IMG/VR virus record: IMGVR_UViG_3300005056_000227
Location: 1-40,211 of that record
Strand: one strand, 5' to 3'
DNA: 40,211 nt
From: a virus
The notes under the pieces are model-generated. The model saw nothing but the letters and a program-made list of their open reading frames with translations, was not told the DNA's origin and did no database searches. The stretch's first letter is position 1; every line of letters begins with the position of its first letter. The position numbers and the translations under genes are program-made. Positions 1-40,211 of the stretch are shown here, piece after piece.

Positions 1-3000
1 TTATTCTAACCAAATTAACGCCTGCCGCTGGGTAAATATAACGCCAGTTTTCACGGTATGTTCTGGCCATAAATATTTAGCACCTGTCTTGTAGTAAGCC
101 AGTTGTTTTGAAAATTGTTGCGCAGCCGTTTGTGTTGAATCGGATGTTTCTAAGTGATGTGATTTGTAATCAATAATTAAAATTTCGTTTTCAGATTTTA
201 TTAAACGATCAACAACACCATATACTGCCTGAATTTTATCAGGTGATTCGGTTTTGTCCAGATACATCAGTGGCATTTCATTGTAGGTTTGAAGTTCGAT
301 AGCGGGATTAAATATGGCTTGTAGGGCGTTATGATTGTATGTGCTCACTGCTTCTTCTATGCATTCATTCAGATCTTTTATGTGATCGGGTGTGTCGCGT
401 AAAATTTCGATTTTCAACTGAGACTGAATGACAGAAACTGCCTTATCTGATGCGGGGTAGGTGCGACTATTGCATAATTTCTCAAGCACTCTATGAATAA
501 TAGTGCCTCGCCACATAGCAAGATCAGGAGTGGGTTTTTGAAAATCATTTTTTGTTAACGAATGATCAGGTTTGTATTCATCTGTAACTAAACTGGGCGC
601 AAGGATAAAATCTTTTGCTGGGAAGTTTTTTATGGGTTTGAGTAAACGTTCATCAATTGTGGTCGTTGTTTCAGTGGTGGTGATTTGAGCTTTTTCTATC
701 CGCGTAGCTGAGTCATAACTTAAATGTTCGTATACGGTACAGTTGATGTTACTAACGGTGGTGTCGGGTTGCGTTATACTCTCTAACCCCCTCGCAATAA
801 TTTGGTACCAGCTATTCTCCTGTTTTCTGCTGCTTGCTGTACCACTTATATAGAGCTGCTCGCGCGCACGTGTTAGTGCGACATAAAGCAGGTTGAGTTC
901 TTCGCGTTTTTGTTCGTTGAGTTTTTCCTGTTGTAGATTATGTGTTATCTGGTCGGTATTGTCCTTGCTAAGCTGCAATTGAAAGTTGCTGGGCCGTGAT
1001 TGACTGGCGGGCCAGCGGATTAATGTAGCGTAAGCATTTTTATTGGCAGGAATACTGTTGCAGTCAGCCAGAAAAACGATGGGAGCTTCCAGGCCTTTGC
1101 TACCATGAATGGTCATTAACCTAACACGTGATTCATTGCTCTGTGATAATGGCTCCTCAGGTGGACTTGCAGAATGATTTTTCAGGTGAGTGAGCTGTTG
1201 CAAAAAACGCGTAATGCCAGGGTAACGTCCGCTATCGGTTTCCAGTGACAACTCAAGAAAACGTAAACAATTGGATGCGACTTTCTGTTTATTCTCAGGC
1301 TGGTTTGCTGCCATGTAACGTTCGATGATATTGCCTTGTGAAAAAATTTTATCAAGGCAATCATGCACCGGTAACTGTTCAGCTAATTGTTGCCAGCGCG
1401 GTAATAAATGCGCGGCGCGTTGTAGTGGTTTGCTGAGTTCGTTAATATTGCCTTCGGCTTGCAGTAATAATCGTTGATACCAGTGTGGCGAGCCTTTCAG
1501 TTGTGATAATTGTATTAAATCTTTATCACTCGCACTGAATACGGGTGATTTTAAAACTTGTGCCAGTGCTAAATTATTAAACGGTGTGACCAGGGTATTA
1601 AGTAAGCAGTTAAGATCCTGTATTTCAAGGTTATCCAGCAACCCTCCTTTTTTGTTACCAATGTAGGCGATGTTGTGTTGTTTTAACGCTTTTTCATAAA
1701 TATCAACATGGGTTCGGTTGCGCATTAAAATCAATATGTCGCCAAACTCAGCGGCACGAGCCTGTCCATTATCTGTAATGAGTATGGGGGTGTTAATAAT
1801 CTGCAGAATTTGTTTGGCAATATAATCTGCTTCGTCATGTCGGCGTGTTTTATACGATATTTCCCGTGGTTGGTTTAATGGATTGCGAAAGTATATGGTT
1901 TCAGTTGATTCGGTTTCGTCTTCATCTTCATCTTCATCAAATAGTTCACACAATTGCACTCGTCCGGGCAATGAACTTAGATGTGTGTCGTGCGTGATGT
2001 ACCCGGTCATTATTTGCTTGATGCCTTCCTGTTCAAACACTTGATTAACGCTATGAATGATGGCTGATGAAGAGCGCCGCGAAAAATCCAGTGGCGTTGC
2101 CCGTGCATTTAAATTTTCGGCTAACCAACGGCTGGCCTGTTCCTGCAATGCCGGGTTGGCTCGTCTAAAGCTGTAAATGGATTGTTTTTCATCACCAACC
2201 AGAAACACACTGCGTGGGCGCTGTTCAGGGTTCGCTGCAATTTCTTCGAGAATCGGAGAAAGCAAATGCCACTGTGTCGGGTTAGTATCCTGAAATTCAT
2301 CGATAAGTAAATGGTCGATACGTTGGTCAATTTTGTATTGTACCCAGTGTGCATTATCGGCATGTTGTAATAGTTGATAGCATTTCCATTCCAGATCAGT
2401 GAAATCCAGTAAGCGCTTTTCCTTTTTTAACCGCTGAAAAATTTCAACGTAATGATTGCCGGCGAAATACCATGCAGTATTGATTTTTAAACTGAGTAAG
2501 CGTTTTAGCTGTTCGTTAACTTGAAGTATTTGTTCTGCAAGTTCGTGGTGCAGATTTAAAAACTTATCGGCATTTTCAGTGCCGAGTTTCTTCTCCAGAG
2601 CAGCAGTGTGTTTGCGTCCTTGTAGCAGAATTTCACCATCTTTTTTGAGAAAGGCGGATTTTATTAGAGAGAATTCTATGATCTGATCGGTTTCTTTATC
2701 CAGAGCCTGGTCAATGATATGTGCATGTTTGTCACCGGTTTTGTTTTTATTCTCTCTTAACAGGTTAGCAAAAACTTTTAATTTTTGTTTGGTGATGTCA
2801 TTGAGAAAACCGGTGACGGGGTCTATGTCACTATCTGTTATTTGTAATGACTGAGTGAGTTCGTCGCGCGCAAAACTAACAGCATCTGTAGCGTGAGCCG
2901 TGTATGCCCACCAGTCACTGCGGTGTGATAAAAAGTTGTGTAGTGCAGTGCGGGTATTATCAGGGCCATTGCAAAGCTGCATGATGAAATCAAGGTTTTC

Positions 3001-3522
3001 ATTTAAGGCCGCATTATCCGGCTGTTTTTGGTGATTTAAACCGGCATCATCGAATAATGTTTGCCATGCCTGACGCTCCAGTAAGCTGCTGTCTTCGAGT
3101 AATTCAAATCCGGGTGGAATGTCGGCTTCCAGTGGAAATCGTGACAGGATATCCTGACAAAATGAATGGAATGTCTGGATGCGAATCGGGTACAGGCTAT
3201 GCATCAATTTTTCATAAAGTCCTGATGCGATATTTTTAGTTTCTGAGTGGATTTCACAGCCGATAAGTTGTAATAAATCATCCAGTTCATTATTTTCCGC
3301 GGTCGCCATTTCAAATAGACGCTGATTTAGACGTATTTGCATTTCACCGGCAGCTTTTCGGGTGAAGGTGAGGGCGATGATATTGCCGGGTTCAGCACCA
3401 TCGATTAGCAGTCGAACGATACGGGTAATTAATAACCAGGTTTTACCACTTCCGGCAGAGGCGGATACGGTGGCGTTTAGTTTTGGGTTACAGGCGTCGA
3501 GGCTATTGTTTTGTGGTGGCAT
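1..3522 (-). CDS. AddA/RecB-type UvrD helicase with C-terminal nuclease domain
   Basis: This 1173-residue protein is a superfamily 1A helicase fused to a RecB-family nuclease, the architecture of AddA, which with AddB processes double-strand breaks for recombination and degrades linear foreign DNA. Walker A (AGSGKT) lies near residues 23-28. A Walker B-type LLIDEFQDTN lies near 410, a helicase motif VI segment (YVALTRAREQLY) lies near 870, and a nuclease core with VVDRLI and IIDYKSH lies near 1090-1120. The stop codon is the first three bases of the window, so the gene is complete. The ATG has no clear Shine-Dalgarno sequence, but an in-frame TAA lies three codons upstream, so no longer start is possible. 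It is chromosomal, outside the prophage. RecB is the alternative name; the VVDR-type nuclease region and the AddA-like start favour AddA. Confidence 0.85.
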   Translation of the reverse strand: MPPQNNSLDACNPKLNATVSASAGSGKTWLLITRIVRLLIDGAEPGNIIALTFTRKAAGEMQIRLNQRLFEMATAENNELDDLLQLIGCEIHSETKNIASGLYEKLMHSLYPIRIQTFHSFCQDILSRFPLEADIPPGFELLEDSSLLERQAWQTLFDDAGLNHQKQPDNAALNENLDFIMQLCNGPDNTRTALHNFLSHRSDWWAYTAHATDAVSFARDELTQSLQITDSDIDPVTGFLNDITKQKLKVFANLLRENKNKTGDKHAHIIDQALDKETDQIIEFSLIKSAFLKKDGEILLQGRKHTAALEKKLGTENADKFLNLHHELAEQILQVNEQLKRLLSLKINTAWYFAGNHYVEIFQRLKKEKRLLDFTDLEWKCYQLLQHADNAHWVQYKIDQRIDHLLIDEFQDTNPTQWHLLSPILEEIAANPEQRPRSVFLVGDEKQSIYSFRRANPALQEQASRWLAENLNARATPLDFSRRSSSAIIHSVNQVFEQEGIKQIMTGYITHDTHLSSLPGRVQLCELFDEDEDEDETESTETIYFRNPLNQPREISYKTRRHDEADYIAKQILQIINTPILITDNGQARAAEFGDILILMRNRTHVDIYEKALKQHNIAYIGNKKGGLLDNLEIQDLNCLLNTLVTPFNNLALAQVLKSPVFSASDKDLIQLSQLKGSPHWYQRLLLQAEGNINELSKPLQRAAHLLPRWQQLAEQLPVHDCLDKIFSQGNIIERYMAANQPENKQKVASNCLRFLELSLETDSGRYPGITRFLQQLTHLKNHSASPPEEPLSQSNESRVRLMTIHGSKGLEAPIVFLADCNSIPANKNAYATLIRWPASQSRPSNFQLQLSKDNTDQITHNLQQEKLNEQKREELNLLYVALTRAREQLYISGTASSRKQENSWYQIIARGLESITQPDTTVSNINCTVYEHLSYDSATRIEKAQITTTETTTTIDERLLKPIKNFPAKDFILAPSLVTDEYKPDHSLTKNDFQKPTPDLAMWRGTIIHRVLEKLCNSRTYPASDKAVSVIQSQLKIEILRDTPDHIKDLNECIEEAVSTYNHNALQAIFNPAIELQTYNEMPLMYLDKTESPDKIQAVYGVVDRLIKSENEILIIDYKSHHLETSDSTQTAAQQFSKQLAYYKTGAKYLWPEHTVKTGVIFTQRQALIWLE

Positions 3523-3578
3523 GGGGGGAGTTTATCTTGAGATGGGGGGTGGAGGCTAGAGTGGTTGATTTTCTTTCC

Positions 3579-3603
3579 TGTAGGAGCGGATTGTAATCCG
3601 CGA
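3579..3603. repeat. REP-like palindromic repeat
   Basis: The sequence TGTAGGAGCGGATT is followed by a complementary arm: GCGGATT (3586-3592), GT, AATCCGC (3595-3601). The TGTAGGAGCGGATT...ATCCGCGA form is common as an interspersed extragenic repeat in gammaproteobacteria. Its presence indicates that the DNA is still chromosomal here. Confidence 0.6.
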
Positions 3604-3673
3604 TTTTCTTGTTTGCTTATATTTGCTTTGGGTTTTGATCTCCCAGCAATTAATAGAGGTGCCCTTAAGCTTA

Positions 3674-3706
3674 GCGGTACTCGTACCGCGGGTGATGCCG
3701 CCCGCG
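3674..3706. repeat. Two adjoining GC-rich inverted repeats
   Basis: GCGGTAC-TC-GTACCGC (3674-3689) is a perfect 7-bp inverted repeat. It runs directly into CGCGGG (3687-3692), an 8-nt loop, and CCCGCG (3701-3706). No T-tract follows on either strand, so this is not a canonical terminator. It is probably another chromosomal extragenic repeat. Confidence 0.5.
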
Positions 3707-3788
3707 AAAACTAACCGACAATAATGAGATAACTACCCTTCACGATTCTTTGCTATATACGTAACAAAATTACACTATTAGCACTTGC

Positions 3789-4544
3789 TCACCAACTCTT
3801 GATTATTAGTTCATAGCTTTTCTTTGATTTATTGCACCGGCTCACGCTGTAAGTGATCGGTAATTTCTTCGTTTTCAAACCGTCAAATACCTTTCTCATG
3901 TCCTTGTGGTCGTTTACGCTGATCATAAGCTTTCCCTTGATCGTTCTGGCCAACTCGGCCATTGCAGTGTACTCATCGATGCTAAACTCAACACCGTAAC
4001 CAGCTGTGCCCCAATAAGGAGGATCAAGATAAAAGAACGTGTGCGGCCGGTCATATCGTTTAATACATTCTCTCCAATCCAGTTGCTCGACGTTAACGCC
4101 TGATAGCCGGTAATGCGCATCCACCAGGTCTTCTTCTATATGCAGTATCCTAAAGCGTGCTGGCGATGTAGTTGCCGTGCCGTAGTTCTGGCCACGTCCA
4201 CCAAAACACGTCTTATGAAGATAATAGAATCGTGCTGCTCGCTGGATATCTGTCAGCGTATCGATGTTCTTTGCCTTTTCCCACTCAAACATCGTGCGGC
4301 TGCTAATAGCCCATTTCAGCTGCTTAATAAACTCCTCAAGGTGGTGCTGAATTACCCGATACATATTGATTAACTCACCGTTGACATCGTTCAGCACTTC
4401 ACATTTACTCGGCTCTTTGCGAAAATACAGCGCTGCTGCACCCGCGAACACTTCAACATAACAGGTGTGATCTGGGAATAATGGAAGAATTTTATCGGCC
4501 AGACGGCCTTTGCCGCCCATCCAGGGAATTACTGGTTTTATCAT
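3789..4544 (-). CDS. D12-class DNA adenine N6-methyltransferase (Dam-like)
   Basis: This 251-residue protein has the hallmarks of the D12 class of adenine methylases: PWMGGKGRLADKI at residues 7-19, the AdoMet-binding FAGAAALYF near 33-41, FGGRGQNYG near 114-122 and the catalytic DPPY at 174-177. It would methylate adenines in phage DNA, most likely for protection against host restriction. The ATG at 4544 is preferred over an upstream TTG because GAGG stands seven bases before it. It is the last gene before the prophage end, the place where Mu carries its DNA-modification gene mom. No restriction enzyme gene is next to it, so it is an orphan methylase. Confidence 0.9.
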   Translation of the reverse strand: MIKPVIPWMGGKGRLADKILPLFPDHTCYVEVFAGAAALYFRKEPSKCEVLNDVNGELINMYRVIQHHLEEFIKQLKWAISSRTMFEWEKAKNIDTLTDIQRAARFYYLHKTCFGGRGQNYGTATTSPARFRILHIEEDLVDAHYRLSGVNVEQLDWRECIKRYDRPHTFFYLDPPYWGTAGYGVEFSIDEYTAMAELARTIKGKLMISVNDHKDMRKVFDGLKTKKLPITYSVSRCNKSKKSYELIIKSW

Positions 4545-4617
4545 TATGCACCTCAATATGCGTCATTATCTACTACACTCCTTTTACCGTGATCGCGGTG
4601 AGGGAGCCTTGTTTGAC

Positions 4618-4635
4618 ACAGTGTTAAGGCACTGT
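4618..4635. repeat. Small inverted repeat between fibre and methylase genes
   Basis: ACAGTG, TTAAGG, CACTGT form a perfect 6-bp stem with a 6-nt loop. It is in the 149-bp gap between the fibre gene and the methylase gene. No T-tract follows on either strand. Confidence 0.35.
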
Positions 4636-4642
4636 TGTCGAG

Positions 4643-4685
4643 GTCGCAGTGGATGCGTCAACATCCATCGCGACGCTCTCTTTTT
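4643..4685 (+). terminator. Rightward intrinsic terminator-like hairpin
   Basis: GTCGC and TGGATG pair with CATCCA and GCGAC across a CGTCAA loop, with a 2x2 internal loop. On the + strand a pyrimidine tract with five T follows at 4681-4685. All genes nearby are on the - strand, so this would stop rightward transcription entering from the chromosome. Confidence 0.45.
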
Positions 4686-4693
4686 ATTGTCGT

Positions 4694-6280
4694 CTAACCA
4701 CCGGTCAATTTCCACATTCCATCAATAATTAACAGCGACTTAGGTAGTTTTCGATTTAAAGGCTTATTGTTTATTTTTATATACTTATCACTCATCAGCA
4801 AAGACGCAACATCCTCACCGGCGTAGTGCAATTCAGCAAGATCTCTAGTTAGCTGGCAAACAGGGTCCAGCATAGCGACCACCTCTACGCCTGAGGCCAT
4901 CCGGTTATCTTGCAACCACGGGTGAGGTACATCGTCCATATCGAAATGCTTCTGCTTTTCTGTTATCAGCACCTTTGTTTTTACAGATTCACGTAGCGCA
5001 GCTAGCTTATCAATATAATCTAAAGCGTTATAATTATCCGGCAAAATACGCTTTTCTTGATATGCATGACCATCTTTATTGTAGCCGTCTGGCATATTGT
5101 TTGTAGGTCCTGCATGCAGCCAAATAGGGTCAGGTGACAAATTAACGCCTGTTATTTTCTTATTTGCCCGGTCCACTGACAAATAAATAAAAACCGGGAT
5201 GTCTCCATCGCCAGTGTTATGGGGCGGTGATGTACTTACATAACGCCATGAAACCTGTGAAGTAGATGCAGTCAAACCAGTAAATGTATTTGTCGGCCTC
5301 CCTCCGTGACCTACCAATGTTCTAAAGGCCGTAGTTTGACTTACCCAGTCCGAGTAAAAAAAGTCTACTGGTTGCGTGCCAGCGGTTCTTCTGTGACGTA
5401 CCTGAAAAATATAATCCGATGCAGCCAAAATAACTGTTTTGGTGACAGCAGTTACTGAATCGTAAGATATGACTGTATTTAGCTCAGAAGTATGTACTGC
5501 ACCTGCAGCAATCTGAGAGGCGCCAACAGCATTATTAGCTATTTTAGATACGGTAATGGCGTTAGCCTCAATCGCCGCACCGTTAACAACATTATTTGGC
5601 AGCGTTTCAACAACCCGCCCACCGTCAAAATAAACAGTACCGACAGCGGTGCCCTGTGCGGGCAACCCACCTGTTATTAACACCCGAACGAATCGAGCAT
5701 TAGCAGGCGATGTTACCGTTGCGGAATGCAGACTTGCAACAAGGGAAGTACTCGCATCCAAAAATAAAACAGTCGATGAAATTTGCGACTTGGAAGCATC
5801 ATACCAAATCAGCTCACATGAACAGCTTACATTCCCAACGCTTGCCCAGCGATAAATCTCAAAGCCATACCGTTTATTATCAGTAACCGCTTTAAACTCG
5901 TCCTGAAGAAGCTGACCGCCACCATTCGCCAGTATGGTAGAAGTAATTGCCAGCACTGTATCGCCGTGTTTATTAACAGCGGTACTACTAGCTACCGTAC
6001 CGCCAATGAACTCAGTAGCTTCCCAACCAATCGGAAGGCCCGCACTAATTTGCTGAAACGAGCCATTAGGCATTAACCCCTGAAGCACATCTACCTTTGC
6101 TGAATTAACGCCGTCATGGTTGTGGTTTTGTGCGGCATCAGCCAAAAAATCAGCACCCAACCACTCCATTAAAAACTGCTCGTTATTCTTAACATTATTA
6201 CCCCAGCTAGAAGTAATCGGCACTGCAGGGTCTTGCTGAGCTGCAACCGGAACAGTCCATGTTTTTGTTGGTAGTGGCAT
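4694..6280 (-). CDS. Putative tail fibre / receptor-binding protein
   Basis: A 528-residue protein is encoded last in the tail module, where siphophages place host-recognition fibres. The N-terminal segment with the HNHDGVNSAKV stretch near residues 53-63 is typical of phage fibre proteins (a baseplate-attachment and trimer-start pattern). The middle is rich in A, T, V, N and G, as in beta-structured shafts, and a VVNGAAIEANAITVSKIANN-type segment resembles fibre repeats. The C-terminal 100 residues are charged. The start codon overlaps the stop of the preceding small gene (TAATG). No separate fibre-assembly chaperone gene follows. Confidence 0.65.
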   Translation of the reverse strand: MPLPTKTWTVPVAAQQDPAVPITSSWGNNVKNNEQFLMEWLGADFLADAAQNHNHDGVNSAKVDVLQGLMPNGSFQQISAGLPIGWEATEFIGGTVASSTAVNKHGDTVLAITSTILANGGGQLLQDEFKAVTDNKRYGFEIYRWASVGNVSCSCELIWYDASKSQISSTVLFLDASTSLVASLHSATVTSPANARFVRVLITGGLPAQGTAVGTVYFDGGRVVETLPNNVVNGAAIEANAITVSKIANNAVGASQIAAGAVHTSELNTVISYDSVTAVTKTVILAASDYIFQVRHRRTAGTQPVDFFYSDWVSQTTAFRTLVGHGGRPTNTFTGLTASTSQVSWRYVSTSPPHNTGDGDIPVFIYLSVDRANKKITGVNLSPDPIWLHAGPTNNMPDGYNKDGHAYQEKRILPDNYNALDYIDKLAALRESVKTKVLITEKQKHFDMDDVPHPWLQDNRMASGVEVVAMLDPVCQLTRDLAELHYAGEDVASLLMSDKYIKINNKPLNRKLPKSLLIIDGMWKLTGG

Positions 6281-6528
6281 TAGTTAATCACCTTTATTAA
6301 TTGTCTCGATACAGCAAACCCACATTTAATCGAGTGCTGCTTTTCAAACGGTGCCGAAAAATCATATTGCACCTTAAAAAAACCTTGCCAATGGGGACAG
6401 CCCGCTGCACAAAAATTCTTTACCCGAACCAGGGGGAAATCATCGCCCTCCACAGGGCAATTAACATACAAATCATCCGTTATTTCAATCTCTTCTTCAG
6501 AGCATATAGTGTCAGGTTTAGTCATCAT
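6280..6528 (-). CDS. Small cysteine-containing tail-module protein, function unknown
   Basis: An 82-residue protein has cysteines near 9, 24, 40, 44 and 69, including a CAAGC pair that could bind metal. It sits between the 650-residue tail-tip protein and the fibre gene with a 6-bp gap on one side and a one-base overlap on the other, so it is translated with the tail operon. I do not recognise its family. The cysteine spacing and the tail-tip location make an iron-sulphur or zinc role possible, but this is inference. Confidence 0.7.
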   Translation of the reverse strand: MMTKPDTICSEEEIEITDDLYVNCPVEGDDFPLVRVKNFCAAGCPHWQGFFKVQYDFSAPFEKQHSIKCGFAVSRQLIKVIN

Positions 6529-6534
6529 AAATCC

Positions 6535-8487
6535 TCAAAAAAACAAATAACCTTCAACACCGTCTGGCATCAAACCATCGTTTTGGCTAAAGCAGGCATA
6601 ACCATTATTGTTAGGATAATTTGCAGTACCGTTTGGCGCAAAAGCGGCAAACGGTCGGCTAAAAATAGTCGTGCGCGCTTCGATCTTAACGGTCGCACCC
6701 TGGTCATCAATCATAGTAATTAATGCTCGGGTTTTTTTCGGCTGGCCAGCTTTATCAACAATTTTATTTGTCAAAAAATCACGATAATCACCACGCTGAA
6801 AATCGTAGTCTTTAGGGTGAATTTCACACTTTATTAACTGGGGAGGATCTCGCCGGGTGGCCAACGCGCGTGCCACGTGATCTCGTGCTGCGCCATTATT
6901 AGCAGCGTTAAAAAATCGGGAGTACTGCACATCTGTTTGCTCGGTACCGTATTCGACCAACGCCTCCTGATCAAAAAATACCGCACCATCCAAATAGTTG
7001 CTGGCTTCGCGCACATTAGAAGTAGCCGTCTGCAGGTCAAAATACAAAGCAGACAAAGTCAATCTGGCACTATTAAGTGTTTTCACATCCACCGTGCCAT
7101 CAACTAATGCAGACTCGTCAGATAACTGCTTTATTCCAACACCCGGTGTAGGCGGCACCGATAATGCTAACTTCAATAACTTGGTCTGTGCATCCCACCA
7201 CGTCATCGCGTTTGCCGACTGCAGCAGCTCCTTAATATAGTCACTAGCCTTGCGCGGCGTACTAATAGCAACCTGATCAATAATATAATCATTGCCCAAC
7301 CAGGTACTATCTAATTCAGCAAAACCAGCCTCATCAATGTAAATAGAATCCAGACCGCTTTCAATGTAAAACCATTTAATAACATCAGTAAAAGCCTCAT
7401 TGGAAAAAGCCTTGCATATCTGCACAGAAGCATCTGCCCGATGGTCTTCTAATACAGTATTAAACTGCGCCCGGTAACTTGTATCAGGCCAGCTAAGCAC
7501 CTCACCAACACGGGCAGAAAACCTAATAACTTCCTTACCTACACGGACGAAACCCGGCACACCATAAAGATCATAATCAGTGCCATTCGCATCCAGCGTA
7601 ATAGACAGTTGCTGCACAAAATACAATGATGAATTATTAGGGTTAACTGCCCAATCACTGTTTACTGTGGCCACACGGCCAGCACCATCATAATCTGTAA
7701 TTATTCGCTCTTGACCAGACCCGGTCTGCCCATAAATGCGAACCGCCATGCCGTTATAAAAATCATCCACAGCAGAAGCTTCTGTATGAAGCGTAATCGT
7801 ATTAGCACCACCAGCTTGCGCCGTACCAATATCATCATATTCAAACAGCTCATTAACTAATTTTCCGCGCGTTGGTCTTGGCAACTGCACCGTATCAGCA
7901 AGCTTGACCAGGTCTTTTAAAACCAGCTTCATCTCGCTCCTGCCATCAGGGCCATCCAGTGTATCAATAGAGTACAGCTCAGTTACAAACGTAGACCAAT
8001 CCCAGGGATCGACATCGTAACCACGCAATAGCTCGACAAACTTGCCGTTCAATGCTTTATTACGGGCCATAAAACGTGGCCAAAATGTACTGCCTGCAGG
8101 CACACTACGTGTATCGATATAAGGATCAAGCCAGCGATCGTCAATCGCTTCATCAACCAGTTTTATGGTAACAGTCGCGCGGTTAGATAAACCTTCATCC
8201 GGGTTAAGCCGCGACACGTTTGTACGTATAGATTTAATGTACGGATAATACGTCTCACCAGGGGGAATGCGCGAGCCACGTTTACACAGTGGCAACACAA
8301 AATCGACGGCAGAAAAGTTAGCTAAATCCTGACAGGTAGGCCGCGTGTTATAACACTCATTGCCTACGCCCGCGCTGGCGGTGCATGGTGCATTACTATA
8401 AACATTAGCACAGCGTTCAACATGTAATCGTGCAGCCAATACAGGTTTTAACTTCCATGTGCTGCGTGCATCATCGCGAGCCGTCAT
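6535..8487 (-). CDS. Tail-tip / baseplate hub protein (DUF2163/BR0599-like)
   Basis: A 650-residue protein lies downstream of the tape measure gene. In flexible-tailed phages and gene transfer agents this position encodes tail-tip components. The N-terminal region has five cysteines (26, 35, 45, 52, 68) in the pattern of the DUF2163/BR0599-type tail proteins. Lambda gpL and the gene-transfer-agent hub use cysteines to hold an iron-sulphur cluster, so a cluster here is plausible. The gene overlaps its upstream neighbour by four bases (ATGA), which implies translational coupling. Family assignment is from pattern and position only. Confidence 0.65.
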   Translation of the reverse strand: MTARDDARSTWKLKPVLAARLHVERCANVYSNAPCTASAGVGNECYNTRPTCQDLANFSAVDFVLPLCKRGSRIPPGETYYPYIKSIRTNVSRLNPDEGLSNRATVTIKLVDEAIDDRWLDPYIDTRSVPAGSTFWPRFMARNKALNGKFVELLRGYDVDPWDWSTFVTELYSIDTLDGPDGRSEMKLVLKDLVKLADTVQLPRPTRGKLVNELFEYDDIGTAQAGGANTITLHTEASAVDDFYNGMAVRIYGQTGSGQERIITDYDGAGRVATVNSDWAVNPNNSSLYFVQQLSITLDANGTDYDLYGVPGFVRVGKEVIRFSARVGEVLSWPDTSYRAQFNTVLEDHRADASVQICKAFSNEAFTDVIKWFYIESGLDSIYIDEAGFAELDSTWLGNDYIIDQVAISTPRKASDYIKELLQSANAMTWWDAQTKLLKLALSVPPTPGVGIKQLSDESALVDGTVDVKTLNSARLTLSALYFDLQTATSNVREASNYLDGAVFFDQEALVEYGTEQTDVQYSRFFNAANNGAARDHVARALATRRDPPQLIKCEIHPKDYDFQRGDYRDFLTNKIVDKAGQPKKTRALITMIDDQGATVKIEARTTIFSRPFAAFAPNGTANYPNNNGYACFSQNDGLMPDGVEGYLFF

Positions 8488-9239
8488 TTACCGAGCCCTT
8501 CCAATGTAAAGCTCAAATTAGTAAACTGCCCCTGTACATGCGGCGCTCTATATTCAAATATAGGATGAATAAGATAAGTCTCATTAGCATGCTCGACAGG
8601 GTCCCACACAAATACACCCGGTGTATGCTTTAAATGATCATCAAATGCTGGCTTCCAGGTATCTCGCACCCAGCTTGCATTAATGTTTCTAAAAGAAATT
8701 TTCTGCTTCCACTCGCGCCAATCTTCAGCCGTACCCAGTGGGTGACCGTTTGACGATTTAATAATACGACCTCGTGGCTTGCTACCGAGCGGATCAAAAC
8801 CTTGCTGCAAATGTCGAGGTAGCTCCAGCTTATTACCGATTATTAAATGCGAAAGCGCTGACGGGTTAGCAGTTACCACATCAAGAAACCAAACACGTTG
8901 TGAGTAGCTAGCAAACTCAAAAAAATACGCAAGCTGGCCATCTAAGACCTGGTTATTAATATGCACAACAGCATTAGCACCGCCAAGATCAGAACTGGTA
9001 AGCGTAATTGTACTGCCAGTTAAAATATCGCCAGCAATATACATATAATCAGCAGAACGGTCAGCGTCATTTGTAACAGTAACACGGTGGTTGCCAGCGC
9101 CGTTTGTTAGCCACCATGTATAAGATCGGTAATCAAATAGACTGGCCAAAACATAATCACCAGCAGCGGTACCGTTATCAGTGGTAACTGGCGATGTAGC
9201 CAACATATTGTCAAAAAGAAAAAGCGGCTTACCGTACAT
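8484..9239 (-). CDS. Tail-tip protein downstream of tape measure
   Basis: A 251-residue protein has an N-terminal half rich in G, T and S and a middle with beta-sandwich-like VTNDADRSADYMYIAGDIL. The C-terminal half ends FTNLSFTLEGLGK. It lies directly after the tape measure gene and shares a TGATG stop/start with it. The position corresponds to the lambda M/L region or the distal tail protein of other siphophages. The EHANETYLIHPIFEYRAP segment resembles phage distal-tail proteins only loosely. Confidence 0.6.
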   Translation of the reverse strand: MYGKPLFLFDNMLATSPVTTDNGTAAGDYVLASLFDYRSYTWWLTNGAGNHRVTVTNDADRSADYMYIAGDILTGSTITLTSSDLGGANAVVHINNQVLDGQLAYFFEFASYSQRVWFLDVVTANPSALSHLIIGNKLELPRHLQQGFDPLGSKPRGRIIKSSNGHPLGTAEDWREWKQKISFRNINASWVRDTWKPAFDDHLKHTPGVFVWDPVEHANETYLIHPIFEYRAPHVQGQFTNLSFTLEGLGK

Positions 9240-11674
9240 CAGACCATATCCACATTAAGATTAAACCGCCCATCACCCAGTATTTGAACGAGAGCTTCAG
9301 ACAAGCCATCAGCAAATTTAGCAGAAGTAAAAATATCACTGCCACGGATGGTTAGACTTATTTCCTGTGGCTGCGCAATAACAGCAGCCTGATCTGCTGG
9401 TGAAAATATCGCTGGCGGTTCAACAGCGCCAACTTCGTCTTCAAAACTAGTTGCAGAAGTACTGCTAGCTAGCGTGGTATCAGCGGCATTTATAATTGAA
9501 TTAGTTGGCGTTACATTAACCGGGTTACTCGATGATCCTGGTGCACCGGCAGTTCCATCAATAGCATCCAAAACACCACCGGCGATGGCTAGGCCAGAAG
9601 CTAATAAAGCATTACTACCAATAGCTGCGGCAGAGGCAACAGATCTAGCTATTGCAGCCGCTGCAGCAGCACCGCCCAAGCCTACAGTTGCCGCCATAAT
9701 AGCGGCCGCTTCAACCTGGCCGTAAGCCAACACCATCGAAGCCGACGCTGCCGCATTGGTTTGTATATCGGCAACAGTCTTTGCGGTCTGTAGTGCAATT
9801 AAAATTAATGTGATTGCTCGGTTATCATCAGCAAATCGACGAAGCAAATTAAGACCCTGCGTAAATACCTGTTCGCGCCCCGCGACTTCAATCTGATTAC
9901 GCTGCTTTTCTGCAGCAAGATGAGCCTTATTTGCCGTGGTTTCTAGTGCCAGCTGCTTTTTATTTTCTTTATCAATAATCGCGGTTTTACCCGTCTCAAA
10001 TGATTGTGAAGAAGCCAGCGACCTAGCCATAAATGTTTCTTCAGAAATCGCCTTAAGTTCCAGCGCATCATCCAGCAAAAATTGCTCATTAGCATACTGC
10101 TCAAACAAACGCTCTTCTTCAGTAAGCTGCGCCTCGGCCAAAACCTCAACCTGTTCAAGCAACTGCTCACGCAATAATTCCGTTTGTGCTGCTTCGCGAT
10201 CACCACGGCCTCTAGGCAACCCCGTCTCGTCAGTATTACTGATACTTGAATCATCGCCACTAGAATCTGGTGTCTGCTCTGCAATAGCAGCGTTTGCTTC
10301 CCATATATTGTTTATCAAGTCTGCGCCACGAAATGCGATCGCATCCATGTCATCCAACATCCTGTCGATCGTCTTCGATGCATCACTGAAATCACCAGAA
10401 GCAAATTGAACCAATGCAGCAGCAGTTCCACCCAGTGACACCCCGAGAAGCTCTACCGTTTTACTGGCACCAACAACGATGGAGCTAAAACTTTTTATCG
10501 CAAACCCTGCAGCATCTGCGCCCGGTAAAACAAAACCCATTGCCTCGATTAGATCAGTATTCGATTGCACCAGGCTACGCATAGCAGGATTAACATCATC
10601 AAAGAAAACCAACGCGCTCTCTTCAAGTGTAGAAATCCACAACTTATAGTCACCGGTCAGCGTGTTGGTTTGCTTGCTAGCCAGCTCCTGCGCTTTACTG
10701 GTATCCGTAATACCTTTACTCATAGCCTCAAATGCAGCAGGCCCCTGGTTAACCAAAGCCAACATACCGGGCGCAGCCTCCGTGCCAAAAATAGTGGCTG
10801 CTTCATTCAGCGTTAATTGTTTGTCAGCAAGCTGCTCAATCAATGGACCAAAGCCAATAAACTTGCCGCTGGCATCATTAATTTCCAGCCCAATATCTTT
10901 AATCAGACTGGCTGCATCAGTGCTCGGTTTCTGCAGCGAAATAAGACTGCTTCGTAAAATAGTACCGGCTTGCTCGCCTTTAAAACCAGCATTAAATAAT
11001 AAAGAGATCGCAGCAGTGGTTGATTCCAGATCCAGGTCCAGTGCATTTGCCACTGGGCCAACAAAGCGCATTGCATCACCCAGCTTCTGCAGCGTTGCCT
11101 GGCTACCAGAAATAGCTGCAGCAAATACATTGGCCACCCGTCCGGAGTCTTCCGCATTAAGACTAAATTGTGAAAGCGTAGCGGTAGTAATGGCAGAGGT
11201 AGTAGCCAGGTCAGCTTGTGTAGCAGCCGCCAGCGTCATTACGTTAGCCTGTGCCGCCAGAATCTGGTTTGTATCAAAGCCAGCAGAGGCAAGTGCATAC
11301 TGTGCTTCTGCTGCCTGCGTGGCAGAAAATATACTAACTTTGGCTTGTTCGCGTGCGCCTGCAGACAAGCGTTTTAGCTCCGCATCACTTGCTCCGGCGA
11401 CACTGGCCACATTCGCAATCGCCTGCTCAAAACCAGCGCCAACCTTAATCGCCGCACCGGCGAGTACAGCAACCGCTGCCGATCCAATAGCGGCGTATTT
11501 TTTTGCATCAGCCGAAAACTTTTTCCATTTCTTACCGGCCTTATCCGCTCCTTTGCCCGTCTTATCAAAAGCATCTTCGGCATTCTCGCCAAACTTTTCA
11601 ACAACAACAGAGCCATCATCCTTAACCTTCAGGACGATAGCCATTTCACCGTTTTGTCCGACTCCTATTCCCAT
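9239..11674 (-). CDS. Phage tail tape measure protein, TP901 family
   Basis: The 811-residue protein has the TP901-type core near residues 80-330 (FEQAIANVASVAGAS, then an ATQAAEAQYALASAGF helix and an RSSLISLQKPS segment). A hydrophobic alanine/glycine-rich section near 620-700 matches the membrane-active part of tape measures, and a charged coiled-coil region lies near 500-600. Tape measures set tail length; at about 1.5 Å per residue this one predicts a tail near 120 nm, an inference. An alternative ATG is at 11644 (MAIVLKV) with GGTGAA just upstream, while the ATG at 11674 has little ribosome-binding signal. Confidence 0.93.
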   Translation of the reverse strand: MGIGVGQNGEMAIVLKVKDDGSVVVEKFGENAEDAFDKTGKGADKAGKKWKKFSADAKKYAAIGSAAVAVLAGAAIKVGAGFEQAIANVASVAGASDAELKRLSAGAREQAKVSIFSATQAAEAQYALASAGFDTNQILAAQANVMTLAAATQADLATTSAITTATLSQFSLNAEDSGRVANVFAAAISGSQATLQKLGDAMRFVGPVANALDLDLESTTAAISLLFNAGFKGEQAGTILRSSLISLQKPSTDAASLIKDIGLEINDASGKFIGFGPLIEQLADKQLTLNEAATIFGTEAAPGMLALVNQGPAAFEAMSKGITDTSKAQELASKQTNTLTGDYKLWISTLEESALVFFDDVNPAMRSLVQSNTDLIEAMGFVLPGADAAGFAIKSFSSIVVGASKTVELLGVSLGGTAAALVQFASGDFSDASKTIDRMLDDMDAIAFRGADLINNIWEANAAIAEQTPDSSGDDSSISNTDETGLPRGRGDREAAQTELLREQLLEQVEVLAEAQLTEEERLFEQYANEQFLLDDALELKAISEETFMARSLASSQSFETGKTAIIDKENKKQLALETTANKAHLAAEKQRNQIEVAGREQVFTQGLNLLRRFADDNRAITLILIALQTAKTVADIQTNAAASASMVLAYGQVEAAAIMAATVGLGGAAAAAAIARSVASAAAIGSNALLASGLAIAGGVLDAIDGTAGAPGSSSNPVNVTPTNSIINAADTTLASSTSATSFEDEVGAVEPPAIFSPADQAAVIAQPQEISLTIRGSDIFTSAKFADGLSEALVQILGDGRFNLNVDMV

Positions 11675-11679
11675 AACTG

Positions 11680-12458
11680 TTATTTGTTCTGCTTCATCTC
11701 TTCAAGTTTGCTGCGCTGCACCTGCGCGGTTACGCTACCAATAATCTCAATTGCCTGGTTCCACCGGTAGCTCTCGTTTTCCCAGCCACAAGCGTTCGGT
11801 GACTGATTATGCGAGAGCATGTTGTAAGCCTTAAATTCATAATCAAATTCCGGCACCAGCAGCAAAGGGCAAACCGTACCGGCTTCAGTATCGCCATCAC
11901 GCCACATATCCGGTTCATCACAAACGCAATTGGCAGGCTTCACAGGTAAACGTGGACACATCTCACAACTATCACCACACGTCCACGCGCGCGTGGCACG
12001 TCTCAGTTTTTTACTGCGTCCTCACTATAGCGACTCATATTAATGATTTTTGCACCTAGTTCACGGATGACAATAATCGGTGCACTCTTAATAAATTCAT
12101 CTAGTTTTAATGTAAACTTTTCACCTTTCTCATCTAAAATATCACCAACCTCAACCAGTCCAAAACCACACGCCTTAGCATGTTGCTGGTTCACTTTTCG
12201 CATGGTTTCAGCGTCCAAAGGTGATATCCCTCTAATCTGATGTTGCTCATCATTATTCAACTCACGATCTTCCTCCTTAGCTTTATGAATAAGCCCATGA
12301 ATAATCAGAGCATCACCAACGCTCATAGGGCTATCACGATTAACATCATCAAGCTCTTTCCACGTCAGTCCGCGTAAAATAAAAGTGGTGGGGTTTTCAG
12401 ATTCACGATCCTGTTTAATAATGTATTCTTCGGTACTTCCTGGGCGGTGCATTTTCAT
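11680..12458 (-). CDS. Tail assembly chaperone GT fusion made by -1 frameshift
   Basis: The longer product reads the 151-codon frame from 12458, slips back one base at A AAA AAC (12012-12006), and continues from CTG at 12006 into the -1 frame to the stop at 11680. I read the -1 frame through the junction (LRRATRAWTCGDSCEMCPRL), and it is open into the 93-codon downstream frame. The fusion would be about 259 residues. In lambda the GT protein binds the tape measure through its T part and recruits tail-tube subunits. The T part here has several cysteines (WTCGDSCEMC, NCVCDEP). The downstream ATG at 11961 has no convincing ribosome-binding site, which supports expression by frameshift. Confidence 0.8.
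11979..12012 (-). promoter_or_regulatory. Programmed -1 ribosomal frameshift signal
   Basis: On the - strand the heptamer A AAA AAC occupies 12012-12006, in the zero frame as GTA AAA AAC, so it fits X XXY YYZ exactly. Four bases downstream, ACGT (12001-11998), a bulged G, and CCACG (11996-11992) pair with CGTGG (11987-11983) and ACGT (11982-11979) around a CGCG loop. Slippery heptamer, short spacer and hairpin are the three parts of a classic stimulator. Confidence 0.85.
12003..12458 (-). CDS. Tail assembly chaperone G-like protein
   Basis: A 151-residue acidic helical protein is encoded between the tail tube gene and the tape measure gene, the conserved place for the G chaperone. The start MKMHRPGS is preceded by GGAG at about ten bases. 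The frame ends GTA AAA AAC TGA, with the stop directly after the slippery heptamer, so most ribosomes make this short form and a minority make GT. No catalytic motif is expected or seen. Confidence 0.8.
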   Translation of the reverse strand: MKMHRPGSTEEYIIKQDRESENPTTFILRGLTWKELDDVNRDSPMSVGDALIIHGLIHKAKEEDRELNNDEQHQIRGISPLDAETMRKVNQQHAKACGFGLVEVGDILDEKGEKFTLKLDEFIKSAPIIVIRELGAKIINMSRYSEDAVKN

Positions 12459-12477
12459 TTTTTAATTTTCTCCGATT

Positions 12478-12505
12478 GCTGGCGGGCGACCATTCGCCCA
12501 CCAGC
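12478..12505 (-). other. Strong hairpin between tail tube and chaperone genes
   Basis: GCTGGCGGGCGA (12478-12489) and TCGCCCACCAGC (12494-12505) form a 12-bp stem with one G-U pair and a 4-nt loop. The stem is GC-rich, but no T-tract follows on the - strand. It may lower expression after the abundant tail tube gene or protect its mRNA 3' end. Confidence 0.55.
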
Positions 12506-12535
12506 TCTACTGCTAGCTTTGTAGTGTGTTATCTG

Positions 12536-13486
12536 TTACAGAACACTGGTAAAAGTAATACTGTATTGGTCATCACCCGCACTTTCTTTCAGTGCATAAC
12601 TCTTCTGCCGCGTAATGTTGCCAGCACGACCACCTGCAGTGTTTTCTGCCAGCTCAGCCTGCTGCCCATTAAACACCAGCGTCTCACCAAGGCTGTTAGT
12701 AAAGGTGGCTGTAATCGCCATCTGTGTAGAATTTGTTAATGCGTCCCAGTCGGCAATAGTTGCTACAGCACGGGGGTCGATGCTGATTGTCGGTGTACGG
12801 TTAGCCACTTCAAAATAATGCAGCCCGGTTTCATTCGCTTCCTGCACATCAACACCGGCATTAAAAGTAAACGCGCCGATATTCACCGTGCTGCCACCTT
12901 CATCAATAGTGCACAGCGCACTCGTCATACGAAACACTTCGGTCGACGGCTGAGAAATAGCAGGCAAAGCAACGACCGCGCCTACTGCATATCCAGCCTG
13001 CACATTAAAACTGGCTTTTAATGCACTCATACTGGCTTCAAAAGTTAAATCATTAACCGCACCAAGCAGGCTATAAAGCAAACCATCTTCATAAAAATAC
13101 CCGGTCGCGCTTCTTAATAATGCGCTGTCACTGGTCGGCGTGTAAACCGCTGCACGCGGTGTAGCAATACCATCACCAGAGCTAACCACAGCGTGGCCAC
13201 TCGCCATTAACGCAGCATGAATGTCCGGCACCAGCAAAGCACCCACGCCCTGGCCAAGTCCACGTACACGCGAAGCGGCTGGCACAGTCATTGACTGCTT
13301 CGTAGTAACACTGGCGCCAGGGCCAAAGGTGCCTTTTAAATCATCAGCACCATCGTCTTTTTCAGTAGGTATACCAATATTGATATCGCCGTTTAAAATA
13401 ACCAGGTCATTGCCAACGGTTGGCACAGCATCGGCACCTTTAACGGCTTCGACTTTATGTAAAAATGCTTTATTGCGTAACTTCAT
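12536..13486 (-). CDS. Major tail (tube) protein
   Basis: A 316-residue protein is encoded just upstream of the chaperone frames and downstream of the tail-terminator-like gene, the standard place for the tail tube. The N-terminal FLHKVEAVKGADAVPTVGND is like tube proteins of transposable siphophages, and the body is rich in T, A, G and V with long beta segments. The length fits tube proteins with an added surface domain. The following strong hairpin suits a highly expressed gene. Identification is mainly by position and composition. Confidence 0.75.
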   Translation of the reverse strand: MKLRNKAFLHKVEAVKGADAVPTVGNDLVILNGDINIGIPTEKDDGADDLKGTFGPGASVTTKQSMTVPAASRVRGLGQGVGALLVPDIHAALMASGHAVVSSGDGIATPRAAVYTPTSDSALLRSATGYFYEDGLLYSLLGAVNDLTFEASMSALKASFNVQAGYAVGAVVALPAISQPSTEVFRMTSALCTIDEGGSTVNIGAFTFNAGVDVQEANETGLHYFEVANRTPTISIDPRAVATIADWDALTNSTQMAITATFTNSLGETLVFNGQQAELAENTAGGRAGNITRQKSYALKESAGDDQYSITFTSVL

Positions 13487-13525
13487 CGCTCACCTCTGTG
13501 TGCTTTATTATTTATGCTTAAATTG

Positions 13526-13999
13526 TTACTTCGATTCTGTTGCTTCTGTTACCAGGCTTAATCGTGCCCGGTGGCATAATGTCTTCGCAAACATCACATT
13601 CTCAATGCCATCTACTTGTATACCTACAGGACCAAACGTCTGATCCATATTTTTATTATCGTCCACCACGCCGCCCAATGTAGGGTCGCCGCGAAATGCA
13701 GCAGCAACGTCTTCAACTAAATCCTGAAATGTCAGGGCAGTACCACCAGCATCACTTAACGAATAAAATCCATAAATCTGCCAGTAATGAACGCGTCGAA
13801 CTTCACCCGTGTCACCATCCATTTCAGCAGTGCGCTCACGAAAAAAGAACCAGCCAAGTAACTTATCTCCCGATTTAAACAAGGTGTCGAATTCTGATTT
13901 CTTGGTCGCATAACGTTCACGATCATGCACCACACCAATATCGACCACCGATTCCATTACCGCTTTAATCGCAACACGAATCGTTGCTAAATCACTCAT
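13526..13999 (-). CDS. Probable tail terminator / tail completion protein
   Basis: A 157-residue protein has the alternating alpha/beta look of lambda gpU-type tail terminators, with DLVEDVAAAFRGDPTLGGVVDD in the middle and a C-terminal strand pair ending RARLSLVTEATE. It lies between the gp10-like gene (four-base ATGA overlap) and the tail tube gene, where terminator genes usually are. The family is not firmly recognised. Confidence 0.6.
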   Translation of the reverse strand: MSDLATIRVAIKAVMESVVDIGVVHDRERYATKKSEFDTLFKSGDKLLGWFFFRERTAEMDGDTGEVRRVHYWQIYGFYSLSDAGGTALTFQDLVEDVAAAFRGDPTLGGVVDDNKNMDQTFGPVGIQVDGIENVMFAKTLCHRARLSLVTEATESK

Positions 14000-14517
14000 C
14001 GTTCACCCGCCTGCCAACGAGCGACAGCGCGGTCAATCGAGCCACCAAGCTGTCGCGTCACACGTTGCTGATGTTTACTAAAGTTGTTTTCAAACATGTG
14101 CGCACCTTTAGTACCGTGATGCTTAATTTTTAATGCGATTGCAATCGACACACCAATCACTTCATCCGGATCAGTAATACCAAGCTTGGCTTCCACCCAG
14201 TCCATCAAAGCTGTAAACGGCGGCAAATGTGGTTTAGTGCCATATTCAACAGCCTGTGCATGTGCCAGCGGGCTAAAAACCCTGCCACGCAACGTGTCTT
14301 GAGTCGTGCCACGCAAGTCATGAGAAATGCTGCCGCGTAATCCAGCCGAGCCACCAACACCAACAGGCGTGTCTTCCTTAATCTCACGTTCTAAAAACAG
14401 CAGAATCGTCGTTAACTCTTGTTTAGTTTCTTCGCGTGTAATTTCAGGCGCTTTACGCAAAAACTTTGCATAAAGCTTTGCCTGTTTAGTGTCAAGCTGT
14501 AGCGACGATATACCCAT
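13996..14517 (-). CDS. HK97 gp10-like head-tail connector protein
   Basis: A 173-residue protein has the gp10-type signature: an N-terminal helix with LRKAPEITREETKQELTT, then EIKEDTPVGVGGSAGLRGSI near residues 46-66, then PLAHAQAVEYGTKPH near 85-99, and a C-terminal helix HQQRVTRQLGGSIDRAVARW. These proteins join the head-tail interface in flexible-tailed phages. The gene is between the 225-residue connector and the tail terminator with four-base or shorter overlaps. Confidence 0.8.
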   Translation of the reverse strand: MGISSLQLDTKQAKLYAKFLRKAPEITREETKQELTTILLFLEREIKEDTPVGVGGSAGLRGSISHDLRGTTQDTLRGRVFSPLAHAQAVEYGTKPHLPPFTALMDWVEAKLGITDPDEVIGVSIAIALKIKHHGTKGAHMFENNFSKHQQRVTRQLGGSIDRAVARWQAGER

Positions 14518-15194
14518 TAGCGAAACCGTCGAGAATGCGTAAGACGATTACCACCTCGGCTATCGGCCATATCCAGATCAACAACCACGCCTGCAGCTAC
14601 GTTCTTTTTAGGGTCAATACCCAATGTATCGAAATAAAACTTTCTAAAAGTTCTAGCGCGTGCGGCAAAGTCACGCGCCTTGCTTGCATGGTCGACCGAG
14701 TCAGCTTGAATAAGGCTGTCACTATCACCGCTGTAATAACTGGCAAGCTGCTCGCAAAGCAAAGCGGCTGCCCAGCAGGCGATTGCTTCACGGTGAATAT
14801 CCGGCGGCGTTTCATTAACGGCATCAACAATATGCTTTACAGTAAACACCATTCGCACTGTATCGTTAGCAGTCAGGCTGTTACGCACCATTACAGTTTT
14901 ACCACCAGGGGCGTTATAAATACCGTAAGCGCCAGACTCAAGATAACGGGGTGGCACATTGCCAATAGGGAACTCAATATTTTTTAAGCTGCTAAAATTC
15001 GCCTGCCAGCCTGCAGGTAAATTGATGGACTGGCCACCAGCAACAACCACGTCTTCAACTTCCTCATCAGGCTTGTCATTGCTATATCTAATAACAGCAG
15101 ACAGCAATGCCTGGTCGCGATCTGCTACCTCAATAATACTGGCATCATCGCGTACTTTGTTATCAATCAAACTTTGGTAATCAGCTAATGCCAT
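14517..15194 (-). CDS. Putative head-tail adaptor protein
   Basis: A 225-residue protein is encoded first in the connector-tail operon after a likely terminator. The N-terminal ADYQSLIDNKVRDD and the later EAIACWAAALLCEQLASYY and ARARTFRKFYFDTLGI helices fit head-completion/adaptor proteins, which have a helical bundle that docks on the portal. Its position between capsid and gp10-like genes supports this. I do not recognise a precise family. Confidence 0.6.
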   Translation of the reverse strand: MALADYQSLIDNKVRDDASIIEVADRDQALLSAVIRYSNDKPDEEVEDVVVAGGQSINLPAGWQANFSSLKNIEFPIGNVPPRYLESGAYGIYNAPGGKTVMVRNSLTANDTVRMVFTVKHIVDAVNETPPDIHREAIACWAAALLCEQLASYYSGDSDSLIQADSVDHASKARDFAARARTFRKFYFDTLGIDPKKNVAAGVVVDLDMADSRGGNRLTHSRRFR

Positions 15195-15249
15195 CGCGTT
15201 TTATATCTCAGGGTAGTAAGTTTTTAGATTAAAAAAATAGACTGACATC
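15195..15249 (-). promoter_or_regulatory. Leader of the connector-tail operon
   Basis: This AT-rich leader follows a terminator-like hairpin and precedes the connector gene on the - strand. A new promoter is expected here if the terminator works, but no convincing -35/-10 pair or copy of the late palindrome is visible. Confidence 0.25.
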
Positions 15250-15277
15250 TGAGCCAGCCCATTTTTTGCATGGCTCA
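15250..15277 (-). terminator. Terminator-like hairpin after the exported-protein gene
   Basis: TGAGCCA and TGGCTCA form a perfect 7-bp stem with a 14-nt loop. On the - strand a TATTTTTTT tract follows about ten bases later. The large loop and the delayed T-tract make it a weak candidate. Confidence 0.4.
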
Positions 15278-15292
15278 CTAATTTTCTAGTAA

Positions 15293-15688
15293 TTAACCAG
15301 TCGCTAACGGCTCCCAGAAAACCGCGTTATTAAACACAAGCATCTGATCGCCGGTTAATCGCCTTGACCGTAAAGTTTTGGCTTGCAGAAAAACCACCGC
15401 GCCGGTACCAGAAGCATCAGCACCTAAAAGCACCAGCGCTCCATCAAGTAACAGCTCGTTACGAAAAACAAACATCTGTCCCGCAGCCAACTGATTATCT
15501 GCCACCTTAAAGTTCACAATAGGTAAATCATTTACGCTTAGCGAATCCGTTACTGGCTCAAGATTGCCAGGCATTTCATACTGGTCACCAATATATTCAT
15601 TGGCTAACAATAAACCGGCACAAACAACCGAAACACTCGATGCCATTATCGCTGCTACTGCAGTTATTACTAAAATTGATTTCTTCAT
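15293..15688 (-). CDS. Exported small protein inside the head operon, unknown function
   Basis: A 131-residue protein starts with a textbook signal peptide: MKKS, a hydrophobic core (ILVITAVAAIMASSVSVVC) and a likely cut after VCA near residue 24. The mature part has two similar segments, GQMFVFRNELLLDGALV near 70-86 and GDQMLVFNNAVFWEP near 114-128. A strong ribosome-binding site (TAGGAGA) stands nine bases upstream. It is between capsid and connector genes, and a terminator-like hairpin follows, so it looks like an inserted extra gene (moron). A virion head role is possible, but a signal peptide would be odd for that. Confidence 0.75.
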   Translation of the reverse strand: MKKSILVITAVAAIMASSVSVVCAGLLLANEYIGDQYEMPGNLEPVTDSLSVNDLPIVNFKVADNQLAAGQMFVFRNELLLDGALVLLGADASGTGAVVFLQAKTLRSRRLTGDQMLVFNNAVFWEPLATG

Positions 15689-15708
15689 AAGAAGAATCTC
15701 CTAACTTG

Positions 15709-15840
15709 TTAAAAGGTTGGCGAACCGGCTACGCGCCAGTCCACCAGGTAAGCTCTTAAGGTTTGCAGTTGATGCGCAGCCTGCACACTGGCTTTACTCA
15801 CCGCCTGGTGATCTTTAAACGATGGCTTATACCACAACAC
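15709..15840 (-). CDS. Possible 43-residue protein after the capsid gene
   Basis: A short frame begins with GTG at 15840 (or TTG at 15837), overlaps the end of the capsid gene by 14 bp and fills most of the gap before the exported-protein gene. The product, with KPSFKDHQAVSKASV and LQTLRAYLVDW, is a plausible short amphipathic helix. The initiation signal (AAGAG) is close and weak. No family is recognised. Confidence 0.35.
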   Translation of the reverse strand: MLWYKPSFKDHQAVSKASVQAAHQLQTLRAYLVDWRVAGSPTF

Positions 15841-18136
15841 TCTTATCGAACGGACGGTAATCGACAACTGCACCGCCGTAGATATGGCGAATCTTCCATG
15901 TCAGGCTATCGTTGCTAAACATTGAGCCATTGGTAGGGCTGTCCTGCACAAATATCTCAGGCTCTTCATTGCCATCTAAGAAACCAATCTCAATACCAGC
16001 CATATCCATTGGGTCTGCAACAAGCGACCAGTCGTTCACGTCAGACCAATACCAAACAGGTAGAATCTCTAACGCCAGTTTCTGGATAAAGGTTTCGTCG
16101 TTGTTTGTATCACGCGCAAACAGATCATAAGCAACCTGCTCAAGAGTCGGCGGCACCAATAAGTACTTAGGCCCAATACCAAGCTCCTCGCCACTACCAA
16201 GTTCCGTTTGTTGAACCATCGACAGTCGACGCGCTGCCAGGCTAATCGCATCGAGAGCAGCAGTACCAAGGTTGCCGTGACCAACGGTGAACAATGGAGT
16301 AGTGTCGTAAATGTTCGCATTAGTGCGAATCATATCCAGCACAAACTTGGCTAAAGTGCGCTTACCTGCCCGCGAGAATTTACGTGGGATTCGACTGATC
16401 AGACCAACATCATCATTGCGGATGTCTTCCAGAGCGATTGTTTCCAGACCACCTTGTTTGGTTGGCGCGTAAGTCGCTTCTTCATCGCCCGGTGATGTTA
16501 ATGCCAGGTAATCTGCCATCTTAGCAACGGTGGGCAGGTCACCATAACCGCCTAAACGAGTACGATGATTAGTGCGGAAATCAGCCAGTGGTACCGTGCT
16601 GATAATCGGGCGGTATACATCGTACTGGCCCATCTCACGATAGTCTGCAATCATCGCACGATGAATCGCATCACCCAGTAACACATCAAGGTTGCCTGCA
16701 TCAGACAAAGATTCACGGAAACGTGCTTGATCCGTATCGCGCGTCAACCCAGTAACACGAGAGTCACCCGTAATATTGACGTAGCATTCTTTAAATGACA
16801 TCAAACGTTCGCCTTTTTTCCGCATAAAAAAGCTGTCAAGCATAGCGTTAACTTTATCCGCACGGTCTTCAACCATTTCAGAGCTTGCGCCACCCATACC
16901 ATTCACCTTTCCAGATTCTGTAAACTTAGCCAGGTATTCAGCCTCGTTCTTAATCGCATCATCAACCTGCGCTTCTTTAAATGAATCCATTACAGCAAAC
17001 TGATCACGCAGTTTTTCTTTAGCTGCATCCGGTAGCTTGCTGGCAGCAACGGTTTCACGCATGTAGCTCTTGGCTTCAACCATGCGTAAACGCTTCTCCA
17101 TCTGTTCGGTTGTTACGCCGAGTTTATTATCTGCAGCTGCAGAATCATCAGATGCTGCAAGTTCACTTTCCAGCGCCTCGCGATAAGAAACTTCCAATGC
17201 GTCGTCATTGTCCACGTCCAGCCCAGTCGGGAGGACACCTTTGTTTGCCGACTTTATTTTGTCGATCATCTTATTTCGCAGTTTCATATCTGCATCACCC
17301 TCCGGGGCCTTCGCTTCGATAAAATTAATAATTCCACCACCGGCACCAGGCTCGATAATTAAATCGACACTGTCTACCTTGATGAGTTTTGTTGCGACTC
17401 GCTTGCCGCGTTGTGATTTAGCCGTACCACTGGCATCCATTGAAAAACCGAATAGGCCAGTCATTCCACGATCATGTGCTTCGCGTAACTTGGCAGGTAC
17501 ATCGCCAGCACTAGCGAGCAATGACAAATCAGCCTGCACCTCACCAGTATCTTTGTTTTTGCCTTCCACAAAACTGGCATTACTCAGCTGACCGATAAGC
17601 TGATTGAAACTTTTGCCTTTGCCTTTCAGATGCTCTTCATCCGACTTAACGAACACACGCGCACCGTTAAATAATGGCAACGCTTCACGCAAAACAGCAT
17701 CAGGATAAAAGTTGTGATTACCAGACAAACCAGCCTCAACAACTTTGATTCGCCATTTAAGGCCCTTGTCATCTTTCGACTCAAGAAACACTGTCGGCAT
17801 GTCAGAAGATTTATTTTTATCCAGGGCTTCCGCCATGCGAGCAGCTACTGGCGTGTAATCCAGAACCACCTCAGTGCCTTCGCCGATAGAAACTTGATTA
17901 TCCTCAGTTAGTGTGTATGCGTAACTGAAAAGACGGCCATCTTTATAAACAACAGCCTTATCAGTAAAAATAGCCTGCATATCAACCCAGCCGTCGACAA
18001 CGCCTGGTAAAACATGCTCTACCAGCGCCTTGCGAACCATCGACATAATGGTGCGGAAATCGCCAGCAGCGGCTTCACGCATCGCAACTTCACCTTCAAA
18101 TCCGTTGCTCGGTATTTTTTTAATCTTGTAAGTCAT
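15827..18136 (-). CDS. Fused prohead protease / major capsid protein
   Basis: The 769-residue protein joins three parts. Residues about 110-275 look like an S78-type prohead protease: H169 in KSDEEHLKG, S232 in GLFGFSMDASG and the VDSVDLIIEPGAGG segment at 254-267. Residues about 280-430 are charged and helical, like a scaffold. Residues about 430-769 are an HK97-fold-like capsid domain (MSFKECYVNITGDSRV, RISRI-type core, ending FDKSVVV). Protease, scaffold and coat are normally separate genes; fused forms are a known but less common class. The protease would cut itself away from the coat after prohead assembly. Translation starts close to a late-promoter-like palindrome. Confidence 0.88.
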   Translation of the reverse strand: MTYKIKKIPSNGFEGEVAMREAAAGDFRTIMSMVRKALVEHVLPGVVDGWVDMQAIFTDKAVVYKDGRLFSYAYTLTEDNQVSIGEGTEVVLDYTPVAARMAEALDKNKSSDMPTVFLESKDDKGLKWRIKVVEAGLSGNHNFYPDAVLREALPLFNGARVFVKSDEEHLKGKGKSFNQLIGQLSNASFVEGKNKDTGEVQADLSLLASAGDVPAKLREAHDRGMTGLFGFSMDASGTAKSQRGKRVATKLIKVDSVDLIIEPGAGGGIINFIEAKAPEGDADMKLRNKMIDKIKSANKGVLPTGLDVDNDDALEVSYREALESELAASDDSAAADNKLGVTTEQMEKRLRMVEAKSYMRETVAASKLPDAAKEKLRDQFAVMDSFKEAQVDDAIKNEAEYLAKFTESGKVNGMGGASSEMVEDRADKVNAMLDSFFMRKKGERLMSFKECYVNITGDSRVTGLTRDTDQARFRESLSDAGNLDVLLGDAIHRAMIADYREMGQYDVYRPIISTVPLADFRTNHRTRLGGYGDLPTVAKMADYLALTSPGDEEATYAPTKQGGLETIALEDIRNDDVGLISRIPRKFSRAGKRTLAKFVLDMIRTNANIYDTTPLFTVGHGNLGTAALDAISLAARRLSMVQQTELGSGEELGIGPKYLLVPPTLEQVAYDLFARDTNNDETFIQKLALEILPVWYWSDVNDWSLVADPMDMAGIEIGFLDGNEEPEIFVQDSPTNGSMFSNDSLTWKIRHIYGGAVVDYRPFDKSVVV

Positions 18137-18187
18137 CGTAACCCCAGTTATCGTCAGTCATCGTCAGTTAATAAATGTGTACTACGA

Positions 18188-18439
18188 TTACTTGGTGTGT
18201 TCCAGCTTTTCACCAGAAGTGGTTACAACAACAACCTTGTCTTCATATTCGGCAAAATTCAGCACGTCTGCTTCTCTGATAGATTCCTTTTTGGTTTTAG
18301 GAATATCGTCCTTGCCCAGTTTTGACTGACCCTTGTCATCAAGATCAGGAACAACACGATGCACCAGCTTGACGGCTTGTGCTTTTGTCATTGTTGGCTT
18401 AAAACCTTCTTTGTCTTTTTTAGTGTCTTTGGGGTCCAC
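18188..18439 (-). CDS. Small charged protein upstream of capsid gene
   Basis: An 83-residue lysine- and aspartate-rich protein (MDPKDTKKDKEGFKPT...) is the first gene after the capsid-operon promoter region. GTG at 18439 follows CCGGAGACC, a good ribosome-binding site. Charge and position suggest a scaffold or head accessory role, but no family is recognised. It ends in a short beta-like VVVVTTSGEKLEH segment. Confidence 0.7.
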   Translation of the reverse strand: MDPKDTKKDKEGFKPTMTKAQAVKLVHRVVPDLDDKGQSKLGKDDIPKTKKESIREADVLNFAEYEDKVVVVTTSGEKLEHTK

Positions 18440-18515
18440 GGCGGTCTCCGGTTAATTGATTATTTGAATAAATAAAAACATCAGAGCCAGACTTTACCCA
18501 CGCGCAAGTAAAAGC

Positions 18516-18536
18516 TACATTAAAGCGCTTTAATAA
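18516..18536 (-). promoter_or_regulatory. Late palindrome upstream of the capsid operon
   Basis: ATTAAAGCGCTTTAAT (18519-18534) is a perfect 16-bp palindrome. The surrounding 21 bases are identical to those at 29795-29815 upstream of the endolysin gene. It lies about 80 bp before the first start codon and directly after an intrinsic terminator, so a promoter is needed here. It is the best candidate for a Mor- or C-like activator site. Confidence 0.6.
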
Positions 18537-18565
18537 TTAGCAAGGCGGTGTATAAAAAAGATGAC

Positions 18566-18595
18566 GGAAACAAAACAGCGCACGGATGTGCGCTG
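18566..18595 (-). terminator. Intrinsic terminator of the portal-gpF transcript
   Basis: On the - strand CAGCGCAC and GTGCGCTG form a perfect 8-bp stem with a four-base loop. It is followed immediately by TTTTGTTT. It lies about 50 bp after the stop of the 60-residue gene at 18643 and just before the palindrome and the capsid operon. Confidence 0.85.
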
Positions 18596-18642
18596 GCGGT
18601 GAAGTAATAGATTAACGATTCTGGTTTTTTATTGCAATATTA

Positions 18643-18825
18643 TTATTTATTGTCTCTTGCGCTCTTTAAATGCATCTGCAAATAATCCCTGGCAATTCTT
18701 CGTTGGTCTTCAGTCAGTGAGTTTGCATAAACAGGCAGACTTAACTTGGCGCATCGATGCAAGTACACAATGTGCTCGTTTATTTTATGCTGGTCGTCGC
18801 CGTGTAAAGAGTTTTCATGGATCAC
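18643..18825 (-). CDS. Small protein after head morphogenesis gene
   Basis: A 60-residue protein starts by ATGA overlap with the stop of the gpF-like gene, so translation is coupled. It is mostly helical (LPVYANSLTEDQRRIARDYLQMHLKSA). The coupling and its place at the end of the portal transcript support expression. No family is recognised. Confidence 0.6.
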   Translation of the reverse strand: MIHENSLHGDDQHKINEHIVYLHRCAKLSLPVYANSLTEDQRRIARDYLQMHLKSARDNK

Positions 18826-19736
18826 GCAGCGCGCCCCTGAAGTTCAGCATCCAGCGCACGCTTAAACGCATTCTTCTTCAGCTCATCATCAGTAAATGGA
18901 ACACGGCCGGGGTTCTTCACTTCCCAATCATCCATAAAGGGCAAAGACTCACAACCACAATTTACACGCTCACCCACTGGTGCTGCCGGGTCACGAGGAA
19001 ACATCAATGACACACTGCCCGTTTTAGCGTACAACTTGAACGGTTTATCCTGGTCAACAATCTGCCCATCGGCAGCATCGTGATGAATACGCGAGTGAAT
19101 CTTGCCGCTACGCCGCCACTGTTTTTTAAGGCCCGGTAAAATCTCACTAGCCTGTTTCATCCGTGCCTGGGTGGCAACCGAAAAAGCACCGCCTAACTCG
19201 GTACGCAAAACCATAATGGCGCGTGAGCGGCCAGACTTTAAAAAGGCAGATATATTATTAATGGCATCCTGCTGGCTTTTAGCGCCGATAGCCACCAGCC
19301 CAAGCTCACTGTTTACACTATTAGCAATAGTCATACTAATATCTTTCATCCGCCCCGTCATAAAGGTGCGCATCGCAATCAGTTGCCGAGTATCGATGGC
19401 TGGCAATACAGCAGAAATTTGCAAGCCAGCAGCAGCAACAGGTTTATCGATCAGGTCAACCCCTTGCTGCCAGATTTCATTTGATGCTGTTGATACTTTC
19501 TGCGCGCTGAGCGTGCCGATCTCATCCATCGCGGTATTAATAGAATTTTGTAACTGCGGTAAATTCCACGCCTGAAAATCAGTCGGCGTAGCAGCCAGTG
19601 TAGCGCTGATCTGTGTCGAGGCTAGCGCCAGCAAACGCTCAATTTCTGTAAGAGTGTTACGCTGAATGGCTGTTTTTCCTTTAATTATTTTCGCCCTTTC
19701 CTTGTTAAAAACCTTATTGCGTTCGTCGTCATTCAC
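18822..19736 (-). CDS. Mu gpF / SPP1 gp7-like head morphogenesis protein
   Basis: A 304-residue minor head protein has the family's C-terminal pattern near residues 205-270: KKQWRRSGKIHSRIHHDAADGQ, VSLMFPRDPAAPVGERVNCGCE and FPF-like end. The N-terminal two thirds are helical. These proteins sit inside the head near the portal in low numbers. The gene follows the portal by three small genes, as expected from Mu (gp29-gp30). It overlaps its downstream neighbour by four bases. Confidence 0.85.
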   Translation of the reverse strand: MNDDERNKVFNKERAKIIKGKTAIQRNTLTEIERLLALASTQISATLAATPTDFQAWNLPQLQNSINTAMDEIGTLSAQKVSTASNEIWQQGVDLIDKPVAAAGLQISAVLPAIDTRQLIAMRTFMTGRMKDISMTIANSVNSELGLVAIGAKSQQDAINNISAFLKSGRSRAIMVLRTELGGAFSVATQARMKQASEILPGLKKQWRRSGKIHSRIHHDAADGQIVDQDKPFKLYAKTGSVSLMFPRDPAAPVGERVNCGCESLPFMDDWEVKNPGRVPFTDDELKKNAFKRALDAELQGRAA

Positions 19737-20011
19737 AACGGTTGCGCCTGATCAAACTTATCAGCAGGATAAAGCGTCACTAACTTATCGTCGGCAACCA
19801 CTAAAATCAGGGCAGAGTGTAGCTTGCTCTGGCTCGGCACCCGCAGATACCTGGTGCGCGCATTAGCATCATCAATTTTTTTATAAATGTTTCGAGGCGG
19901 GTCGATTAGTTGAGATTGTTCGATAGCGTCCTGCAATTGCTCAAGGTCAAGCAACCAGGGCGCACGTTCTCGAACGCGGGCAATAAAGTGACTGGATATG
20001 GCGTAGATCAT
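19733..20011 (-). CDS. Small head-module protein, unknown function
   Basis: The 92-residue protein starts at ATG 20011 in an ATGA overlap with the membrane protein gene (a start eight codons upstream is also possible). It contains SHFIARVRERAPWLLDLEQLQDAI and ALILVVADDKLVTLYPAD. The alpha/beta pattern and the H-F-x-x-R-x-x-E motif resemble small toxin-like or RelE-like folds only faintly. It overlaps the gpF gene by four bases. Confidence 0.65.
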   Translation of the reverse strand: MIYAISSHFIARVRERAPWLLDLEQLQDAIEQSQLIDPPRNIYKKIDDANARTRYLRVPSQSKLHSALILVVADDKLVTLYPADKFDQAQPL

Positions 20012-20202
20012 GTGACCGCCAGAAAAACCACCCACACAACCAGTGATGCAAAGGTTGCAAGGCCGAACGTATAAATACCCTCAATGCCGCTTAAGAAACT
20101 CTCATCCGCATCAGGCGTTACTCGCCACGCCCAGGCATAAGCAATCAATGTAATTAAAAATGGCAGCAACCACCAGCCTGCAGTTACAGTAAGTGAATAC
20201 AT
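20008..20202 (-). CDS. Small two-span membrane protein
   Basis: A 64-residue protein has two hydrophobic spans, near residues 8-26 (AGWWLLPFLITLIAYAWAW) and 44-63 (YTFGLATFASLVVWVVFLAV), joined by an acidic loop. It lies just after the portal gene with a 2-bp gap. A membrane protein is unusual inside a head cluster. It may be a second holin-like or superinfection-related protein, but nothing in the sequence decides this. Confidence 0.65.
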   Translation of the reverse strand: MYSLTVTAGWWLLPFLITLIAYAWAWRVTPDADESFLSGIEGIYTFGLATFASLVVWVVFLAVT

Positions 20203-20204
20203 AA

Positions 20205-21668
20205 CTAACCATCCTTGCCAGCGGCTGGCTCTTTAAAAGCATCCTCTTCTTTTTCACTGCCTGCTTCCTTCAGCGCATTTACAAGTTCTGTTTTCGCATC
20301 AAATTCAACACCTAGCCGCGAGGTAATTTTCTCGATGATCTGTAGACCACGCTCTTTAGTCATTAATCCCTGAGTAATAGCTGCGGCCACACCCATTACC
20401 ACCTGCGTTAATGCCGTCGCATATTTACTAACATCTTTAGACACCATTTCAGGAAACTGCACTTCGAACTTATAAATATCATCGCGCATATCAGGTTCGC
20501 CGCCCATCGACAGCTCTGATTGCCTAATCGCGTAGGTAATCACCTCACACAACATGTATTTAATAAACTGGCGACGCATGGCCATCACTTTAAAAGTCGG
20601 CTCACCCATCTCGCCAGCCGTTGCACGGTTTACATCACCGCCACCGCCAAACCAGTGTTCAGGAATGGACGCACCGCCCAGGCTATGATTTCTAAATGTC
20701 CTGGCATTTTTTTCAGTATCTTCCGACCCCAGATCAGGAGACTCTGTCCTCCATTCTTCAGAATCGTTGTGTACGCGAACACTGCCAGGGTTTGGCACGC
20801 GAATCTCTTGTGCTCTTTTTTTAATTTCTTCAGGCGTTGCATTTTTCAGCGTGACATCCCAGATGAATGCACGGGCAAACGAACTGCGCTCAAGCTCACC
20901 GAACAAAAATTGCTCATAAGCATCCAGCCAGTCGATCTGTGGCAGCAGATCAGAACGGCCTCGTGTACTAGTCGACAAACTATTTACATTAAAGTAGAAG
21001 CATTCACCGGTATCAAACGTCTCACGAATTTCCACCGTACGTTGTGTAAATAGATCATTGTCATTGCCGTTAACGATCACACGATAACGTCGGGCGCGAC
21101 CCTTGCGATCTTTTTTGGTGATAACGCCAATAGGCTGTTCAGGATTATCCGGATCCATCACCACTGTTTCGATAACAACAGGATCCAGATAACCTAAACG
21201 AACATGGCCATTAAATTCATTTACAAAAGTTGGCCAGCACTGCTCGCCAAATAAACCAAGCTCACGCACCTTTTTAATTAGCTTAATGTCCATGCGATTG
21301 ATCGGATCAAACCAGAAACTCTCAATCACTTCGCTAACCGTTTCATCGTCAGCGGTAACCGTCACACCCTCAGCCAACATAAATGCAATCGGCAACTCGA
21401 CGATGCGGTTTGCAAGCATGTTCGATTCCCACAAATACACGCCCAAATCAACCATCCGCTTTTGCGTCATCGGTGCCAGGTCGCGGTGGCTGTCACCGGT
21501 TAGTTTTCGCCAGTCGGCATCGTCAACGTCGATGGTCTGGCCATACGCTTCACGAAATGGCACTATATTGCTGGGAATGCTTTTTTCGGCCTCCAGCACA
21601 TCGACCAACACCTGATCATTCAGTGCGTTTGCCAGCCGTGTTCGGATATCTTCTTTCACTACCGCCAT
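20205..21668 (-). CDS. Phage portal protein
   Basis: A 487-residue protein lies between the packaging/structural genes and the gpF-like gene. It has portal-type features: LWESNMLANRIVELPIAFMLAEG near residues 78-100, a RYRVIVNGNDNDLF-type clip/stem region, HSLGGASIPEHWFGGGGDVNRATA near 330-355, and a C-terminal helical crown. A dodecamer of this protein would form the DNA entry pore and bind the terminase. A 187-bp leader with a palindrome-like element precedes it. Confidence 0.85.
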   Translation of the reverse strand: MAVVKEDIRTRLANALNDQVLVDVLEAEKSIPSNIVPFREAYGQTIDVDDADWRKLTGDSHRDLAPMTQKRMVDLGVYLWESNMLANRIVELPIAFMLAEGVTVTADDETVSEVIESFWFDPINRMDIKLIKKVRELGLFGEQCWPTFVNEFNGHVRLGYLDPVVIETVVMDPDNPEQPIGVITKKDRKGRARRYRVIVNGNDNDLFTQRTVEIRETFDTGECFYFNVNSLSTSTRGRSDLLPQIDWLDAYEQFLFGELERSSFARAFIWDVTLKNATPEEIKKRAQEIRVPNPGSVRVHNDSEEWRTESPDLGSEDTEKNARTFRNHSLGGASIPEHWFGGGGDVNRATAGEMGEPTFKVMAMRRQFIKYMLCEVITYAIRQSELSMGGEPDMRDDIYKFEVQFPEMVSKDVSKYATALTQVVMGVAAAITQGLMTKERGLQIIEKITSRLGVEFDAKTELVNALKEAGSEKEEDAFKEPAAGKDG

Positions 21669-21855
21669 AATTTCCTCAAATTCGGGACTGCGTCACAAGC
21701 CAGACCCATTGTGTTCCGCTTTATAAAACGTTTATAAACTAAGATCATGATGAACCGTTGCCATTACCCCTTTATTATTTTAAAAAACGCTCACAGCACT
21801 TTTTTTAAAAGTCAGCGATCTTGATTTAAGTTGCTGCATCATCCTGCTTTGGCTT
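21669..21855 (-). other. Leader before the portal operon
   Basis: This 187-bp AT-rich gap lies between the 123-residue gene and the portal gene, both on the - strand. It contains a TTATAAA/TTTATAA inverted repeat (21721-21737) and a weak A-rich/T-rich hairpin, AAAAAACGCTCACAGCACTT, at about 21783-21802, which could terminate the upstream transcript. No coding frame is evident. Confidence 0.45.
21721..21737 (-). promoter_or_regulatory. Inverted repeat upstream of portal gene, possible late-promoter element
   Basis: TTATAAA-ACG-TTTATAA is a 7-bp inverted repeat with a 3-nt centre, 53 bp before the portal start codon. Its form (AT arms around a CG centre) is similar to the late palindromes at 18.5 and 29.8 kb, but the sequence is not identical. 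Confidence 0.35.
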
Positions 21856-22227
21856 TTAAAATCTTCGTAAAAGAATCTTTACAGCTAAAGCCATGCCCAT
21901 ATTAAGACCTGTGCTAATAGCCGCTTTGTGTGTCATTAACGTAAGAGTTACCGCTTTAACACCCGTGTTTATCCTCGCTGCATAAGTAATTAATGTTAAT
22001 ACCTTGGCAGTAACATTAATATTCACCGTTGCGTTTTTATCTACCCAAAACGTTGGCTCGAAAAACTGAGACTTGAAAAATGTATTACCAAAAAAGTTAT
22101 TAACAAATTCTATACCCTGAAATACTGTTACCGGGTAAGTAACCAACGTCAACGCACGATTAGTTACGTTAATCTGTGTGGCAGTTACTTGCCATGTATT
22201 AACGAGTGACCATGTATTGACTAACAT
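21856..22227 (-). CDS. Small repetitive protein of the surface module
   Basis: A 123-residue protein has three similar segments, NRALTLVTYPV, AKVLTLITYAARINTG and AVTLTLMTHKAAISTG, so it is built of an imperfect repeat of about 20 residues. It is rich in T, N, V and F. It ends a block of six structural-looking genes. The function is unknown; beta-structured surface protein is the best guess. Confidence 0.6.
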   Translation of the reverse strand: MLVNTWSLVNTWQVTATQINVTNRALTLVTYPVTVFQGIEFVNNFFGNTFFKSQFFEPTFWVDKNATVNINVTAKVLTLITYAARINTGVKAVTLTLMTHKAAISTGLNMGMALAVKILLRRF

Positions 22228-22228
22228 T

Positions 22229-23416
22229 TTATATCACCGATGCCGTCGTGTAACATACAGCCGTTCTATTAGTACCTGCGGGTGCAAGCGCCCAATCCCC
22301 TATAATAATCAATAATGGATCGTTATTACTAACGACAACGTCATTCAAGTCAATAACAAGATTACCAGATGCGTCCGTAGACTCACCTATTCCTTGTTTT
22401 AAAATAGTCATTGTCGAAAGGTCATGACCAGCAAAAACACAATAATCCAGTCCTGCAAGATTTTCGCCTCCTGCTATCGCTGGAAATGTTGCAGTCTGAA
22501 TTGCAGCCAGTGTTGTACTTGTATACGTATCGGATATACCACCCACCGTAACAATAGTATCGACGGCTGTTGCATTACTTGCTGATGATGTATGTCTTGC
22601 TGTAATTACGTCATTAGCCACACAATTACCGGGAGCTGTGGAGTAAGCGCCGCCGTTGATTGAACATGTGCCGTTAACGGAAGTAACTGGCGCTGGTGCA
22701 TTTATACCTGTAATTGTAACGCCAGCAGAAGTAATGACCGAAGACAAAGCTACATCTGTTTGATCGACAAAACTAAAAGGATCGGGTGCTGTATCCAAAG
22801 CAGATTCAACTAAGGAGAAATGCGTACTGTAAGTAAGGTCTGTTGCAGCGGAGCCTGTTATATCTACGTTTCCAACTAAGGTTTCCCCCGCTGAAATTTT
22901 ATATGCCATTGCAGATACTTGATTCGTTCCTGCTCCGAGAACACCAATATAGCCTTGAGTCGCAGATATATAAGCACCTGTGCTTGCTCTGTCCATGCCG
23001 CCGTGAACGAAACTAATTGCGTTAGCCGCTAATACAACGCCGTTAACATCGCAACGTAAAAAAGCATTTGAAGCACTATAACCTCTGGTAAGTGCTGCAT
23101 CAGCAACTAAGTTATTGTCTGCCCGTAAAATATAAAGAATTATGTGTGTGCGATTAATCGCGCTATTAAATGTCCATGTTGGTGATGGGCGCAAAGCTGT
23201 TAATTTTGTATAGTGCGTAACTACTTTCGCTGTTTCAGATACAACATCATAATCATCTGTAAAATCCCACGCTTCGCCGGGGGTGGCAACTGCTACACCG
23301 TCTCTATGTACCACGGCAACCATATAGTCGCCTACTTGGTGGGTAATGCCGTGAGTAAAAGTTGCCGAGCCTGTTTCAGCTTCAAAAACTGCACTACCTA
23401 TTACTGTAATCGCCAT
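22229..23416 (-). CDS. Surface-type structural protein with Ig-like repeat domain
   Basis: A 395-residue protein has an N-terminal beta domain (AITVIGSAVFEAETGSATF). Near residues 235-300 it has an Ig-like domain of the type found in bacterial surface proteins (GVTITGINAPAPVTSVNGTC, then CSINGGAYSTAPGNC). The C-terminal part is also beta-rich and ends WALAPAGTNRTAVCYTTASV. Such domains bind surfaces or decorate heads. It overlaps the previous gene by one base (TAATG). A head or tail decoration protein is inferred. Confidence 0.65.
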   Translation of the reverse strand: MAITVIGSAVFEAETGSATFTHGITHQVGDYMVAVVHRDGVAVATPGEAWDFTDDYDVVSETAKVVTHYTKLTALRPSPTWTFNSAINRTHIILYILRADNNLVADAALTRGYSASNAFLRCDVNGVVLAANAISFVHGGMDRASTGAYISATQGYIGVLGAGTNQVSAMAYKISAGETLVGNVDITGSAATDLTYSTHFSLVESALDTAPDPFSFVDQTDVALSSVITSAGVTITGINAPAPVTSVNGTCSINGGAYSTAPGNCVANDVITARHTSSASNATAVDTIVTVGGISDTYTSTTLAAIQTATFPAIAGGENLAGLDYCVFAGHDLSTMTILKQGIGESTDASGNLVIDLNDVVVSNNDPLLIIIGDWALAPAGTNRTAVCYTTASVI

Positions 23417-24531
23417 TACGTTGCTCCTACACCTGTGTTATCTGTATTACCCGCGACATGATTATGTCCAATTCGTTTTGTGCTTATCACTAAATCATTT
23501 ATCCAAATACCATTATTGCCATCAATTGTTCCCGGTGTATCCCAGTTTCCGTTAACAAATTGCAAATTGTCAAACAATACTAAAAAGTTATAACCTGATC
23601 CGCGTGATGCCGTTGGAATTTCTCCTGGTAATAGATCAGCTAAAACGGGTGTTGGTGCTTTAGGCCTCATATCGACAATAGGTATTTGCTCAACGCCATC
23701 GAACCAGATTTGATAAACACCGTCATTTGCAGTATCACTGGTAGCTAACTTACATCTCCATTCTATTGTGTGCCACGTCTGAGTTGTGTTATTGACAAGG
23801 ATACGTGTTGTTTTATCAAAATCCCACGCACCAGAACCCATATTATTAAGTGCGCCAGGAGTGCCAACATAGCTGGCTTTAAAACCGTCGTAATAATCAA
23901 TAGAGTATCTAGCTCCGTTAGCACTGCCACCACTTAATGGAAGCCCTGTTGCATCGAAGTTTGCAGCGAACGTTCCACCCGCATACACACCCCAAGTTGC
24001 CGTACCACCAAAATTCATTACTGCAAAACCAGAATCTGCTCTATTTTCTGTGACACCTGCGCTAACAGGTCCGTTGTTTTGCCATAATCTAGCCCATTTC
24101 CAATAAGCAAAATCGTCAATCGCAGTATCACCCATTAAGATGTTATTAGGCAGCCTCACGCGATAACGAAGAAAAATCTCGTCATACCCAGTATTTTGAT
24201 CGTCTGTTAAATGTTTAAATAACTGTGTTACAGGTTGAGATAAATCGCCCCACTCAAAACGCATCGCAACTGACCCTGCAACACCCTCACCGGCAACACC
24301 ATAAATACGACCATTACCCTCAATCAATGTACCACTAAATCCCTCTGGCTTTATTGAGGCTATATTTGTCCACGGAAATGACGTTGGCCCGGTATGTGCA
24401 AAAGCGGCATCGTTAACAAAATTGGTTTCAAAAATAATACCAGCGAGCGGAGGCAGCACAGGGGCTATAAAATTACTACTAGAACCTGTGTTTGCTCCAA
24501 CACTATCACCTGTACTATCACCCATACTCAT
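23416..24531 (-). CDS. Lectin/LamG-like surface structural protein
   Basis: A 371-residue protein begins MSMGDSTGDSVGANTGSSS at ATG 24531, chosen because AAGG stands eight bases upstream and the previous gene ends at 24534. After a disordered serine/glycine start and a proline hinge (APVLPPLAG), the remaining 340 residues resemble a concanavalin-like jelly roll as in polysaccharide-binding domains: WARLWQNNGPV, VNNTTQTWHTIEWRCKLA and GVYQIWFDGVEQI. Binding of host polysaccharide is a reasonable inference. Confidence 0.65.
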   Translation of the reverse strand: MSMGDSTGDSVGANTGSSSNFIAPVLPPLAGIIFETNFVNDAAFAHTGPTSFPWTNIASIKPEGFSGTLIEGNGRIYGVAGEGVAGSVAMRFEWGDLSQPVTQLFKHLTDDQNTGYDEIFLRYRVRLPNNILMGDTAIDDFAYWKWARLWQNNGPVSAGVTENRADSGFAVMNFGGTATWGVYAGGTFAANFDATGLPLSGGSANGARYSIDYYDGFKASYVGTPGALNNMGSGAWDFDKTTRILVNNTTQTWHTIEWRCKLATSDTANDGVYQIWFDGVEQIPIVDMRPKAPTPVLADLLPGEIPTASRGSGYNFLVLFDNLQFVNGNWDTPGTIDGNNGIWINDLVISTKRIGHNHVAGNTDNTGVGAT

Positions 24532-24533
24532 AA

Positions 24534-24848
24534 TTAAAACCTTGCGTTTGCATGATTGCCTGTAGCGACTATCATGCCGTTGTCTATAAATGCTGTACCA
24601 ACAGAATCCTGTATAACAATAGCTATTACTTGTCTCTCTGTACGCGATGCAAGACTCGGAGTCCATTTATAACAGCCTTGACTTACGGCAACACATTCAG
24701 CGCTTATGTCAATATCAGCGTCACCATCAACAATTAAAAGCACATCACCGGTAACAAAAACATGTCCTGCAATTCTATTTCCCGCAGAATCTACGAGAAA
24801 GAAATAAAGTGGCTCGACAGAACCATACGTATGTAAATCATGACTCAT
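24534..24848 (-). CDS. Small beta-rich structural protein
   Basis: A 104-residue protein starts SHDLHTYGSVEPLYFFLVDSAG and has the pattern of short phage structural proteins found next to fibre genes (EPLYF, then VFVTGDVLLI, then CYKWTPSL). It is directly followed by the lectin-like gene. Role in the surface module is inferred from context. Confidence 0.6.
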   Translation of the reverse strand: MSHDLHTYGSVEPLYFFLVDSAGNRIAGHVFVTGDVLLIVDGDADIDISAECVAVSQGCYKWTPSLASRTERQVIAIVIQDSVGTAFIDNGMIVATGNHANARF

Positions 24849-24855
24849 AAATCAC

Positions 24856-25302
24856 CTACCCGTTATTTGCTATAGTATAAAGACCTAAGCTGTTCCAAAT
24901 AACCTGCAAAGGGTCTACAGACATATCAACTGTACCTAGTTCAACGAATCCAAGACACTCCTTGTTTACGCCTGCATTGTTATAAATAATGCCCCACATT
25001 GCATCAACATCGTTACCGGCATCAGCTAACCATTCTGGGTTGACTGCACTATCGAATGTAATAACACCCGCAGCTTCAGTAATTAAAGTAGATAAAGCTC
25101 CAAGACTGATACCTCCACTAATATAGTTCCCAAGAACGCCAACTTGCGTAAAGTCTGCAAGCACAGGCACAGGTGTAGCCGCTACTGCTGGCACTGTTGT
25201 GTTATCACAAATAGCAAGAAACATAACATCTGCCCCTGCCCACGAACCATTTTGTATTTTCTCTAAACCTTTGTTGAAAATAGTTAAATCACCGACAGCC
25301 AT
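24856..25302 (-). CDS. Phage structural protein of the GYxxGG type
   Basis: A 148-residue protein starts MAVGDLTIFNKGLEKIQNG at ATG 25302 in a TAATG overlap with the previous stop; an upstream start at 25350 would overlap more. The order of an N-terminal helix, a short-lived FLAICDNT strand, LGNYISGGISLGAL, a VITFDSA strand and AMWGIIYNN then LGFVELGT matches a widespread family of small phage structural proteins encoded beside fibre or decoration genes. The precise place in the virion is unknown. Confidence 0.7.
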   Translation of the reverse strand: MAVGDLTIFNKGLEKIQNGSWAGADVMFLAICDNTTVPAVAATPVPVLADFTQVGVLGNYISGGISLGALSTLITEAAGVITFDSAVNPEWLADAGNDVDAMWGIIYNNAGVNKECLGFVELGTVDMSVDPLQVIWNSLGLYTIANNG

Positions 25303-25628
25303 TATATGCCTCCATATATTTCTAAATAAGTTCGATTTAGGGGTATCCATGAATGTACTCCCGCGTCTGAAATATGTATTGCGTAAAGAGGGCTTGAACC
25401 GTCTGTTAGAGTAGATTGACTTCTACCCAGTTGGTCTAACCCAAAATTTGCAGGGTCAACTGCACCCGTACCGAATTCATCATTTGATGCACCTGCTGTT
25501 GCTGATGTTGCTGCGCCTGCACTTTCCCAACTAGCAACAATTAATGATGCGCGCTCAACAACAACGCGGCGAGCAAATATACCCTTTATAAGGTTCACCC
25601 AGCTCCGATCATCTTTAAACTTACTCAT
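25302..25628 (-). CDS. Small structural-module protein, unknown
   Basis: A 108-residue protein follows the terminase gene by 23 bp. It has a basic N-terminal helix (WVNLIKGIFARRVVVERASLI), a serine/alanine-rich linker and a C-terminal beta part (LYAIHISDAGVHSWIPLNRT). It is coupled by TAATG to the next gene. No family is recognised. Confidence 0.6.
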   Translation of the reverse strand: MSKFKDDRSWVNLIKGIFARRVVVERASLIVASWESAGAATSATAGASNDEFGTGAVDPANFGLDQLGRSQSTLTDGSSPLYAIHISDAGVHSWIPLNRTYLEIYGGI

Positions 25629-25651
25629 AACCCACCCCCATAAAATTCAAT

Positions 25652-27247
25652 TTAGTTAATACGACTACCGCGCCCAAACATTTTCACACTACGCCGACCA
25701 CGTGTCGCTTCCGACATATAAACACCATCAGTATTTTCGATTGATTCGCCTGCAGGCGGTTGGCCGTCTTCTTCTGTTGCCATCCACGCCAGCAAACCCG
25801 CCACGGCAGTATCACCGTGCCTGGCTAAACCATCGCTACCTTTGTCACGGCCATCATCCATTCTCGGGCGACCTTTATCTAAAACAACCCGGCGGTGGTC
25901 GGCCACAATATCTTCTGACTTCGGAATAATAATCATCTTAGATTCAAAGGCAGATTTGTACTTTGGAAACGCGACCGAATACCATCCTGCTGTTGCCATT
26001 ACGCACTCGATCCGGATAGGCCCATACTTCTGCATGGCGGCTTCTGCTATCTGCTGGCCATTGCCGCGCGCATCAAATTTTCCATGATGAAACAACGGTA
26101 ATGCGTCGATAATTAAAAACACCATTAACTGCTGCACATCAAAAGGCACGTTACGCATTTCAAAAACAAAGCCGGTTTTCCATTTGTCTTTTTCAATTTC
26201 CTGCAATACCCATAAAGCAGAGAGATCGCCGCTGCGACCAAAGTCATCGCCAAACACCGAGCGCTTATCGGGCGGCAAGTTATCTAGCACCGGCTTCAAA
26301 TTATCGTTAAACCATTTCTCAGCTTTAACCAGGCGATTATCATCAAGCACGTCTTCATCTTTCAGCGCGTAATGCAGCACTGGAATAGAATCATCCATGC
26401 AACGCTCAATGAGTACTCGCGGCAAATAAACACCGCTGCCTTTACTGGCTATGCAAAACAACTCTTCGTTAGCACCGTCGCCATACTGTTTGACGATGTG
26501 CTCACGAAATTCTTTCTCGCCTTTTTTAGACCAGTCTTTTCCCTGGACCAGGCAAATGCGTTTATAAAAACCCTGCTCTAGCGCATTGTCAAATGTAACC
26601 TTGTGATGCGAGTAATCTAGCTTGCCCGCATCAATCTCGCGCAGCATCTGGTTAAAGGGATTGTCGTCACCGTTATGCGTACTAACCACGTCGACGCGAC
26701 CGCCCCAAATTAAGAATGCCAGTGCGGCTTTTAATAATTCGTTGAGATCATTATGAAAAGCAGCCTCATCAATTCGCGCATGACCTTGACGACCACGGAA
26801 GTTATGCGGGTTAGAACTTAGCGCCTCAATCTTGTGTCCGGATGACAACTTAATGCTGTACTTAACGATATCGCGGCGCTCGTTATCGATAACGGCATGC
26901 TCCATCGAAACATCAATGGCACTTACTACTATTGCAAAGGCTTTACAGAAAAACGCGCAATCACCTATAAACTCAGCGGCCATCGGCAGGTTATAGCCAA
27001 CGTAAAACTGATCCATGCCCTCCTGCTCAGCTGCTTCCAGCACAGCCTCACATGCCATGCCACCCCAACTCCAGCCAATGCGTCGTGACTTCTCGCCGAA
27101 ACGCACTGGCGATTTGTCCTGATGCCAGGCAATCTGATATGGCAATAAAATATTGGGTACTTCAGCTGCGCTTAAGTTTTTGGTTTCACGCTCTGACTGA
27201 ATCTCGTCGACCAGTTCAAGATAGTCGCCGCGCTGCTTGTCATCCAT
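25652..27247 (-). CDS. Large terminase subunit, Mu gp28-like
   Basis: A 531-residue packaging ATPase-nuclease. A modified Walker A region GEKSRRIGWS lies at 51-60, Walker B-like ARIDEAAF at 157-164, and the nuclease acidic motif VFGDDFGRSGD at 331-341 with a further DGRDKGSDGLARHGD near 480. The GEKSRRIGWS form is typical of Mu gp28-type terminases, which package by cutting in flanking host DNA. It overlaps the gp27-like gene by eight bases. Confidence 0.9.
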   Translation of the reverse strand: MDDKQRGDYLELVDEIQSERETKNLSAAEVPNILLPYQIAWHQDKSPVRFGEKSRRIGWSWGGMACEAVLEAAEQEGMDQFYVGYNLPMAAEFIGDCAFFCKAFAIVVSAIDVSMEHAVIDNERRDIVKYSIKLSSGHKIEALSSNPHNFRGRQGHARIDEAAFHNDLNELLKAALAFLIWGGRVDVVSTHNGDDNPFNQMLREIDAGKLDYSHHKVTFDNALEQGFYKRICLVQGKDWSKKGEKEFREHIVKQYGDGANEELFCIASKGSGVYLPRVLIERCMDDSIPVLHYALKDEDVLDDNRLVKAEKWFNDNLKPVLDNLPPDKRSVFGDDFGRSGDLSALWVLQEIEKDKWKTGFVFEMRNVPFDVQQLMVFLIIDALPLFHHGKFDARGNGQQIAEAAMQKYGPIRIECVMATAGWYSVAFPKYKSAFESKMIIIPKSEDIVADHRRVVLDKGRPRMDDGRDKGSDGLARHGDTAVAGLLAWMATEEDGQPPAGESIENTDGVYMSEATRGRRSVKMFGRGSRIN

Positions 27248-27779
27248 TGAGATTCACCCCAAGTATCTGCGCACGGATCTGGTTGGCCACATCTTTCGTC
27301 AGGCCACCTTTTTTACCCAGGCTGTCTACTTTATCGGCAACCTCTTTTAAATTGTCATGAACCTCTGCAGCCCACTTCTTCTGATTAACCGATGCCCGTG
27401 CTAGCCGCGCAACAGTCAGCCCGATCTTATGAATATTCTTGTCGCCGTCCTCCATGTCCATTAACACATCGAAGGTCTTGGTTTGCACCATACGCAGTAA
27501 TGCCTCACTCATAGCGCCAGCATCATCTTCCGAGCCATCGCTAATAGCTTTCGCCTGTTCGGTGGCGACTCGCAATTTTTCCAGCTTTTCTTCAAACTCC
27601 TGACCATGACGATGAATCGCAGAACGCGACACCTTAATTTCAAGATCAAGCGCCTGCAATTTATCCGTCAGCCACGCTTCAAGGCCATCGTAATTCGCAA
27701 AGCCCTGCGACACGAGCTTAGAATTCAACTCGCGGCGTAAAGCTTCAGGTAATTTCAAAATAGATGATCTGCGTGGCAT
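27240..27779 (-). CDS. Mu gp27-like packaging protein (DUF3486)
   Basis: A 179-residue protein has the DUF3486 features: PRRSSILKLPEALRRELNSKL at the start, an HTH-like GFANYDGLEAWL followed by VSRSAIHRHGQEFEEKL, and a C-terminal helical part. In Mu-like phages this gene stands just before the large terminase and is thought to act as the small subunit or a DNA-recognition factor. Order and eight-base overlap agree. Confidence 0.85.
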   Translation of the reverse strand: MPRRSSILKLPEALRRELNSKLVSQGFANYDGLEAWLTDKLQALDLEIKVSRSAIHRHGQEFEEKLEKLRVATEQAKAISDGSEDDAGAMSEALLRMVQTKTFDVLMDMEDGDKNIHKIGLTVARLARASVNQKKWAAEVHDNLKEVADKVDSLGKKGGLTKDVANQIRAQILGVNLNG

Positions 27780-27787
27780 AACAACGA

Positions 27788-28099
27788 TTAACTAAAGTCT
27801 TCAGGTTTCGAGATACCGTTATCAGTCGCATCTGGGCTTTCCAGAAAATCGACACCGTCCGGTAATAAGCGACCCAGCCAGTGACTTAGTTCATGCGTCA
27901 CTTCTATAAACTTTTTATCTTCCAGATATTGCATCGCTTTGCGAACGTCCTGCAGTGATGCGTCTAAATCTACATCGACTAAAACCTGTTTGATCAGCCC
28001 TTCGCCCAGCGGGTTTGGCCTGCTTGCGTCCAATACTTTTAACAAACGGTATCGAATCATTTTCTGGCGCGCATGTTTTACTCGTTCATGTTCACTCAT
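27788..28099 (-). CDS. Mu gp26-like packaging-module protein
   Basis: A 103-residue protein with a winged-helix-like pattern: IRYRLLKVLDASRPNPLGEGLI, ASLQDVRKAMQYLEDKKFIEV and a C-terminal tail. It matches the small protein family found between DUF2730 and gp27 genes in Mu-like prophages. It starts by ATGA overlap with its upstream neighbour and precedes the gp27-like gene by eight bases. A DNA-binding role in packaging is inferred. Confidence 0.75.
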   Translation of the reverse strand: MSEHERVKHARQKMIRYRLLKVLDASRPNPLGEGLIKQVLVDVDLDASLQDVRKAMQYLEDKKFIEVTHELSHWLGRLLPDGVDFLESPDATDNGISKPEDFS

Positions 28100-28443
28100 G
28101 TTTTTATTCTCTCCAATAATTGATTAAGAGTCCCTTTGACCGTTATCATGTTCTCGGTGATTTTGTCTTGCTTTGCATCAATAGAATTACTAAACCGAAT
28201 CCAGTCATCCCTTGCCACATACTTTTCTGGCAGGGTTGCCTGAAATTTTAAAAAGTCTTTTTCAATGCGTTGCCACTCCGTGTTGTTTTTTTCTATCCCT
28301 GCGCTCAATAGTCTAAATTTCTCATCAGCGTGTCTCTGCTGCGCTGCAAGCATGACTCTTACTGCCAACAAAACAACTGCGCTGAACGCTGCCAGCATGG
28401 CTACCAACACACCAACCATTTGCCAATTAATTACATCCCCCAT
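28096..28443 (-). CDS. Membrane-anchored coiled-coil protein (DUF2730-like)
   Basis: A 115-residue protein has one N-terminal membrane span (VGVLVAMLAAFSAVVLLAV) followed by a long charged helical region. ATG at 28443 in a TGATG overlap with the zinc-finger gene is preferred over GTG at 28452. Mu-like phages have a DUF2730 protein at this place. The topology (N-terminal anchor, periplasmic coiled coil) is that of an inner-membrane spanin, and no other Rz-like gene is seen, so a role in lysis is possible. Confidence 0.75.
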   Translation of the reverse strand: MGDVINWQMVGVLVAMLAAFSAVVLLAVRVMLAAQQRHADEKFRLLSAGIEKNNTEWQRIEKDFLKFQATLPEKYVARDDWIRFSNSIDAKQDKITENMITVKGTLNQLLERIKT

Positions 28444-28688
28444 CAACAACACCCATTTATTTGTTTTTCTTTCAACTCAAAATCTTCCTGACAGTACACG
28501 CAACGCACAGCGTCCGGGTAAGCCTTTAATCGTTTTTTGGGTACAACGTCTTCACAATCAAGGCAGCATCGGTTGCCCTCGATAATCAGTGGTGATTCAG
28601 TTTGCCTGGCACTTTCTTGCTGATTTCGTAACGCCAGCTCACTGTTACGCATCTCGGTTTCTGTTGCCCGATCTAAAACATCCGTCAT
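28443..28688 (-). CDS. TraR/DksA-type zinc finger protein
   Basis: An 81-residue protein has an N-terminal helix and a four-cysteine zinc finger, C42-x2-C45 and C63-x2-C66, as in TraR and DksA. Such proteins enter the secondary channel of RNA polymerase and alter promoter choice. Mu-like phages commonly carry one between lysis and packaging genes, as here. An extra C41 and a CC at the C-terminus are present. Confidence 0.85.
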   Translation of the reverse strand: MTDVLDRATETEMRNSELALRNQQESARQTESPLIIEGNRCCLDCEDVVPKKRLKAYPDAVRCVYCQEDFELKEKQINGCC

Positions 28689-28690
28689 AC

Positions 28691-29263
28691 TTATCCTGAA
28701 ACTTTCCCTTTAATTCGATGTGCAAGGGCCGACACGATACCAAGCGCCGGGGCATTGCCATTTACTGCCTGCTTATCTTTACTGCGCGCACTAATTTGAA
28801 TACCAAGCACGCCAAGACCAACAGACCACATCATGCCGAGCGCCGAAAATGAGTTAATGATTAAACTAGCTTCTTTTGGTGTTTTAATAATTGCGTAAAT
28901 AATAGCGAACATCATCGCACCCCAGCTGAAAGCCATTATGTAACCAAATGTAGGCCGCCAGTATGATTTAAATTTATCGTCGCTCTGAACTTCAACACGC
29001 ATGGTGGCGTTGATCGTTTCTAGCTGTTTGGATTCTTCTTGATATTGCGCGATGATAACTGGCTGCATAGCCTGGGTTAACTTTAGTTGTAGCTCAGGAT
29101 CATTTTCTATCCTGTCCAGCGCAACTTGCTGGTCACTTTCACCCGTAATAACACTGGCAACATCAACAACCTTCTGCGCCATGTCGGCTTCATCATCACC
29201 ACCAAACCAGCGCAGCACATCAGGCACAAATTTAGCCAGAGCTATGGCAACGGTTATAGACAT
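28691..29263 (-). CDS. 3TM-type holin-like protein
   Basis: A 190-residue protein starts with a hydrophobic amphipathic helix (ITVAIALAKFVPDVLRWFGG) and has two clear membrane spans near residues 105-130 (YWRPTFGYIMAFSWGAMMFA) and 135-155 (INSFSALGMMWSVGLGVLG). The WRPTFGY turn is typical of the 3TM holin family. It overlaps the endolysin gene by TGATG, so lysis genes are translated together. It would form membrane pores at the end of infection. Confidence 0.85.
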   Translation of the reverse strand: MSITVAIALAKFVPDVLRWFGGDDEADMAQKVVDVASVITGESDQQVALDRIENDPELQLKLTQAMQPVIIAQYQEESKQLETINATMRVEVQSDDKFKSYWRPTFGYIMAFSWGAMMFAIIYAIIKTPKEASLIINSFSALGMMWSVGLGVLGIQISARSKDKQAVNGNAPALGIVSALAHRIKGKVSG

Positions 29264-29763
29264 CAGCTGCCGCTCGTTAATGATTCGATAGTGTGTAAAC
29301 CATGCTCGTATTTCGTAAAGACTTTACCAACACGAGGGCGAAATTTATAAGCGGTTAACACTTCACCGCGAGGCTGCTCATCTTCTTCAGCAATAGAGCC
29401 ATGACACCAGCGACCAAACTCATGAATAAGCTGATCGTACGGCAAGCCTAAATCAATAGCGGCTTCACACAGTTCAAGTGGCGTTACTTCAACAGGAACA
29501 ACATCACCCGCAAGGCATTCGATGTGCTGTGAGCCATCACCACTGCCGACCAGTCGGTTAACCTCTAACGGTCGATAACCAGATACAATATTTAGCGGGC
29601 CGCAAACATCACGCAAGGGCTGTGCGAATGTTTCGCAATAACGCTGTAATCGTTTAAATTGAAGCGACCCTTCTTCGACAACAATTTCAACCCCATGACG
29701 GATCGCGGTTTCCGAAAAAGTAAACTCGTCGAGGTAAAAGTTTTTTGTTAAGTTGATACGCAT
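29263..29763 (-). CDS. Endolysin, M15-family peptidase
   Basis: A 166-residue zinc D,D- or L,D-endopeptidase-type endolysin. The metal site is SQHIECLAGDV near residues 77-87 (H79 and D86), with a catalytic-type E in LIHEFGRW near 115 and a second H in WCHGSIAE near 120. The usual glycine of SxHxxGxAxD is replaced by cysteine. The start ATG at 29763 is the only in-frame one, because a TAA lies four codons upstream. It sits in an RNA hairpin with only a weak ribosome-binding sequence, so translation may be controlled. It is the first gene of the late operon. Confidence 0.87.
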   Translation of the reverse strand: MRINLTKNFYLDEFTFSETAIRHGVEIVVEEGSLQFKRLQRYCETFAQPLRDVCGPLNIVSGYRPLEVNRLVGSGDGSQHIECLAGDVVPVEVTPLELCEAAIDLGLPYDQLIHEFGRWCHGSIAEEDEQPRGEVLTAYKFRPRVGKVFTKYEHGLHTIESLTSGS

Positions 29764-29788
29764 GCGGCCATCTTAGAGATGACCGCAT
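29762..29788 (-). promoter_or_regulatory. RNA hairpin covering the endolysin start codon
   Basis: On the - strand ATGCGGTCATC (29788-29778), loop TCTAA, and GATGGCCGCAT (29772-29762) form an 11-bp stem with one wobble pair. Two of the three bases of the start codon are in the stem. No Shine-Dalgarno sequence lies outside it. Confidence 0.6.
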
Positions 29789-29794
29789 GGTTGA

Positions 29795-29820
29795 TACATT
29801 AAAGCGCTTTAATAAAGCGC
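29795..29820 (-). promoter_or_regulatory. Late palindrome upstream of the lysis operon
   Basis: ATTAAAGCGCTTTAAT (29798-29813) is the same 16-bp palindrome as at 18519; 21 bases match exactly. A second AAAGCGC arm follows, so GCGCTTT-AAT-AAAGCGC also pairs (29804-29820). It is about 32 bp before the endolysin start, where Mu has Plys. It could also stop the lipoprotein transcript, because three T follow the second hairpin on the - strand. Confidence 0.6.
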
Positions 29821-29844
29821 GGAGAGGTTAAAGGCTTTTCTTTA

Positions 29845-30189
29845 TTATTTGCATTGACCACTATAAGTCACAATGCCATCTATTTCATTAACCTTTTCGT
29901 AACTATAACCATTCATACAAATTCTTTGCCTCGCTAGCTCAGTGGCAATCAAATTTGCATGCCACTTTTCAATAGTCATACTTGGCGGTATATCTTTTGG
30001 CAGCTTAGTCCAGCCAGAAGCACCAAAAGATTTAGCACCATCAGGCGCCACTTTGGGTGAAATTATTATTGTAGAGTACAAAGGCTCCATATATTGAGCC
30101 TGATCCTGTGTCCGCACCTGCAAAGCACTGTAATCAGGATAAGCAACACAGCCAGATAACAGCGCACATAATATAACAATCTTTTTCAT
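29845..30189 (-). CDS. Small lipoprotein, possible superinfection-exclusion factor
   Basis: A 114-residue protein has a short signal peptide with a lipobox (LLSGC, C14) and valine at +2, which predicts an outer-membrane lipoprotein. The mature part ends with two cysteines (RICMNGYSYEK and SGQCK) that could pair. It follows the repressor and the HTH gene on the same strand with small gaps, so it could be made in the lysogen. Prophage lipoproteins often block superinfecting phages. It lacks the proline-rich form of an outer-membrane spanin. Confidence 0.75.
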   Translation of the reverse strand: MKKIVILCALLSGCVAYPDYSALQVRTQDQAQYMEPLYSTIIISPKVAPDGAKSFGASGWTKLPKDIPPSMTIEKWHANLIATELARQRICMNGYSYEKVNEIDGIVTYSGQCK

Positions 30190-30204
30190 AATATAATTCC
30201 TGAT

Positions 30205-30573
30205 TTAGTCTGACCGTAGAACTGTGCGCCAATAACAAACACATGTCTCACTGCAAGGCAGCGGCATTAAAGCTAGCGCCTCATCAATGGAAAAAACCCT
30301 TCCTGCATATTTAACACATTGCGATCCAATCCGTGGGTCCACACCTTTTGTTTTAATATTTCGCTCGACAGTCTGAGTACTATAGCCAACTTCTTTCGCT
30401 ATTGCTTTTACATCAAACCCCTTGTTATGCAATTCAACAATTTTCAGAGCAGGCGGCCACGGCTTCCCTTTAGATATTTCTACACCAACAATAACACTAA
30501 GTTTTTCAGAATCTTTATAACTAACTAATTCTTCAGCCCATTTCTGCTTATAACCCCGGTCTATATCTTTCAT
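30205..30573 (-). CDS. HTH protein downstream of the repressor
   Basis: A 122-residue protein has a helix-turn-helix near residues 47-70 (HNKGFDVKAIAKEVGYSTQT) of the resolvase/LuxR-like type and a cysteine-rich end (PCSETCVCYWRT). The gene is 41 bp after the repressor gene on the same strand, so it is probably part of the lysogenic transcript. The cysteine cluster could bind metal or be redox-sensitive; this is inference. No precise family is recognised. Confidence 0.7.
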   Translation of the reverse strand: MKDIDRGYKQKWAEELVSYKDSEKLSVIVGVEISKGKPWPPALKIVELHNKGFDVKAIAKEVGYSTQTVERNIKTKGVDPRIGSQCVKYAGRVFSIDEALALMPLPCSETCVCYWRTVLRSD

Positions 30574-30614
30574 ATTATAACTTCCATTGTCAGGATAAAA
30601 TTTACATTAAAGTT

Positions 30615-31073
30615 TCACGTCTTACGATCGTAAATATCAGGCAATTGCTCCACCATATCAAAAAGCAACTCTATTTGATCATCAGTTAGTCGCACCAAGC
30701 ACGCAAAGTCTCTTATCGGTCCAATCTTCAACGGATCCGTTGGCTGTATCTTCCGCTTAGTCAAAATAGCGAATACTCGCGCCGTTACTTCACGAATCAC
30801 TTTTTCATCTATAACCGAATATTTCTGCCTTTCTTCGCCAACACCGGAATCAAGCGAAGCCTGTTTGCGCCCAGTAATAATATAATCCAAAAATACGCCT
30901 TCACGCAAAGCGACATCGACGCATTCAGCATAGGGCACAGACCCTCTTGTTCGCCATGCGCTAACAGTGGTCCTTCCCACGTCGAGCTTCTTAGCAAGCT
31001 CAGAATCATTCTTACAATCAAGTATTTCGCTTAGCCGATTAAGCACTGCGCCAGCATCAACAATATTATTCAC
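30615..31073 (-). CDS. CI-type phage repressor, no LexA-like peptidase domain
   Basis: A 152-residue protein starts at GTG 31073, chosen because CI-type repressors begin about 12 residues before this HTH and GGGG lies about ten bases upstream; ATG at 31106 is an alternative with no ribosome-binding site. The HTH is DSELAKKLDVGRTTVSAWRT followed by GSVPYAECVDVALREG and LDYIITG, as in the phage CI N-terminal family. The rest has no Ser-Lys peptidase motifs, so RecA-driven self-cleavage is unlikely. It would repress the early promoter beside it. Confidence 0.85.
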   Translation of the reverse strand: MNNIVDAGAVLNRLSEILDCKNDSELAKKLDVGRTTVSAWRTRGSVPYAECVDVALREGVFLDYIITGRKQASLDSGVGEERQKYSVIDEKVIREVTARVFAILTKRKIQPTDPLKIGPIRDFACLVRLTDDQIELLFDMVEQLPDIYDRKT

Positions 31074-31082
31074 AAAATGTAA
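31069..31082. promoter_or_regulatory. Operator-like site O1
   Basis: TTCACAAAATGTAA overlaps the repressor start codon (31073-31071). It matches the reverse complement of O2 at 13 of 14 positions. Likely a repressor site for self-control. Confidence 0.55.
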
Positions 31083-31091
31083 CCCCAATGG

Positions 31092-31120
31092 TTGACATGT
31101 CCACATATTGCGTCTATATT
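31092..31120 (+). promoter_or_regulatory. Early promoter (perfect sigma-70 spacing)
   Basis: TTGACA (31092-31097), a 17-bp spacer and TATATT (31115-31120) form a near-perfect vegetative promoter pointing to the early genes. Its -10 touches operator O2, so repressor bound there would block transcription. Confidence 0.8.
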
Positions 31121-31133
31121 TACATTATGTGAA
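31120..31133. promoter_or_regulatory. Operator-like site O2
   Basis: TTACATTATGTGAA is itself nearly palindromic and is an inverted copy of O1 (13 of 14). It starts at the last base of the early -10 element and covers the expected transcription start. Confidence 0.6.
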
Positions 31134-31165
31134 ACAAACATTCAATAGAGATAACAGTATAACTG

Positions 31166-31414
31166 ATGAAAGGTATCAAACATACACACACACCCGGAGC
31201 CGAACTGCATCGTGCAGTCAAAGCTGGCTTCATGTTTCGCGGCACAACTTTAGCTAGTTGGTGCCGCACCAATAAAGTCTTTGCAAGCAATGCTCGTCAG
31301 GCGTTACTGGGTAGCTGGGCAGGCCCCAAAGCAAGAAAACTTGTAAACAAGCTCATCGCGGACTCTCAAGCTGAAAAATTACTTAACACAAAAAAGGACG
31401 CCGCCAGTGTTTGA
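31166..31414 (+). CDS. Ner-like early regulator
   Basis: An 82-residue protein is first in the early transcript. The part RGTTLASWCRTNKVFASNAR followed by QALLGSWAGPKARKLVNKLI has the layout of Ner-type DNA-binding proteins (RGTSLxxLxxxxxx...LxxPWPxGExIIAxAL). Ner in Mu turns down early and repressor promoters. Position directly behind the early promoter supports this. Confidence 0.65.
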   Translation: MKGIKHTHTPGAELHRAVKAGFMFRGTTLASWCRTNKVFASNARQALLGSWAGPKARKLVNKLIADSQAEKLLNTKKDAASV

Positions 31415-31715
31415 AGAAAAACACCGTATCGAATCCGTACAGCGCGCATTCAAAGCGCAGATGTGCCTCGCAGGTCATGAGATGGAAGGGCTTGCCCCTT
31501 CGCAAATTGCGAAAGCAACACACATGTCCGCTACGCAGACCACGCGCACGATGGCAAATCTTGAGATTGCCGGTATCGCCGAAAAAATTACCAGTAACGA
31601 CCGCTGGCGCTTGGCGCCACGCATCGTACAGATAGCCATCGCACACACCAACGCAATGGATAAAGCCGACAAAAAACTCAGTGAAACAAAGAACAGATAC
31701 AGCCGAGAAGTTTAA
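31407..31715 (+). CDS. Winged-helix DNA-binding protein
   Basis: A 102-residue protein starts at GTG 31407 with AGGAC upstream and overlaps the previous gene by eight bases. A winged HTH lies near residues 20-65: LAGHEMEGLAPSQIAKATHM, then SATQTTRTMANLEIAGIAEK and a wing NDRWRLAP. This is the MarR/IclR-type fold. It is probably an early regulator; target unknown. Confidence 0.75.
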   Translation: MFEEKHRIESVQRAFKAQMCLAGHEMEGLAPSQIAKATHMSATQTTRTMANLEIAGIAEKITSNDRWRLAPRIVQIAIAHTNAMDKADKKLSETKNRYSREV

Positions 31716-31762
31716 TTAACCCAAAACGACGAAGGTTGTCGTTTGGAGCTACGGAGAAATAT

Positions 31763-32662
31763 ATGCCACGTAAAAAATCCACCGCCAAAGTAGAAGATAT
31801 GACGAAAATGGCTGACAAAAAAGCAATAGCCAAAGCCGCTAAAAATGCTGACAAGCTAACCCAGCACTTAATAACAATCGATACTAAATACGGCGACGGC
31901 CTTCCATACGAACAGGGTCGGCTAATTAATGAAGTTCGTTTTTATCTCAACCACTCAGCAGAAGCCATGCTGCAAGCCGGTCGTCATTTAGTTGTACTTA
32001 AAGAACATGAGCCGCACGGGGGGTTTACAAAAGCACTTGAAGACATAGGGCTGGCCCCGCGAGCGGCACAACAGATGATGCAGGCAGCAGTTAAATTTAC
32101 AGGCTCAAATGCGAAAGCGCTCGCGCATTTGGGAAAAGTAAAAATGCTAGAACTCATGATCGAAGACGATGAAGACCTAAAAGAACTAGCGAGCGGAGGA
32201 ACACTGGCCGGTCTTGATTTGGATGAGATTGATGCCATGTCTACGCGCGAACTTAAAGCCGCACTCCGCAAATCCCGAAAAACTCATGAAGCCGACAACA
32301 CTGCCAACGAAAAACTAATCGAAGGCAAAGATAAAAAACTCAACAAGCTCAGCAAACGTGCAAAAAACTGGGACAGCCGCGTTAAAGAATTCAACCAGGA
32401 AACCACCAACATCGCCAGCGATGTTCTGGAGGCGTTGAGCAAACTCGAGGCGCTGCGCGAAGTTTATCTATCTGAAGATTTTGGCGACGACAATCGAGAG
32501 CAAGCTGACAATGCGATGGGCTGCGTTTACTTCAACGCAATAGAGCAGATAGGACACAAAGCGGCAGAAGTAATAACGGCCTGCGACCACCTGTTCGGAC
32601 ATTACGCCAACCACTCTATGACAATGGTTGATTACTGGGAAGAGAAGCTCGATCAGGAATAA
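31763..32662 (+). CDS. DUF3102-like early protein
   Basis: A 299-residue protein starts at ATG 31763 behind GGAG. It has a basic N-terminus, a central domain (YLNHSAEAMLQAGRHLVVLK, then GGFTKALEDIGLAPRAAQQM near residues 65-115) that resembles DUF3102, and a long charged coiled coil near 160-220. Transposable siphophages of the B3 type carry such a gene just before the transposase. It may be a DNA-binding helper of replication; the function is not established. Confidence 0.75.
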   Translation: MPRKKSTAKVEDMTKMADKKAIAKAAKNADKLTQHLITIDTKYGDGLPYEQGRLINEVRFYLNHSAEAMLQAGRHLVVLKEHEPHGGFTKALEDIGLAPRAAQQMMQAAVKFTGSNAKALAHLGKVKMLELMIEDDEDLKELASGGTLAGLDLDEIDAMSTRELKAALRKSRKTHEADNTANEKLIEGKDKKLNKLSKRAKNWDSRVKEFNQETTNIASDVLEALSKLEALREVYLSEDFGDDNREQADNAMGCVYFNAIEQIGHKAAEVITACDHLFGHYANHSMTMVDYWEEKLDQE

Positions 32663-32664
32663 TC

Positions 32665-34452
32665 ATGGCAACTGCTCCACTTCAAATTCATATATTAAAC
32701 GAGCTGCAGGCATTGGCTAATAACCTCGATAACGCCATGCACTCTCAGCGCGGCAAGTTAATGGATACGTTTGCGACAAAATTTGGCTGGAGCAAACAAA
32801 AAGTATATCGCCAGCTTAGTGGCATCGGCTGGTCGAGTGGGCGCAAGGCACGTGCTGATAAAGGCACAACCAGTCAGTGTATGGATGCATTAACCGATCT
32901 GTCAGCAGTGCAGCGCTTAGGCGTTAGAAAAAACGGCAAGATCACTTCACAAACCCCTAACGCGCGCAGCTTGTTAGCATCTAACGGTCGCGACTTCGCT
33001 GTTAGCAATGCCCGTCTAAATGTTTTACTGAAAGAGCGTGGCATGGATGTGAACGCACAAAAACAACAAAGCGCATGCCAGCCATTACGCACACTACACC
33101 CTAATCATGTTCATTTGGTCGACCCCTCTTTATGTTTACTTTATTACGATCCTCAAGGTAACCAGCACGTTATTCGTGATGATGAAGCTTATAAAAACAA
33201 GCCTGATTTTATCGAGAAGATTAAAAAATTTAAAGTATGGCGTTATGTATTAGTTGATCACTTCAGCAGTGTTGTCGCTGTTAAATATTACCGAAGTCAC
33301 GGCGAAACACAGGCCAACATGTATGACTTTTTATTGTGGTGCTGGCAACACACAGACAGCTCACCATTTCACGGTGTACCCTTTACTTTATATTGGGACA
33401 AAGGCAGCGCCAATACCGCCAGCGCTATAAAAACGGCATTGCATGCTCTTGGCGTTAACGCCATTGAACATGAAGCTGGTAACCCTCGTGCAAAGGGTGC
33501 AGTAGAGCAGGCTAATAACCTGGTAGAAAAATTATTCGAAAGTCGTTTACGTTATGAACCTGTTGCAGATGTTGATCAGTTAAACGATGCAGTACAGGGC
33601 TGGATGAATGCTTACAACAGCAACACCATTCCACATTACGACAGCAGGTTAAAGCGGCGCTTTATGGCTGAGCCGCGCGCACGATATGAAATATGGCAGA
33701 TCATTCGCCGCGAACAATTAAGACTTTTACCCGATGAGCAGGTATGCCGTTATCTATTAACTGCTGAGCCAGTAGAGCGCAAAGTGCGCGCCGATCTTAC
33801 GGTTTCATTCAAACACCCTGTCACCAAAAAACAAATGTGGTACGACGTTGCTGGCATTCAAGACGTGTATCCAAAAGCAATCGTCAAAGTCGGTCCGTTA
33901 ATTTACGGCGATGCAGAGATTATTCTGTATGTTGAAAACTATCGTGGCGAGGATGCCGAGCATATTTTACAGCCAATGATTGGTGATGAATTTAGTGGCT
34001 TTAACATGGATGCGGCAGTTATCGGTGATGAGATGAAGTCGCAGCCCGACACTATCATCGAACAAGCAGGCAAGGCTGCCGATCAAGTGGCTTTCCCTGG
34101 TAAAACCGAAAAAGAAATTAAAAAGCTGCAGCGCAAAAATGCCGTTCCTTTTGAAGGCACCATCGACGCTCATTCACACCTTGCAAACACCAACATGCCG
34201 TCATATATGCAGCGCCCAGGCAGTGACCTCGACGTGCCTAACCGCATGCAAGTAGAAGTTAAACCGCTCACCTATATAGAAGCCGCCAAGTTATTAATAC
34301 AGCAATTAGGCCGCACACTCACACCAGACGATAACCAAATGATGCGCGAAACCTATCCCGATGGTGTACCACCAGATGAAATAGAAAACCTGTGTGAATT
34401 AATACGCACCGGCCAGACGCCCAACAAAAACTCGCTACAGCTTGTGAAATAA
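32665..34452 (+). CDS. Phage transposase A (DDE integrase core)
   Basis: A 595-residue transposase. The N-terminal 60 residues contain an HTH (FATKFGWSKQKVYRQLSGIG) for end binding. The catalytic triad is D153 (HLVDPSL), D245 (YWDKGSAN) and E281 (GAVEQANN), with D and E separated by 35 residues, as in DD35E enzymes. A beta-barrel-like region and a C-terminal helical part that could bind the ATPase partner follow. It would cut and join phage ends in integration and replicative transposition. Start is two bases after the previous stop. Confidence 0.93.
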   Translation: MATAPLQIHILNELQALANNLDNAMHSQRGKLMDTFATKFGWSKQKVYRQLSGIGWSSGRKARADKGTTSQCMDALTDLSAVQRLGVRKNGKITSQTPNARSLLASNGRDFAVSNARLNVLLKERGMDVNAQKQQSACQPLRTLHPNHVHLVDPSLCLLYYDPQGNQHVIRDDEAYKNKPDFIEKIKKFKVWRYVLVDHFSSVVAVKYYRSHGETQANMYDFLLWCWQHTDSSPFHGVPFTLYWDKGSANTASAIKTALHALGVNAIEHEAGNPRAKGAVEQANNLVEKLFESRLRYEPVADVDQLNDAVQGWMNAYNSNTIPHYDSRLKRRFMAEPRARYEIWQIIRREQLRLLPDEQVCRYLLTAEPVERKVRADLTVSFKHPVTKKQMWYDVAGIQDVYPKAIVKVGPLIYGDAEIILYVENYRGEDAEHILQPMIGDEFSGFNMDAAVIGDEMKSQPDTIIEQAGKAADQVAFPGKTEKEIKKLQRKNAVPFEGTIDAHSHLANTNMPSYMQRPGSDLDVPNRMQVEVKPLTYIEAAKLLIQQLGRTLTPDDNQMMRETYPDGVPPDEIENLCELIRTGQTPNKNSLQLVK

Positions 34453-34471
34453 ATAAACCGCCAGGTAATAA

Positions 34472-34690
34472 ATGATGAATAACAATATAGAAAACGCCAT
34501 CCAAAAAGCAAAAGATGAAATTGCTAAACATGGTTGGCGTACCGATGAATATATCGCTGGAAATCAATGTCACCTTGAAATCACAAAAGATGGCCGACGC
34601 TTTGGTTGGGGAATGTTTCAGCGACTTTATTGCTGGACGGAAGCGTATGAGTTTGTGACTAAAAAACACTGGATAAATCTAACTAGCTAA
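34472..34690 (+). CDS. Small protein between transposase and ATPase genes
   Basis: A 72-residue protein has an N-terminal helix (NAIQKAKDEIAKHGWRTDEY) and a beta hairpin with HLEITKDGRRFGWGMFQRLYCW. It separates the two transposition genes, which are normally adjacent in Mu. It lies on the same transcript with gaps of 19 and 14 bp. Family not recognised. Confidence 0.65.
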   Translation: MMNNNIENAIQKAKDEIAKHGWRTDEYIAGNQCHLEITKDGRRFGWGMFQRLYCWTEAYEFVTKKHWINLTS

Positions 34691-34704
34691 CTGGAGAGAC
34701 AGAC

Positions 34705-36015
34705 ATGCAAAAACTCGCCGCCAACCTGATTACGCCACTAGAGAAATCTTCTGGCAATGATAAACCACTCACCGCCAATAAAAAAAATAAATGGGGACAA
34801 TCCTACATGCCTTTAAAACTAAAAAATGTGCTGGCAGATAACGGGCTACGACAATCTGACTGGCAAGACGCAATCATTCAGGAGGGAGGTCGTGGCGCAG
34901 GCCGATCATTATCCAGCTCTGCAGGTACGCAGATACTCAACTGGAACCAGTGGCCAAAGTTAACCGACAAAAAAATCATTGTCGAACAGACGGAAAATTT
35001 TTTACGCAAGAAAAAAATAACCGAAGGCTTAATCGCTACCATCTGGAATATTGATAACCAGGATACGGGCCGTAACAAAATACCCACGGGTGTAAAACGC
35101 GGCCCTCAAAAAAACACCCACAAACGAACAATTTTCGACCTGAACTTACCGGAGAACGAAATGCTATCAGCCACCGCCAAAAGCCATTTTAATATTTTCA
35201 TCAACCCCTTTATCGACGACGTTCAATCAGCCGATGATATTTATTTAAGCGATGACCAGATGCACGTACGCGCCGCTATGTATCAAACCGCAAAGCACGG
35301 TGGTTTTGTTGCCATCATCGGCGAGTCAGGCTCAGGTAAAACCACGCTTCGCCGTGACCTGATTGACCGTGTGAACCGAGAGGAGTTGCCGATCTCTATC
35401 ATTCAGCCGCGCATCATCGATAAAGCCAAATTAACCGCCGGTGCAATCTGTGAGGCCATTATTCGTGATGTTAGCAGCGAGCGGCCAAAACAATCACTGG
35501 AAGCTAAGGCCAGCCAGATCGAGCGCATCCTTACATCACGCGCTCGCGGGGGCAGTAAACATGTCCTGATTATCGAAGAGGCGCACGATATCACGATAAA
35601 AACCTTGAAGTACTTAAAAAGGTTCTGGGAGCTTGAAGACGGGTTTACTAAGTTACTGGCCATCATATTAATCGGTCAGACAGAATTAAAAGGCATGCTC
35701 GATGTTCGGCAAAATTATGATGCACGCGAAGTGATTAATCGCTGTGAGACCGTCGAGTTGCATCCGCTAAACGGCAACCTCGAACAATACCTGGCACTTA
35801 AATTTAAACGCGCAGACAAAAGACTCGATCACATCTTCGAGCCGGACGCATTCGATGCCATACGAGAACGCTGTACGATCCGCCAGCGTGGTGTAAGCGC
35901 ATCACAAAGCATGTTGTACCCATTGATCGTCAATATCACAGTAACAAAAGCCATGAACCTTACGGCTGATATGGGCGAACAGAAAGTAACCGCTGAAATA
36001 ATAAGGGGGCTTTAA
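34705..36015 (+). CDS. AAA+ ATPase, MuB/TnsC-like transposition target factor
   Basis: A 436-residue protein has Walker A GESGSGKT at 206-213 and Walker B VLIIEEAH at 287-294, with an arginine-rich sensor region beyond 300. Residues about 35-90 form an HTH-like domain (LKNVLADNGLRQSDWQDAII), as MuB also has at its N-terminus. GGAGAG precedes ATG 34705. MuB-type proteins bind target DNA and activate the transposase. Context after the transposase gene supports this. Confidence 0.9.
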   Translation: MQKLAANLITPLEKSSGNDKPLTANKKNKWGQSYMPLKLKNVLADNGLRQSDWQDAIIQEGGRGAGRSLSSSAGTQILNWNQWPKLTDKKIIVEQTENFLRKKKITEGLIATIWNIDNQDTGRNKIPTGVKRGPQKNTHKRTIFDLNLPENEMLSATAKSHFNIFINPFIDDVQSADDIYLSDDQMHVRAAMYQTAKHGGFVAIIGESGSGKTTLRRDLIDRVNREELPISIIQPRIIDKAKLTAGAICEAIIRDVSSERPKQSLEAKASQIERILTSRARGGSKHVLIIEEAHDITIKTLKYLKRFWELEDGFTKLLAIILIGQTELKGMLDVRQNYDAREVINRCETVELHPLNGNLEQYLALKFKRADKRLDHIFEPDAFDAIRERCTIRQRGVSASQSMLYPLIVNITVTKAMNLTADMGEQKVTAEIIRGL

Positions 36016-36017
36016 TT

Positions 36018-36368
36018 ATGCCTTACATAACATACACAGATGAACATCTGGAATATTGGGGCAACGTTTATCTGCGTGAAAAATTAAAACAGTACGGCAT
36101 TGTATTTGAAATGTTTTTACGCATGCCACAACAGATTTTAGATTCCATAAAAAAACATCAATTTAAACCATTACTGTCAGCACAAAGAGTAGTTGCTGCA
36201 CAAATCCGCCATGAAGATGCGATGCGAGAGCTGCAAAAGCGCGAAGAGAAGCGCCTTGATGGTGAAAATAAAGGGCGTCGCAATGGCGCACCTTTTGAGT
36301 CATTACACCATCACCGCTACGCGCACAAGAAACCAAAATATACACGAGCTGCGGTGGAGTCATCATGA
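36018..36368 (+). CDS. Early protein of unknown function
   Basis: A 116-residue basic protein starts behind GGGGG. It has a helix LEYWGNVYLREKLKQYGIVF, a middle coiled coil and a histidine-rich C-terminus (LHHHRYAHKKPKYTR). Part of the tight block of early genes. No family recognised. Confidence 0.65.
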   Translation: MPYITYTDEHLEYWGNVYLREKLKQYGIVFEMFLRMPQQILDSIKKHQFKPLLSAQRVVAAQIRHEDAMRELQKREEKRLDGENKGRRNGAPFESLHHHRYAHKKPKYTRAAVESS

Positions 36369-36637
36369 AAAACTCAACAAGAGAGCAGCGTAAAGAAAAT
36401 AAAAAACGCCTTCGAGACCAGACAATTAAAGGGCGCATTATCGACTTCTTGCGTAAAAAACAAAGCGTGGGTGAAGCCGCAAACTCTAGACAAATTTCGG
36501 CAGCGCTCGATATCCAGCGATTTACCATCATTTTGTTTGTCACCCAAATGCTCAGCGAAGACAGCATAGTTATGACTGGTTATAAAGAAATTCATAACGG
36601 CAAGGTATTGCCTCACTACGCGGTAAAAATAGTATGA
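36365..36637 (+). CDS. Small winged-helix-like early protein
   Basis: A 90-residue protein is coupled to the previous gene by ATGA overlap. It starts with a basic region (KNSTREQRKENKKRLRD) and has a helix-turn-helix-like order: RIIDFLRKKQSVGEAANSRQ, ISAALDIQRFTIILFVTQML and a beta wing. DNA binding is likely; role unknown. Confidence 0.65.
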   Translation: MKNSTREQRKENKKRLRDQTIKGRIIDFLRKKQSVGEAANSRQISAALDIQRFTIILFVTQMLSEDSIVMTGYKEIHNGKVLPHYAVKIV

Positions 36638-36831
36638 GCATCAATGAAATTACAGCCAGAGACACAATGTCGTCACTAGCGGTTGTGGCGATCTTGTATT
36701 TTGTTTTCGGATTTATTATCGAGGCCGTTATTTTCGGATTATCAATGTGGTTGCTACTGCTTTTAATTCAGAAATTAGACCAAATAGTTGACCGTTTTTT
36801 TAAAAAAAACCAGGGGCACATCGATGACTAA
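36634..36831 (+). CDS. Small early membrane protein
   Basis: A 65-residue protein has two hydrophobic segments, LAVVAILYFVFGFIIEAVIF and GLSMWLLLLLIQ, and a basic tail. It overlaps both neighbours by a few bases, so it is translated with them. A membrane protein in the early arm could affect host physiology or exclude other phages. No family recognised. Confidence 0.65.
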   Translation: MSINEITARDTMSSLAVVAILYFVFGFIIEAVIFGLSMWLLLLLIQKLDQIVDRFFKKNQGHIDD

Positions 36832-37180
36832 CAACAGCTCAATGTTTAACACTGATGATCTACTGACTGCGCTGCAGGATCATATCGGTAAAGAAAAAGG
36901 TATTTGCGGAATAAAGCTGGCTCAAAAACTCAGCGGCAGGCTTCTACACAACGAGCCTTTCAAGCGGCACATTCGCAAACTGGTGCAGGACCTGCGACAG
37001 CAGGGGCATCATATTTGCGCAACTCCACAGGACGGCTATTACATCGCAGCCAATGAAGCCGAGTTGAATGAAACCTGCGAGTTCCTGCATGAACGAGCAA
37101 TGAGTTCGCTCAAACAAATATCGGCAATGAAAAAAATAGCCTTGCCTGATCTGCGTGGCCAGCTTCGTCTTAACACTTAA
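36824..37180 (+). CDS. Winged-helix-like early protein
   Basis: A 118-residue protein starts at ATG 36824, overlapping the previous gene by eight bases (an upstream start is less likely). It has a helical LLTALQDHIGKEKGICGIKL domain, then FKRHIRKLVQDLRQQGHHIC, and a beta hairpin ICATPQDGYYIAA, a winged-helix order as in phage regulators. Start is preceded by CAGGGG. Role unknown. Confidence 0.7.
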   Translation: MTNNSSMFNTDDLLTALQDHIGKEKGICGIKLAQKLSGRLLHNEPFKRHIRKLVQDLRQQGHHICATPQDGYYIAANEAELNETCEFLHERAMSSLKQISAMKKIALPDLRGQLRLNT

Positions 37181-37215
37181 ACGTAACACCATAACTTCAA
37201 CAATCAGAGGATATT

Positions 37216-37506
37216 ATGAAAACATCAATATTGATATTAGCTATAACACTTATACCAGCAACTGCGTCTGCAGATAATAACGGCTTTCGCCAGTGCGCAG
37301 CCTGGGATACATTCTGTAAATCACCGGCACAAATTGTCGCAACAAAATGCCGTCTCGGTGTGCCGGTAAAACATGAACAATGCGAAGCGCTTGGCATACC
37401 TGGTCGCTACATGATTCGTGGTGGCGGCAGCCTGGTAGAAGGTTTGCCAGTTACTACTCAAGACACAGATCAATCAACCGATCAGGTGCTAGCTGATTAC
37501 ATTTAA
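37216..37506 (+). CDS. Exported early protein with four cysteines
   Basis: A 96-residue protein has a signal peptide (KTSILILAITLIPATASA, cut after ASA) and a mature part with C at 27, 34, 45 and 56 approximately, suited to two disulphides in the periplasm. Its segment IPGRYMIRGGGSLV resembles the start of the next gene product (IPRGYMRKGDGTLV). GAGG lies upstream of the ATG. It is unexpected in a phage early arm. No family recognised. Confidence 0.75.
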   Translation: MKTSILILAITLIPATASADNNGFRQCAAWDTFCKSPAQIVATKCRLGVPVKHEQCEALGIPGRYMIRGGGSLVEGLPVTTQDTDQSTDQVLADYI

Positions 37507-37510
37507 CCAG

Positions 37511-37546
37511 GTGTTCAGGCGCTGAGTAAACTCAGCGCCTGAACAC
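37511..37546 (+). other. Perfect 16-bp hairpin between early genes
   Basis: GTGTTCAGGCGCTGAG (37511-37526), loop TAAA, and the exact complement (37531-37546). It begins five bases after the stop of the exported-protein gene. No T-tract follows on either strand, so it is not a normal terminator. Confidence 0.7.
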
Positions 37547-37564
37547 ACAATAAAAGAGAAAATC

Positions 37565-38197
37565 ATGACCACACAGCAAACAACGCAAGACGAAATCCCA
37601 CGCGGTTATATGCGTAAAGGTGATGGCACCTTAGTACCAAAAAGCATGGTCTCAGAGCGAGACTTAAACTGCGACAAATTAGTAAAGTCATTAATTAAAA
37701 CAGCGAATCAAGTGCAGAAACCATTAGCCGCATTTAAAAAAACATCAATGCAGGAAATTCAAAATTTCATTGATGATTCAGCTGCAAACTACAACGCAAA
37801 AATGGGCGGAAAAAAAGGCAATATAACCGTTTACAGTTTCGACGGTCGCTACAAAATAGTACGTTGCCATGCTGAAAACATCAGCTTCGATGAGCGCTTG
37901 CAGATAGCTAAAGCATTGGTAGATGAATGCATCACAAAATGGGCAAAAGGTTCGCGCTCCGAAATCAAAGTACTCGTACAGGACGCCTTTCAAACAGACC
38001 GGCAAGGAAAAATATCAACCAGTCGTATCCTGGGCTTAAAACGAATAAAAATTGACGACCCGCAATGGCAAAACGCGATGAAAGCTATTAGCGATTCAAT
38101 ACAGGTAATCGGCACAAAATCATACATAAGATTCTATGAACGTATCGGTGACAGTGAAGACTACACACCGATCTCACTTGACATAGCTGCACTGTAA
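37565..38197 (+). CDS. DUF3164 family early protein
   Basis: A 210-residue protein shows the DUF3164 features: an N-terminal IPRGYMRKGDGTLVPKSMV near residues 12-30, and a core with GKKGNITVYSFDGRYKIVRC, then ISFDERLQIAKALVDECI and a C-terminal KTYIRFYERI-like end (KSYIRFYERIG). This family is nearly universal in Mu-like phages, in the early region beside gemA. Its function is not known. AGAG precedes the ATG. Confidence 0.88.
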   Translation: MTTQQTTQDEIPRGYMRKGDGTLVPKSMVSERDLNCDKLVKSLIKTANQVQKPLAAFKKTSMQEIQNFIDDSAANYNAKMGGKKGNITVYSFDGRYKIVRCHAENISFDERLQIAKALVDECITKWAKGSRSEIKVLVQDAFQTDRQGKISTSRILGLKRIKIDDPQWQNAMKAISDSIQVIGTKSYIRFYERIGDSEDYTPISLDIAAL

Positions 38198-38262
38198 AAA
38201 GAAGCTGCCAATGACACTGTCGAAAAAACGATAGAAGTGAGACGTGAGCCGGAGAATATAAA

Positions 38263-38382
38263 ATGACAGTAGAAGATTGCACTAGTTGCCAACAAAAAGT
38301 TGGCAACTCAAAACATGACGACCATGCTCAGTGGCAAATAACCGCTACTGAGAAACTTAAATTTAACACAAATAGTCGCTAG
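38263..38382 (+). CDS. Possible 39-residue early protein
   Basis: A short frame starts at ATG 38263 behind GGAG and ends at TAG 38380-38382. The product has a CTSC motif followed by hydrophilic residues. The frame contains two inverted repeats, which is a reason for doubt. No family recognised. Confidence 0.4.
   Translation: MTVEDCTSCQQKVGNSKHDDHAQWQITATEKLKFNTNSR
38284..38308. repeat. Inverted repeat in short early frame
   Basis: AGTTGCCAAC, AAAAA, GTTGGCAACT: a perfect 10-bp stem with a 5-nt loop. No T-tract follows on the + strand. Confidence 0.5.
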
Positions 38383-38392
38383 CGGTTATTTG
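38335..38392. repeat. Inverted repeat with 13-bp arms
   Basis: CAAATAACCGCTA (38335-38347) and TAGCGGTTATTTG (38380-38392) are exact complements separated by 32 bases. The second arm contains the stop of the 39-residue frame and lies 19 bp before the next gene. Confidence 0.55.
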
Positions 38393-38408
38393 TCAACTGG
38401 AGCTACTT

Positions 38409-38422
38409 GTTATGTGTGATTT
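38409..38422 (+). repeat. Boundary repeat copy 1
   Basis: GTTATGTGTGATTT includes the start codon of the 86-residue gene. A copy with one difference is at 38723. Confidence 0.4.
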
Positions 38423-38672
38423 AGTACAGCGATTAATAGCAGCAAATGAAACTAACGGAGAACGAACAGGAGGCAGTGATATTTTCTACGCATCTGCCGA
38501 AAGGATCGGTTACTTAGAAGCTCAAAATGAAACTTTATTAATAGAGCGTAACGCATTAGCTCAGGCGCTCGAGAACTTTGTAAGAATTGATGACATTGAA
38601 AACAATCTAATTATAAATAAGCCAAATGCAATTATTGCGGCAAGACAAGTTCTTGCCACTTTAGAAGCATAA
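38412..38672 (+). CDS. Early protein of unknown function with coiled coil
   Basis: An 86-residue protein starts behind GGAG. It has a helical core (ERIGYLEAQNETLLIERNAL then AQALENF) that is a short coiled coil, and an alanine-rich end. Similar short phage proteins with an EALRxExxAL helix are common next to small membrane genes. It ends CATAAC, and an inverted repeat follows. No function is known. Confidence 0.65.
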   Translation: MCDLVQRLIAANETNGERTGGSDIFYASAERIGYLEAQNETLLIERNALAQALENFVRIDDIENNLIINKPNAIIAARQVLATLEA

Positions 38673-38682
38673 CGACCCTTTG

Positions 38683-38727
38683 ATAACCAGCGGCGTATTT
38701 TGCCGTCTGTGTTGATTTACTGGTTAT
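38683..38727. repeat. Inverted repeat after the 86-residue gene
   Basis: ATAACCAG (38683-38690) and CTGGTTAT (38720-38727) are complementary. A smaller CGGC...GCCG pair is inside. Confidence 0.45.
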
Positions 38728-38736
38728 GTGTAATTT
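38723..38736 (+). repeat. Boundary repeat copy 2
   Basis: GTTATGTGTAATTT matches the copy at 38409 at 13 of 14 positions. It lies 11 bp before the start of the 30-residue membrane gene. Confidence 0.4.
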
Positions 38737-38747
38737 TGGAGATAAGT

Positions 38748-38840
38748 ATGTTTGATAAAATAATATTATGGCTTTTAGAGATTTCTATACCACTTTCCAT
38801 ATTGGTTTTTGGCGGCGCATGGGTGGCATATAAGTTATGA
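38748..38840 (+). CDS. 30-residue single-span membrane peptide
   Basis: A short frame starts behind GGAG at eight bases and ends by ATGA overlap with the next gene. The product is one hydrophobic helix (KIILWLLEISIPLSILVFGG) with a basic end. The strong ribosome-binding site and the coupling argue that it is real. The role is unknown; small membrane peptides of phages often act in toxicity or exclusion. Confidence 0.65.
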   Translation: MFDKIILWLLEISIPLSILVFGGAWVAYKL

Positions 38841-39100
38841 GTAAGCCTTACATAATGCCGCGAAAGAAAAAAGACAATGAGAGCCGAAAGGAAAATCTAA
38901 CCCGTAGGCTCGAAGAAAATATTGAGTTTTACCACGCTTGCGGTCGTATGAGCCATGTTAGTTTTTTGGAGCAGTTGAAAGATTATATTTATCACAGTAA
39001 CCCACCAAAAGACGTGAAAATAGGTGGGGTATTCCACTGTGATAATCATGGCGGGCATGGCTTTGTAAGCGACTGCGCTGAATGTGGTCGAAGCACATAA
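38837..39100 (+). CDS. Small early protein with zinc-ribbon-like end
   Basis: An 87-residue protein starts by overlap with the membrane peptide. It has a basic N-terminus, a helical middle and a C-terminal CDNHGGHGFVSDCAECG with three cysteines and two histidines, which could bind zinc. The stop is followed by C so that it reads CATAAC, as at the end of the 86-residue gene. No family recognised. Confidence 0.65.
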   Translation: MSKPYIMPRKKKDNESRKENLTRRLEENIEFYHACGRMSHVSFLEQLKDYIYHSNPPKDVKIGGVFHCDNHGGHGFVSDCAECGRST

Positions 39101-39185
39101 CAGAGCAATAATAGGAACAAGTTTCTGTGTATTTTGATATTAAAGCGAAAACAAGTAGTTACGCGATAAACGGTAAAAAATAATA

Positions 39186-39386
39186 ATGAGTAAAGAATTT
39201 ATGCTGCAACTAATTCACCTTGGTAAGCCCATCGCACTTAAATTTATAGAGTCAGATGATCTTCGCCAGGCACAAGTATTGGCTGACAAGCAATGTAATT
39301 TATACGCAGGAGTCTGGGTAGAGGTTATCCCGGTAACAGGTGACAAAAAACAAATCGACCTTAATAAGGTTATCAACAATGTCTGA
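39186..39386 (+). CDS. Small early protein before gemA-like gene
   Basis: A 66-residue protein is mainly beta/alpha (FMLQLIHLGKPIALKFIESD). It overlaps the GemA-like gene by eight bases, so it is translated with it. No family recognised. Confidence 0.6.
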   Translation: MSKEFMLQLIHLGKPIALKFIESDDLRQAQVLADKQCNLYAGVWVEVIPVTGDKKQIDLNKVINNV

Positions 39387-39828
39387 TAGAAATGCAGAAT
39401 TAGCAAAAATACATATCGGTAAAAAACAGCTTGATATGGATCAGCAGACTTATGAAAATATGCTCTGGACACAAGGCCGCGTACATTCATCTGCAGACCT
39501 GGATGAACATGGGCGACACAAGGTAATAAAGCACCTGGAAAATTGTGGCGCAAAATTCATCAAGCGTAAAAGCAGTATATCAGTCAGTGGTAACGCAAGC
39601 CATAATCAGATATCCATGATCAACGCACTCTGGGCTAACCTTGCTGCCGGTGGTGAAATCATAGACCCAAGTAATGCTGGCCTTCGAAAGTGGCTACAAA
39701 ATGCGACACGTCGTCAGCACGAGCGTGGTTTGGGCTGGAAATCTCCTAAATTTCTTCCTGGTCGCGTAGCCACTAAAGTAATCGAACAACTTAAGTGCTG
39801 GTGTGATCGTACTGGAGTTAAATACTAA
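39379..39828 (+). CDS. GemA-like regulatory protein (DUF1018 / Mu gp16-like)
   Basis: A 149-residue protein starts at ATG 39379. The N-terminal DRNAELAKIHIGKKQLDMDQ QTYENMLW and the middle ISMINALWANLAAGG with RKWLQNATRR are typical of the GemA/DUF1018 family of Mu-like phages, a modulator of host and phage gene expression in Mu. It is directly before the Mor gene, as in Mu, with a one-base TAATG overlap. AAGG precedes the start. Confidence 0.87.
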   Translation: MSDRNAELAKIHIGKKQLDMDQQTYENMLWTQGRVHSSADLDEHGRHKVIKHLENCGAKFIKRKSSISVSGNASHNQISMINALWANLAAGGEIIDPSNAGLRKWLQNATRRQHERGLGWKSPKFLPGRVATKVIEQLKCWCDRTGVKY

Positions 39829-40211
39829 TGTCATACACGAGCACACCAGAGCTGCTAGATGATTTCACAGAAAAATGTACTGATATCCTGCAAGAAGAAG
39901 ATGTTGGACTTGATCCTGAGAAAGCAAAAATGGCTGCTCAAAAGATAGCTAGATATATTAAAAACGACTGGGGCGGCCAGCAGATATACTTCCCAAAATG
40001 TGCTGAAGACCAGCTGTCTGAGCGCGACAAGGAACTCTGGAACAAATTTGATGGTACGAATCAGGCAGAACTAGCCCATGATTTTGGCGTGTCATTGGCC
40101 TGGGTATATAAGATAGTAAAATATATGCGGGCCAGCGAAATAGCAGACAAACAGACCGACGCATTCCCAGATGATGAGTTACAAAAAAATCCCACCCGAA
40201 GATGCGCCTGA
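39828..40211 (+). CDS. Mor-type transcription activator
   Basis: A 127-residue protein has the Mor/C family layout: N-terminal dimerisation part (LDDFTEKCTDILQEEDVGLD), GGQQIYFPK near residues 49-57, then an HTH NQAELAHDFGVSLAWVYKIV near 83-102. Mor activates middle transcription in Mu; C does so for late genes. No second such gene is in the window, so this one may act directly on late promoters, possibly at the shared palindromes. The stop is the last three bases of the window. Confidence 0.9.
   Translation: MSYTSTPELLDDFTEKCTDILQEEDVGLDPEKAKMAAQKIARYIKNDWGGQQIYFPKCAEDQLSERDKELWNKFDGTNQAELAHDFGVSLAWVYKIVKYMRASEIADKQTDAFPDDELQKNPTRRCA

Follow-up and report, generated by a model that had tools for sequence, protein, structure and literature searches.

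What binds a palindrome that a Mu-like prophage carries in two identical copies, one upstream of its endolysin operon and the other upstream of its capsid operon? The window analysed here is the whole 40,211-nucleotide stretch of IMG/VR record IMGVR_UViG_3300005056_000227, which corresponds to the minus strand of G000:C10, positions 92323-132533, and in which the late genes lie on the minus strand and the early genes on the plus strand. The late activator C is missing from some Mu-like phages (3927AP2, phiMhaMu2 and SuMu), and identifying its replacement has been said to need experiments (PMC4553209). Comparison of this locus with Mu and with related phages leads us to consider it probable (about 0.88) that the two palindromes are sites for a dimer of the single Mor protein of the prophage, which would switch on the late operons without C.

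Two identical palindromes at late promoter positions

The palindrome ATTAAAGCGCTTTAAT, a dyad of 5+6+5 bases (ATTAA-AGCGCT-TTAAT), occurs perfectly at both loci (Table 1), within a shared 21-mer that starts at 18516 and 29795. Apart from these two copies the window has no perfect 16-bp palindrome and no further match to the 16-mer with up to three mismatches, and a repeated perfect palindrome of this length appeared in none of 400 Markov-simulated windows. The preliminary description had placed the identical palindromes only upstream of the endolysin and capsid operons, which holds for the window; the 3.4-Mb genome adds one more exact copy (L003, 1501-1516), which overlaps the 3' end and the stop codon of a gene that we take, from its protein sequence, to be valS. 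We regard this copy, in a non-promoter position, as a chance occurrence. It is the only host copy, set against the many phage-unrelated copies that would have spoken for a host function, and just four sites with two mismatches exist genome-wide. The exact 21-mer was not found in IMG/VR as scanned, and the two copies in the related phage L013 diverge immediately next to the 16-mer.

Table 1. Features of the two late promoters, of their putative activator and of Mor-type boxes in other phages (window positions unless a locus is named)
Feature	Position	Strand	Remarks
Putative Mor box, lysis promoter, ATTAAAGCGCTTTAAT	29798..29813	-	Exact match; same place in L013
Lysis -10 hexamer TAAGAT (inferred)	29770..29775	-	22 nt past box; identical in L013
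13-bp inverted repeat CATGCGGTCATCT-CTA-AGATGGCCGCATG	29761..29789	-	Surrounds lysis -10, includes start codon; stem kept in L013
Endolysin gene, first in lysis/packaging operon	29263..29763	-	PHROG 894; predicted leaderless AUG at 29763
Putative Mor box, head promoter, ATTAAAGCGCTTTAAT	18519..18534	-	Exact match; also in L013 at this place, and in near-identical form in L011
Head -10 hexamer TAAAGT (inferred)	18491..18496	-	22 nt past box; TAAGGT in L013, TATGGT in L011
Intrinsic terminator just upstream of head promoter	18576..18595	-	Called by scanner; conserved in L013
83-aa gene opening capsid operon	18188..18439	-	GTG start, GGAG Shine-Dalgarno (leadered); homologs at same place in L013 and L011
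Fused head protease/capsid gene, 769 aa	15827..18136	-	PHROG head protease matches
Mor-family activator, last gene of early operon	39828..40211	+	Pfam Mor, 103 bits
Four Mor-type boxes	L206 9609, 16819, 22250, 28202		22 nt from nAnnnT hexamer
Four Mor-type boxes	L203 32247, 5040, 10957, 17222		22 nt from nAnnnT hexamer
Four Mor-type boxes	L205 37669, 5111, 11303, 17429		22 nt from nAnnnT hexamer

Both boxes are followed at the same distance by a putative -10 hexamer, which would place the dyad centre at approximately -42 to -44 relative to the inferred transcript start; in Mor/C-activated promoters of the Pm type the centre is near -43.5. The hexamers are non-consensus, and were first picked by eye and then tested on other loci. 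Both a -35 element and an extended -10 (TGn) are missing at the two promoters, the best match to TTGACA at 16-18 nt being 3/6, and a promoter scanner calls no promoter at either hexamer, nor a sigma70-type -35/-10 pair at the lysis site. The terminator that had been noted directly ahead of the capsid site, on the same strand, is borne out by the stem listed in Table 1. A weak scan of the window for tail or methyltransferase boxes gave none that was convincing, and none ahead of the methyltransferase gene. This DNA methyltransferase gene (PHROG 56; 3789-4556, minus strand) lies beyond the tail genes, in a location reminiscent of mom in Mu.

A single Mor protein and a site like that of Mu

The Mor-type protein ascribed to this phage in the preliminary description is confirmed by a Pfam match, and its best PDB match is Mu Mor (1rr7), followed by C. 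It is the only Mor/C-family (PF08765) protein encoded in the genome, in which no C paralog was found, and no phage operon lies between mor and host parE; mor is the last phage gene ahead of the host parE/parC region. In the two prophages L020 and L018 the common sequence ends some 160 bp past mor, at ...GTTTCA, which is likely to be a prophage right end, next to parE/parC in this genome. Other marks of a Mu-like phage are a TerL related to that of Mu, GemA and a transposase-B type AAA protein. The 595-aa transposase candidate has no Pfam match, and its position is that of the annotated transposase in PhiKM, KP12, Komp and Fc02. The two-step cascade of Mu, from Mor to C, does not describe this phage, in which there is a single Mor/C protein and no phage operon after mor. 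Because the genome encodes one protein of the family and no C, Mor probably acts directly on the late promoters, without a relay through C.

The site recognized by Mor in Mu offers a direct comparison. In two published accounts, the Mor dimer site in Pm is a 16-bp dyad spanning -51 to -36 that replaces the -35 element and consists of 5-bp repeats around a G/C-rich hexanucleotide (PMC4287176, PMC4390567). In the Mu genome this site reads AGTAAAGCCGGTTAAT and is followed by 22 nt and then by TATCCT, the -10 having been placed here at -13 to -8 by means of published primer coordinates. The boxes of the window share with it 12 of 16 bases, the 16-bp length and the 22-nt gap, and a match of 12/16 is expected with a frequency of 3e-4 for random palindromes and of 2.4e-3 when the letters of the half-site are shuffled. 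The palindromes had previously been read as the target of a late activator with a sequence unlike that of Mu; the first part of this reading is supported here, and the second is wrong, given the resemblance to the Pm site. Pm, like the two promoters of the window, lacks a -35, and the activators of the two phages are homologous, each encoded directly downstream of gemA where the early operon ends. Unlike the Pm site, however, which controls the middle operon from which C is produced, the box of this prophage is a perfect palindrome, occurs twice and precedes the lysis and capsid operons. In map position and role these two promoters are instead the equivalents of Plys and PI of Mu, which use C in a phage whose late promoters have no such box: a scan of the Plys/head region of Mu returned the Pm site only and nothing at the C-dependent late promoters. 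In Mu, Mor activates none of the late promoters, and the direct action proposed here is argued by comparison.

Palindromes are also typical of repressors, and the prophage has a CI-type repressor gene at 30615-31106, so that the two sites might be read as CI operators that silence the late promoters in the lysogen. Nevertheless, the intergenic region between the repressor and the early genes at 31.1 kb, the expected place of action of such a repressor, has no copy nearby with up to four mismatches. The box, moreover, occupies the place of an activator site, ahead of the -10 and not over it, and it matches the Mor site of Mu. We thus consider CI operators highly improbable, and sites for Mor the preferred reading.

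Conservation of the box in related phages

A search with Mor as the sole query gave no viral relatives, and TerL queries were used instead. About 280 relatives were examined, comprising TerL-matched contigs and annotated phages; the members of each set are partly related to one another. A motif search in related prophages had been proposed as a check on the original reading, and in L013 (TerL 84%, endolysin 61%) both boxes, both 22-nt gaps, the -10 hexamers and the positions are kept, alongside one Mor protein. L011 carries a near-identical box ahead of its homolog of the 83-aa gene. A scanner lists a stem at 29804-29820, and the palindrome on the lysis side might accordingly belong to an intrinsic terminator of the repressor-side genes. 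The stem is followed by no U-run, however, and its GC extension is not kept in L013, where the box alone is kept, making this the least probable of the readings weighed here.

The spacing seen in the window recurs well beyond these close relatives. When the TerL relatives were scanned with a three-site model, training sites excluded, TA...T stood exactly 22 nt after a box on the late strand in 12 cases; other spacings gave 0-2 cases, and the minus-strand and reversed controls 0-4. A second set, from which the sites seen earlier had been removed, gave 10 at 22 nt versus 0-3, with controls of 0-3. Near-identical pairs of boxes, about 7-13 kb apart, were identified in 9 of 110 loci, with scores of 12.9-48 versus a control maximum of 9.3, and a motif-free search of the minus strand of the window returns exactly the box pair. 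The paired boxes are alike within one phage and unlike between phages, as would be expected if the activator of each phage binds both of its own boxes. A search for Mor/C proteins in 18 viral records and nine genomes found one protein in every viral record with paired boxes, the relatives with the strongest pairs having one each; among the nine genomes, only that of Photorhabdus (G077) encodes two, on different contigs. The recognition helices of the Mor proteins were also aligned with the boxes. L114 repeats a dyad of divergent sequence, CATAACACGTGTTGAA, at 5873 and 17977 with the 22-nt geometry, and the Mor of that phage is also divergent.

The preliminary description had put forward a host regulator as an alternative, and the sequence AAAGCGCTTT does resemble LacI-family operators; such a regulator would couple the late genes to host metabolism. 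Against this, the site is absent from all 57 related genomes, its sole other exact host copy lies inside valS, and the box, with its 22-nt spacing and its position, is conserved across unrelated hosts, in phages of Escherichia, Klebsiella, Pasteurella and Pseudomonas as well as in many other contigs. These findings render a LacI-type host regulator very unlikely.

Among annotated isolates, AFS-2018a, PhiKM, KP12 and Komp_PAO1_1 each have four boxes, ahead of the lysis, protease, tail and baseplate clusters. These phages, of the Bcepmuvirus type or other Mu-like phages with a single Mor, resemble the prophage in having one Mor-family match in the searches carried out and boxes with 22-nt spacing before late clusters, and differ from it in that it has, like L013, two boxes instead of four. 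SuMu, Fc02, Tom33 and Mae-JY22 were scanned and do not have this type of box, and for Mae-JY22 neither the motif scan nor the motif-free search returned one. The distant Mor-only phages Fc02 and SuMu seem to use other repeated motifs. In Fc02 (L208), TTTTCGCyCCTTCCAAAA or a near version occurs in three late-gene gaps (~11697-11730, 20100-20125 and 25610-25630), and is possibly the site of its own late activator. In SuMu (L209), dyads of the type GTGGAA..CTTCC near 10045, 18470 and 30465, before the amidase, protease and baseplate genes, are possibly another late box. Fc02 has the same layout, and its lysis/packaging and structural clusters are turned on after an early operon ending in mor (PMC9936078); this timing agrees with Mor-driven late genes, but the motif of Fc02 differs.

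A predicted hairpin at a putatively leaderless lysis start

At the lysis promoter the -10 hexamer is followed by 6 nt and then by ATG, and the promoter thus looks leaderless. The inverted repeat at this start is predicted to fold as RNA with -20.6 kcal/mol (z -7.0) and has the AUG inside the stem; among 139 gene starts tested, none is as structured as that of the endolysin gene. The left arm of the 13-bp stem sits upstream of the predicted transcript start. Across the boxes, distances from the -10 to the start codon are bimodal, being either 5-8 nt without a Shine-Dalgarno or, with one exception, at least 18 nt. About one third of the boxes are leaderless, so that the pattern is not universal, and most of the leaderless promoters have an inverted repeat around the -10, with its right arm abutting or including the AUG. 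Mean folding energies were -11.2 kcal/mol for leaderless and -2.8 kcal/mol for leadered starts (p = 4e-5; z-scores, p = 4e-4) in a first set in which the leaderless class had been noticed before testing. The second set, a fairer test that nonetheless includes L211 and L214, which are near-duplicates, and TTG starts that are doubtful at three loci (L246, L264 and L269), gave p = 0.005, and 0.004 for z-scores. The lysis genes differ between these phages, so endolysin homology gave no larger set of hairpins.

The inverted repeat could also be a DNA operator for a second regulator, an explanation that concerns the hairpin only and draws on its overlap with the -10, where dyad operators are common. 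Yet such repeats, unrelated in sequence, are present in many phages, in most cases next to a leaderless AUG and rarely at leadered promoters. Several imperfect positions of the stems are moreover recurring G-U wobbles, and between L121 and L211 a T-to-C change turns a wobble into a standard pair. Because of these wobbles and this change we favor an RNA structure, and deem a DNA operator unlikely, if less so than the alternatives to Mor at the box itself.

An RNA hairpin with this role would have a known counterpart in gene e of T4, where the lysozyme start is concealed in the long RNA made early and translatable RNA comes from late promoters within the structure (PMC3014915). The two cases have a lysis gene in common, and would share a hairpin that hides its AUG in a longer RNA, with a late promoter of its own in the 5' part of that hairpin. 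They differ in that the T4 promoter depends on a late sigma factor and its start is leadered, with a Shine-Dalgarno, whereas here the promoter would be a Mor-type sigma70 promoter with a predicted leaderless start. The upstream genes on the same strand (29845-31106), which include the repressor, are a plausible source of read-through RNA.

Proposed mechanism and implications

In the mechanism that we propose, Mor, made last in the early operon, would occupy the 16-bp box, the centre of which lies roughly 43 bp ahead of the transcript start, stand in for the missing -35 contact and bring sigma70 polymerase to the -10 hexamer, 22 bp further downstream. In this way a single step would turn on the lysis/packaging and capsid/tail operons, without the separate C that Mu has. 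The lysis transcript would probably start at the A of the endolysin AUG, and read-through RNA from the repressor-side genes would fold this AUG into the 13-bp hairpin and remain silent, as in T4 gene e. What the comparison itself shows is the sequence, spacing, positions and conservation of the boxes, the single mor gene and the predicted hairpin; binding by Mor, the starts of the transcripts, translation without a leader and silencing of read-through RNA are deduced from these, and we hold the leaderless-hairpin part of the explanation at slightly better than even odds.

It seems about an even proposition that this scheme extends to C-less Mu-like phages in general. A single Mor would then drive all late operons, and several promoters, mostly those of lysis and baseplate genes, would start at an AUG inside a hairpin, so that no RNA other than the leaderless transcript made under Mor from the gene's own promoter would be translated. 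Such an arrangement would amount to a lock on lysis against read-through, evolved with many unrelated sequences.

Our literature searches found no earlier description of these boxes. They suggest a testable answer to the question of what replaces C in one large group of phages, namely Mor itself, and allow late promoters to be mapped from sequence alone in many prophages that are still uncharacterised. The start-codon hairpin, in turn, provides a testable rule for how a lysis gene may stay silent in the prophage despite being co-directional with the repressor-side genes.
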